64,000 nucleotides of DNA from Mya arenaria (Eukaryota; Mollusca; Bivalvia; Myida; Myidae), in the NCBI RefSeq assembly GCF_026914265.1, contig NC_069133.1, forward strand, positions 49,784,182 to 49,848,181, given 5' to 3'. Shown here in pieces: positions 1-64,000 of the stretch. Positions within the stretch are counted from its first letter, which is position 1. Each line of letters begins with the position of its first letter. The notes beneath the pieces are model-generated. The model ran no database searches. It saw nothing but the letters and a program-made list of their open reading frames with translations, and was not told the origin of the DNA. A program made the position numbers and the translations under genes.

Positions 1-1194
1 TATTCTTTAATATCAACATGAACTAAATCCAATTAACGTGTGGAGATTGTTTTTTTACACCCGTGATCTAGAACCATAACCTGTGACTTGCGGAATCGAT
101 ATGACATGATTAGATCATTGTTTAGTGATTGTTCCACGTTAACGCACTTTAAAAGTCTTCTTTTTCTGTTTTGAATTGTAAATTGAATTATCAAATTGCA
201 TTTATTAAACGTACTTGTTTAGTTTAAGGTATTTATGCTTGCTTTAACTACTGAGTCACCCGATACTTTATCCTGTCCTGCAAGAAAAACTTTCACCATC
301 CACGGAACAAACCTAGTATTCTTATTCTTATGTTATTGTCTAAAGTTGATGTTTGCTCCAATTATGTTCTGTATGCATAATACGTAATTTGAGTGTTGAA
401 TCAATTTCTTCATATTGATACATGTTTGGGCAACTGTGGGGCTGTGAACTCGTACGTAGGTTTAAACATTAATTGATCGATAGTTTAGTCCCTATGCAAT
501 ACAGATATATGTGTGAAGTTTCGTCAGTCTCGTTGACCGTATATTAGGCCTCAAAATTGTTCCTCTTAGCATGGTTGTTATGATTGTGTTTGTATATGTA
601 CAAAATGCATGACAGTATCTAATACAGATATGTTGTCTAGTCAAATACTTCAACGACAAGTTTGATTGGGGAGCGAACATGCAATTTCGTGACTTAAAAC
701 AAAGGATACTGCAGTAACAAGCCAAGTAGCTTAACATTTAAACTTACTCATTCTAAAATACATAATAATGAAGGCAAGCATTCACTAAACAAGAAAATTC
801 AAGAGAACTAACACAGTGCATATCATCAAAATAATGTTGTCTGTAAAAGTTTGTTTAACCTCCTTTGAATGTCACATGATCAGAAAAAAACCTCTTGTTA
901 GCTTTATTGTTTATTTACTTCTATAGTTTTGCAAACAAAATATATACATGTGTACTGACCGTAGTCGTAATTCAACAGCATGTTTGTTAAAGTAAGATCA
1001 ACATGGAAACTGAACAAGACGATCGCATCAAGTTAAGCAATTGCTCGTAAAGCTTTGATCAAACATGATACATGAATATCCATTCCGATTTAAAACCAAA
1101 ACTGTCATTAACCTTGTATATGGGCAGTTAACAGTTGGATATTTGATATATCATTTTATGTAATGAAAATATCGGTATACATTTTCATATCCAA
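1..1194. other. 3' flank of gene A
   Basis: AT-rich sequence with no convincing coding frame, repeat or RNA gene. It presumably contains the 3' UTR of gene A. Confidence 0.5.
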
Positions 1195-4100
1195 TCATAG
1201 TTTTTCCTTTAATGAAGTCCCTTTTGCAACAAAGCAAATCGATATAGCACCACAGACTGCAGCTAATAAAATACAAACACCTGAAAAGAGAAATACAATA
1301 TGGAATCTTTGCAAAAATATGTAATAATGAAGTTGATAAATATCCATATACAGTCGAACCCCGATGGCTCGAACTTCAAGGGACCGGCGTAAATACCTCG
1401 AGCCTCGGAAAATTCAAGCCAAGCGAGAATGATTACGTTAAGTTTAAAGGAATCGATCCTTAACATTCAGTTCGAGCCAAACAGGAATTCGAGCCAAGCG
1501 AGTTCGAGCCAACGGGGTTTGACTGTACATTAAGTAAAAAATAAGTAGATGTCTTTTATTTATATGTAAGTCAAACAAAACCAACAAAATAGAAAAGATG
1601 CAATCAAACTAAAACTGAAATATAGAATGCAAGTGTTAAAACCAAATCACCTGCAATTGTCATCGACTGGTCATAGGTTCCCCCGGAGTCGACAAGTATG
1701 CCTGAAATGTGGTAATTGGCATACAGACCTTTTTAAAAAATATAAACAAATCCTATAAAAAATGTGTTTTAAAAAGTATGATTATTTATACGAGTAATTA
1801 ACCCTGTTACTATACTCAAACGTATTTGGGTTTTAAGATTAAAGGGGATTTAAATCAGAATACAATCACATAAATCATTATGATGATATTTAAGGAATGA
1901 ATTGCGGGGTTGATGTCATTATCGGGGTATGAACACAATTGGGCTGGTCAAAGTGTGTGGAGTCCGAAGGACTCTACGCGTACTTTGACCAGCCAAATTG
2001 CGTTCATACCCCGATAATGACATCAACCCCGCAATTCATTCCTTAGATTTACACCAATAGTTCATTATTTCATTTAAGAATTGTTAAAAAATACTTCATT
2101 TCATTTAAGAAAACCTTTCAGTAATCCTTTCCTTCCCATTCTGTAAATAGAACGACCCGACTGTTACCGGAAACATGTTTTCAAATGACGTCACAATAAC
2201 GCAGGAAAAGATCAACAACTTAAAAATCACTTTTAAACGTAAAATTGAAACACTTATGGCAAAAATATAGATTTAAAATATTATAAATTTACACTTTCTA
2301 AAATGTTAATATATATTTTACGGGACCTGCTGACGCAATACAAACAAAATCCAGATCAGCAGTTTCCATGTATATTGTTATGCGATGAATTGCGATCCGA
2401 ACATATCCGAAGATGTTGCGTTCATCGATTGATAAACGCAATTGCCGAAAGGCAGTTCATTTAAGGAATGGAAGTTGAGGTGTAACTACATGTATTAAGT
2501 AATAAAACGCATTCGACCTTCGATGTCCTTAAGGACTCATCAAAAGTTAAAACACATCTCACGATGTGAATTATATATTCCTAAGACGAACATTATACGT
2601 TATAATATACTTGCAATTTATCTAACGTCACACAGCAATTATCTCCCTGTGTAGTACCAGTTACCAGTGTTATCAATCAAATCAAGTATTGATATTCAAC
2701 TATGTGACCCTTTTCACATCTTCAACATTTTATTTCATTTGAAATCAATATTGTGTTCTTGCATTTTTACTTTAAATAATTAATTCAAATAATGATAAGG
2801 TAGATATCGCACAACAGGTGATCTGAAAAAAATGTATGTGGCTTAAATTCATCTACTTTCTCATGTGGTGGAAGAGATCTTCTCTACGCATAAGAATGGG
2901 CTTTTTACCTGCAATGACTGGTCCTACAATCGCACCCACTCCTCCAAACATGAATACGAGACCAATCGCGGTAGCAATGTAGTTGATGCCAATAAACATC
3001 AGGGAGACGGTCGTCAAAACAACATAACAAGAGCCTAGAAACATTCCCATAAATATGAAATAAATCAGTTGACCTGCATAGTGTCGAGAAATGAATGGGT
3101 ACACTATTGTTGCTATGGAAAGTATTCCCATTGAGCCGGCGTATAGTATTATCTCATTACGGTTTCGAATGTTAGCCACTACTCCGGTCAAAAGACGACC
3201 AAATACAGTCAATATCCCTGATAAGGAAATTAGAAAGGCTGCCTGATTTTCTGAAAACCCCTTTGTTATTATATATGATGGTAAATGTAAATTCAATGAA
3301 AACGTTGCCGCACAGTTTAAAAACATGCTTATGCAAAGGCAAACTATTCCTTTATTTAACATAATATTAATGTATGGCATTATCCTTCCCTTAAAAACAT
3401 TTGTTCCTTCGAGTAAACGGTCCGAGTCTCTAAGCCTCATTTTATGGGAATACTTCTCCAGTTCACTAGGAAAGCAGAGCATCCCGAATGTTATCAGATT
3501 AACCTGCATGCCTGCACAGCAGATGAAAAACCCTGAAAAGCCGTAAAATTCCTTCGCCATTTGCATAAGAGGTACAAACGCACAAGCCCCGGCTCCGACG
3601 CCAGAAACGGCGATACCAAGAGCAAGATTGCAGCGTCTTTTGAAGTTGAAACCAACAACTACCGTTGCAGCGGTGTATCCAAGAGCACCTCCGATACCTG
3701 CAAATACCAATAAACTTAGAGAAGGCCTTCATTTCTCAAACAATCGTAGGGACCCGTTTAACAGGGTCATACTTAGCTCATTATTTTTGTTTTGGTATAA
3801 ATTGCGTAAACTTCTCCTTTAAAAAAGATTTGAGAAATATTAAAAATAAGCATGATAACCAAGTCGATTTATGATATCAAGTTCTAGCAGTTAATTTGCT
3901 AAATGAATCTGATATGCTAAGATGATTCGGGAATTGGGTATATGTGATTATCTTAAACCTCAATATACGAATGACAATGTAATTGTACATACATTGACAA
4001 AATCAAGAGCCATAAACTGACTATAATCTTGTTAAATGCCACAAAAAGGGAATTCAATAGAGACAAATGAAAGACAGAATGTAGAGAATACAAATATTTC

Positions 4101-5501
4101 AATGTATCACTCATCATTACGAGCAGTCACTGAACTAATCTTAAAGAGAATCACTGTAAAGCATAACGAGAAAGGACATCAGTTCGTTATGTTGATATAC
4201 TTATAACACAAGGTAAAAATGTATAATTAAATTCAATCGAAACGTTATCTAAGCTGATAGCTGTTATATTGGTCTGCATTAATAAAATAAGAAGAAAAAG
4301 AAGAGTCCAATATCATTATGATTGTTAAATCATAAATGTGACGTATTCTGTGGAACCAAACCACAGGTGAACGTGACATTGTACGTGAAATCACGTTGAT
4401 TTTTAAAGCATGGAGTTTTTTAATTTTATTGTCGATATACAAAGAGACGGTAAAACTAATGTACCGCTTAAACATTCAGCGTTTTTAAATACCGTTATAT
4501 ATCGCGTTACGTCATTTTAGCCCGTTGATTAATTTTGCGTCATATAACAAACATAACTCTACAGAAGTTAGACCATGTAACCGAAATATTTATTTACCAA
4601 CAACAATGCCACAGGTGAATATTGCAGCCTCTATACATGTCACAAAGGCGGTCGCCAAATACCCTCCTGTATAAAATAGCCCAGAGAAGATAATGGCAGT
4701 TCTGCAGCTGAACCTGTCAGCCACCGCAGTTGATAGTAAACCTGTAATGATATAAAAGAACAGTTAACTGTGCATATATACAATACCCACTTTAAACGTT
4801 TACGCTTTCGAACCATTTAAATGGATGTATACATGCAAAAGTCAGCCCAAGAACTACAAAACAGTAAATTGCAGTGCAATGCGATACAAGACATTACCCT
4901 AGGCTTGTGATAGACTTCGTCGACATTGTATATCTGAAGGTGTTGTATGTTAACATGGAATTTACACTCATGTTAAGCATATCTTTATGGTTTGCTTGTT
5001 ATTGAAACGGATATGAATGTTGTGTACTATCAGAGAATGAATACTATATTTTGTTCTGATACAAATGACCTTTTTTTACTTACCTCCAAGTAATAGAATT
5101 CCCGTGTGTAATGCACCGACCCAAGCCGTGAGACCGACGCTAGCCTGAAAGCGTTCCAAAAGGGCGTTATGTATGATGCCCGCAGAATACATGGAGCCTC
5201 CGAAAAGAGCAAAACTGAAGAAACTTGCTACCAATACAACCCATGCCCAACCGGTATCGAGATCACTAAATTCAGGTTCGACTTCTTCGTGCTCCATTGA
5301 TTTTTTTTCTCTGAAATCACTTGTTATTCCTGCAGTTCCTGTTTCATCAAGTAACGACTCCACTATGTCGTTTTTATTACAAGCATTTTCATTTAAACTA
5401 AATATCCCTTTGTCAAAACAAGGTCTCATTAAGAGGTGGTTGCTGTCCACGTCATTGTTCTGTGCTAAAGATGAAGTCATAACTGCATCCAAAGTAGACA
5501 T
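1195..5501 (-). CDS. MCT/SLC16-like transporter, gene A (5 exons)
   Basis: Exons, in gene order on the minus strand: 5501-5084, 4741-4598, 3697-2909, 1701-1651 and 1280-1195. They sum to 1488 nt (495 residues plus stop), every intron is GT-AG and in phase 1, and an in-frame stop lies upstream of the ATG. Exon 1 has an acidic cytosolic N-terminus and then DTGWAW (about residues 82-87), the MCT TM1 signature. Exon 3 has FNFKRRCNLALG (about 205-216), the family's TM4-5 motif, and GRLLTG in the TM8 region. Exon 4 encodes ILVDSGGTYDQS, matching the loop before TM11-12. The length fits a 12-TM MFS carrier of the plasma membrane. MCTs move monocarboxylates, thyroid hormone or other solutes; the substrate here cannot be read. 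It is closest by eye to gene E. Introns 3 and 4 hold MITEs. Confidence is high for family and exon structure, low for substrate. Confidence 0.9.
1349..1527. mobile_element. MITE, TA-CAGTCGAAC family, copy 1 (gene A intron 4)
   Basis: Ends TACAGTCGAACCCCGATGGC and, inverted, GGGGTTTGACTGTA make imperfect terminal inverted repeats of about 25 bp flanked by TA, like non-autonomous Tc1/mariner-pogo elements. It is 179 bp long and homologous to the copy at 44953-45136 (shared core TACCTCGAGCCTCGGAAAA). Confidence 0.8.
1888..2484. mobile_element. non-autonomous DNA element with 61-bp hairpin end, copy 1 (gene A intron 3)
   Basis: The left end is a hairpin: arms 1894-1954 and 1982-2042 are reverse complements with about two mismatches, around a 27-bp loop that itself contains a short inverted repeat. 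The other end reads ATTTAAGGAATGGAAGTTGA. The same sequence recurs inverted at 58731-59255, which defines the family. Confidence 0.8.
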
Positions 5502-5568
5502 TATTGTTAATAAACAAGAGGTCTCCGTAAAAAAATGTTTTGCATCAAAGCAACCATACTGTATTTAT

Positions 5569-5583
5569 ACAAGCTTATACATC
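5569..5583 (-). promoter_or_regulatory. TATA-like box upstream of gene A
   Basis: GTATAAATACAG on the minus strand, about 70-80 bp before the ATG. The flank from here to the ATG aligns with the 5' flank of gene E, where the equivalent is GTATATTTACG (about 40085). It also contains the in-frame TAA that caps the coding frame. Confidence 0.35.
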
Positions 5584-5829
5584 CAAATAAATATGATTAA
5601 CATTTATTTCCAATCGAAGCGTTTGAAAGAGTTTAATGATACATAATTTATCATAACGCTTCTTCTATCGAAAATACGACTCCAATCACAATACCACATC
5701 CTAATATACAGGAACAGATATCAGATACTTTGCCCCACAAAACGTTTTGTCGTGCAGCTTTTATGTAATATACATGTTCTTATATTTATAAACACACATT
5801 CTGTTTGCTAACCCCTGAATGAATAAGCT

Positions 5830-5852
5830 GATATCCAATATACGCATTGAAG
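5830..5852 (-). promoter_or_regulatory. shared upstream motif, gene A
   Basis: In gene orientation TTCAATGCGTATATTGGATA, about 330 bp before the ATG. Near-identical text precedes gene B (16409-16429) and a looser form precedes gene C (21847-21868). It contains ATTGG (inverted CCAAT). It could be a promoter element or conserved 5' UTR. Confidence 0.4.
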
Positions 5853-6049
5853 CGCTTCGTCTGTACTACATAATCGTTTTGTGATAGAGTAGTATTCATC
5901 TTCGGTATTCAGTGCACTTCGACGTTTATAAACACTGTGTTTATCAAAGTACTGGTAGTACTGCTGGAAGGTGATTTGTCTCATTAATATTACGTATTCA
6001 CTTTCGTGTTTTTCTAGTATTTCATTCGTACCATGGGGCAATTACAATA

Positions 6050-6165
6050 CTGTTTTGAACCTTTATTAATGATTCTTAAACAATAATACTGTTTATAACC
6101 TTTATTAATGCTTCTTAAATAATAATAATGTTTTGAACCTTAATTAATGCTTCTTGAATAATACG
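6050..6165. repeat. short tandem repeat, about 3 copies of 43 bp
   Basis: GAACCTTTATTAATGCTTCT recurs about three times, ending in AATAATA-rich sequence. It lies between gene A and the relic. Confidence 0.7.
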
Positions 6166-6678
6166 GACGACATTGATAAATAAATCATTCATATTATATA
6201 ATATATATATAGTTTGTACTGTTCTTAAATCACATAAAAATATGTTAACTAGAATATAATTAATGCATTTCTTCATACTCACAAGCTTATTTAACATGAC
6301 ATATAATCATTAATATATTTTTTAAGTATCTAATAATAGCGGAACACTGTAATTATTTTTTTTAAGAACTGAAAAATGTATATTTAAACAAGTTTGTTCA
6401 GGCAAAGAGCTGGTCTAGTCAGAATAACCATTCACGACCAAAATGTCTTAATTATTGAAATAATTCGAGTGTTGACTTCTTTTCACATGTCTGCATATTT
6501 TCCATACCATGGACACATTTTAATCTGCCTTTCCAGGCAACTTCATGCCAGCAACCTTAATGAGTATCTACAAATGTTACGGTTAATCATACAAAGGTCA
6601 ATTCACTGTCTCTTGCAATTTCTTCGCGATTACAGAACAATGCATTTAAATACACGTTTACAAAATTGTTTAATTCAG

Positions 6679-7026
6679 AAATACTAGTCGACTCCGGTGG
6701 AACCTATGACAAGTCGGTAATACTTGCAGGTTATCTAGTTTTACCACATATATTACATTTATTTAAGTGGCAGTTTTCTGGGTTTTTTTTTTTTTAAGAA
6801 TTCTTTTTCTTACTTGACATAAGGAAATTGAAGTGATTACCATCTAACAAATTTCCTCTAAATGAGTTTAATACATCGTACCGATTTGTTGGCTAATGCC
6901 TATTGTCGTTATTCTATAAACTTTGCTGTAGACACTGCAATTTGTTTTCCGTTCTCATGTGTTTGCGTTTTACGTGCACCTGGCTGTGTTGTTTTTTCCG
7001 CCATGCTTTGTTCCCAGAACGACTGA
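6679..7026 (+). pseudogene. relic of a sixth MCT gene: exons 4 and 5 only
   Basis: 6679-6729 matches the 51-nt exon 4 of the neighbouring transporters, with an acceptor AG at 6677-6678. It reads ILVDSGGTYDKSVILAG and stays open, and the next bases are GT. About 230 bp downstream, 6959-7026 aligns loosely with exon 5 (GTGTTTG, CTGTG and TGCTTTGTT in register), but the acceptor AG is gone and the protein is degraded. Exons 1-3 were not found upstream. The relic is on the plus strand, opposite to genes A and B between which it lies. It is a dead partial copy, evidence that the cluster has gained and lost members. Confidence 0.7.
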
Positions 7027-8280
7027 TGCTTAAATTGCGACTGTTGAAAGTCCAAGAAAATGAAGGACTACATTGATGGATACGGATTGTTTGTATTTAA
7101 TCCATTGAGATACCCAATGTCCATAAGCTATTTATACGCTTAACGCAATACCGGTATACGAGCATGTGAGTCAAATGTGAATGTATATACATGTTATGCA
7201 GCTTTGCATATACCAAGTTCGAAGTTCTAACAAGGAATTGTTTAACATGATGTAAAAGTCCTTTTCAGTAGTCTTATTGACCATACGTAAACAAACATGA
7301 CTTTGAAGGACGGCCCCGGTGAGTTCAGTTTGGTAATTCTAGTGTACTTTTTGGTTATCTTAAGAAAAGAAGAAGAAAAACCAAATACAAGTAGACAAGT
7401 GATTTTCCAGTCATTTTTTAATAATTTTCCACTGTCGGTGCCAAGTGAGCCTATCATATGCTTAAAGCGATATATGACAGTTGTATACTGTATTATACAC
7501 GTTGTTTGTCTCTCGGTTTGTGTCTGTATGACCTTGGTCATTGTCCCTTGGATTTAGGTTACATGTTAGGCTACTGTGTGTGTCTCTGTAACGGGTATTG
7601 CTTTAAGTAAAATAAGACAGATCTGGTGAAATGCATGACCACATATCCAATTACGAGTTAAACTCGCACAGAGCGGTGACTTGAGAGTCGACCTCGAGAA
7701 CCAGCAAACGCGGTTTCCACCTAGGATAACTTTTTAAACGAACAGACAACGTTTGAAATCTAGCTAGATTTCAAACTTCACTTGAACTGTATGTCTTATT
7801 GTCGTTTTCTCTGGTTTGTTAACACTGTTTTGTGTGCAATATATTTCATACAAAATATGGACACTTACGTACTTATCAAATACACTTGTATACCTTTTCT
7901 TACATGTAGGTCATCTATGCTGATTGGTATCATTTTGTATCACTTCATTACTTCTGTTTGCATCACATGTCTTCGGTACATATTTCACAATTCTTTAAAT
8001 AAACACTTAACGATTTGTTTGAAACCAATAAGCGATTTTGCACCACAAGATCAGGTTCGGAGGATACCTGTTTCAGCTCGGCTCGCTTATATCATGAATA
8101 TTGTCATTCCAATTGGACCAAATTGAGAGACAACGACGTTCGAAGAGTAACTTCACTGAAAAACGCAGATATTTTTATGAGACAGCCATTAAAAGCACCA
8201 ATACATCCAAAATATTATGCACCAGACTCGGTTGGATTAAAGCTACTCGTCGACAGCTATGATTCATCTCAGTACAATCT

Positions 8281-8650
8281 TATCAATGCCCGGTAACATC
8301 GGTTTGAGCGGTCGTCTATTTTTGTATCAATCACTAAGACAAATTCAATGTTTCATTTAAGTGCAACGCTGTCAATGCCCTGTAACATTGGTTGGAGCGG
8401 TATTATATGTTCATGGGTCACTAAGATTCAATGATTCAGAAGAACCACAACATAATTCAAACCTTTACAGTCGCTCAAGAGCTACTTTCAATAATGATAT
8501 TGAAAAGAAAAATCATATGAATATATTCGTTGGGTTTATTGAAAGAAAATGTTTGATTATATCTGATTAATGGTATAATAGAGCACCGTTTGAATGATTG
8601 ACTATAACTCACTAATTGTATAATAGAGCACCGTTTGTATGATTGATATG
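8281..8650. repeat. two small local duplications between genes A and B
   Basis: An approximately 90-bp unit (TCAATGCCCGGTAACATCGG, then TCACTAAGA) occurs twice at 8281-8440, diverged. A second unit of about 52 bp (TATAATAGAGCACCGTTTG) occurs twice at 8572-8650 and is nearly identical. Confidence 0.75.
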
Positions 8651-10043
8651 ACTTAACTGTTATTGAGAGTTAAGCCCGTTTCTCTATAGGGTACGAATAT
8701 TATCAGTGATTGGAAAATATCATTGAGCAAAAGTTTCGCGTTGTTTTACACTTAAATGTAATTTCATTGTAAATTTGATTTCAAACATACTAAAGACAAA
8801 ATGTTTGTTTAAGTGTAAGAATGCTATATATTTTAGCTCGTGAGCACTAAAGCAAATATTTCAGTTTTGGTGCTCACTCGATGAAATCTTTTGCCCTCAA
8901 ACATTAAAACAAACACTTATACTCGATATACAAAAATGATTCATTTAGAACCACACGATACATTCAACCTTTGACAAGAGCTATTAGTCGACATTTAAGT
9001 AAACATTCTGCTTAGAAGCACACGCATAGGGCCCAATATACACTGAGACAGAAATACAAAACGTACAAGCACCACACACACACACAGACCACACACGCAT
9101 TGTAATAACTTGGCCCGGTTTCATTAAAGCTTGTCAACACTTCCGTGCACTGGCATTTTGGGTAATTTGATATACGTCCTTTATAAAAATTATTCAGACT
9201 TACAGATTAGTGAAACTTTTTTATTAACCACCATCATGTATGACAGAAGTTCTATTAACAAACGCCGTACCTTTTTAAACTTGTGTAAAAATTTGTAAAT
9301 ATTTAGGTTATCTGAAGAACGCATCTGTGTGCCATGGTACGTAAAGGGCCCTATCAATCGATAAAGAAAATTATTATCAAACAAGTAATTAAATGGTAAG
9401 GAAACGTGATAAATAAGAGTTATAAAACGTATAATGTCAATGGGTTTTTTTCCATCCTTCATTATATTTGATATTGCATTTTATACTTAAAGTATACAAG
9501 ATTTAAAATGGTGGTCAGATCTACAAATCTTTGAGCCGATCCGTATATAGTTAACACAGTAGAACATTGAGTGTGTCATTTTGTTATTTAATAGTCATAT
9601 TTCCCACTAAATTCCCGTTGTTTGATTCAACAAAATAAAACCAACAAGCATAGTTTTTTGAAACTGTAAATGAACAAAAACAAAAAATCGTAAACGTCCA
9701 CTGTTGATGTATACTTTGCGATACGTTGCAGCGTTGTGAATAGATTATAAAGTTCATAGAGAAAAACAATGACCTACACACCATTAATATGTTCATCTAA
9801 ATATATGAGATAACGGACACCAAAAGGACAAGCCCAATATCCGAAATCAATCTAAACTATGCTTGAATGTGCACGGATCCATACCTTACAAACAAGTGAC
9901 ACAACGTTAGAAGATAACAAACATTACACAGCTATCAAATATACTCATTGGTAAATCTTTTGGTAACCGCTTTGTAACGGTCAGTAAAAATAAAATAAGT
10001 AAGAATTCACTTGGGGCTTACTCAGGTGTAAGAGCGCACAGCC

Positions 10044-13000
10044 TCACCCAGTTAATTGTATGTTCGTTTTTATACTGCTTGTGCATCCGTTAAAATTGGT
10101 TTCCTTCAAAGTTGTATTTTCTTCGCCAGGTCTTTCAACAGATATGGTATGTATATCCATTTGTTTGGCAACAAAGCAACTCGAAAAACCGCCGCTGACT
10201 GCAGAGATGAAAATGCATATTCCTGAAATGAAAAGTATTTTCTTGTTTAAGACTATTTAAACCCAAAGGAATACGACACAATCTCCTTTCTTAAGTATAT
10301 ATCTAATGAAAAGCGTATGAATATAAAATGACTATGCCACCAAGGTAAGCAATCTTTTCATGGCGCTGAACAAAGAGTTGAAGTCTAAGCGCTGGAAAAA
10401 CCGTTGTTCATTTTAACGGGCAAATGATGTACAATAAGGGAACGGTTGTTATACCAAACATTTGCCAAACATGTGTATGTTTTTGAACGTGTAACTGCAC
10501 CTACATATATTTGTTGCTATTAATATTAAGATTCACGTCCAAGTCCTAATATAACGATATAACAATTTAACATACTTGGATAATACAGCGCGCAAAAAGA
10601 GATGAGAAGCAACTATACGCTATTACCTGCAACAAGCATCGACTGGTCATATGTTCCACCGGAATCGACAATTATTCCTGAAATGTTTTTGTGCGTATAA
10701 AGTAACTTTGATAATTTGTTTGAAAAAACGGGCAGACTTTTCCTGCAAGAAACATTTCGGTGTTCCGTATTTTTACCGAAATACCTTAAAAAAGAAGCAA
10801 ATAAAAGGAAAGTTATTTTTTTATTTATTTGTTCTATTTTAAACATATTACATTTACCCTATCATATTGAGATATTGATAGAAGAACATCTTATAGTTAA
10901 ATGGGTATATCGATATAGCTTGTTGTTGTTGTTTTTTGCTGTTCGGTTCGTAGAAGGTTTAGAAATTTAATTCTGCATACGTCTACCTTTTAGCTTAAAA
11001 CAAATACTTAACCCAATAAACATTTCCATAAAACAGCAAAAGCAGATTGCCATGACAATCATTCATACTGTGGTGTCCATTAAACGGATCACATTGACAA
11101 AAAAAGATGGTAAATACAAAACATATCACTTGTATCTACCTGCAATAACTGGTCCAATGATCGCCCCAACTCCTCCAAACATGAACTGCAGACCAATGGC
11201 GGTTGAAATGTAGTCGATGCCAACAAACTTCAGTGACATGGTTGTAGTTACCACGTAGCAACAGCCAAGGAATATACCCATAAAAGCTATAAACATTAGG
11301 TGGCCTAAATAGTGCTGAGAAACAAATGGATATACCAGTGTTGCTATGGAAACTATTGCCATTGAGCCGGCATAAGGTATAACCTCATTAAAATTTGGGA
11401 TGTTAGCCACTGCACCTGTCAGAAGACGACCTACAACTGTTAATATTCCCGATAAAGACATTAAAGAAGCTGCCTGATTTTCGGAAAACCCCTTTGTTGT
11501 TATATATTTTGGCAAGTGCAAAAATAGCAGGTATGTTCCCGTGCAATAAAAGAACATACTAAGGCATAGACATACTATTCCTTTATTGAGCATTACCTTA
11601 AGATAAGGTACTATTTTTCTTTTTATGGCAATTGAGTGTTGTGCTGAACGTTGTGACTGTTTTTGCCTCAATGTGTGTGAATGCTTCTCCAATTCACTAG
11701 GAAAACAAAGCATTCCAAATGTGACAAGATTTAATTGCATTCCCGCACAGCAGATGAACAATCCTGTAAAGCCATAAAAATCCTTTGCGAACTGCATAAT
11801 AGGAGCAAATGCACAGAGTCCGACCCCAACACCGGACAAAGCGATACCAAGAGCAAGGTTCCGGCGTCGTTTAAAGTTGAATCCAACCACAACCATAACC
11901 GCGGTGTAACCAACAGCACCCCCAATGCCTGGAAAGGAATGATAAAAGATAAGACCAATGACGATTCATATCATAAAATAACGCCTATATAGAACATCTG
12001 ATTACTCTTTCGTCTGAAACGTTAAATACAAAGTATGTTAAAAAAAAACAGTTCAATAAATAACACATCAACTACTTAAACAACGACAATCAGTTGTTTA
12101 GGAAAGGTATCATAATCTTCTCTGATGGGAGACTGAGCACAAAAATCATTTCCAAATGTAGTTCCGAAGTTGGAATGATGTCAATATGTCTTTAAAAGTA
12201 TATGTTAAATCCATTGCCAATCAAATCTAAACTTCTACATCGTTAATATGTTTTTGATTTATATATATATAGCACATATATATTCAAAAACACATTGTAT
12301 TGGAACATAAAGTTAATGTTAAGACTGAGCAGTATACCCTTTTATAATGGTGTGGTTTTAACGGTGGTATAACGGTAGGTCACGGTGTCAGTTGAGGGCA
12401 GTTCACACAAAATAGGTTTGGTTAATCACTACAAGGATTTTTTATCATGAACTTTTAAGATGAAGACATTTCTTAATTATATCTAAGAAACGGACTCAAG
12501 TGTTATCATTGAAGCTTAAGCTTAATGAAATAAGTATGAACTAATATAGTAAAATACTTTGGACGAATAGCACCATAAAACATATAAAACATATTTGATA
12601 TGAAAAGGGAAATCCATGTAAATGCATGAATTAAAGTATGTATCATCTCACTGAGAGAAAAGGTGCTGGACAATATTGAATTGTGTATGCATATAATATA
12701 AATAATAAACAGAACATGATAATATATCACGCCATATGTTAATTATTAAGCAGAAATGTAGCAAACAGGTAGTGAACAAGTAAGAGTAAAGTGTTACCGA
12801 CTATAATACCACAGGTGAATATTGCAGCCTCTATACATGGCACAAACGCTGTCGCCATATAGCCAACGGTGTAAATAAGTCCCGAGCAAACAATGGCAGT
12901 TCTGCAACTAAATCGATCAACCACCGCAGTTGATAGGAGACCTGCAACCATACAAAATATACTTTTTACAATTTTATGTATTGTAACGGTTGCTACAATA

Positions 13001-16000
13001 CAATTCGGTCAATATTGAACCAATATGTTTTACATTTAAAATGAAAACAATCATATAGATGTAATGAAATAATGATAAGAAGTCGAGTGCAGAACGATTT
13101 ATGCTGGTAAATGATTAATACATTTAACAAAATCAAACATTTAAGTTATACACACTTCATATTCAGCGTTTATTTCTAATTTTAACCAGTGATATAACCT
13201 ACATTACCCTAATCTCGTTACTTACTTAGTTTTAAATGTTAAAAGAATTAATGACGAAAATGGGTTAGATCAAAAGGAATTGCAAAACACAAGTATATAA
13301 AAAAATGTTTTTTGTTCATTGACATCAGAAATTATAAAATGACAGAGATGAATTCATACTCAATACATCGTGAAAATTCATTAAAATGCAGTTTAGAAAC
13401 ATTTAAATAAATTGTTAAATAAGTGGAAATACCAAATTCTGTAAGATAAATTTGGATTTTGAAAGTGTGCTCATGGAACGGGTCAGGTAGCTATGGAAGA
13501 GTACATTAACAATCAAATTGTGGAAAAAAACTGCCCCTTTCGCCTTGGCCAAGTTCTATAGTCCTTAGTAACTGCTGACGGAATGCCTTTTAAAACCATG
13601 AGATGATTTTGTACACATATATGACGACAATGCAACACTTCAAAGTCTAACATGAGTACCTGATACATTCGAAGTGCAGGCTGACATATTGATTCAATTC
13701 AGTCATGTTAATGCAAAAAGACCTAGGCAAATATTTTTTCATATCTGGTCCAAAAACAGGAACTCCTTCGGTCTGGAAGGCTTTTTTTTGGAAACAATGA
13801 CACCTCACCTAACTGTTTTGTCTACTTTTCGACCAGTTGAAAATTGACAACTTTACAGAAAAGCTTTGTGACCGCCGCTGTTTTTGTCAAAACAAGAGGC
13901 AGACACCGTCATTGTAAGATCTCCAAACACGGATGTCGAAGTGCTGCGATCATAGTATTCCAGGATTTTGTTCCATACGGCTGTAGGTAACAAGCGGCGA
14001 CTTTTTTATGCTAATGATATTGCTTAGAACAAATGGAAAGCTGTTTGTTCAGTAGTTCTTGCCATTTAATGCTTCACAAGGTATGATTCAACAATGGCGT
14101 CCCTTTCAATCCTAGAAAAGAACCTATACCAATACCACATAGCTTCACTGTCTAAACTTGGTCACATTCTTCAAAGGCATCGAACGCTTTGTCGGTTGAA
14201 TGGTAAATAAAAATATACACAGGTAAATATATTGAGATATGACACATTCTGCAAAAAGATTAAGGTTCCTCTCCAGACTTGTATTACAGTATAAACATTA
14301 GTTTTCTGCCGCCATGTAGGGCATCCAGTGAAATGCAGGATCACATGGTTAACTATCAAATGTACGTCTTGCCTCACTTTCATGGAAATTACCCACTACG
14401 ACTTCAATATATACAATGTAGTGTTAAACAAGTGGACAAGTGATATTGTTTCACAAGAAATTAATTAAATATTGTGTACTAATAAAGACGTAAAACACAT
14501 TTACTCGGGGAAAGATGATGACGTACTATGGCTTGATAACATGGTTTACATCGTGTTTGAAAAGGAATCTGATACAGACTAGACCAGGCTGTTGCTATAT
14601 TGCGAGAACATCGGTTTAAAAATAAAACGTGAAATAAATGAGGTTACTTGACTTCATTGAAGATTGCAGATTTTTTATCAAAATAATATATAATTTTATG
14701 CACGTGTAGACATATTTTTTTTCATTTAAAGTATGCATAATTGGTAAGGTGTATAAGTAAAGCAATATTTGTCACGTATATGACACATAATGTTAATGAA
14801 TGTCATATTGTTTATGATTAGTAGATGTAAACGCTCACATTTTTTCGAGGGTGTACAACATATTTCTAATCAGTGTTTTAACATAATTTGTACAATTATT
14901 AAATAGTTGCATTGTCAGTGATATTCTTGTTTATAGTGGTTACGTCAACTACAATTCAAATATACAATATTATATCCGTTTTAGAATGTAATTGATATTT
15001 CCAGTCCTATAACATAAAATATTTCGGAGTGTTGTGTTATCTAGTTAAAATGTCAAGTCATATTATTTAAAAGTGAAGTAACCTATTTTATATGCATATT
15101 GGTATTTTTGTCATACATCTTGAAAGTTTAGAGTCGCTAATGTTTTGCAATAAAAACTTGCATAACATAATAAACTTGTGATAAACTTGTGGTAAAAGTG
15201 TATAGTCAATATTATAGTCCTGTTTAGTTTAAAATTACTTGTAAAACACTTTTTTAACGGAAAGTAACGGATTCTACATGTACATTTATCAGAATATGTA
15301 ATTAGTTTTCGTAATAATGTTTGTAGTTTGCTTTTGTTCAATGAGAAAAGATCATTGTACGGATATGATTGCAAAATTACGACGAATGCTCACTGTAGGC
15401 ATTGTTTGTTTCATATGCATATACAAGCAACATATTGTTCTAGAGTGTGACGTAATATAAATGTGAAGGTTTAACATTGAAACCAAACTTTGCATTTTGA
15501 CTTATTCATCAGAACTGTCTGAAGTAAAATCCAAGTTGAAGTTTTCTCCATAAAATCAATGCAGATTATTTTGATATTTGGCAAGTTTTGAAATAACGTG
15601 TATAAAAGTATTATTAGCCATGTGAAAATTGTTTTTAATAGTTGAATTTCAAAATGCTGTAGTTTCCAAACGCCCCAACGGCCAAGGCGTAAACATGTCT
15701 CAAAATGTTAAAAAGATGATACACTTTCAAAAAATCATGGTCTACAAAATTGCCTCTGGGGGGAGCAAAACCATTTTTTCTCTCATAGTTTATAAGATAA
15801 GCTCATATATTTTGTTCCGGCATAACTTGTGTAAAAGCGATATGTTGAAAGGTTTGCCGATTTGTAGCATCAATAATATCAGAAAACACAATGACACCTA
15901 CCTCCAAGTGAAAGAATACCCGTGTGTAATGCGCCAACCCAAGCCGTGAGAGCGACGCTAGACTGAAATCGTTCCAAAAGGGCGTTATGTATAATTCCCA

Positions 16001-16310
16001 CGGAATACATGGATCCCCCGAGAAGAGCGAAACCTAGGAAGGTTGCAAGCAAAACCATCCATGCCCATCCAGTGTCAAGATCACTAAATTCCGGCTCGAC
16101 ATCTACATCGGATGCATTCTCAATTAATTGTAACTGTATTCTTTTCAAGTCATTTTTTGATTCTGACAATCCTAAATCATAAAGTAAAGCATCAGTTTCC
16201 GGCTCTTTTTCACTATTTTCTCTTAAATCCAATATTCCTGTGTCAAAATGTTGTCCCATTGTGTGCCCTGTGCTGTCCATGACATTGCTCAATGAACCCG
16301 ATGAATTCAT
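10044..16310 (-). CDS. MCT/SLC16-like transporter, gene B (5 exons)
   Basis: Exons on the minus strand: 16310-15902, 12941-12798, 11928-11140, 10677-10627 and 10222-10044. They sum to 1572 nt, 523 residues, with all introns in phase 1. The start is fixed by an in-frame TAA two codons upstream. Exon 1 carries DTGWAW after an acidic N-terminus, exon 2 DRFSCRTAIV, exon 3 FNFKRRRNLALG and GRLLTG, and exon 4 VDSGGTYDQS. The cytosolic C-tail after TM12 is longer than in A or C (about 40 residues, containing SVERPGEENT). Intron 1 is nearly 3 kb, the longest in the cluster. It is a plasma-membrane MFS carrier by family; the substrate is unknown. Its tail is the reference that exposes the displaced tail of gene E. 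Confidence 0.9.
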
Positions 16311-16408
16311 AGCTTAGGCAGTTGTCGATTATATTATGAAATTTCAATTACTACACTTAAACGTGTCTGCTTGCTACCCTGTTTGAAAAGCACTAAAAGA
16401 TCTAGGCT

Positions 16409-16429
16409 ATATCCAATACACGCATTGAA
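16409..16429 (-). promoter_or_regulatory. shared upstream motif, gene B
   Basis: In gene orientation TTCAATGCGTGTATTGGATA, about 100 bp before the ATG; one base differs from the gene A copy over 20. Confidence 0.4.
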
Positions 16430-17541
16430 AAACTTGATGTTTTGATAAAACATGGCAATCGTCAATGCTTAACGTTGGGCACATAATATAAAGTTAATGG
16501 AGTAAAAAAGAGATGGCTGGACGATTTTGTATGCGTTCAATCATTTGACTCATACATTTTTAACGACAAGTTAACATTCCAAAGTGCACGTCTATAAAAC
16601 AACAATTACAAGATTCTTCTCATTACTGAAAGAAATGGATAGTATCACTGTGTAGATAAATGAATGAATTTTCAGAAAATCGATGATGCATTGTTGTTCT
16701 CATTCGATTTGGACCTGTAATTCAGCATGTTTTATTCCTTGTTTTGTTTTTTGTCAAAAAAAAGCAGAAAAAATACATAATAATTCATAAAAGTTATACT
16801 CACCGATGCAGGAGACGTCAATGTATCCTTGTAATGTCATTGACAATCAAAACAAATCTTCAAACATCCGAAATCGGAAGTATAAAATGTCAGTCAAAAT
16901 GTCCCAATCCCGGCAGAAAAACGACATATTACAAAAAATGCTTGTGAAACTTTTTGCTCGTTTTATTTTGTTTCACATAATTAGATAAAACCCGTACTAC
17001 AATTGATAGATAATTTACTCATGATTATTTTGGTACCATTTTCGGCAATAAGTATAAATGTTTGCAGGAGTAATATCCATTGGAGTGAGGAGTGGTATTA
17101 GCATTGTGCAGACTAGGGAAGTGTAAAATACGACGTCACGTTGTTATCACTTGAAGTGTGTCGGTTACAAAGAAAGACATCTGCAAATATCTCACACTGT
17201 TATTAATCACGACCTTATGCAATAGGATAAAGGCCTCGCATATAAATTACAAACATTATATGAAATCGTTGTTTTACAATGCGAGTGTCGTTCAGTGGTT
17301 GATATATTTAAGTCACTCCTGCCTTTATTCTGAACAATGGTAATGATATATTTCCAGAAACCTTATTTTACTTAATCGACCAAAAGTACTCCAAAAAACG
17401 ATCAAGCTATATGGCACAATAACTGGGTAAAAGTAAACGAAATATTTCAGAGGGAATGTAGTGCTAAGTTCCTTGATGTTAACAGACTCAATAAAATGCG
17501 CATGCTGCGAAGTAATTAGTTTTATTTCACGCAGCAGTGAT

Positions 17542-17543
<2 letters not shown>

Positions 17544-17587
<44 letters not shown>
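17544..17587. repeat. (AG)n microsatellite
   Basis: About 20 AG dinucleotides without interruption. Confidence 0.98.
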
Positions 17588-17590
<3 letters not shown>

Positions 17591-18260
17591 CAGGATACTA
17601 AAGTATCTACTAGCAGATGTTATCAGAAACAACTATCAATGGCTAACAAGAAACCGGAAAAATAATGATTGAGATGACAAAACTCTCGTTCTAATCACCG
17701 AAAGAAATCTCTCTTTTTTTCTAATATCCTTAGAATACGTGCGATTTTGTATATACGTGCATTCGGTCAGTGTCTTTGTTCAAATTAAACAACTGGGCAG
17801 TTCCCATTGCATTGAGTTGATAATCAAAACTAAATGTTTTAGACATATATGCATTTAAAATATGTTTGAACACATCAATACAGAATGCGGAATTGGAAGT
17901 CGTTGTGCATGTTTGTCTTGCAACAAACTGAGTTTACACATATCTTCGTCCTTACACGTACAGTACCAATGAGAAAGGTAGCATATGTCGCGTATTTTAT
18001 GCACAACATCTATAGAACAATAATATATACAAACATACACTACAATGTAGATCAAGATCATAACACTAACTGAACCAAGTCGTTATCGATATTTCATGAT
18101 GATTATTTTCTCTAAGGCATCTTTATGACGTGTTCTTCTAACCTAGAATATTTACCATCATTTATTTCCAATAACAACCTATTATATGCGAGTACAGCTT
18201 AAATGAAAACTTGTTTTTGTAGCATCAAGATTGGTATCCAGCATTGAATGAGGTGCCTTT

Positions 18261-18376
18261 CTACTCAACAGCTGTAGTAGTAACATCCATTCTCTTTGTA
18301 ACAAAGCAATTGGAAATTGCTCCACAGACTGCAGCCATCAAAATGCAAACTCCTAAAATGAAGATATCCATATTAA

Positions 18377-18444
<68 letters not shown>

Positions 18445-21400
18445 AACAGCTCGCATCAACAACCATACGAGCTACAGATGAAAACTTTACAGTAAAACTT
18501 ACGGTTACGTTGATGAAAATAATCATTGTTGCATACAATTACAGTTTATCCAAGTAAAGCACAATTGTAATACTTGAAATAAAAAATGTACTTGTCCAAT
18601 TTGAAAAGTATTTATACGGAAAAAAGAAGTAATATCGATATTTGTGCAATGTAGTAGCAACACTAAATTACCTGCAACGATAACGGAATGGTCATAGGTT
18701 CCACCGGAATCCACAAGCGTTCCTGAAATGTTCGACCATAGACATACGGGTTAACAATACTTTCCAAATACGCAATGTGTGAAAGGCGCTTATGGCACTG
18801 TGTTAAAGTCATTAAGTCCTTTATGTCATACGGTGTATAAATATATTTCATAGAAGGAAATGCAATTAATCGTGCCAAAAACGTTAAATAACGCTAATAT
18901 ATAAAAATGCATTTTTTAAACTCAAATAATAATGTTCTAATACCTGTCACTTATTACCTGCAATAACCGGCCCTACGACCGCTCCCACTCCACAACACAT
19001 AAACTCGAGACCAATCGAGGTTGCAATGTAGTCGATAGCAACAAACTTCAGGGACACGGTAGTCGTGACAACGTAACAACATCCAAAGAAAAGACCTAAG
19101 GATATTGTGAACACTATGTGGCCTATATAGTGCCGAGAAACAAATGGGTACACTATCGTTGTTATGGCAATTATTGTCATGGATCCGGCGTAAACAATGG
19201 TTTCATTACAGTTTGGATTGTTTGCCACAATTCCGGTTAAAATACGACCTACTACTGCCAAAATACCTATTAAAGATACTAGATAAGCTGCCTGATGTTC
19301 CGAAAATCCTTTTGTTGTTATATATTTCGGCAAGTGTAAGAAAAGCAAATACGTCCCTGCACCGTACAAAAACATACTTAAACACAAACAAACGATTCCT
19401 TTATTAAGCAAAACATTCAGGTAAGGTGTCACTCTTCTTTTGAAAATATTTTTGTTCCGTATTGAAGATTCCTTGTCTCTTTGTCGAATTTTATTGGCAT
19501 GGATCTCCAATGCACTGGGAAAACAAAGCATCCCGAGGGTCACTAGATTAATTTGCATACAAGCGCAACAAATAAAAAACCCTGAAAAGCCATAAAAATC
19601 CTTTGCCATCTGCAAAATAGGGGCAAATGCACAGAGTCCAATTCCACTTCCGGACAGAGAGATGCCAAGGGCAAGGTTACGACGTCGTTTGAAGTTAAAA
19701 CCAACAACCACCATTACCGCGGTGTATCCAAAGGCACCTCCGATGCCTATAAATAAGAACAAAGGGTGAAACCAACAACCACCATTACCGCGGTGTATCC
19801 AAATAAATAAGAACAAAGGGTGATATAAAACATGACGTAGTGATGCGTATTTTATTGAAAAAAGGCTAATGATAAAATGAATATGAAAATGAACACAATT
19901 TTATGAAATATACATCTTGTTTCTTAAATACAGTGTGTTGGTCGTTCTAAGGAAACTTAAGTGCAAATTTCAAACATTAGCGAAAGGTTTATGAGTTTAA
20001 GTTTAAAAAGAGGTGACAGTTATATATTTCAGGCATACGGTTTAAATTAAATTTAATCAAAACTTCAAGTATAATATAAAGAAAACGGGGCATAAAATGA
20101 AAAGTTGATTTAAACAATTGGTGCCGGAAAAAAAATGAAGACATATATGTGTGGCTTTCAAAAAAACCACGGTTGCCGCTCAACACATTAAATGCTCAAA
20201 TAAGTATCATAGCTTTTAATAAGAAAGCCATCCTTTCTGATAGTTTATCCTTCAAATCATTAGTAATTCTGAATTAATTAAATGGGTTTGGGTAGGAAAT
20301 TTGATATCTTGAGGATAAACAAAGGTGATCATACAATCTTTAGACCAAGTTTTTTAACTATATTTGGACTTAACAGCCTGAATTTCGAATCAGAGTGACA
20401 AATATTTAGTATACAAACATTACAAAAACCGAATAAAACAAACATTCTGACATTTCAATATCATTTTAAAAAAATAATATATTGTTTTGACCGACATCAC
20501 CATTTTTATTTCTGGACTGGAATATAATCAAGCACATTTTGATCGGATTAACATTTTTAGTTTTATATTAGACCAAATGACCTGCGTTTCAGCTCAAAAA
20601 TACAAACTAAATCTAGAACGCATAGTGACCAACACTTCTTCCAAGTTGCATTCACATTGGGAGAAGTGGTTTGTCAAGCACTTAACACGGTGAACAAGAT
20701 GTTGACCAAACATGACCCATGATTTAATATATTTAGCAAGTTAATAAAAAAAAATCAAATGTATGCAATAAGGTTTTGGTGGCATTATACAAATTGTTCA
20801 TACTATTGAACAGATTAAGTCTGACTAATGACGCGCAAATATAACAAAGTTTTATAACTTAATGCTTAATAGCTATTTAGAAATACATTACTGACAAAGG
20901 ACAAGTGCGAAAACATTTATGTTAAACATGGACAGCAAGAGCTTGGATGAGCAAATACATTAAGCGTAACTTTATGGCAGAAAGAAATGTGACTGTTTTA
21001 CCGACGATAATGCCACAGGTAAATATTGCAGCCTCTATACATGGCATAAACGCTGTCGCCATATAGCCAACGGTGTAAATTAGTCCCGAACAAATGATGG
21101 CAGTTCTGCAGCTGAATCGGTCAACCACCGCAGTTGATAGGAGACCTATAATTATAAAACGATAATTCAAGAAAAAAAAACGATCGGTATTTTCGATTTC
21201 ACCAGCAAACACTATTACCAATACAGTTTTCAGATATGATACAAATTTCGAGAAAAAATTAATTCGTTACAGCCATATATCGAAACACACAAAGGGTACT
21301 TACTACCGAGTGAAAGAATACCCGTGTGTAATGCGCCTACCCAGGCCGTGAGGGCGACGCTTGCCTGAAAATGTTCCAACAGGACGTTGTGTATGATGCC

Positions 21401-21733
21401 CACAGAATGCATGGAGCCTCCGAATAGACCAAAACTTAGGAAAGCTGCAAACAAAATAACCCAAGCCCATCCTGTGTCAAGGTCAGCAAAGTCTTGCCTA
21501 TCTTCTTTAACTGGTGCATTCTCATAAGATTTCATTCCTTTTAAATCTCTTTTTAATCCTTCTGATTCCATATCAAGAAGTAAGGTTTCTGTGTCCGGAT
21601 CGTTTTTGCAATCCAGTTCCCGTAAATGCAGTACTTCCTTTCCACAAGAAGGTAAGCGTTCTGTGTTGCCCATGTCATTAATTAGTGTGCGAGTTAAATT
21701 CATAGCAGAATCCGTAGATGTCGATTCCTTCAT
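18261..21733 (-). CDS. MCT/SLC16-like transporter, gene C (5 exons)
   Basis: Exons on the minus strand: 21733-21304, 21145-21002, 19746-18958, 18722-18672 and 18352-18261. They sum to 1506 nt, 501 residues, all introns in phase 1. An in-frame TGA three codons upstream supports the start. DTGWAW, DRFSCRTAII, FNFKRRRNLALG, GRILTG and VDSGGTYDHS appear in the same order as in A and B. The exon 1/2 junction codon is AGT (Ser) where A, B and E have Gly. A 34-bp piece of exon 3 is duplicated in intron 2 (see 19751-19822), and intron 4 holds an (AT)n run. It is a 12-TM MFS carrier by family with unknown substrate. The short C-tail ends soon after VTKRMDVTTT. Confidence 0.9.
18379..18441. repeat. (AT)n microsatellite, gene C intron 4
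   Basis: About 31 TA dinucleotides, close upstream of the last exon of gene C in gene orientation. Isoleucine/tyrosine-rich open frames across it are artefacts. Confidence 0.98.
19751..19822. repeat. partial duplication of exon 3 start into gene C intron 2
   Basis: About 34 bp of exon 3 (AACCAACAACCACCATTACC, then GCGGTGTATCC; original near 19697-19732) recurs at 19769-19802. It is framed by a repeated intron segment AATAAGAACAAAGGGTGA at 19751-19769 and 19805-19822. The acceptor at 19747-19748 is not duplicated, so splicing should not be disturbed. Confidence 0.85.
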
Positions 21734-21846
21734 GAATAATCAAGAACTATTTTTACAGAAAGTTTGATTTCATATACTTATTGCATAAAAGCAAATATTC
21801 ATTCAACTGTCCTGAAACTGATCCACACGGTTCACCTGTCTGTGTT

Positions 21847-21868
21847 AATATCCGATGAACACATTGAT
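21847..21868 (-). promoter_or_regulatory. shared upstream motif, gene C (diverged)
   Basis: In gene orientation TATCAATGTGTTCATCGGAT, about 115 bp before the ATG, matching the A and B motifs at most positions. Confidence 0.3.
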
Positions 21869-22200
21869 ACTCTTCTTTCGTATCATATGATAACAATTTT
21901 GCCACAAGCGCCTTGTATTGCCTTTGAATATACAAGGTCGAACAGCGAAACGTATTTTATGTTTACGATCAAGATACTTAATACTCCATTATTCCAGTTA
22001 GTAAATGCATGAACAAATTCTTCAAAAGCCTATTTACGTTTTATTAGCAAACCTTTTCTTATCGTTATTATATCAAATGTTCCACTTGTTGAACACGGAG
22101 CTATCAACCATTTAACTATCTGAAGTAGTGAACATTAGCTTAATAAACACCACATGATGACTTCATGCCTGTACCTGTAGTATTATGCATGCGTTATTAA

Positions 22201-22543
22201 AGCTGCACTCTCACAGATTTTACGTTTTGACAAAAAAAAATTGTCTTGGAACGAGCCAATTCATGCGACAATGCATAGAAACCAGTCATATAAGACTGCT
22301 GAAAAAATTCAGATCAGTTCGAAAATTGATGTTATATACATTTTTCTTAAACCGTTCGTAAGGCTTTTAGCCAAAAAACATTAACTTTCGAACTAAATTG
22401 TTAAATTCTGCGATCTGATCTTTTTTGATCTTTTTTTTATCAGTCTTATATCACTGGTTTGCAGATATTAACGCAATAAATGGCTCATTCCAAAGCAAGA
22501 AATAAAAAAGTTGTCAAAACGGTAAAGCTGTGAGAGTGCAGCT
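22201..22543. mobile_element. palindromic MITE, AGCTGCACTCTCACAG family, copy 1
   Basis: Terminal inverted repeats AGCTGCACTCTCACAG/CTGTGAGAGTGCAGCT flank a 343-bp body whose two halves are themselves partly complementary. TAA lies on both sides (possible target duplication). Same family as 23699-24053. Confidence 0.85.
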
Positions 22544-23698
22544 TAAAGTTAATCTAGCCGAATTGTAAGAGCGCCATTGTTCTCTTTAATAATTAAAGAA
22601 ACACTTACTTTTGATCGATAAACGAGTATATCGTGCTTTACAACCATAAAGTATGACGTCCCTCTTTCGCCCAACAAATAACAATAGCTTCGAACGTGAA
22701 AACAAGGCTACATGGGCTCCATTTCGCCAAACTAAATAACAAAGCCTATCGTAAAAGCAAGGCTATAATAGCTATATATCGCCCTTTTTGCCCTTGGGGC
22801 ACCATAAGATATTAACTCTGTTAACCCCGAACTCAGTACAGATAATGTTTAAAGGTAGGATGATTATACAGCTGACGTCCTTAAGCTAAATATAGATGAA
22901 GTACATATTTTCGACGTTATTTTGAAAATAGGTAACTGTGATAGTGTTGATGAACAGTTTGTAAACTATATATCTGCTGATGTAGAAATAATTTTATTTT
23001 CAGCTAAAGGTAACCTTAGCATTGTTCGTGTTTTATCTTAATGAGTCAGAGCACTATACGGTAACAAGAAACAACAAAAGCTTAGAGGTAAGCGATGTGC
23101 ACTTAGATATGTTAATTAGACTACTTGATTTATTATGTGCCGAAGACACAGGAGTGTTTACCATTTTATTCTTATTGCTGTCATTGCTACTTAAAAATTA
23201 ATTTTGATAAGAAAAACAATTTTAGTAATCAGTAGTAGCTTCCAGCGGATTACGATGCAGAATTTTTTTCTCTTTCAAATTCACTTTTCGAAAAAATGAT
23301 TTTTTAAATATCTTTTGGTCCTTTTTGAACATTTATGTAAAATTTCTAGAAAATCGATGCTCAGAAATTGTGTAATCAACTGTACGATGATGGTTTTATG
23401 GCCCACTTCGCGGCGTATTCACAGCAGGATAGAAATAATCCATCGGCAAGATTATGACACTGGGTATGACATGTGCAACGAAGTTTGTCATGTATAGCAA
23501 TAAAATTATTCCATAACTATTTCGTATTTTTTTCATTTTATCGTTATTGTATCATTAAAATTATATATGACACTCGATTATTCATTTACATTAGTAGTTA
23601 AGAAATGTCATATACTGTGTTTGTGTAAAAAAAGAATGTCATATATTTAGCAAAAATTATTCCCATTTTTAAACGCAATCACTATTACAGACAGTTAA

Positions 23699-24053
23699 AG
23701 CTGCACTCTCACAGATTTACAATTTTTAACTTTTTTATTTTTTTGTCTTAGAAAGAGCAAATATTTGCGTAAATATCTGCAAACCAATGATATAAGATTG
23801 CTGACAAAAAAATAAGATCGTAGATTTTCATATTTCCGTTCGAAAATTAATGTTTCATGGCTTAAACCGTTACTAACGGTTTAAGTAAAATGCAAAAAAC
23901 ATTAATTTTTGAACTTCAATATAAAAATCTGCGATCTGATCTTGTGTCAGCAGTCTTATATAACTGGTTTCCATGGATTTTCGCAAAAATTGGCTCGTTC
24001 CAAGACAAAAATTAAAAAAGTTGTCAAAGCGTTTAATCTGTGAGAGTGCAGCT
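23699..24053. mobile_element. palindromic MITE, AGCTGCACTCTCACAG family, copy 2
   Basis: It has the same terminal inverted repeats as the copy 1.5 kb to the left, here flanked by TTAA on both sides. The centre contains an AAACCGTTACTAACGGTTTA palindrome. The element could fold back almost along its whole length. Confidence 0.85.
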
Positions 24054-25773
24054 TTAAAACGTAACACTTTCCTCATAAAATATTATTGTCAATACAACAT
24101 TAATGACATTTTAACTTGTATCGTTACGGACCGGTACTAAATGATAGCAACTGTAGTTAATATTTCATTTTAGCTGTTCCTTTCCGAAATTTCACACCTG
24201 ATTTTGTGTTACACTGCTATTAGAAAAAATACCAAACTGTTAAAATAAAGGTGTGGAAATGGCCCAATTAAATGTCTTGATAAACGATAGACTTCAACAA
24301 AAAGCCACGGAATATAATATGTAAAAGAAGTAAGTTTATCAGAGATGATTTGATATTTCAGTACTTTATCAACTAACGTTTCCCCTATAGAACAGCTCTT
24401 CCTAATTATGGCTAAATCTAAAATATTCCAAAACTGAAATTTTCTATCGCAACTTATAATAAAAGGACGGGTCAACTTTATGACCCTCATAAATTCTGTA
24501 TTTCTTATCTGCCTTAATCTTACACTGCGTCCAGTAGATAAATAAGTGCTAAACTAGCGTATCTTAACGCTACTATTGCACTGAGAGGAGAAATCGATAG
24601 AGACCGTCGTTACCCTGATAAGCTCCAAAGTTGGCAATGCAGAAATTCTGTAATCCTTGTGGGTTTTGGATTTCGGATAGTTTCTAGACTATTTCTGTTC
24701 CATTGTATTTAATCGAAATAATCCGAATAATTACGAGTGAAGCAGGTTTCTATTTTGTGATAAATATACTCATACACATTTGACATTGCTTTATTCACAA
24801 CCCGAATCCATATTTACATTTACAGCTAGCCTGTACTACCACCAGTGCAACGCAGAACCACAGCGCTGCAGTTAATGTGGCAAAAATAATTGTCACACTA
24901 AATGTATTAAATAAAGCGCCGGTGATCATTTATTTGTGTATATTCCTACTCGGACAACACTATGATATTTAATGTTACTGGGTTATATGCATCTGAAAAT
25001 AAGGGACAACACTCGAGTACTTAAATACGATTAATGAAGCTGAAAAGTGATGAGCTACAAATAAAATAGTCCACAACACGCACATAAACTGTCCGTTTTC
25101 ATCACTATATGGCCTGAAGTTTAAAGTATATAGTTTATAAAATTGCAAGAACTCAATGAATCGACTAGCATAGGTATTTTCAGTTTTATCACAGCTTATT
25201 CTTGTTCTAGAAATTGTATCAGACGAATCGAACTTCAACGTTTTGTTCTCATAATCTTCGTACACTTGCGGTAGTCTCCAGTATGCGCATTTCAAGTTTT
25301 TTGGACAAGATATAATTTATTTAATAGAGTACAAATCATATTTGATTGATGCAACCGAAAGGTGACAATGGAATCACCTGATCGAAGATTTGAAAGTTTT
25401 TTAATTTATTAATTTCTCTTTGAACATAAATTATTTCAGCTGCAATACTTCGTGTCCGTTTTGCTTCATTGGCAGTCATTTGGCAGGTATTTTATCATAG
25501 CGAATTATATGACTTTCATGATCACCACAGATTCTTTTTGACTGCAAACAAAAGACGAAAAAACAGAGAAAACAACAAATTTTACATTCAGATATGTGTC
25601 AAATTTCATATTATTACATTAAAATAAGGTGTGAAAACATATATTCGCGACAGGGCTTGATCAATGTTAATTACTAAACAATAAATGAAGTCGTGAAAAT
25701 AAGTGACAAACCGATTACTTGCTTCAAAGCGGGGCTGTTTCGGTTAATTAAGACACGGAACGTTTTCTACAAG
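24054..25773. other. intergenic, nothing recognised
   Basis: Short open frames near 24209-24490 and 24975-25295 (minus) show no family motif, splice context or repetition. Treated as chance. Confidence 0.5.
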
Positions 25774-26640
25774 TCAAGTCAAGTCAAGTTTCCTTTATTT
25801 CACTCATTTAATTAATTTTGAGAAAATTTAATAATTATCAAGGGAGGGAACTCTTTCTCAGCGCCGAATGTTTAATTGTCCGCCCCTCTTTATTTTGGCG
25901 CCTTTCTTATTTGTTCTCTAGTTTTAATCCGGTTCGGACGTGTGTCACAAAGGCAAACGAGTGAAATGGGTACATTTAAAGGTTTTTTTTCTTAAATTAC
26001 AAACGTTTGACAATGATTATTATATATAGTAAATTTACCAGTGTAATCAATCTGGTAATTGTCACATACATTAGTGGATAAATAAATAAATGGAGAGTCA
26101 ATAAAATATCGTAGCAATTAGAAACAAAATGGCTCAAATTCTGTATATGTCAGCAGGCATGTCCTACAACTATAATGATTTCAATAAATTGCTTTAACAA
26201 ACAGTATTAAGTTAAACATCTGCGTTTTATTCCGGGTATTTATAAGTTTCTCTAGTTTAAAAATATTTGCGTGTCTATAAAAGTAGGGTTTCAAATATTT
26301 ATTTCGTTCTTCATCAAAAATTCTACATTCTAAAAGATAATGAAATTCATCGCCTAATTTATCGCAATGTGTACACACTCTTTCATTTAGAGGCGTTCTG
26401 TTCCAGCTACCAGTTTCAATTGGAAGTCTATGGTTTCTTGTTCTGAATTTAACTATAAAATGTAAGTTTTTAGTCGGTTGATCTAAAATGTATGGCTCAA
26501 TGCCGAATTTTGTTTTAAATATTCTGTAAAACTTTGCTTTATTGGATGTTTCAGTAGCACTAAACCATTCATTAATAATATTCGTTATGACTTTATAGGC
26601 ATAACGACATTTATTTTTAGGAAATAAACCGCTCTATTTA
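25774..26640 (-). mobile_element. LINE remnant, C-terminal zinc motif and 3' end
   Basis: The minus strand from about 26620 to 26181 reads EWFSATETSNKAKF, then NHRLPIETGSW and CTHCDKLGDEFHYLLEC, the C-x2-C-x8-H-x4-C motif found at the C-terminus of many LINE ORF2 proteins, ending in FVKAIY and a stop. The 3' UTR runs to a terminal run of ACTTG units at 25774-25792, as many CR1-like LINEs end. It is the 3' part of the element at 31690-33100, displaced about 5 kb by the nested retrotransposon. Confidence 0.8.
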
Positions 26641-26955
26641 AGTTCTGTAAGAATTGTTTATGTGGTCGCAGTAATACACAACTGTGTAATTTTGACGCAT
26701 TGTGGTCGTTTGTTTACACTTTCTGACAGCCGGAAGTGCAATTAATTTTTATAGACTGCTTCCGATTCTGGGATCGAATGTAATCAGATATCAAGATTTA
26801 AGGCTGAAATTATTAACCAGTCTGTCATAGCTCTTCCTTTCCGTTTTCGTCGTCTGTAGGATAGCATACAAAAATTTACAGCTTCATAAAATCGTATTAA
26901 ATCGAAGTATTTTCATTGTTTTCTTCACATTATTTTAAGTTAAAATTGCACAGAG

Positions 26956-27843
26956 ATGCCTATGGCTCGAATGGAAAGAAAACATCAGGTGGAAAAGGAC
27001 CTGGTCGAGGGAAATTTGGAAGATGTACCAGAGAAACCTGCGGGTGAGAATCTGATTGATTTTGAGAAAATTATATTGGCCTCAAAAATTATTCCGGGGG
27101 GTGGTGAGGGCACTGATTCACCAGGTCAAAGTCAAGGTCCAGAGACCACTTTGCCAATTTCAGTTGTTCGTCTTAGTGATGACGACTTGGCTGCACATGT
27201 TCCACAGCCATTGAGGGAACAAATTCAAAATGGAAGTTTTATTAATTTGGCTCTTCTGTTAAAGGGTTCCATTGAATTGCAAGACTATGCTAGTAGGCTA
27301 AATGACGCCGGGCAAATTGAGTCAAAGCCACGTGAGTGTAGGGAAAAAATCAGTAACATCGAAAAATGGACTGACGCCTTTATTATTTTTTCGGGAGTGT
27401 ATCTCGCAAGATTTCCAAGTAAGGCCAATGAATTACTACACTATATGTTTAACATCAGAGAGAGCTCTAAAAAGGGGGGTTTCGCATGGCGGGCTTATGA
27501 CGAACAGTTTCGGCTACGCCAGGCGATTAATCCGTCATCTTGGGCCCATATAAACACAGATCTGTGGTGGCGCTGCACACAGAACAGCGAACCCGTCAGT
27601 CACACTGGGCAAATTCCATCGACCCGCAAATTCACATGCCACGAATACAACAGTGGCAATTGTAGGTGGCCAAATTGTCGTTTTAGCCATACATGTTCAA
27701 GCTGTGGCGGTCAGCACCCTGCAGCGAGCTGCGGCGGGGGGTCGAACCAAATTGCTGTTACACGCTCACCAGCCGCCAACAGAGGCCGCCAAATTGTTTT
27801 TCGCGGCAGGGGGAGACCCTTCTTTCGAGGTGCCCGCCAATGA
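26956..27843 (+). mobile_element. Gag-like part of the DIRS/Ngaro element
   Basis: An open stretch of about 295 residues. Its C-terminal third has a CCCH cluster (CHEYNSGNCRWPNCRFSH) followed by a zinc knuckle (CSSCGGQHPAASC) and an RG-rich tail, typical of DIRS nucleic-acid-binding Gag-like proteins. Confidence 0.7.
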
Positions 27844-28143
27844 GCCAAATCATTTGGACGTTATGAATTTGTCCCCCACCACAATAGATGTACATAAATT
27901 ACAATTGCATTCGGAAGGATTTGATTTTAACAAGTTACAGATTATTCTTAAAGGATTTAAAGAAGGTTTCCCAATACATTATGCCGGGCCACGTGTGGCG
28001 CGAAATTAAAAAATCTTCGTTCAGCTCTTGCTCGGCCAGATATTGTATCACAAAAAATAAATGCAGAAATTGCTGAAAAACGGGTTGCGGGCCCTTTCAT
28101 TTCCCCCCCTTTTGAGAATTTAATTGTCTCACCACTAGGTCTA

Positions 28144-29028
28144 GTGCCTAAGAAAACCAGTAACCCAAATGCGCCGGATGTGAATAAATTTCGTATGATC
28201 CACCACCTTTCATTCCCGGAAGGGGAGTCGGTAAACGATTATATAGATCCAAACCTAGCATCTGTACAATATACTGGTTTTGACGAAGCTGTTGCCATGA
28301 TTCAAAGATTAGGAAAAAATTGCAAATTGTTCAAAATGGACATCAAAAATGCTTTTCGGCTAATTCCCATTAGGCAAGTCGATTTCGAACTGTTAGGCTT
28401 TAAACATAAAGAGCAATATTTCGTTGATAAGGCATTACCTTTTGGCGCTTCTATAAGTTGCATCACCTTTGAAAGTTTTTCAACGTTACTAGAATATTGT
28501 GTTAGAAAAAAAATGTCATCAGGCGAGTTGCTGCACTATTTGGATGATTTTTTAGGGGGGGGGGGCAAAAATGTAGAGGCTTGTGCGTCAATCATGCATA
28601 TTTTTATAAATACTATGGCGGACATAAAAGTACCAATTGCGGAAGAAATAACGGAGGGACCGACCGAAATATTAGTTTTTCTAGGCTTAGAGCTGAATTC
28701 TAATAACATGACTGTTAAAATACCGCGAGATAAAATAGAGCAGGTCATCGAAAAGATAACTGTTGTCTTGGCTAAGCAAAAAACAACATTAAAGGCTATG
28801 CAATCTTTAATTGGCTCGTTAAATTTTTGTTGCAGAGCTATACCAATGGGTAGACCTTTCTGTCGGCGCCTAATTGACTCAATATGCGGTTTAACAAAAC
28901 CGTATCATCACATAAGAGTTAATAAAGATATAAAAAACGATTTGTTGATGTGGCTCGAATTTTTTAGGTCCCATGACGGAGTTTCTATCTTTCACGACAG
29001 TTTTTTTGGATATCAAATGAGGATGTAG
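28144..29028 (+). mobile_element. reverse transcriptase part of the DIRS/Ngaro element
   Basis: It shows the DIRS-type RT blocks: FRMIHHLSFPEGESVND, FKMDIKNAFRLIPI (first catalytic Asp), LPFGASISC and HYLDDF (YxDD catalytic pair), followed by the thumb region (LGLELNSNN). An RNase H-like segment is expected after it in this order. Confidence 0.85.
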
Positions 29029-29376
29029 AGTTTTTCTCAGACAGTGCGGGAGGCGTAGGTTTGGGGTTTGGAATATATTTTCAAGGTGAATGATGCAGTG
29101 CAAAATGGCCCGACTTCTGGCATAACTCAGGTTTGACTAGGGACATCACGTTACTCGAGTTATTCCCTATATTAGTTGCGTTCTTTATTTGGGAGGATAG
29201 GTTCACAAACAAACAAAAAAGTTTAATTGCGATAATGCAGCGGTGGTTCAGATTATGAATAAACTTTCGTCTAAAAACCCCAATGTCATGCGCTTGGTTA
29301 GACTTCTAACCTTAAAATGCCTCAGATTAAATGCAGTGATAAAGGGACAACATGTTAGCGGGAAAAGTAACTTAAT

Positions 29377-30363
29377 TTGCGATGCATTGTCTCGTTTTCA
29401 GTACGAGAAGTTCAGACTATTGGCCCCAAATGCAGAACGCGAACCGCGACAGGTACCCAGCCTTCTTTGGAAAATATTCAACATCGAGCTGGAAAACTTC
29501 TTGCGGCCGGAATAGCTCCGAATACACAATTGGCGTATGCTACTGGCCTGAACGCGTTCAAAATGTTTCGCGAAAAGTATATGATCGATCGAGATTGGCC
29601 AGCTAACGAACAACACATAGTTTTGTTCATTGCGTATAGTTTTGAAATAGGTCGCGCAGCGAGCACTATCGCAACATACATAGCAGCAATTAATTACTTT
29701 CATAAACTTCATGGATGGTTTGATTTTCAAAAGTCATTCATTATACAAAAAATGTTAGAAGGTTTTCGACGAGGTAGACCATCAAAAGACAACCGCGCCC
29801 CCCTGACGAAAAACATCTTAAGGGAGGTATGTTCCGTACTAACAGAAGTTTGTTATACGCAATACGAGGCGAGTCTGTTTCACACAATATTTACATTAGC
29901 ATATTTTGGCCTTTTTCGCGTCGGTGTGTTAGTTTCGAGTAATTCCACGAGTAACCCGACATTGTTAACGGATGATTGCAAAATCAATTTGAAAAGTATT
30001 TCAATCACGTTAAAAACACACAAAAGAAGTCAAAAAACGACTCCATTGACATTAAAGCTCCCAGCAGAAGCGGAAAAAACAATCTGCCCTGTTTTGGCGA
30101 TGCGTGAATATTGTAAAACACGCGCTTTATCTAAGGGCCCTTTGTTCTGCCACAATAACGGGAGAGCGGTTACCAGGCAGCAAGTGGCAAGTGTTCTTTC
30201 TAAGTGCATTCAAAAAACTGCGTATGCGAGAGGCCATTACAGAACGCACAGTTTTAGAATAGGCCGGGCTACCGATTTGGCTTCATTGGGTATGTCAAAT
30301 GAGCAAATTATGCAACTGGGCCGCTGGCGTTCGAATTGCTACAAGCGCTACATAAGACCGTAG
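29377..30363 (+). mobile_element. tyrosine recombinase part of the DIRS/Ngaro element
   Basis: It is a phage-integrase-like fold with the first catalytic Arg in FGLFRVG, the HxxR box in HSFRIG, and GRWRS followed by the tyrosine in YKRYIRP at the C-terminus. It would integrate the circular cDNA by recombination, without target-site duplication in this family. Confidence 0.8.
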
Positions 30364-30536
30364 CCAGTGAAGGCGGGATTTTACAGTATTTTTTAAACCG
30401 AAGAAAAATATATAGTTTATGTGTCTACAACATCTAGGTCTATCATAGGGCTGCTATTTACCACTTTTCAGACATCTGGATAGTTGGGGATTCCCTACCA
30501 TATTGGGGTGGCGTCCGGGCGAGGGACACGGGGAAA

Positions 30537-31013
30537 GTGAACCTACGCATTTCATGCGAGTTAGGATGGTACGGGGTAAGGGGCCTTGGGTGGCATGGGC
30601 TGCGCCGTGCCATCGAAACTAAGGTATTGTTTCAAAGTCCACCAAGGGCTGTTTTTATTCACCTCGGTGGTAATGATCTCGTGTCAGAGTCAATTATTAG
30701 ACTCAAAAACATCATAAATAAGGAGCTCTGTTACATTAGAACCGCCTTCCCGGCCGCCACCATAGTATGGATAGATATAATTCAACGCCGCAAGTGGTTG
30801 GGTGCGAGCGATGCGAAAGCGATCGAACACAAACGGACGCGAATAAATAGATTGGGGAGGTTGATAGCTGCATCCGGGGGTCCGTCTGATGCGATTACTT
30901 GCGACATTAAGGCAGGAGATCATTTTTTTAGAAATGACGGCGTCCATTTAAATGACGTCGGAATCGAATTTTATCTCGATTACCTCAGAGACGCGATTTT
31001 AAAAATAAGTTAA
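30537..31013 (+). mobile_element. SGNH/GDSL hydrolase part of the DIRS/Ngaro element
   Basis: Blocks of the SGNH hydrolase fold are visible: WIVGDSL just upstream near 30480, HLGGNDL (block III, Gly-x-Asn-Asp) and DGVHLNDVG (block V, Asp-x-x-His). Such hydrolase ORFs are known as extra proteins in some Ngaro elements; the role is unknown. Confidence 0.75.
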
Positions 31014-31340
31014 AAACTTGAGCTGCTAATTATGTCGGGCGAATTTTTGGGGGAAACCAAGTTTCTGTGGCGGAAAAATTCAGCCAGCTGAGACTAGGGC
31101 AACATTTAATCTACATGATCACTATATCAGTCAATAATCTTTTTGGTTAAATCCAATATTTTTTATGTTTGTTCCCAACTTGAAACTTGATGGCGGGGCT
31201 AAGCCCCATACCCATCGGTGAATTGGTGGTTACAGACAAACGGGCAAAAACATGTTAAGACGATAATTTAACGCTATATAATATACAAGTCCTTAGGTTG
31301 TTGCTCTTGTGTTATGGTAACACCTATGTTGCGTAACCCT

Positions 31341-31520
31341 GCAGGTTCTTGCGTGTTGTGTCTAGTAATTTGTGCGTTTAACCTTTAAACGCTGTGGAAA
31401 CAGTTTGCTTTGCGTTTTGATTGCGTGTCAGCAGGTTCTTGCGTGTCGTGTCCAGTAATTTTTGCGTTTAACCTTTAAACGCTGTGGAAACAGTTTGCTT
31501 TGCGTTTTAATTGCGTGTCA
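31341..31520 (+). repeat. pair of 90-bp direct repeats near the right end of the DIRS/Ngaro element
   Basis: Copies 31341-31430 and 31431-31520 both start GCAGGTTCTTGCGTGT and end ATTGCGTGTCA, with a handful of differences. Adjacent direct repeats at the 3' side would suit the B repeats of the split-repeat layout, but I could not match them to the left end. Confidence 0.75.
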
Positions 31521-31689
31521 GCAGGGTGTGTATTGTGTACAAACATTGCGTTAAGTTTAACTTTAAATATTTAGCAAAGGGGGGTAAAAATACAAATTAT
31601 CTGCCCTTATCTCGGCTGGTTGTATTTTTAACGGACTGCTTGGCGCCTTAAAGCGAACCCTTGCAGTTCCGTTTTTTGCGGCCGCATAT

Positions 31690-33100
31690 GTCCACTTTTT
31701 GTTTTGAATTTTATTACAATAAGTACGTAGTACATTGATGTTATATATTGCGATGTCATCCACGATATTGTCTCTGTTTAAAAAGTTGCAACTCAATAAA
31801 ATGATATGTTTAAGAGCTGGCGTTTGTCACAGATTATTTCACTTATAAAATAAAGAGATCTTTTAACTTTTGCTTAACCGTTGCCTTCAACCACTTTTGA
31901 TTCACAAAGTTTTGGCCTTCCCATATATTAATTAAACCACATTTACTTAAAATTCATTTTAGATGGTAGATCCATGGAAATTTTCTTTTTAATACTTGCT
32001 CACTATAGTTGATTGAGTAATTATAAATACTCTTATATATCAAAGACGAGAGTTTCGTAATATTGTTATCAGTATTTGTTAATAATTTTGTCCAGAAGGC
32101 AATCATGTTATCTTCAATATCAACCGAAAGCGGCATTACCCCGGTTTCACCAGAGACCATATAATTTGGAGTAGATCGTTTTAGCTCTAAAATATACTAA
32201 AGGAATCGAAGTTGAACTCTCTCTAAAACATCGGTTTTTCCATAGCCCCAAATTTCAGCTCCATAAAGAAGTATTGGTTTCACAGTTTTATCAAAGATTT
32301 GAATTTTTATTTCAAGTCTATAGGTAAAGAAAGGCGATTTGCGTTCCGTAATAAACTGTACATTGCTCTTGTAGCCTGATTTGCAATATGTACTTTGCTT
32401 TTTTGAAAAGAACCGGTTTTACTAAAGTATATACCGAGGTATTTATATTCATTAACTATATCGAGTTGGCTTGCTTGAAATGAGAAGTTAAATGTAACCG
32501 GTCTTCCCTTTCCAATTACTAGTATTTTAGACTTTGCAATATTAACTGTTAGTTTCCATGAATCGCAGTATTGTGCGTATGCATCGAGTGCATTTTGTAA
32601 ACCTGTTGGAGTTTCAGACATTATAACTGTATCATCAGCATATAGAAGTATGAATATTTTTATGAAATTTTGCAAATTTTGAAAATGGTTCGGATTTGGT
32701 AATTGTACACTGCTGTTTATGTTGTTACTTATAAAATACTCGTGTAAATCGTTTAGAAACATGGAAAACAGAAGTGGAGACAGATTTCCCCCCTGTCTGA
32801 CACCTATATTACTTGGGAAATAATTTGACAATTCTGAGTTAACTGTGACACATGATTTGATATTGTTGTACACATTTTTAATAAGAGTTAAACATTTGCC
32901 GTTTAAATTGCACTTTAAACGTTTCACCCAAAGCCCTTCTCGCCAGACAGTGTCAAAAGCTTGTTTGAGGTCAATAAACGCGCAGAATAGCTTTTTTTGT
33001 TACTGTTCAAATATTGAATTATGTGGTTTATGGCAAACATGTGATCTGATGTCGAAAAACCAGCTCTAAAACCTGCTGCTAACTTCGCGTACATTTATCT
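31690..33100 (-). mobile_element. LINE (non-LTR retrotransposon) remnant, RT portion
   Basis: 32927-32307 encodes the core of a LINE reverse transcriptase on the minus strand: GVRQGGNLSPLLFSMFLNDL and LLYADDTVIM, then KYLGIYFSKTG. Just upstream FIDLKQAFDTVW (first catalytic Asp) is readable, with a frame change between it and the region before it (AGFSTSDHMFAINHIIQYL). Downstream 32160-31954 and 31796-31690 continue the C-terminal domain in broken frames. No endonuclease domain is found beyond about 33100, so the copy is 5'-truncated. It is cut by the DIRS/Ngaro element at about 31690. The clade (Jockey/CR1-like?) cannot be settled by eye. Confidence 0.85.
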
Positions 33101-34652
33101 GCATGTTCCTGCAGCCATCGATGAAACGCAACCATCAAGTTTGCTGGGCGTTCAAGATCATTACAAAACAAAACAAATATATATGAATGGCGCATCCTTT
33201 TGAAAATTTGATTTTTATAGAAGGCAACGTTTTTGAAGCATACACACTTCAATAGCCTTTATCCCGGTCTCTTAAATATGTTCTGGGAACGATGGTGTCC
33301 CTTATTTGTTCCAAAATCTGATATATTTCACCTTTTCTACTTGTCATGTACATTTATCCCTAACACGCATTCATTTCTCGAGGGCTGTTCAAGTGGCCTA
33401 ACCGAGCACTCACAAATGTTCCACTCACGCACAACACTTAAGTCTCACTCACACCTGTGAATACGCATAGACCGTTCACTCGAAAATATCTGAACCGTTA
33501 TGTGATTACAGAGGATTAACTCATTGAGTGTGAGTGAGAGTGGTTGTTCTGAATTCAGCCCTTAGAACGTGAAAGTAAGTCTGTATGTGAAAGCAGACAA
33601 GTGACAATTAGTTACCTAGTGACCTATATTTTAATTGGACTGCGACGTTAATGATTCAACTTTTTTAGCATTCTTATTGACGACTGCATAGTTTTAAATA
33701 TTTTCTTATGCAAACAATGTCAGTTGTAATAAATCACCTTGCTGTTTGATTACATTGTACCTTGACAGAGAGTTAAAGCAATTTATCTCCGTTAATTAAT
33801 TGACTTGCAGCTTTCATAATTAATAAAAAATACATAAAGGAAGGTCTTTAAGTAATTAATTTCCACTTATTTATCTATATTTTGGTTAAATAAGATATAA
33901 ACAGTAATTTCAGGTTTATAAGCAAAAGAAACGGCAACTTTTTTGTATTTTGACGTTTAAACTAGCTCATGTTTCATGGATTATCATACAAATAGATATT
34001 TTGTGTTACTTGAGCCGTCTGCTGTGAAGCATTGTTTGCTTTCAATTGAAGCTCACGCTGGTGCATTTAAACAAGAGAAGTAATTTGTTATGAATATTTC
34101 AATGAGTAGGTACAAATATTGCGGATATATACATGTATATACCATTCGTGCGTACATTTGCTATGTCTCTAAATCGGTTAGGAACAAAGACAAACCTGAG
34201 ACAAACACTGTCAACTACTAATAATAATAATCAAAACGGTAGCTAACTCGTCAAAGACAACAACAGCGAGTAAATGGGTATGCAGTAGGCAAAGAGTAAT
34301 AATTTAGTGTCTAGTGTTTCTTTTATGACCGATACTTTCTAGTACTGATCTAATATGTAACATTGTGAACATGCCAGTGAATATATAAGGTATAATTCCT
34401 CTGATTGCACTTAAAAAATTCGGAGATATGGGGTTATGATAATTTGTGAACGAGAGAGACTTAACACATAACGTGGATCAAGAAACATTCTAAATATGAG
34501 AAACAGAAGCATGTAGCGATAATACTGATGTAAGAAATATAGGAATTAACACAAGCAAAATAGCCAACAGGGATTTAAAAGTGATGGTACCAAAAGCATG
34601 TAGTGTGGCATAAGGCAAGTTTGCGTCTAATCTATTAAAAGAACATGACATT
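33101..34652. other. 5' flank of gene D
   Basis: No coding frame of note; it includes the self-complementary TATATACATGTATATA near 34126. The promoter of gene D should lie here. Confidence 0.5.
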
Positions 34653-34668
34653 ATGGAAGACGGGCTAA
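34645..34668 (+). promoter_or_regulatory. upstream ORF overlapping the start of gene D
   Basis: ATG at 34645 opens a seven-codon frame (ending TAA at 34666-34668) that overlaps the presumed start ATG at 34653 in another frame. Such overlapping uORFs usually reduce translation of the main frame. Relevance depends on where transcription starts. Confidence 0.4.
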
Positions 34669-37600
34669 CGACGATTGAGGAAAAAGCAAATAGCGAGGAT
34701 GAAGACCATATTTTATTGGCTAGTTTCAAATCATTGGATGTCGAGATGAACGGGGCAGCGTCAGATGGTTGTGCCAAAAACACTCATGTCCAATTAATAT
34801 CTACTGACATTCAAACATGCAGCGACAAAATTGATAGCGCACCAGGGGCTGTAACCAACGCTAGTAGTTTTGAAGAGCAGAGTAAGTTAAGCAAATTTCT
34901 TGTTTGCGCTGGGGCGTGTTTATCCATGTCGTTGACGGCGGTGTTGTTGTTCATGTTCGGGGTTCTACTCCTGGCGTTTGTTGATAACTTCGATGGACAG
35001 CTTGTGAAAATGACTTCCATCCTATCTCTGCACTTTGGACTCAACACCCTTTTAGGTATGCATCGATAATGAACATATGATTTGATGTGTACGTATTCTA
35101 GATTTTTTTATTCAATACGAGAACATCCTTATCTACTAGGGTATTAACATTTCTATAATGTTATCATATGTGCATAAGCGAGGAAATACAAATCCAAACG
35201 ATACAATCCCCAATATCAGACTGCAGTAGTTCGAAGAAAAATATTGTGTGCATTAAAAGTAATCTAAACCAATGAATAATATACGCATTGAAATCACACG
35301 ACACATTCTATTTATGTTTTTTCTAAAGTTATATTGGTGTTTGAAAAATAACTGTAAATGTGAAATAACAAACTTAAAGTCATAGTATGCTTAATACAAG
35401 ATAGAAACAGAAATGCATAACAGAAGCCATGTTTTAATTTAAAAACTTGTATAGCCTATGTTTTACTTCCCAAATGCATATTTATGGTCTTTTTTGCAGG
35501 TCCTTTTTGTACATTATTCATAGACCGGTTTTCTTGCCGCGCTTCGCTCGTGACTGGAGGATTTTTGCAGTGTGTCTCATTTTTAGGAAGCGCTTTTATT
35601 AAAGACATCAACGGCCTCATGCCAGTGCTCGGTGTGATCGGAGGTCTGTATCGTTAACAAAGCAAATGCAATTGAATCAAAACATAATATATAGGCACTT
35701 ATATTCAAATCAAAGAATTATATTTTATAAACAAAAAAAAACCTAGTTGTCAAAAAAAGTTCAACGTGTAAATCAAAAGAATATGTACTGGCTTTCGGCC
35801 GTATACAAAAATTTAAATATTTCAGTATTTTACCAATAATCAATCTTAATGGTAATTCGATACAAACTGACAACGATATTTTGATTTGTAAATGCCATGT
35901 TTTACCAATATCTGAAACCTATTAAGTTTAAAGCAACTATGTTCTAAAAGGGAGAAACTTTAATTTTGTTAAGTTGACTTTGCACAGTGTAAATGTGTAT
36001 TTTCTGGTCCTTAAGGTTCCCGTTATACGTCTTGTTGATTCATGACGATCGCTTCACAGAGTTGCACCTATCGTTATATTACGTGATCAACGGAAACTAC
36101 AGTGCCAAGTCCAGTAGTCGAAAAATCAAAAATAAAATCTGTTTAGAGGTACAAGGCAAAGGTCCAGACTGCAAAGAACACTAGGGACACACTGGTATAA
36201 ACACAACATACACAAAAACCAAACACCACAAACAGACCACGTGCGCATCAAAATAGCTTGACCGATGTATAAATGGATTACCGCTTTAGAACGGTCCGTG
36301 AATCAGGGGCTCATTGGAACACGAGTCTAATATGGGCTTAAACTAGTTTGTATGGCCTTTACCTCCCACTCAAACCGATATTGCTATGTAAATGATTACT
36401 TCTGTGCTTCTAAAGATCACTTTTCCAAAAACAAAATACTTATTATTGGTCATATCATTTTACAGGCATTGGCAGCTGCATGTGTGGAACTCCAGTTCCC
36501 GTTGTAATATCGTACAGCTTTGGAAAACATCGAGCCAAGTTTGTTACTATTTCCCAAGTGGTAATTGGCATTAGCATGTTCATTGGATCACCTCTCGCCT
36601 TTGCTCTGCTCGATATGTATGCACTCAGAGGGACACTTCTTATCATGGCCGGACTCGGTGCTAATATTTGTGTTTTTGGGATGCTCTGTAAGCCAAATGA
36701 AAGGGAGAAGTCATTACAGCGTCACGAAGAGAGATCTTCAAGGCCAAATGAATTAAAAACAAAAAAGTTCCAATCTTTGTTAGAAATGTGCAAGAAGTTT
36801 AGCTTTATGACCTTTTTACTAAGTACATTTACTTGGAATTTTGTGTTGGCTATCATCATGCTTCAGTTGCCATATTTTATTTCTGAAACAAAAACTCACA
36901 AAGATATATCTGGCGTTATGATCATATTTTCGATCTCAAATCTAGCAGGACGCATTTTAGGTGTTTTAATAGTGTTTTTGCAAAACATTAACCTGCAAAT
37001 ACTGCACGTCATTTCCCTAGCAGTCCTAGGAGCGTTTGTTACAGCCTTTCCTCTTTACAACCACCTTGTCAACTCAGAGTACGTGTTTGCTGCAATGTGT
37101 GGACTATGCACTGGGCTTCCAAATTGTCTAATGGTTCCAATATCACTTCAATTAGCAGGCGTGTCTAGGTTGTCGGCAGCGCATGGTTTGATTTCATTTG
37201 CCTGTGGTGTCGGCATTGTGATAGGACCACCTATTGCAAGTAAGCGATCTTCGTATTTGGTTTTTTATTGTGTAAACCTTAAATGCCTTATTTATTCTGT
37301 TGTTATTTTATTGCTTTTACTATAATTTATATAGTATTTTATTTTAATTCCATTCAATATTGTATGCGTTGTTTACATTCAAAATGAATATCTTAACTAA
37401 TTTAGCTTCAAATAAAACACGTATTGTTAAATGAAATATCGCTTATGAGTGCTATTTTCTACTAGGTATTTGCTACAAAAGTTTTGGTACCTACAACGGA
37501 AGCTTTCTTGTTGCTGGTAAGTCTGGTGATTTTAGTTACTTGTAGATTAATGAAATATGTGTTAATCCGCTCGTTCTCAAACGGTGATAAAACATCGTCC

Positions 37601-38414
37601 TTGGTGTATCGCTTAACTGTGTATTATGGTATCCGAAGTTCAAATATGTCTATCAGTTTATCGACCCATTGGCGATAATGTTCAATTTTGATGTCAAGTG
37701 ATCGCATACAATTGTGGTACCATTGTAACGCGTATTGCTTGCTGCTTACTTATATCTGAAATAAATCACTTGACACACAACAGTGGCGGTTCCGTGGTCT
37801 GGTGGTAAAGTACCTGACTGTTTATCCAGGGGTCGTAAGTTCGATTCCCCGCCACACCACTAAAAATTCTAATCGTCTTCCGGGAGGGACGTTAAATGGG
37901 TGTCCCGTGTGACAGTGCAATACACTGGTGCACTTTAAAAAAACCAGGGTAGCTTTAACCGGGTTACTAAACCGGGTTTATGTTAAAACTTTTTGCTACT
38001 GAGCATGTTTCTGTAGCTTTTTGCATATATATTTACTTTCTGTCTGTGCACAAGCTCGAAAAACCTAAAATACCTGGACACACATAATTTATTTAGGTAC
38101 TGCAGTTTGTATCTTTGTTCATTTTAGTAATTCAACTCGGGCTTGAACTGATAATCTGTATAAGCTTAATTGGACTAACAAAACTCCCATTTATATGGGT
38201 CATTAGTGATCCTAAATTCAAAAAGCTTACATAGGACACCTTAAGATTAAAGATTTAAGAATACATTTATATCAATTAAAACGTTTTATCGACCTTGAAA
38301 ATTGTTTTTCTATATTATTTAGGTATTGTGGCATTAGCTGGTTCTGCATTTGGAATACTCACGTCAGTTTTTGAAACACCAAAAAATGCAGAGGGAAATA
38401 TACTTTGCAACTAA
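34653..38414 (+). CDS. divergent MCT/SLC16-like transporter, gene D (5 exons)
   Basis: Exons: 34653-35055, 35500-35643, 36466-37239, 37466-37516 and 38323-38414. They sum to 1464 nt, 487 residues. Introns are in phase 1 at the same sites as in the neighbours, and exons 2 and 4 again measure 144 and 51 nt, so homology is secure. The sequence has drifted: the TM1 signature (D/E)xGWxW is absent (LSKFLVCAGACLSMSL instead), KRR in the TM4-5 motif is KHR within SFGKHRAKF, and exon 3 is 15 nt shorter. DRFSCRASLV in exon 2, NLAGRILG (TM8 region) and SFGTYNGS in exon 4 remain recognisable. A small upstream ORF overlaps the start codon. All splice sites and the frame are intact, so the gene is probably functional with changed specificity (inference). 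Confidence 0.8.
37783..37975 (+). mobile_element. tRNA-derived SINE (gene D intron 4)
   Basis: The head resembles a tRNA: GTGGCGG and CCGCCAC ends, an A-box-like TGGTCTGGTGG and a B-box GTTCGATTCC at 37839-37848. The T-stem does not pair, so it is not a working tRNA. The body has CTTCCGGGAGGGACGTTAAA and GTGTCCCGTGT, a central domain type I associate with molluscan SINEs (RUDI/Meta-like; recalled, not checked). Confidence 0.65.
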
Positions 38415-38447
38415 ATAAATACAAGCTACTGGAAACAACGGGGACAG

Positions 38448-38705
38448 ACCCAAAATTTGATCCAAGGATAAACCTGTAAAAACTATCAACAAGCCTAACA
38501 TTTGATCCAAGGATCAACCTGTAAAAAACTATCAACAAGCCTAACATTTGATCCATGGATCAACCTGTAACGACCCTCAACAAGCCTAACATTGGATCCA
38601 TGGAACAACCTGTAACGACCCTCAACAAGCCCAACATTTGATCCGAGGATCAACCTGTAACGACCCTCAACAAGCCCAACATTTGATCCGAGGATCAACG
38701 CTATA
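38448..38705. repeat. 45-bp tandem repeat, about 6 copies, just after gene D
   Basis: Unit CAACAAGCCTAACATTTGAT followed by CCAAGGATCAACCTGTAA. It starts 34 bp after the stop codon of gene D, so it probably lies in the 3' UTR or the immediate downstream flank. Confidence 0.9.
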
Positions 38706-39095
38706 AAGGCAATCAACGAGGGCCACGGAATACGCTAAACATTGTTTACATTGACATTTGAAATTATCGAATTAGTTAATAATTATGTAGCCATGTTTTG
38801 TTTAATTAAAGTAATTATATTGAATTCTCCAATACCGTTTGTTACTTATGTATACGATATGCTTGTTCAAAGCACAGACTTTGAAATCTGGCACTACATT
38901 TTATATCCATTTTTTCTTCTTTCTTTTATACACGACCGTAAAAAATATATAACCATTTTATTTCCGCCACTCGAGTCGGAAAGTCATTCTTATTCGTATT
39001 AGTATTATTAAGCTCTTATTGAAACTGATGACTCATCTAATTTGTCCTCATGTTGTCGTGTATTTATGACCTGAGTGTAATAAAGATATTTGTAG

Positions 39096-39136
<41 letters not shown>

Positions 39137-40149
39137 GATGATGTTGTTGTTATCAAAATGTAAAACAATTATTCATCGCATTACAATTCAGCGAAAACTG
39201 GAATTCTCTGAGATGAGGTTGAACGGATTGACGGGATGTTAAGTTCCAAACATGCCAGTCGTTTGCAGTAAGGGCAAAATTGAACACAATATTTATATAG
39301 CATGTTGTAGTACGAATGGTTTAACAAATATATTGACAAGTAGAGAAATAAATGTAAAACGAATCAGTACAGCAGGACATACTAGTAATGGAAAATAAAC
39401 ATGTTCAGGTATTTTCATGATGAAAAGTGTTCGATCACAATGAACTTTATTTTGATTCAGAATTTGGTGACGTATATTATCTCTGAATATTTTGTTGTTT
39501 TGTGTCAATTATAAATTTGCAAATTCAGTATTGTTATCAAGTCGGATAACTATAAATTTAAGAATAAAATGAGCCTCAAAATAGTAATCCAACCAAAACC
39601 ATTAATCAGTAACGAACCGAGAATGTTATGAGAATGGATAACTATTATAACAAAGGATCAGCAAAGCCATACTTACCAACCAATACTGCATGTACAATAA
39701 GTGTATGCTTTAGAGTCTAAAGAAATCCGATATATCAATATTTTTTCATTAACTTTATGCCAATAAGAACATAAATTGATTATTGTTCTCGACTGTGAAA
39801 TTTTAATGGTTAAAATTATTCTGCTGGACTGGTCAATATCTGAATAAATGTGAGGTTATTGTATACATACTGTTTGGTGTATTTCATTAATAAAATTAAT
39901 CTGGCTCGTCGAAATGTTTAATAAGGTAGCACAGAGAGTAGGGTTTAACTCTCTTCCTATTTGTGCACATGTGTCGGGGTCGTATATTCCCGTTACAAGA
40001 AGTGTTTTGCTTAACCATGTATCACTTTCGAGTTTCGACGAATATATAGATAATAGCTTGTTTTTATGAGGATATAATAGTTTGTATATTTACGCCATGG
40101 AATCACTGATGCAACATAATGCTTGGAAGCTCCTTGTTTGTCAACAAGA
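38706..40149. other. spacer between genes D and E
   Basis: Contains the (GTT)n run. The last 130 bp align with the 5' flank of gene A (shared GCTTGTATA-like text and a CTTGTTT stretch just before the ATG). Nothing else recognised. Confidence 0.5.
39094..39152. repeat. (GTT)n microsatellite
   Basis: About 19 GTT units with one GAT interruption, between genes D and E. Confidence 0.97.
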
Positions 40150-43100
40150 ATGAAAAGTATGGATGCTGATATGACTTCACATTTCGTACAGAGTAATAAC
40201 GTGGACAACAAGGAACACCTAGAAAGACCTTGTTCTGACAAAGGGAGGTTGAGTTCAAATGAAAAGGTCTGCAAGAAGGAGTCCGTATTGGAAGCGTTAC
40301 TTGGTGAGAAAGAAATTTCAGGATCTACAAGTGATTTAAAAGAAAGAAGATCGATTGAGAACGATGATGACGAAGTCGAACCTCAATTTAGTGACCTTGA
40401 TAGTGGATGGGCATGGGTGGTTTTAGCTGCAAGTTTCTTAAGTTTTGCCCTCCTCGGCGGCTCTATGTATTCCGTGGGCATCATACACAATGCTCTTTTG
40501 GAACGATTTCAGGCTAGCGTAGGTCTCACGTCATGGGTTGGTGCATTACACACGGGAATTCTTTCACTAGGAGGTTAGTACAAAGTTTGTTATGTTTATC
40601 AAAATGGAACGAAATACTTATTTTATGATGCACATATAACACTGTAGTTCGGCTAAATAGCAAGCAAAACATCAAGATAATCGTAGCCATGGCGGATAAA
40701 TTCCTGTTTAGCATTCAACGTATTATAATTTGTTCGTAATTTAAAGGAAAAGTATCGTTTATCTAGAGCAATAACTTATATCGCATTGCACTGTGCTTAA
40801 CATTACGTGCATATCATGACAATATAACCATAACATATCGCGTTATAACAAGTTATGATACAATATGAATGTGTCAATTTTAAACCAATGTAAATGCACC
40901 AAGTATTGCTTGGAAAATGAAACAGTAGGTTTAGAATGAGCAATATATGTCTGGCATAACGGTTACTCTACATGAGAATTGAAGGTCGCACGTTCTATGT
41001 CAAAGGGTTTCCTTTTTGTTACAACGTGATGGTTTTTTTCGAGCATAACCAAGTATACTCCAGGTGAATACGTATTTTACTGATCGTTCTAAGGCCATTA
41101 CACCAACACTGATTGATAAAGCTATGCTTATACTAGTGTGGAATATCAGATATGTGTTTGGATATCTTTTGTATTTCGTTTAGTGTCTTTTGGGCCAGAG
41201 CCTTGTGTCACCAAACCTGTTTTTGCTTCCAGTTTTTACTGATAGGCTTGTCCCTGTAGTTTTCTTTGTAGTATTTAGAAAGAATTATAACTTATATAGA
41301 TTGCAAAGAATGATTTCTATGTAAAAAAATGAAAAGTTAAAGGGTAAACATATATTGTTTGCCTTAGTGTTATAACCACATATAATATTTATGTACTTGA
41401 TTTGAGTTCGAATATGACATTTAAACAAATCGTTATGTAATTGCAGGGCTGCTATCGACTGCGATGGTTGATCGGTTCAGCTGCAGAACTGCCATTATCT
41501 TCTCTGGGATATTTTACACTGGAGGTTATTTGGCGACAGCGTTTGTGCCATGTATAGAGGCTGCACTATTCACATGTGGCATTGTCGCTGGTATATAAGC
41601 ATTTCTTATTAAAGGTCAATCTTCTGTAAAGCTATATATAATTATATATAATGTTATGTCATATCACGTTGAGGTGTTATCATCCTCGTAGGCACTGGTG
41701 GTATCGATTTTGCTGTAATTATAAAAGTACAGCTTAGTGCTGGTTGTTAAATCTCCTTACATAATGTTATTCAAGAAGAAAGCGCGTAAGTCCTTAATAT
41801 AGTCTATATAAACAGCCGCTTCAGAGTCTTTGATAATTTTTGTGTTGGCGACTCTTCGCGTCCATATACCACTTGTTGTTTTCCTAGCCAAGATCCCAGC
41901 GCTAAGTATATTTAGCGCAAAGATAACGCGCACCTGTTCCGGTTAAACTCCACTAATAAAATGCGCATTTGAAATCAGGTAGTCATCTTCAGGTAAGGGC
42001 ATCAATATTTGATAAAAATGTGAACACATATAAATAAGGTTTTTTAAAAAGCTTTAATAAAACAAATACATTTATATATATACTAATCAGGAAAACAGTC
42101 GAAAAAGAATCAACCTTATGAATAATGTGTCAAGAATATCGATGTCCCAACAGGGGAGGTCACTGCGTAGGATAAATATACTAATAGTGGCTAACCCAAT
42201 ATGGCAGTGAAAAGTTGACAGAACCCGATCAGCGTCAGTTTATCATGGAAAACTTAAGTTATAAATAAAAGGTATTAACCAGTATATCATGTATGTGTCT
42301 CTTTTATGTTTTCTTTTAACAATTCAGTGTTGTTGAAATATAATAGTCTAATATTTTATTTTACACTGGTATAAATAAATCGACTTGTGGCGTTATAGGG
42401 AACACAATAATTATCCAAATGTTAAAAAACGTTCCCTAAACGCACATTATTGTGGCTAGTCCTTAATCTAGCCTAAAATATAACAATAAATCCGATAATA
42501 CTAGAAGTACGATCATAACATGACTATAAATTTTATCCTTTATAATATTATAATGGAGGGAAATTCTGCACTTGTACGAGTTAAATATACGTATCTGAAG
42601 GCGATCAAGCAATTTCTGACTTCAGCATAAGAGCCATGCTTTGCTAAGACTACTATTAAAATAGTTTAAGTGAAATTTTCGAGGTGGTAGTTCCCATAAT
42701 AATACTGATCAAGGTGATAGTATGTTTTTGGCTTAGTTAGTGAATACTAAAGTAGACAACTAAATCTTACACTTACTCAATTTCATTTTTAAAGTTTTTG
42801 CAATTACAGTGTCATCCTTATATTAAGGTATTAGATAATTATCTACTTTTAGTTTCAATCTAAACACATCCACCATCTCCGCAATACGACGAGACTCGTG
42901 TATACGGCGATGCATTAGTGAAGGTAGTTCGTAAAACTGATAAGAATAATATAAATAAATTGTAGTGTTTCAACATGTTATTTTACTATCGAGTTCAAAT
43001 TGATTCCCAGTAAAGTGTATTATTGCAAAAAATCATTAAGATTCTAAGAGTTAAGTTCTTAAGCTAAACTGTTAAATTGAAATTGCTATGAGATCGATTT

Positions 43101-45049
43101 GCAGTGTTGTTAAATGTACGGAAGTCTTTCATTGTAATCTATCAATAATTATCTGAGGTTGTTCCGCATGAAAATGACCGAGATGCTCCAATTGCCATGT
43201 GTTTTTTGTATGTTGTAGGTATCGGTGGCGCTCTTGGTTACACAGCCTCAATGGTGGTTGTTGGTTTCAACTTTAAACGACACCGCAACCTTGCTCTTGG
43301 TGTATCAATGTCTGGCGTCGGAGTGGGTGTCTGTGTGTTTGCTCCTGTAATGCAGATGGCGAAGGAGTTTTACGGCTACACGGGGTTTTTCATCTGCTGT
43401 GCGGGCATGCAGATTAATCTAGTCACTTTTGGAATGCTCTGCTTTCCCAGTAGCCTGGAGAATTATTCCCATACTATGAGACTAAGAGACTCAGGTCGTT
43501 TACCCCAAGATACAAATGTTTTCAAGAGGAGAGTAATGCCGTACGTTAATGTAATGCTCAACAAAGGAATAGTTTGTCTGTGCTTTAGTATGTTTTTATA
43601 CTGTGCAGCAACGTTTTTATTATATTTGCATTTACCAACATATATAACAACGAAAGGATTTTCAGAAAATCAGGCAGCTTTTCTAATCTCCTTATCAGGA
43701 ATATTGACAGTAGTTGGTCGTTTTTTGACCGGATTACTAGCTAATATTCAACACTGTAACGAGATTGTTCTTTACGCCGGTTCCATGACGATAGTTTCCA
43801 TAGCAACAATAGTGTACCCATTTGTGTCTCGACACTATGTGAGTCACTTAATGTATGTAATATGTTTGGGGTTGTTCCTGGGTTCGTGTTATGTTGTGTT
43901 GACGACCGTCTCCCTGAAATTTGTTGGCATCAACTACATTGCTACCGCGATTGGTCTGGAGTTCATGCTTGGAGGTGTTGGAGCGATTGTAGGGCCAGTC
44001 ATCGCAGGTAAGTTGGCAAATATTCTACGCAGTTATCTCCCTTGATGAGCAGCCAAAATTTCTTAAGTTTCTTATAATAGGATCAAGCTGAGAACACTAT
44101 TATTGTATTGGTATAAAATGTCTCAAGTTCTTATTGTGAATTGTTCTTATTGTTTCAAAGGAAATTATGAGAGTAATTTTATATCATTTCTTTTATTTAA
44201 GATATGTCATTCTTTTAATATGTGACTACGGACATCGAAGTACGGAGTATATCTCTGCGTTATGAATATGTTTACTGGCTTATCTTTTTCAACCCTATGT
44301 TTTAATAAACCTACCGTTTTCGTTTAAGTATGCGAAAAGGGCATTTATTAGCGTATACATACAGAACAAAACATTACAATATCTGTATATCAAATTGTCA
44401 ATTTCAGGTATACTTGTCGACAACGGGGGAACTTATGACCAATCGGTGATAGTTGCAGGTGATATGGTACTTCTACCATATTTTAATGTCAGTTTTTCGC
44501 GTTACGATTTTATTTTAAGTAATTTAGTTTTAAACTTATGTCGAGTTTGACTTCACCGAAGAAAGTGGTTCAGATCTACTAAATTTCTCCCAAATGTGTT
44601 TGGATGTCTGTTGTTGACTTATAAACGTTTCGTTATTATTGTATATTTGAAGTATGTATTTTTTCGTAATTATTATATATTTGACTATGTCTTTTTCGTT
44701 ATTATTCAATATTTGACTATGTCTTTTTCGTTATTATTCAATATTTGACTATGTCTTTTTCGTTATTATTCAATATTTGACTATGTCTTTTTCGTTATTA
44801 TTCAATATTTGACTATGTCTTTTTCGTTATTACTATATTTTTGCCTTAGATTCTATAATGGGTTCCTGTTTTCTAGGTGGTTGCATTTTAATGGCTGCAG
44901 TCTGTGGTGCGTTTTCGGTTTGCTTTGTTGCAAAAAGGACGGATGTGAATACTACATTCGAACTCCGTGTTCTCGAACTCCCTAGGAACGTTGAAAATAC
45001 CTCGAGCCTCGGAAAAATCGATCCAAGCGGAAATGCTTACCTTCAGTGA
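40150..45049 (+). CDS. MCT/SLC16-like transporter, gene E, with MITE-derived C-tail (5 exons)
   Basis: Exons: 40150-40573, 41447-41590, 43219-44007, 44408-44458 and 44877-45049. They sum to 1581 nt, 526 residues, all introns in phase 1. ATG 40150 aligns with the start of gene A (MKSMDADMTS versus MSTLDAVMTS), and the 5' flanks of A and E also align. DSGWAW, DRFSCRTAII, FNFKRHRNLALG, GRFLTG and VDNGGTYDQS give the family. The last 31 residues and the stop codon are read from a MITE (44953-45136) inserted after the DVNT codons; transmembrane segments are unaffected. Intron 4 carries a 32-bp tandem repeat. It is a 12-TM MFS carrier, substrate unknown, and the closest relative by eye is gene A in inverted orientation. 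Confidence 0.9.
44632..44836. repeat. 32-bp tandem repeat, about 6 copies, gene E intron 4
   Basis: Unit ATATTTGACTATGTCTTTTT followed by CGTTATTATTCA. The middle copies are identical and the first and last are degenerate. It ends about 40 bp before the last exon. Confidence 0.95.
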
Positions 45050-45136
45050 AAAGAAATCGCTCCTTTACATCCCATCCAATTCGAGCCAAGGAGGAATTCG
45101 AGCCAAGCGGACTCGAGTCATTTGGGTTCGACTGTA
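44953..45136. mobile_element. MITE, TA-CAGTCGAAC family, copy 2 (inside gene E last exon)
   Basis: Starts TACATTCGAACTCC and ends GGGTTCGACTGTA, with TA on both sides, 184 bp. It shares its core with the copy at 1349-1527. Its first 97 bases are read as the C-terminal tail and stop codon of gene E. Confidence 0.85.
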
Positions 45137-45685
45137 TGTTTGTTGAAAACCATGGCGAAGAAAAGCTATTTTAAAAGATGGATACTGAAATGAATTCTTA
45201 TATTCAACAAGATAACCAATGATCACATTAAATTAGCATGCTTAACACGGTGCCGATATATAAGTCTAAAAGTCAGATTGTGAGCTTTGAATCTGGAACT
45301 TGTATGAAATTCGGGAATCTTACGACTTCTTGTTCAAAATAATGTGAAAATCCTTTTCAGTTGTGTTGATCTAACACAAACATGATGTTGAATTTGTAAT
45401 CCGGTGATAGCATCTGTGTGAGATTGAATAAGATGATGTTATTTTTAGTTACGTTTGCTATCTTTTGACATTGTATGTTTCTTACTTAATGTCTGTTTCG
45501 TTTCATACACGTACACAATATATGATAAAGAAAACAACAAAGAAACAGAAGCAGTGCAATGTAGCATTGTTTACGTTCATATAATAAACACATGCAAAGC
45601 GATTGGGCCACGAGTCTGTTTTGTGTTGATCCGCATGCATCTTAACAGGTTCATGTGTGAGTGTCTTGCTACTAGGCTTGTCCCG

Positions 45686-46007
45686 TTATGCACCAGTCAA
45701 CTGCAGCCATGCCACCACCCCCAAGGTCCGGGGAATAGCGGGGACTTTGACTTTCGGTCGAGCCAATCTCAGGTGAAATCCCTGCCCTGCGAGGACAACC
45801 TGCTGGTAAAATCCCCGCCAAATGCCCCCGTACTCCGAGGACATCCTATGTAAAGCCCATTCCCCGCGAAATCAAAACCACCGCATTCACTCGGCACAGC
45901 GGGGACACCTGGAAGGTAAAAACACGGACCATTTCCCCCGCTATACCCGGTGTATCCACGGACCGGGGGGAGGGGCAGGGGCGTGGTTACAATTAATTGG
46001 TGCATAA
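45686..46007. mobile_element. GC-rich MITE, TGCACCAGTCAA family, copy 1
   Basis: TGCACCAGTCAACTG at the left and CAATTAATTGGTGCA at the right, next to TA. The interior is strikingly GC-rich (CCCCGC runs) in AT-rich surroundings and carries internal inverted blocks. Homologous to 58086-58371. Open frames across it are incidental. Confidence 0.75.
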
Positions 46008-46640
46008 GGTTCTATTGCTCTCAATGAAGGTTCATGTACGCTTCCCCGTATCAGCTGGACATCTGGATAATTGCCCATACATGTACACTGGAACGCATCC
46101 ATATAACAGACATGCATCGTATATAGACGTAAACAGTCATAACACTCAAACCATTCAGGTGATGTGCTAATGCTCCTATGGAAACTACAGGGACAACCTC
46201 AGTAGCCTGAACTTTAACAATAACTTGTTAAGATGCTCAATGTTCAATACCAGATATTCGACGAGTGAGACACAACATCACGCGACAAAATCCACAGATT
46301 GTATAGATATTAACATCCTCGGCACCTCAGCGTATCATAACCTTTATCGTTTATCATATAGGTTATGACGCGCACGGGTGCCGAGGGTGAAATATTAACT
46401 ACCGTCTTGAAACAGCCAGTAAAGGGATTTACTGCGGGGTTAAACCGATATATGTGTACATAACCCCACAGTTCTCCGAACATTTATCAGTAAGAGCCCA
46501 ATTAAAAATACAGGTTATGTTTTATTTGGTGCTCGCACATATTTGTAGGCAAATGTCAATCGAAGAACTACCCTATTAAGACTGCAGCTCCATATCATGT
46601 AAAGCAAATCTGACGTAGCGACCGAGCTCGCCTTAATCAT

Positions 46641-47017
46641 TAAAGATGCACTCTTACTCATAAAATAAGATTTACCACAATTAATACATATGTGTTTCAA
46701 TATACCAAAAAGGATGAATAAATGTCAAAATCAATGGTTAATATGAAGCATACCGAGTTTAATTTGAAAGAAATGTGCATAAAACACGGTATTTCTAGCT
46801 TATGGGACGATAGTAGATCGCAGTAAATATTTTAGCACTCACCAATCATTTAATATCTTTGCGTGTTCAGATATTAAAAATACGGTTATAATCTTATTAT
46901 CAGTATATAATATTGCCCATAAATGCATTATTTAGGAAGTAATTAAAGGTTTAACACTTAAACTTTATATTTGTTATACATGTGTATGTAATGATTTTGA
47001 ATAAGAGTGTCACTTTA
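46641..47017. mobile_element. MITE, GATGCACTCTTACTC family, copy 1
   Basis: Ends TAAAGATGCACTCTTACTC and GAATAAGAGTGTCACTTTA are imperfect inverted repeats. The whole 377 bp aligns with 56336-56717 (shared blocks AGATTTACCACAATT, CCATAAATGCATTATT). Confidence 0.8.
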
Positions 47018-48163
47018 TGAGTTTAATTTAGTTCATCTAACTGACTTAGAATACAACCTCATTGGCTGACACATTTTCAACGCATAATCTGACGCAGGGA
47101 GGGTGTATCGGATGAGTGGCAGTGGACGGACCTTTAAACAACCGCGAAAGTTAAAATTCCCAATGATTAAGCCTAGTACTGATTGCTTATCTTCAATTTC
47201 ATTGGTTGTAAATGTAGGTTGTATTCAAGTATTAAACGCATATTAATCACGTGACAATGTTCTTTATTATATACCTATAAAAACAGTTATCCGAAATGAA
47301 AAATCCGTATCCTATGACCATACTGTCCTTACCATGCTAGTACGGTGTGTAATCTATGAACTACTTTCGCGTCGCTAAAATAACATGACAAAAACCTGTC
47401 TAATTTTATATATATAACATGACCATATTTTACTCATCCAACAAGCATAAGGTAATTCTCTAGGAACATGTTCTTCAAAGAAACATGAGGATGAGCAGAA
47501 AGAATATTTTCTCAGATGAGAAAACTTCTTACATGTACACATCTATAATGCAGTCAACTATTTGCCAATTCAAAGATGATTTATTGTTACATTACCGTCA
47601 ACATGAGCAGCTCGCCAAAAAATGACAAAAAAAGAAGGCGAGTCCGCATCATCGATACCGAAAGCGATTGACAAACGAACTTCCCTCATTCCTGCATATA
47701 ATGATCACCAAAATGTTACTTGTGACCATATTGTTTAAATGGCCGCGTAACGTGTGAACTAGAATACGATTTGTTTATACTCGTTAAAATAGTACTGTTT
47801 ATGGTTGTTGTTTTTGTATTGTCGCATTTTTTTATAAGTATTAGCAATTTATTTATTTTGCAGCGCTTAAAAATATTTTCTTGATAGTTTGCTCAATAAA
47901 GTGGATTCTGTGACTGCCGAGTTGTTCCGCTGGAATGGCTTCCCTTGACTTCAATACGGAACATATTCATACGCGCAAGCTATTCCGTATATGGAATTTT
48001 GACTGATATCGGTTAATTTCAGTCAAATTGAAATTTAGAAATAGAAAGGAATAAATAGATCGGTACATGTATTAAATATAATATCATGATAGGACGCTTT
48101 TCAGGTGACCTGTATCATGTTTCATTTGGTGGGTAAAAACAGGGGGGAGAATCGAGCTTAACC
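47018..48163. other. upstream region of the repeat-protein gene
   Basis: GAATACAACCT at 47050 and AGGTTGTATTC near 47216 could be the ends of one more short MITE of about 175 bp; the evidence is thin. No gene recognised. Confidence 0.35.
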
Positions 48164-48200
48164 TTAGCATTCAAACAAGATGGCGGCGCCCATGTAAAAG
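48164..48200 (+). promoter_or_regulatory. 5' non-coding exon end with YY1-like motif (repeat-protein gene)
   Basis: AAGATGGCGGC at 48177-48187 is a consensus-like YY1 site, common at transcription starts of TATA-less animal genes. It is followed by a good splice donor (AAG|GTGAGT, exon end 48200). The matching acceptor TTTCTTTGCAG ends at 48969, 18 nt before the ATG at 48988. The exon's own ATG meets TAA after five codons, so it would be 5' UTR. The exact start of transcription is not visible; 48164 is arbitrary. Confidence 0.5.
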
Positions 48201-48987
48201 GTGAGTTTTTCGGCGATTTAAAATTTTGGAAGCCAGTTTAGACACTGGCATATTGTGAAAAACCTGCTAGAGAAAATTCCACACCCATTGGTACTTGGAT
48301 CTCCATGAAACATGCTGTAGTTTTGTCAAACATTCGGACATCGGCATCGACTCGAGAGGAAAACGAACTAAAAGGCACGGCTAAGGTTAGGATCCCTCGA
48401 TAATATTGGCCTGTTTTGACGATTAGCAACACTATTCATGATTGTTGTGTCAAGTTGGTGCAATATAAATGTGTATTGATCAAAAGTTATCCGTCTAGAA
48501 ACCCGTAATGACGCATTTGCTTCAAAATTAGTATTTATGCACAATGCTAAGGAGCAGTGCACGCAAATAAGTGGCTAAGGTTAGGTGCCATTTATTGAGA
48601 GAGGCGTTCATTACATACGGTAATTTTGTTTCCTGTTTGTATCTGTTCTTTCTGAGAGATTAAAGGTTTCCGTAACACTGTGCGACATCATCATTATCCA
48701 GATGAGGTATTTTGAAACTGCCAAATCTGATTTCGCTGCGTTTTCATCTAGATACAGTTGAGAAAAAACTACAGTGACGCGATGTTGTGGATGAAAATCG
48801 TCTGTTTTGAACCGTAATGTTTAAGTAGAAGGTTCTTAATGATCTAATAAACAGACTCTTGAACAAATAATATTGATCTTCCTAGACCACCTTTAAAATT
48901 TATTTGTATGTAACACTATAAAAAAGTTACCAAACCTCATAAGTTAAAACGTGTCTTTTTTCTTTGCAGTGTAAACACAAGTACAAG

Positions 48988-51060
48988 ATGGTGCGCCAGA
49001 AGTTGTCTCTTGGGCGGTATACCAGAAAAACAAAACATCGACGGTTTCGGACATCAGGTACTTGCTATGTACTACATCTATCAAATGTTTCTAAGCGCAA
49101 ATGGACCAAAACACCAATTAAGTCTCCCTACAAGAGCCCGTTATACACAGCTCGGCATTTTTCACCTGCAAAGACAAAAGTGAAAGTCGCCCGTCCTCTA
49201 TTTGGACCGTCTATTGAATGCCTGACAGATGCGGAAAGTTCATCAATGGATAATGCTGACCTTGAACTAATTTTGCCAAATCTGCCAGAGGAAAACAGTT
49301 CAGTGCCAGAGGAATACTACAATTCAGTGCTAGAAGAAAACAGTTCAGTGCCAGAGGAATACTACAATTCAGTGCTAGAAGAAAACAGTTCAGTGCCAGA
49401 GGAATACTACAATTCAGTGCTAGAAGAAAACAGTTCAGTGCCAGAGGAATACTACAATTCAGTGCTAGAAGAAAACAGTTCAGTGCCAGAGGAATACTAC
49501 AATTCAGTGCTAGAAGAAAACAGTTCAGTGCCAGAGGAATACTACAATTCAGTGCTAGAAGAAAACAGTTCAGTGCCAGAGGAATACTACAGTTCAGTGC
49601 TAGAAGAAAACAGTTCAGTGCCAGAGGAATACTACAGTTCAGTGCTAGAAGAAAACAGTTCAGTGCCAGAGGAATACTACAATTCAGTGCTAGAAGAAAA
49701 CAGTTCAGTGCCAGAGGAATACTACAATTCAGTGCTAGAAGAAAACAGTTCAGTGCCAGAGGAATACTACAGTTCAGTGCTAGAAGAAAACAGTTCAGTG
49801 CCAGAGGAATACTACAATTCAGTGCTAGAAGAAAACAGTTCAGTGCCAGAGGAATACTACAATTCAGTGCTAGAAGAAAACAGTTCAATGCCAGAGGAAT
49901 ACTACAGTTCAGTGCTAGAAGAAAACAGTTCAGTGCCAGAGGAATACTACAATTCAGTGCTAGAAGAAAACAGTTCAGTGCCAGAGGAATACTACAATTC
50001 AGTGCTAGAAGAAAACAGTTCAGTGCCAGAGGAATACTACAATTCAGTGCTAGAAGAAAACAGTTCAGTGCCAGAGGAATACTACAGTTCAGTGCTAGAA
50101 GAAAACAGTTCAGTGCTAGAGGAATACTACAATTCAGTGCTAGAAGAAAACAGTTCAGTGCTAGAGGAATACTACAATTCAGTGCTAGAAGAAAACAGTT
50201 CAGTGCCAGAGGAATACTACAGTTCAGTGCTAGAAGAAAACAGTTCAGTGCCAGAGGAATACTACAATTCAGTGCTAGAAGAAAACAGTTCAGTGCCAGA
50301 GGAATACTACAATTCAGTGCTAGAAGAAAACAGTTCAGTGCCAGAGGAATACTACAATTCAGTGCTAGAAGAAAACAGTTCAGTGCCAGAGGAATACTAC
50401 AATTCAGTGCTAGAAGAAAACAGTTCAGTGCCAGAGGAATACTACAGTTCAGTGCTAGAAGAAAACAGTTCAGTGCCAGAGGAATACTACAGTTCAGTGC
50501 TAGAAGAAAACAGTTCAGTGCCAGAGGAATACTACAATTCAGTGCTAGAAGAAAACAGTTCAGTGCCAGAGGAATACTACAATTCAGTGCTAGAAGAAAA
50601 CAGTTCAGTGCCAGAGGAATACTACAGTTCAGTGCTAGAAGAAAACAGTTCAGTGCTAGAGGAATACTACAGTTCAGTGCTAGAAGAAAACAGTTCAGTG
50701 CCAGAGGAATACTACAGTTCAGTGCTAGAAGAAAACAGTTCAGTGCCAGAGGAATACTACAATTCAGTGCTAGAAGAAAACAGTTCAGTGCCAGAGGAAT
50801 ACTACAATTCAGTGCTAGAAGAAAACAGTTCAGTGCCAGAGGAATACTACAATTCAGTGCTAGAAGAAAACAGTTCAGTGCCAGAGGAATACTACAATTC
50901 AGTGCTAGAAGAAAACAGTTCAGTGCCAGAGGAATACTACAATTCAGTGCTAGAAGAAAACAGTTCAGTGCCAGAGGAATACTACAATTCAGTGCTAGAA
51001 GAAAACAGTTCAGTGCTAGAGGAATACAATTCAGCGCCAGAGGAAAATACTGCTGGTTAG
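48988..51060 (+). CDS. acidic 15-residue-repeat protein (coding minisatellite)
   Basis: A single coding exon of 690 codons follows an acceptor at 48968-48969. Residues 1-100 or so are basic and unique (MVRQKLSLGRYTRKTKHRRF, then SPYKSPLYTARHFSPAKTK), followed by a Ser/Asp linker. The rest is 38 copies of ENSSVPEEYYNSVLE (45 bp) and a degenerate last unit, ending EENTAG. Each unit splits into related 7- and 8-residue halves. No signal peptide or membrane segment is seen. The repeat is strongly acidic and tyrosine-rich and is probably disordered. Variants among copies are only N/S, P/L and one V/M. I do not recognise the family. The unique basic head open on this strand, the splice signals and the acidic repeat favour plus-strand coding, although the array is open on both strands. 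Confidence 0.6.
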   Translation: MVRQKLSLGRYTRKTKHRRFRTSGTCYVLHLSNVSKRKWTKTPIKSPYKSPLYTARHFSPAKTKVKVARPLFGPSIECLTDAESSSMDNADLELILPNLPEENSSVPEEYYNSVLEENSSVPEEYYNSVLEENSSVPEEYYNSVLEENSSVPEEYYNSVLEENSSVPEEYYNSVLEENSSVPEEYYNSVLEENSSVPEEYYSSVLEENSSVPEEYYSSVLEENSSVPEEYYNSVLEENSSVPEEYYNSVLEENSSVPEEYYSSVLEENSSVPEEYYNSVLEENSSVPEEYYNSVLEENSSMPEEYYSSVLEENSSVPEEYYNSVLEENSSVPEEYYNSVLEENSSVPEEYYNSVLEENSSVPEEYYSSVLEENSSVLEEYYNSVLEENSSVLEEYYNSVLEENSSVPEEYYSSVLEENSSVPEEYYNSVLEENSSVPEEYYNSVLEENSSVPEEYYNSVLEENSSVPEEYYNSVLEENSSVPEEYYSSVLEENSSVPEEYYSSVLEENSSVPEEYYNSVLEENSSVPEEYYNSVLEENSSVPEEYYSSVLEENSSVLEEYYSSVLEENSSVPEEYYSSVLEENSSVPEEYYNSVLEENSSVPEEYYNSVLEENSSVPEEYYNSVLEENSSVPEEYYNSVLEENSSVPEEYYNSVLEENSSVPEEYYNSVLEENSSVLEEYNSAPEENTAG
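49290..51060 (+). repeat. 45-bp tandem repeat, 38 full copies
   Basis: Unit begins GAAAACAGTTCAGTGCCAGA and is 45 bp, a multiple of three, so the array stays open in the coding frame and on the other strand. Copies differ at only a few sites (AAT/AGT, CCA/CTA, one GTG/ATG). The near-identity points to recent expansion or continuing homogenisation. Confidence 0.97.
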
Positions 51061-51062
51061 GT

Positions 51063-51178
51063 TTAAAAGAAGAGTTAGTGTTTTCCTCTGTCACTGAACT
51101 GTTTTCTTCAAGAAGTGAAATGTTTTCTAGCACTGAACTATTTTCCTCTGGCACTGAATTGTATTCTTTGATTGGGGT
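51063..51178 (-). repeat. inverted copies of the 45-bp repeat halves after the stop codon
   Basis: Read on the minus strand, this stretch gives about four 18-21 nt half-units of the upstream array (e.g. GAATACAATTCAGTGCCAGA), in opposite orientation. Spacing is irregular and divergence higher than in the main array. Together with the last plus-strand repeats it forms an interrupted inverted repeat centred near 51060. Confidence 0.8.
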
Positions 51179-54100
51179 GAGTTGTGGTGTTGTTGTTGTT
51201 GTTTGGTCCGAAGAAACAAAACACATAAGAGTAAAGCTTCAAATATGGTATATTATACCACCGACCAATATATACCAATTAGACATTAAAAGGAATAACC
51301 GACCATCAAGCGCATTCAATGTACATGGTTTATTTTCTTTCATTGACATGCATCTGAATAAGTTCTTAGTAAATATTTTATTTTAAGTAAATGTGTTTTA
51401 TTTCTAAAGATGCACAGATGATTTCAAAGCATACGACATTAAAACTGCTGTCTATTACCGAAGCGATTTTCTTTTCACCTTCATATAGCACTGGTTAAAA
51501 GTATGACAAAACGGGGTTAATATGGATTTAGATTTCAGCAATGATATTATTTTAAGTGAAAACCTATCTGCATGTTTAGGCCGGGAGTATTGTTGTCAGC
51601 GATTTTATGTATCAAAATAAATTATACGAATGTAATGATGTACGATTTGGATGTCTTGTATTACTATTTCAACTAGATTGTCTGAAATGAAAGTGTAGTA
51701 CTCAATTTTACGATTTGAAACGCTTTAAAAATATTTTGAACACTACACACCAAAACGTGTGTAGTAATAGTAGTAGTAGTAGTAGTGGTGAGGGCTGTTA
51801 AAGCCTCAATTGTGGCGCTTGAGTCCCCCCCCCTTCCTCCTCCTTAAAAAGCACCCCACCTATTTATTTTTTTTAGTTTGGTACAGGTTTGTTTGCTTTG
51901 TTTTTATCCTTTTTCAACAAAATTTCAGTTATATAAGGACATTGCTGAGCATCGCTGCAGTTAGGTGGTGTGTCATTGCCAGTTTGGATGTCATTCGTCA
52001 CACACCTTCCGAAAGCAAAACATATTGATAATGAAATGTGACAATATTGACCTGCTTCAGCATCTCAAAAACATTTCTCTGCCATTCTTCAAGAAGTAAA
52101 GTTAGGAATAATTTATAAACTGTACAAATGGCAACAGACCCAGGTTTCAGTCCCAGTTTAAAAGTAAGTCACATTTTGTCAGGCACCAGCCTATGTCAGA
52201 ACTCCCAGTATTTTATATTTCCTTTCAATACTAGTAGTATGTTTGCCCTGCTGCTATTTTATTTAAAATATTTTTTTATGATTGCATCTGACAACATGAC
52301 AAGTGTAATGGGTCATGCCTCATGCAGTGGTGGGTGGGGTATATTGAAATTAGACCGGCATTCAATCTCATGTGTGGGAAAACTTGTACTATTATCCAGA
52401 GACATTTTGTTCCATTGTATATACCTTACTCTGAAGAGCGAAAAGTCGGAGAATTTCCCGATAAATTGTACGACAGGAATATCGTACAGCTGTTCTTCAT
52501 ACAAACGGGTCCATGGCCCCTTGTCGTATGTTGACATGTCAATCTCGAATACAGATCCCGGCTCGAACAAAAACATTATCTCTACATGTTCGAAACTCAT
52601 CTTGGGTGTTATGAGCTTAAACTTCCGACGTTCTGGAGTGGGTTTTTTCCGCAAGTCGCACAAAAAAACAGTAGGGTCGGCGATATTTTCCAGGTAGGGT
52701 CGGTGACTTGAACCACACAATTTATTTTTTAGGCCTTATATGAATCGACGCATTGAAACGTGTTACAGGTAGCACAAATTTAATTGCATACTGTTAACAT
52801 TTCAAATTGATAACGTAAAAATGTATATCTTAAACATATCTGATGAGAAATAAATCAAGATCGGACATCGGATATTGAACATATATATATTAGATACTAC
52901 TAATATGTGACAGCCAATACGAGAACAGGGGTATGACAATCGCGAACATGAATTCAAACTCGTTCTCTTTTTACGTTAAATTGTGTGTGTGTGGGGGGGG
53001 TCTGTTTTAGGGGGGAGTCGGGGTCTCCACCTCCACAAGAAAGCGTATACAATTTTCACTACCAAAATTGAAAACAAACACGATACACAACGCCACAAGA
53101 CAACAAACTTCAGGACAACACTATACGTATTACGCAACTTTTTAAATATCGCATGGGTGATTGTTGGGGTTCCACTTTGGAACGGCCAAAGAAATCTGGG
53201 CAAGAATTCACTGGGCGGTTATACCTGTTTACGAGCTCTCGACCTCACACTGGGTCAAAAATGTATCAATACGTTCACAATTTAACATAAAGATATAAGC
53301 TACATCGGTTTCAGCATCAACCTTAAGGCAATTAAATATCAAACGAATTGTGTCAAACTGACTAGTAAATAAGCGTTATCCTCCAAGGTACGATGCAATC
53401 ATACCGATCATAATTATAGCCTTATAATGATTGATTTATTGAACAAATTATGAGGTAAAAGGAAACAAAAGGAGAATGTGTACCCTATACTTGGCATTCT
53501 GGCTCAAATTTTATCAAAGTTCTTAAGCGAAACTAGTTTAATTAGCTTATTTGATTTCTTACTTAAGTCTTGATTTTACGAAATAACGTTGTATTGTTAT
53601 AAGATACAAGGGCGACAACTGCCATGATCATGGTGTCTTATTACCGTCTGTAGGCCGCAGTATCTTCCCTTGACTATTTTGTTAATTAATAACTTGTCAC
53701 TACTAAAGGTAAAATGCCCGAGGATGCGGAAATAGATGCTTGACAATCGAACGTTTGTTTAGGATATGAAAAGTATGACAGATCTATTCTAATCAATGTG
53801 TTAATATTTGTTCAGTGTTTCTTGGAATTTGTTAAATGATAAGCCGTTAGATAGACTTTCGACTTAATCTTACGCGAATAGCCAATGAATTTAAAGAAAA
53901 TTGTCTTCTGATGACTTATTAGATAAAACACGTGTTTGAATTATTTGTTGGCTGACTCATAATGTTTGTGTTAGTGTAGCATGTGTTAAATACTGGAAAA
54001 GAAGATAGTGTCGTGGCTTATTTTTGTTTGTGTTTCTGTGGATTTTTAATTAATTAATGACATACGAATACTGATTTTAGTAATATATGTGATTGCATCT

Positions 54101-54620
54101 GACGTCACGCGCCTGGAAATAAGAGGAAATGACGTCATAGTCAACATGGCCGTAAAGTGATATATAAAATATGTAAACAAAAATACAAAACTGAAGAATT
54201 TCTATGATATTTTTAGGCAATCCATGTAACTTAATACTAGACTTTACTTATTTATTACTTATTTTTCAATATTGTTTATGAAGTCTAAAGCCATTTTACT
54301 CACAGAAGCGGCGTAATATTAAACCACGATTTATTTCTAAAATGTGTTTATTGATAAATAGCTTTATTCTAGTTTTAATATTATAGTGCAGCCTATTTAT
54401 TCCGATTGTATTAGTATTGTACACGATATACGTAGAATACTTAATAGTGCGTGTAGATGCGAACTACGTACAGTAGAGTGATTTAATACGAATCGTTGTG
54501 TTTGCTAGTTGTGGGCTTTAAATACCAAATATTTTTGATACTTAGGACTAGAGGATTCATTGTCACTCCAGTATTGTACTGACACTCAAACTGCGCTGTG
54601 GTTTACCAGTGGAATTGGAA
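51179..54620. other. spacer between the repeat-protein and SOD-like genes
   Basis: It holds a possible poly(A) signal (AATAAA near 51616), a short (TAG)n run at 51763-51786 and a 135-codon minus-strand frame at 52313-52720 of unknown nature. The promoter of the SOD-like gene should lie at the right end. Confidence 0.4.
54100..54137. promoter_or_regulatory. two CRE-type octamers upstream of the SOD-like gene
   Basis: TGACGTCA at 54100-54107 and 54130-54137, about 500 bp before the first coding exon. This is the consensus CRE palindrome bound by CREB/ATF factors. Further copies lie inside the gene. Confidence 0.4.
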
Positions 54621-57600
54621 ATGTTTACAAACTGGCAATGGATGTTCGTGCTACTAATAGGTAAACTATTTAAACTCTTCATTTTATTAATATAACAGTA
54701 TGCGAAGTTTGCAGAAAATATTAATGTTAGTATAATTATATCATTTCCTTATATACAAGATGCATATTTTTATTTGAATAGCCACATTATTATTGAGTGA
54801 CACAGTGTGTGGATTGTTGGGATATGTATGGCATAGTAAAATACAGTACTTAGATATAAATGCAATTAATTTAAATCGCAAACACAGGTTGATGCCAAAT
54901 TATAAGCACTTATATCAGTGACTAAGTCCCACTTAATTTTCAGGACGTACACACTTAAATAGATAAAATCGCAAATGCGTTGATTCATTAATATGAATGA
55001 CTAATAGTAATAATCACCATCATGTATAGGATGTTAGGAGTGTTTCTTATTGACTTGCGAGACATAAACCACATGTTGTCGATCCATTTTGACATGAGCA
55101 ACATCTGGTAAAACTGCGCGCATTGTTGTTCAAATGCATGAGAAAACAACCTTTGAAGATTTTACGATCAATCATGAGCTTTATCATACACATTTACTTC
55201 AGTACACAAACGATCAATCTTAAGAAAAATAAAGTTATGCTCGTTCTGACAGTATTTTGATCGAAAAACAAGCATTTTTATGTACACGTGCAGTGGCACA
55301 GCTATATATATATCCTTGTAGGCCTGGGCATACACCTTCATTGAAAAATGCTTAAATTTCAACAACCAAATACAATAAAAACTAATAGCTACACAGATAA
55401 AAGTTTGTTTTATTTTAACCCTGGCAAGTTTGGTGTTTATTCAAACTACGTGCACCCTGTTAACACCCTGTTTTGCGTGGTTTTATTGTGATCATTGCAA
55501 GTATAATTGAGTGTGTGTAATGTGCATATAAAAGTCCCCATACTCACAAAGAATCATAAGGCCTACACGGTTTTTAGGCCCTAGCTACGCCCCTGATTAC
55601 GTATAAATTGAAAGAGGACTGTGTGTATTTAACATGATAATTTTCTAGACAAAAATTAGTTCGCAATATGGATGTCTCTTTCGCAATATAAAAAGTCCGA
55701 CCCATCGCCCCTAATGGTTTCATGCAATTTATTTCAGAGCAGTTAAGAAACATGATTTTATCTTCACGAAAATATGATCATACAATTTAAAGAAAATGAA
55801 GCTTCATGCCCGTGAAAACTTGCTTTCTTTTTTGCAAATACCACCTGTGAATTCAAACCGAAAGACTAGCTGTGGTTAATTACCTGAATCAGAGGAATAC
55901 ATCTAAGTTAAGTTTGCATCAAAATTGTTTTATGCAAAGACATCTATTGATCTTAATTTACATTTCTCGCCATAAGGTCAGCGAATATTCAATGGGATGC
56001 TTTAAATCTATCTGAACTGAGATTAGGTATCCACAACTACCATGTTTGTTTAAGCGATGTACTCATGTTTAAGTCGTATTAAACGTCTGTTCAGTTGAGC
56101 CAGACCAGTAATATTTTCATTTTGAATGTACTTTATTATTCTACTGTCTATTGTAAAAATAAACGCTAATATAGTTTTCCCTTTTATATGTAAACGCAGT
56201 AATCATAAGTAATCTCATTAGGTTAGATCTCGCTGATAAAAAACAATTCGATATTGGTACTGGATCTATAAATAAAACATCCAATTAAGATCAAGTATTT
56301 GTCCCTCTGAAGTTCTTTTTGACAAATACATATTTTAAAAATGCACTATTATTCCTAAAAAGATTTACCACAATTGATACGATTGTTTTAATATACCAGA
56401 AAAGGGTGAGTAAATGTCGAAAACAATGGTTCTTAATATAAAGGATAAGGAGTTTCATTTGAAAAAAAATGTGCAGCCAGAAAACACGATATTTCTACCT
56501 AATGAAACTAAAGTAGATTACAGCTATCTGTTAGTATTCACCTATCATTTAAAAAAAAATGCATTTTCAGCTATTCAATACACGGTTACAATCGTGTTAT
56601 CAGTAATTGTTATTTTCCATAAATGCATTATTAAGTAAGTTGTTAAAGGTTTATCACTTAAAATGTATGTTTGTTATGCATGTTTATTCATTGATTTTGA
56701 ATAAGAGTGTCACTTTAAAACTTCGTCCACTGAGAGTCTTTAAATGGCTTCAAATGATACCAGAATATATATCAATATGGGGTTAATTAATGATTATTGG
56801 TACAATTATTAAAAACCTAACCTGCTTATTAAAAACTAATAATTGTTTCCGCCCTCGTGTGTGTCCTTGACTTCTTATAATACTAGCAAATAATGTTTGA
56901 AATTTGTATTTGCATTAAGGTAGATAGGTAGGAAACTGCATTAAACGGTGGGTGTTTTACGAAGATTTAGCAGCTTTTTCCGTTCAACATTTAACGAGGA
57001 CGGCATATCACTTTTCCCACCAAGGAAATGCAAACAAAGCATAGATTTGATTTCTTTATTGTCATATTGATTTATCGTGAAGTGACTAAATTACATAAAT
57101 ATTTTCTAAAACCGTATTTAAACTTACAAAAAAAGAGGGTTTTTTTAATCAGAATGATACCTAAACGTCGCCAGAGCTAAGAGGAAAATATATTTTCATA
57201 TCTTTCCTTTTAATAAGTTTACATTTTTCTTATTTACGACCTCGATGACTGTTTGCGGACAGCAGGAAATGTGAGGTTGGTTTATATAAACTACATAGAT
57301 AAATATCAGAACAAGTACATGTGTACTACTGTACTACATAAACCATAATTGTATAACCGTTAATGTATAGCACCAATGTAATTTGGTTGTTGTGTGTTTG
57401 TTGTATTAGTGATACATTTTGTTCAAACTCATAAAGCTGATGCATATCAGTGTGAATCTATCCTACTTTAGGGATTTTTTGGAAGTGTTTCCACCGCATC
57501 TCCCTGTTAAAATACATAAAACAATTGGAAATAAACATGTATTGACTTTTTAATGCATAGAATATACTGTATTAGAGCTTGCCTTTCAAAGATCTTGTTT

Positions 57601-60600
57601 ATTTTTCAAGAAGTACATTGCTTTTTTATTGATTCACGTAAACTGCGTTCACTGAATTGGGAAAATATTATGATTTTTGGGGAAAATGGACACCTTTTTC
57701 GCAAGGGGAAACAGCCTTTAGAAGGCAGTACAATGCACCAAAAAATCACAATTCTTTTCGGGAAGTAAGTCGGGGATTCTCTGCTTGAGCTTAAAAAATA
57801 CAATTGGTTCGGGTCACCCAGCCCAACCTATGAAATAGTACCGTACCGTCGTTTAAGTCAGTTGTCACAAAAAATGTTATATAAAGATGTACCCTTTACT
57901 TTCATATAAGATTTACCACAATTAATAAATTAATCAAAACATTAACAACATAACACATTAGAATAGGACTGCTCAAAAATCAAAATGAGATGAGCGGTCC
58001 GGCACGGCGTTCGTGGCGTCCGAAGTTCCATGTTGACGAAAAGCTGGCATCACCATGAAAAAATTTGCTACAGAACCAATAACGTAATGCACCAGTCAAT
58101 TGCAACCACGGCCCCACGGAAATGGGCCGCGTTTTGAACTTCCAGGTGGCCCCGCAGTGTCGAGTGAATGCGGTGGTTTTGTTTTCGCACATCAAATAGC
58201 GGGGAATGGGCCTAACCTAGGTATCCCGGGGTGCGGTGGCATTTGGCGGGGACTTTACCAGAAGATTGTCCCCGCGCAGGGCGGAGATTTTACCCAGGAT
58301 TGGCTGGGCCGAAAGTCAAATTCCCGGCTATTCCCCGGACCTGGGGGCCGTTGTAACAATTGTCTGGTGCAAAAGAAACACTTCTAATTTCAAGTGCAAA
58401 TAAATATACACTTGGGGTACTTATTCCTTTGTTAACAAAGTAGTTTTTGATACAGAAATGTTCTCGTTTTTAATAGGTGTGTCAAGTTGCGCGGCCGAGA
58501 CAACACTTATGGCGCGCTACCAAATGAGCGGCGTCACTGGGGCTATCACGTTTCGACAACAGACGGCCGGAGATGACGTCACGGTCGAACTTAACTTGGA
58601 GGGCTTGGAAAACGCCGCCTACACTCTTGAGCTCCATGAGTTCCGCGTAAATTTTGACACACCCGACCGATGTGGTAATGACGTCATCGGTAGCATGTAA
58701 GTGACGTCATGTTTGCTATATTTACACCTCAACTTCCATTCCTTAAATGAACTGCCTTTCGGCAATTGCGTTCATCAATCGATGAACGCAACATCTTCGG
58801 ATATGTTTGGATCGTAATTCATTGCATAACAATATACATGAAAGCTATTGATCTTGTTATTGGTTGTATTGTGTCTGCAGGTCCCGTAAAATATAGATCA
58901 ACATTTTTAAAAGTGTTCGTTTATTATATTTTAAATACATTGGTACCAGAAGTGTTTCAATTTTACGTTTTAAAGTGATTTCAAGTGGTTGATCTTTTCC
59001 CGCGTTATTGTGACGTCATTTGAAAAAATGTTTCTGGTTATAGTCGGGTCGTTCTATTAACAGAATGGGTAAGAACGGATATACTGAAAGGTTTTCTTAA
59101 ATGAAATGAAGTACTTTTTTAACAATTCTTGAATGAAATAATGAACTATTGGTGTAAATATAAGGAATGAATTGCCTTCGGACTCCACACACATTGACCA
59201 ACCCAATTGCGTTAATACCCCGATAATGACATCAACCCCGCAATTCATTCCTTAAATAATAATACAATGTTAACGTAAACTGTTTTTAGCTTATTGTTTA
59301 AAAACTATATAAAAAAATGACTTCAGCGATTGGGCAGTCAGGTAAAAAGGCCTGTCTTGAACATGTTTTTCAATTGATTCGTACATTTCGATTCGACTTA
59401 ATTTCAACACTTAATTCTACCCGCTTTTTTGCGTTGTAATTCAAGTTTGCTGAATATGTAATTACTTTGTCCGTGTATAACTACTTATTTAAATGCACTT
59501 CTATATTACGGTCTAATGTTACTGATTTTATGACGAAAACAGTTGTATTGAACATTAAATGATACAGGACATCTTATGAGTTATTGAAACTAGTTAAAAA
59601 AGATATGAAAAATATATGTTTTCAATGCTTTTTTAGCTTGCGTTTTTTTATATCGAATAAAAAAGTCGAGGTTTTGTGGTGTCGGTGTCGTCGGTATGCA
59701 AAAACTTCAATCTTGGCCATTACTCAAAGATTGTTCAAAATATTAGCATGAAACTTGTTACACATGTTGTCAGAGGCAAAATACGCACCTGCACAGCAAT
59801 GCCCATAACCTTTCCCCTTTTGGACTGAATAAAAACTGACAAGTGTTGGCGTTCGCTGTGCAACGTTCATGTTGAGCGATCTGCGATGGTCTTCTTTTGC
59901 GACAGGCCCCAATTTCTCGAAACTTCTTAAGCTTAACAGGCTTAAGTCGCTTATTTCAATTAGCCAAAATACATACTTCAATTGAGTTTTGATAAATGAA
60001 AAATGGTTTAATGTAATTAACATATAGATAATTCCTATGTAAAGTATAAAAACTTTCAAAGAAGTAAATATCATACAAATTAATTAAAAACAAAAATAGT
60101 GAGTTTAGCTTAATCCTGTTATAAGGGACTTAAGAAGTTTCGAGAAATTGGGGCCAGGTCTGCGATGCTCTTCTTAAGCGACTTATGACGTTCTTATTTA
60201 GCGACCTGCGACGTTCCTTAATAGCGACCTGCGATGTTTTTGTTTAGCGACCTGCGACATTCTTGTTTCAATAGCGACCTGCGATATTTTTGTTTAGCGA
60301 CCTGCGACATTCTTGTTTTAATAACGACCTGCGATGTATTTGTTTAGCGACATGCGACGTTCTTTACTAGCGATCTGCGATGTTTTTGTTTAGCGACATG
60401 CGATGTTTTTGTTTAGCGACTTGCGACATTCTTGTTTTAATAGCGACCTGCGATGTTTTTGTTTAGCGACTTGCGACATTCTTGTTTTAATAGCGACCTG
60501 CGATGTTTTTGTTTAGCGACCTGCGATGTTCTTGCTTAGCGACCTACGACGTTCTTTTTAGCGACCTACGACGTTCATCTGTAGCGACCTGCGATGTTTT

Positions 60601-63517
60601 TGTTTAGCGACCTGCGACGTTCTTTTATAGCGACCTGCGATGTTTTTGTTTAGCGACCTGCGACATTCTTGTTTTAATAGCGACCTGCGATGTTTTTGTT
60701 TAGCGACCTGCGACGTTCTTTTATAGCGACCTGCGATGTTCATCTGTAGCGACCTGCGATGTTTTTGTTTAGCGACCTGTGACGTTCTTTTATAGCGACC
60801 TGCGACGTTCATCTGTAGCGACCTGCGATATATTTGTTTAGCGACCTGCGACATTCTTGTTTTGATAGCGACCTGCGATGTTTTTGTTTAGCGACCTGCG
60901 ATGTTCTTGTTTAGCGATCTGCGATGTGTTTGTTTAGCGACCTGCGATGTTTTTGTTTAGGGACCTGCGATGTTCTTGTTTAGCGATCTGCAGCGTTTTT
61001 GTATAACAGCAGGCGATGTTCTCAATTAACGACCTGCGACTTTCTTGTTTAGTGACCTGCGATGTTTTGTTAAGCGAAGAATGTGAACTAAAATTACGTC
61101 GTAGGTGTTTATATTGAAATGGGTTTATTGTTTTATTATCAAGTGTATCTCTATTATTTACATTACCATAAGTTGTGGTTATTTTTCAAGAGTACAGTAC
61201 CTTATTAAATAAATAAACTTTATAATATTTACGAGATTCTAATGCAGTAGTATTAAGCATGATAAATCATGCGTATGAATTATGTCAGACACACTGCACA
61301 TTTTAGCATAATACTGTTTTTGATCAAATGAATTTTCCGAGTTCAACTTGTTTAGCAATTATATCATTTCAGCCATTACATTAATTAAACTTCAGCTATT
61401 AAAACCAAAAAGCCAATCTGCAAATAAATCATTTTGAAGGGGACATTTTATGTAAATAAAAGTTTCATATATACTAGTTGACAGGTTTTTAGCTTGAAGG
61501 AAAATGGTTTAAATCAAGTATTACGAAATATCAAATATCTATCAAAAACGTCATAATAAAATCACCCCCTCAAGTTTATCACCCCCTCATGTTTTGTTGT
61601 TATCGGACACAAGAAAATGATGCATTTTCAATTGTTTTTGTTGTGTTACGTTTTACAGGATGCAGGTTAATCCTGTGTGAGTATTTTGTTCACTCTCCGT
61701 TACCTGCAGCTTTGCCGTGTTTCTTTTTTCCTGTCTTGTTCTTTATATATACACGTACACGTATGTGCTCTAACTGTCCATTCAGTTCTGCGAATCACGT
61801 AACAAGATACCTTAGTCTAGTATCCAGATCCTTAGTAAGAGTATTAAGAACACAGAACAGAAGTTTATTTCGACTTATGCAACAAAGCATCTCGTCAAAC
61901 AAATATATATATATACAATTATACAAAATATTCATGTGTGTGATTATCGTTACAAGGTAGCCAATAACAATAACAATTCTAGAATAGCTCAAGAAATATG
62001 GAGAATGTTCACGTATAACAATATTGTGAATAATAATAGATATAAGAAGCTGTTTATCTAGTTATTTAGATACATCATGGAAATGCAGATTATAAATGTT
62101 AAAGTATTTAGGTAATCAATTTTTTCGATCCATCCCGTATTCTTTCGGCAGCCCTCGTTTATCCATCAATTTTAACTCGTGAATTTTCGTATAATACCGT
62201 TTTCAGTCCATCCCGAATTTATTCGATAACCTTCGTTTATCGATCAATTTTAACTCGTGAATTTACGTATATTTCCGAATTCGGCCCATCCCGTATTCTT
62301 TCGATAACCTTCGTTTATCCATTAATTTTAACTTATTAATTTCCATATAATTCCGTTTTCGGTCCATCCCATATTCTTTCGATAGCCTTCGTTTATCCAT
62401 TAATTTTAACTCATGAATTCCCGTATAATTCTGTTTTCGGTGCATCTCGTATTATTTCGATAGCATTCGTTTATCGGCATGATTAGTAAAGTAAGGAGGG
62501 AAATAGCAGAGAATTTGTTTTTACCATTATACATTTTTTTCCTATGTTTTTGTCAGGAATAAGTCTTGGTCACATATTATTTCTATCCAAAGGCTGAAAG
62601 GACTGAAGTGCAAGTATATTATTAGCATATAGATTTATAATAAAAAATAGGAAATATAATAGCATCTTTTAACATTAGCCACTCTGTTTGTAACCTTTCT
62701 ATATAATTAAAAGCATGAACATACTATTTACAATGGTGCAACCAATTCTAAGCACAAACTGAAAAAATAGAGTCACTTAGTAGAAAAATATACAGGAAAA
62801 ATATACCATTTGGGTATTTCTCGCACTTTGACCTTGAAATGGCATTGACCTTGATCTTGAAGTGGTTAATGTTATATGCCACTTTTGAACTAGATTTTGA
62901 GAGGAGAAATATCCATATAATTATTTACCCTTATAGATTTAATGAAACCTGCAATAATCAAGCATAGCATTTTTGCTAAATAGGCAATTCAATGGCGGCC
63001 ATTTTGGATGCCATCTTGGATTGTAGAGTGTCCCAGGCGGGAACTTTTGGTAAATTTTGTGTATGAATACTACAGACATTAAACTGTCAGAATTGTATGC
63101 AGGTTCAGCCTATTCTAAGGCGCAACATCCTTGACTAATGGGGATACACTCTGATAAGAAAGACATTCACCGAAATAACTGAAATTGACTTACAGCTTTA
63201 AAATAATCTTGCTTTTTTATATGTTACCGTTTCCTTTCTTTAAATCTACTGTCGGTACATAACTTCTGTCTCTTGTTGATTCATAAACAATATTTTTACT
63301 GTGTTATTGTAAATTAAAACTTGGCAATTTTATTTAAAATGTAGTAAAGTATTTTCTTATTCTCTAGGGGATATTACATAATGTTGTTATACGTTAAATG
63401 TAGTTTACTTTAGAATGTTATTTGCTATTTTTAGAATTGGGACAGCGACAGTGACGTCAGGAAAAGGATCATTGAGCGTCGGTGGCCTTGACCTTTCGGG
63501 TACTCGATCGATTGAAG
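54621..63517 (+). CDS. secreted Cu/Zn-superoxide-dismutase-like protein, first three exons (runs off the window)
   Basis: Exons: 54621-54660 (phase 1), 58477-58696 (phase 2) and 63435-63517 (phase 1), all with GT-AG borders; the donor after 63517 (GTTAGC) implies more exons beyond the edge. Exon 1 and the start of exon 2 make a signal peptide (MFTNWQWMFVLLIG, VSSCAAE). Exon 2 then reads MSGVTGAITFRQ, VELNLEGLENAAYTLELHEF and DRCGNDVIGS; exon 3 adds IGTATVTSGKGSLSVGGLDL. This order (strand, HEF with Cu-site His, conserved Cys, then the GxLxVGGLDLSG region) fits the SOD_Cu fold, perhaps the Cu-only repeat proteins of animals. The first copper His of the HxHEF motif is Glu here. It is probably extracellular. 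Dismutase activity is uncertain. Several TGACGTCA octamers lie in and around it. Confidence 0.6.
56336..56717. mobile_element. MITE, GATGCACTCTTACTC family, copy 2 (SOD-like intron 1)
   Basis: It is about 382 bp, colinear with 46641-47017 and ends in GAATAAGAGTGTCACTTTA. A third, truncated copy of the left end (AAGATTTACCACAATTAATA) lies near 57884-57930. Confidence 0.8.
58086..58371. mobile_element. GC-rich MITE, TGCACCAGTCAA family, copy 2 (SOD-like intron 1)
   Basis: Ends ATGCACCAGTCAATTG and CAATTGTCTGGTGC; the interior repeats the CGGGGACTTT and CCCCGGAC blocks of the copy at 45686. It ends about 105 bp before the acceptor of exon 2. Confidence 0.75.
58731..59255. mobile_element. non-autonomous DNA element, copy 2 (SOD-like intron 2)
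   Basis: An inverted relative of 1888-2484: it starts ACACCTCAACTTCCATTCCT and ends with the CGGGGTATTAACGC-type arm and GCAATTCATTCCTTA. The hairpin is reduced to one nearly full arm and a stub. It begins only 34 bp after the splice donor of exon 2. Confidence 0.8.
59870..61080. repeat. 22-24 bp minisatellite (AGCGACCTGCGATGT), SOD-like intron 2
   Basis: Dozens of units alternate between TTTTTGTTTAGCGACCTGCG and ATTCTTGTTTTAATAGCGACC variants, interrupted by the fold-back MITE at 59905-60155. The minus strand happens to be open for about 98 codons; this is a by-product. Confidence 0.9.
59905..60155. mobile_element. fold-back MITE inserted in the GCGACCTGCGA minisatellite
   Basis: GGCCCCAATTTCTCGAAACT and its reverse complement bound a 251-bp AT-rich element; the complementarity reaches about 27 bp. 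Minisatellite units occur on both sides, so it inserted into the array. Confidence 0.8.
62129..62477. repeat. 78-bp tandem repeat, about 4.5 copies, SOD-like intron 2
   Basis: Units start TCCATCCCGTATTCTTTCG at 62129, 62207 and at about 78-bp steps thereafter. Each contains TTCGTTTATCCATCAATTTT and an AACTCGTGAATT block. Confidence 0.9.
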
Positions 63518-64000
63518 GTTAGCCCCTAAACTTCATTAAATTATATATGTATGGTTTTAAAAATAAATGAGTTTTGCCGGGTAATGCATCAGAAAACACT
63601 TATTTTATAATTATTTTAGCGAATCCTTACCGGTACAATCCATAAAAGATTAGAGAAAAATGATACCATATCTACTCGCCCACAAGAACTAGTACATAAG
63701 CTGACGGATATTTTAACCTTTATTCAATACATTGGTAGCATTACACACGTGACAATGTCAGACAACCAATTACGTTTCTGCTTTTTGCTGCATCGAATTT
63801 CTGCCGCTTTTAAACTCGTGGACTTCAAAGACAATATATGAGCATATATATCAACATTTGCTGAAGGGTTCCAGCTGTCAGATTTTTAGTTATAACACTC
63901 CAAATGATTTGCCACACATTTCGTAATAAAAAAAAAATCTTAAGTGCATTTTACAAACCTGGAAATAGTGCCATTAAATGTATTTATCATTAAGACGCTC

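Follow-up and report, generated by a model that had tools for sequence, protein, structure and literature searches.

The 64-kb window (the whole stretch of DNA that was analysed), which is eukaryotic in character by its intron-bearing genes, contains a cluster of MCT-like paralogues, here called A, B, C and E, of which A (5501..1195), B (16310..10044) and C (21733..18261) lie on the minus strand and E (40150..45049) lies on the plus strand. The spliced model of E is open over 526 aa and comprises the exons 40150-40573, 41447-41590, 43219-44007, 44408-44458 and 44877-45049, with GT-AG at its introns; the last coding exon (44877..45049, plus strand) follows the acceptor TTTTCTAG, begins with GTGG and ends in a TGA at 45047-45049. 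All four genes share a common five-exon plan, in which the inner exons (144, 789 and 51 bp) are of identical length. E matches Pfam MFS_1 (1.4e-28), its top match among solved structures was an MCT2 structure (9l0b; E = 1.7e-34, residues 80-478), and the top 12 of the 14 matched structure chains were MCT1, 2, 8 or 10. By homology over the MFS core, E is an SLC16/MCT-like transporter, in which a simple hydropathy scan predicted 11 transmembrane segments (11 also in A and B, 12 in C). Core dN/dS lies between 0.18 and 0.24 in all 6 pairs among A, B, C and E, a signature of purifying selection on the transporter core in pairwise comparison, and A is the nearest gene to E by silent change (dS 0.56, against 0.87-1.03 in the remaining five pairs).

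Several other features were noted in the window. A more distant MCT-like gene is found at 34614-37518 (plus strand), the large exon of which matches MFS_1 (3.9e-19) and has about 24% identity to E there. Consecutive frames at 27961-31013 (plus strand) gave reverse transcriptase, phage-integrase-like and GDSL-lipase-like matches (in the integrase-like frame the N-terminal SAM domain is above the cut-off and the catalytic domain just below it; the GDSL-lipase-like match is also below it), and these frames together look like a DIRS-type retroelement. A reverse transcriptase fragment at 32307-32999 (minus strand; RVT_1 1.5e-25) is LINE-like by its look, and a long frame of tandem EENSSVPEEYYNSVL repeats occupies 48943-51060 (plus strand), the other strand of which also has long open frames. 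Intron 4 of E contains a tandem array (44628-44832), in which a 32-bp unit recurs 6.3 times with 94% matches.

The last coding exon of E runs into a MITE (44953..45136, plus strand), which measures 184 bp including both TA copies, and the 180 bp between the TAs leave no room for a transposase. It was recognised from its TIRs, a second copy and an empty site that is seen mainly in B. The TIRs are imperfect (TACATTCGAAC/GTTCGACTGTA, 91% complementary over the 11 outer nt). The second copy (1349..1527, plus strand) sits within intron 4 of A in antisense orientation to that gene, 68 bp away from the start of its last exon; it aligns with the E element in blastn at 3e-34, with 143 of 178 aligned bases identical. 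Both copies are bordered by TA on either side. A duplication of only 2 bp is by itself weak evidence of a TSD, and the match of the MITE-free exon of B backs the duplication of the TA. Because a second TA-flanked copy is present in A, the E element can be regarded as a dispersed TA-specific MITE. A pattern built from the core common to both copies, allowing as many as 3 mismatches, found only these two sites in the 64-kb window, against a chance expectation of 0.03. Three patterns searched in viral contigs gave 0, 0 and 1 locus, and one pattern searched in genome contigs gave 0 loci. The single viral locus (L001) had an 18-base exact match, the rest being short scattered pieces, and was taken as a chance match. 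Since only one other copy is known, the age and the consensus of the MITE are rough. When the left and right ends of each copy were compared over their first 30 bases, 18/30 were identical in the E element and 25/30 in the copy in A; the decayed ends of the former suggest that the insertion in E is not very recent. The element probably belongs to the Tc1/mariner superfamily or is of pogo type; CAGTCGAACC presumably resembles pogo/Tigger ends, and of 18 papers that contain this string none is about transposons, going by titles.

The reading frame of E crosses into the element with the ACA codon 44954-44956, of which the first base is still part of the TA. From this codon on it encodes TFELRVLELPRNVENTSSLGKIDPSGNAYLQ, up to the TGA at 45047-45049. 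The MITE-derived coding sequence (44954..45046, plus strand) thus amounts by translation to 31 residues (TFELRV...AYLQ). A run of 31 open codons would arise by chance with a probability of about 0.21 given the composition of the element and 0.10 given that of the window. A second forward frame of the element is open over its full length as well, so the open run is not remarkable.

Directly after the right TA, the DNA reads MFVENHGEEKLF (45136-45171) in the pre-insertion frame, followed by a TAA (45172-45174). This displaced tail (45136..45174, plus strand) is colinear with the last coding exon of B (10044..10222, minus strand), which is free of a MITE and is the counterpart of the insertion site; the two flanks in E, joined at the TA, align colinearly to that exon, where DIHT is followed by ISVERPGEENT and the sequence runs further on to NIQLTG and a stop. 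The local alignment score of the post-element DNA against B was 36, a value reached by 0/2000 and 0/5000 shuffles. When both strands were divided into 638 tiles of 200 bp, scores above 27 occurred only in E's own tile (120) and that of B (36).

Three further counterparts of the site are MITE-free. The last coding exon of C (18261..18352, minus strand) ends in the tail RMDVTTTAVE and a stop, that of A (1195..1280, minus strand) in GTSLKEKL and a stop, and a further MCT paralogue, the decayed copy F (6677..7110, plus strand), comprises an exon-4-like piece (ILVDSGGTYDKSVILAG) and a last-exon-like piece with no MITE at the matching place (tblastn match 6681-6743, and a weak one with an in-frame stop at 6995-7051). 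For their post-site sequences the local score was reached by 320/5000 shuffles in F (6955-7130), 637/5000 in A and 2215/5000 in C. In an end-free alignment, 3 random window segments reached the value of B, 23 that of F, 102 that of A and 583 that of C, each from up to 3000 draws, of which those near the element were skipped and those touching the paralogues were kept. By these scores the case for an old tail is carried mainly by B, with weak support from F and A and none from C, the post-site sequence of which matches no better than chance, although its exon, too, lacks the MITE. When aligned, the A tail GTSLKEKL ends near EEKLF of E, which is suggestive only.

The architecture proposed in the preliminary description, a single TA insertion of a MITE that replaced the C-terminal end of E with 31 residues and a TGA of its own, was supported by the TIRs, the flanking TAs, the sister copy and the translation, and the old tail was found where it had been placed, directly behind the right TA with its stop at 45172. 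The displaced ancestral tail had been aligned with the tail of B. The post-element DNA does match B, but the tail of B is 22 residues longer than had been quoted and the tails of A and C are different again, so the tail of B cannot simply be equated with the ancestral one.

For the transcript, splice matrices were derived from the same genes (16 donors and 16 acceptors). Inside the last exon of E, no donor-like site by which the MITE could be skipped scored above 4.1 (44907, 4.1; 44945, 4.0), compared with 5.9 for the weakest true donor (n=16); the GT at 44877-44878 scored 6.3, but the exon opens with this very dinucleotide and its use leaves no exon. Downstream acceptor-like sites scored 4.9, 5.5 and 8.5, the weakest true acceptor being 8.7 (n=16). 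The AG scoring 8.5 precedes 45649, and the donor of exon 4 itself could pair with it, replacing the whole last exon; this join would lose the conserved GCILMAAVCGAFSVCFVA, with which the last transmembrane segment ends and which E shares with A, B and C. An ATTAAA (45227) and an AATAAA (45583) both lie 3' of the element and the old tail. Given the low donor scores and poly(A) signals past the old tail, the simplest predicted transcript would take in the whole element together with the old tail, and the 87 bp of MITE that follow the TGA and precede the nearest ATTAAA (45050..45136, plus strand) would be 3' UTR if transcribed.

We propose that a MITE insertion replaced the tail of E and left the old one stranded past the new stop, and that it was tolerated in a weakly constrained cytosolic tail (probability roughly 0.83). 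After the split of E and A, a TA-specific MITE would have inserted into the last coding exon of the MCT paralogue E; translation would then leave the last transmembrane segment, read RTDVNT, continue into the 31 element codons and stop at the TGA within the element, and the 12 old codons with their TAA would have become 3' UTR. Nonsense-mediated decay is not expected where the stop codon sits in the last exon, and as this holds for the new stop of E its transcript should escape it. Because the insertion lies past the last transmembrane segment, the transport core would be unchanged, and the earlier claim that the core remained intact agrees with the open frame of 526 aa. After CFV[AT]K, gene A encodes 8 further residues, B 39, C 10 and E 37 (E would have 18 without the MITE), and of these four genes only E carries a MITE in its tail. 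The cytosolic tail thus looks weakly constrained in this cluster, MITE or no MITE, and the insertion may have survived for this reason, A, B and C each having a tail of its own.

The insertion might instead be private or segregating, or E might be on its way to becoming a pseudogene. The sequence represents one assembled haplotype, as this explanation would allow; on the other hand E is open over 526 codons, its splice sites are paralogue-like and core dN/dS is 0.18-0.24 in its three pairs, and a very recent insertion agrees poorly with an element that differs from its sister copy and whose two ends have also drifted apart. We regard this explanation as unlikely. Somewhat less likely still is a main effect at the transcript level, with the part of the MITE that remains in the 3' UTR giving rise to small RNAs or lowering translation, by analogy with rice Ghd2, for which a 3' UTR MITE with small RNAs or reduced translation is mentioned in a review (PMC8616336). 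The 87 bp of element behind the stop and the antisense MITE copy in intron 4 of A would be in line with such an effect, but the RNA fold of the element showed no gain in stability over shuffles (z -0.50; 68/200 shuffles were at least as stable).

The adoption of the MITE-derived tail for a function, e.g., the sorting of E to another membrane, could be read from the fact that the 31 codons stay open despite the decay of the element (18/30 end identity, compared with 25/30 in the copy in A). Against this stand the unremarkable open run and the variation of the tails in all four genes, as well as the comparison of the two MITE copies: within the coding part of E they differ at 7, 8 and 7 sites of the three codon positions (31 sites each), and differences are not rarer there (22/93) than in the remainder (17/85). 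With other gap costs the values were 6/31, 7/30 and 6/31 for the codon positions and 16/85 for the remainder. The even counts lend adoption no support, a single comparison being weak evidence, and adoption appears improbable. The preliminary description had further suggested that the tail swap may have altered localisation through a trafficking signal. This was not supported, as A, B and C, which have no MITE there, have differing tails as well and the MITE codons bear no sign of selection in the single comparison of the two copies; inspection by eye for a dileucine, a YxxPhi or a PDZ-type end revealed none in either the old or the new tail. A functional change of transporter E is so far not supported, and the stronger proposal that the adopted tail gives E a localisation or a partner different from those of its tandem paralogues, i.e., one-step neofunctionalisation by a TA insertion, seems very doubtful. 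It is equally hard to believe that the MITE is absent from the protein, since splicing it out through the weak donors at 44907 or 44945 would use sites below any true donor, and a join of exon 4 to the near-threshold acceptor before 45649 would drop the conserved GCILMAAVCGAFSVCFVA.

The replacement of the tail of E by a MITE belongs to a well-described class of events, in which transposon insertions alter the end of a protein. Among the matches listed for MITE-derived protein ends and bivalve MITEs, no title concerned an MCT tail. For the gene cluster, a lineage-specific expansion of MCT (SLC16) genes, partly by tandem duplication, has been described in the bivalve Sinonovacula constricta (PMC11939762); it resembles the A/B/C/E cluster in its tandem MCT genes, and a bivalve tandem expansion of this kind would fit the cluster. 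For the element, Tigger transposons are reported from 8 mollusc species, with TA duplication and short TIRs (15-25 bp in intact copies) (PMC9219625, PMC7386202). The TA target duplication and the short TIRs are common to pogo/Tigger and the MITE in E, whereas the latter is a 180-bp non-autonomous copy without a transposase by which it could be placed, and no full-length element was noticed in the window. Ds1 exonisation, as presented in PMC5432752, concerns intronic elements that bring splice sites.

A close parallel is offered by the wheat 5-formyltetrahydrofolate gene, in which the miniature element Mariam in exon 6 shortens the frame by a stop (PMC6824096). As in E, a miniature element within a coding exon supplies the stop, and Mariam too has a few further copies in its genome; it differs in that it is described there as lacking TIRs, in its position in exon 6 and in its occurrence in two wild emmer accessions, while the element in E has TIRs and TA ends and affects the terminal tail only. 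More generally, TE sequence is said to be common in last exons (review PMC8616336), and E likewise has an element that is part coding and part 3' UTR. It differs from such last exons in general, as outlined in that review, in that the original tail is readable behind the element by way of a neighbouring paralogue. The element, its sister copy, the MITE-free site in a paralogue and the abandoned tail together form a before-and-after record within one 64-kb window, and the E locus provides a convenient natural tail swap with which to ask whether the tails in this transporter cluster matter.
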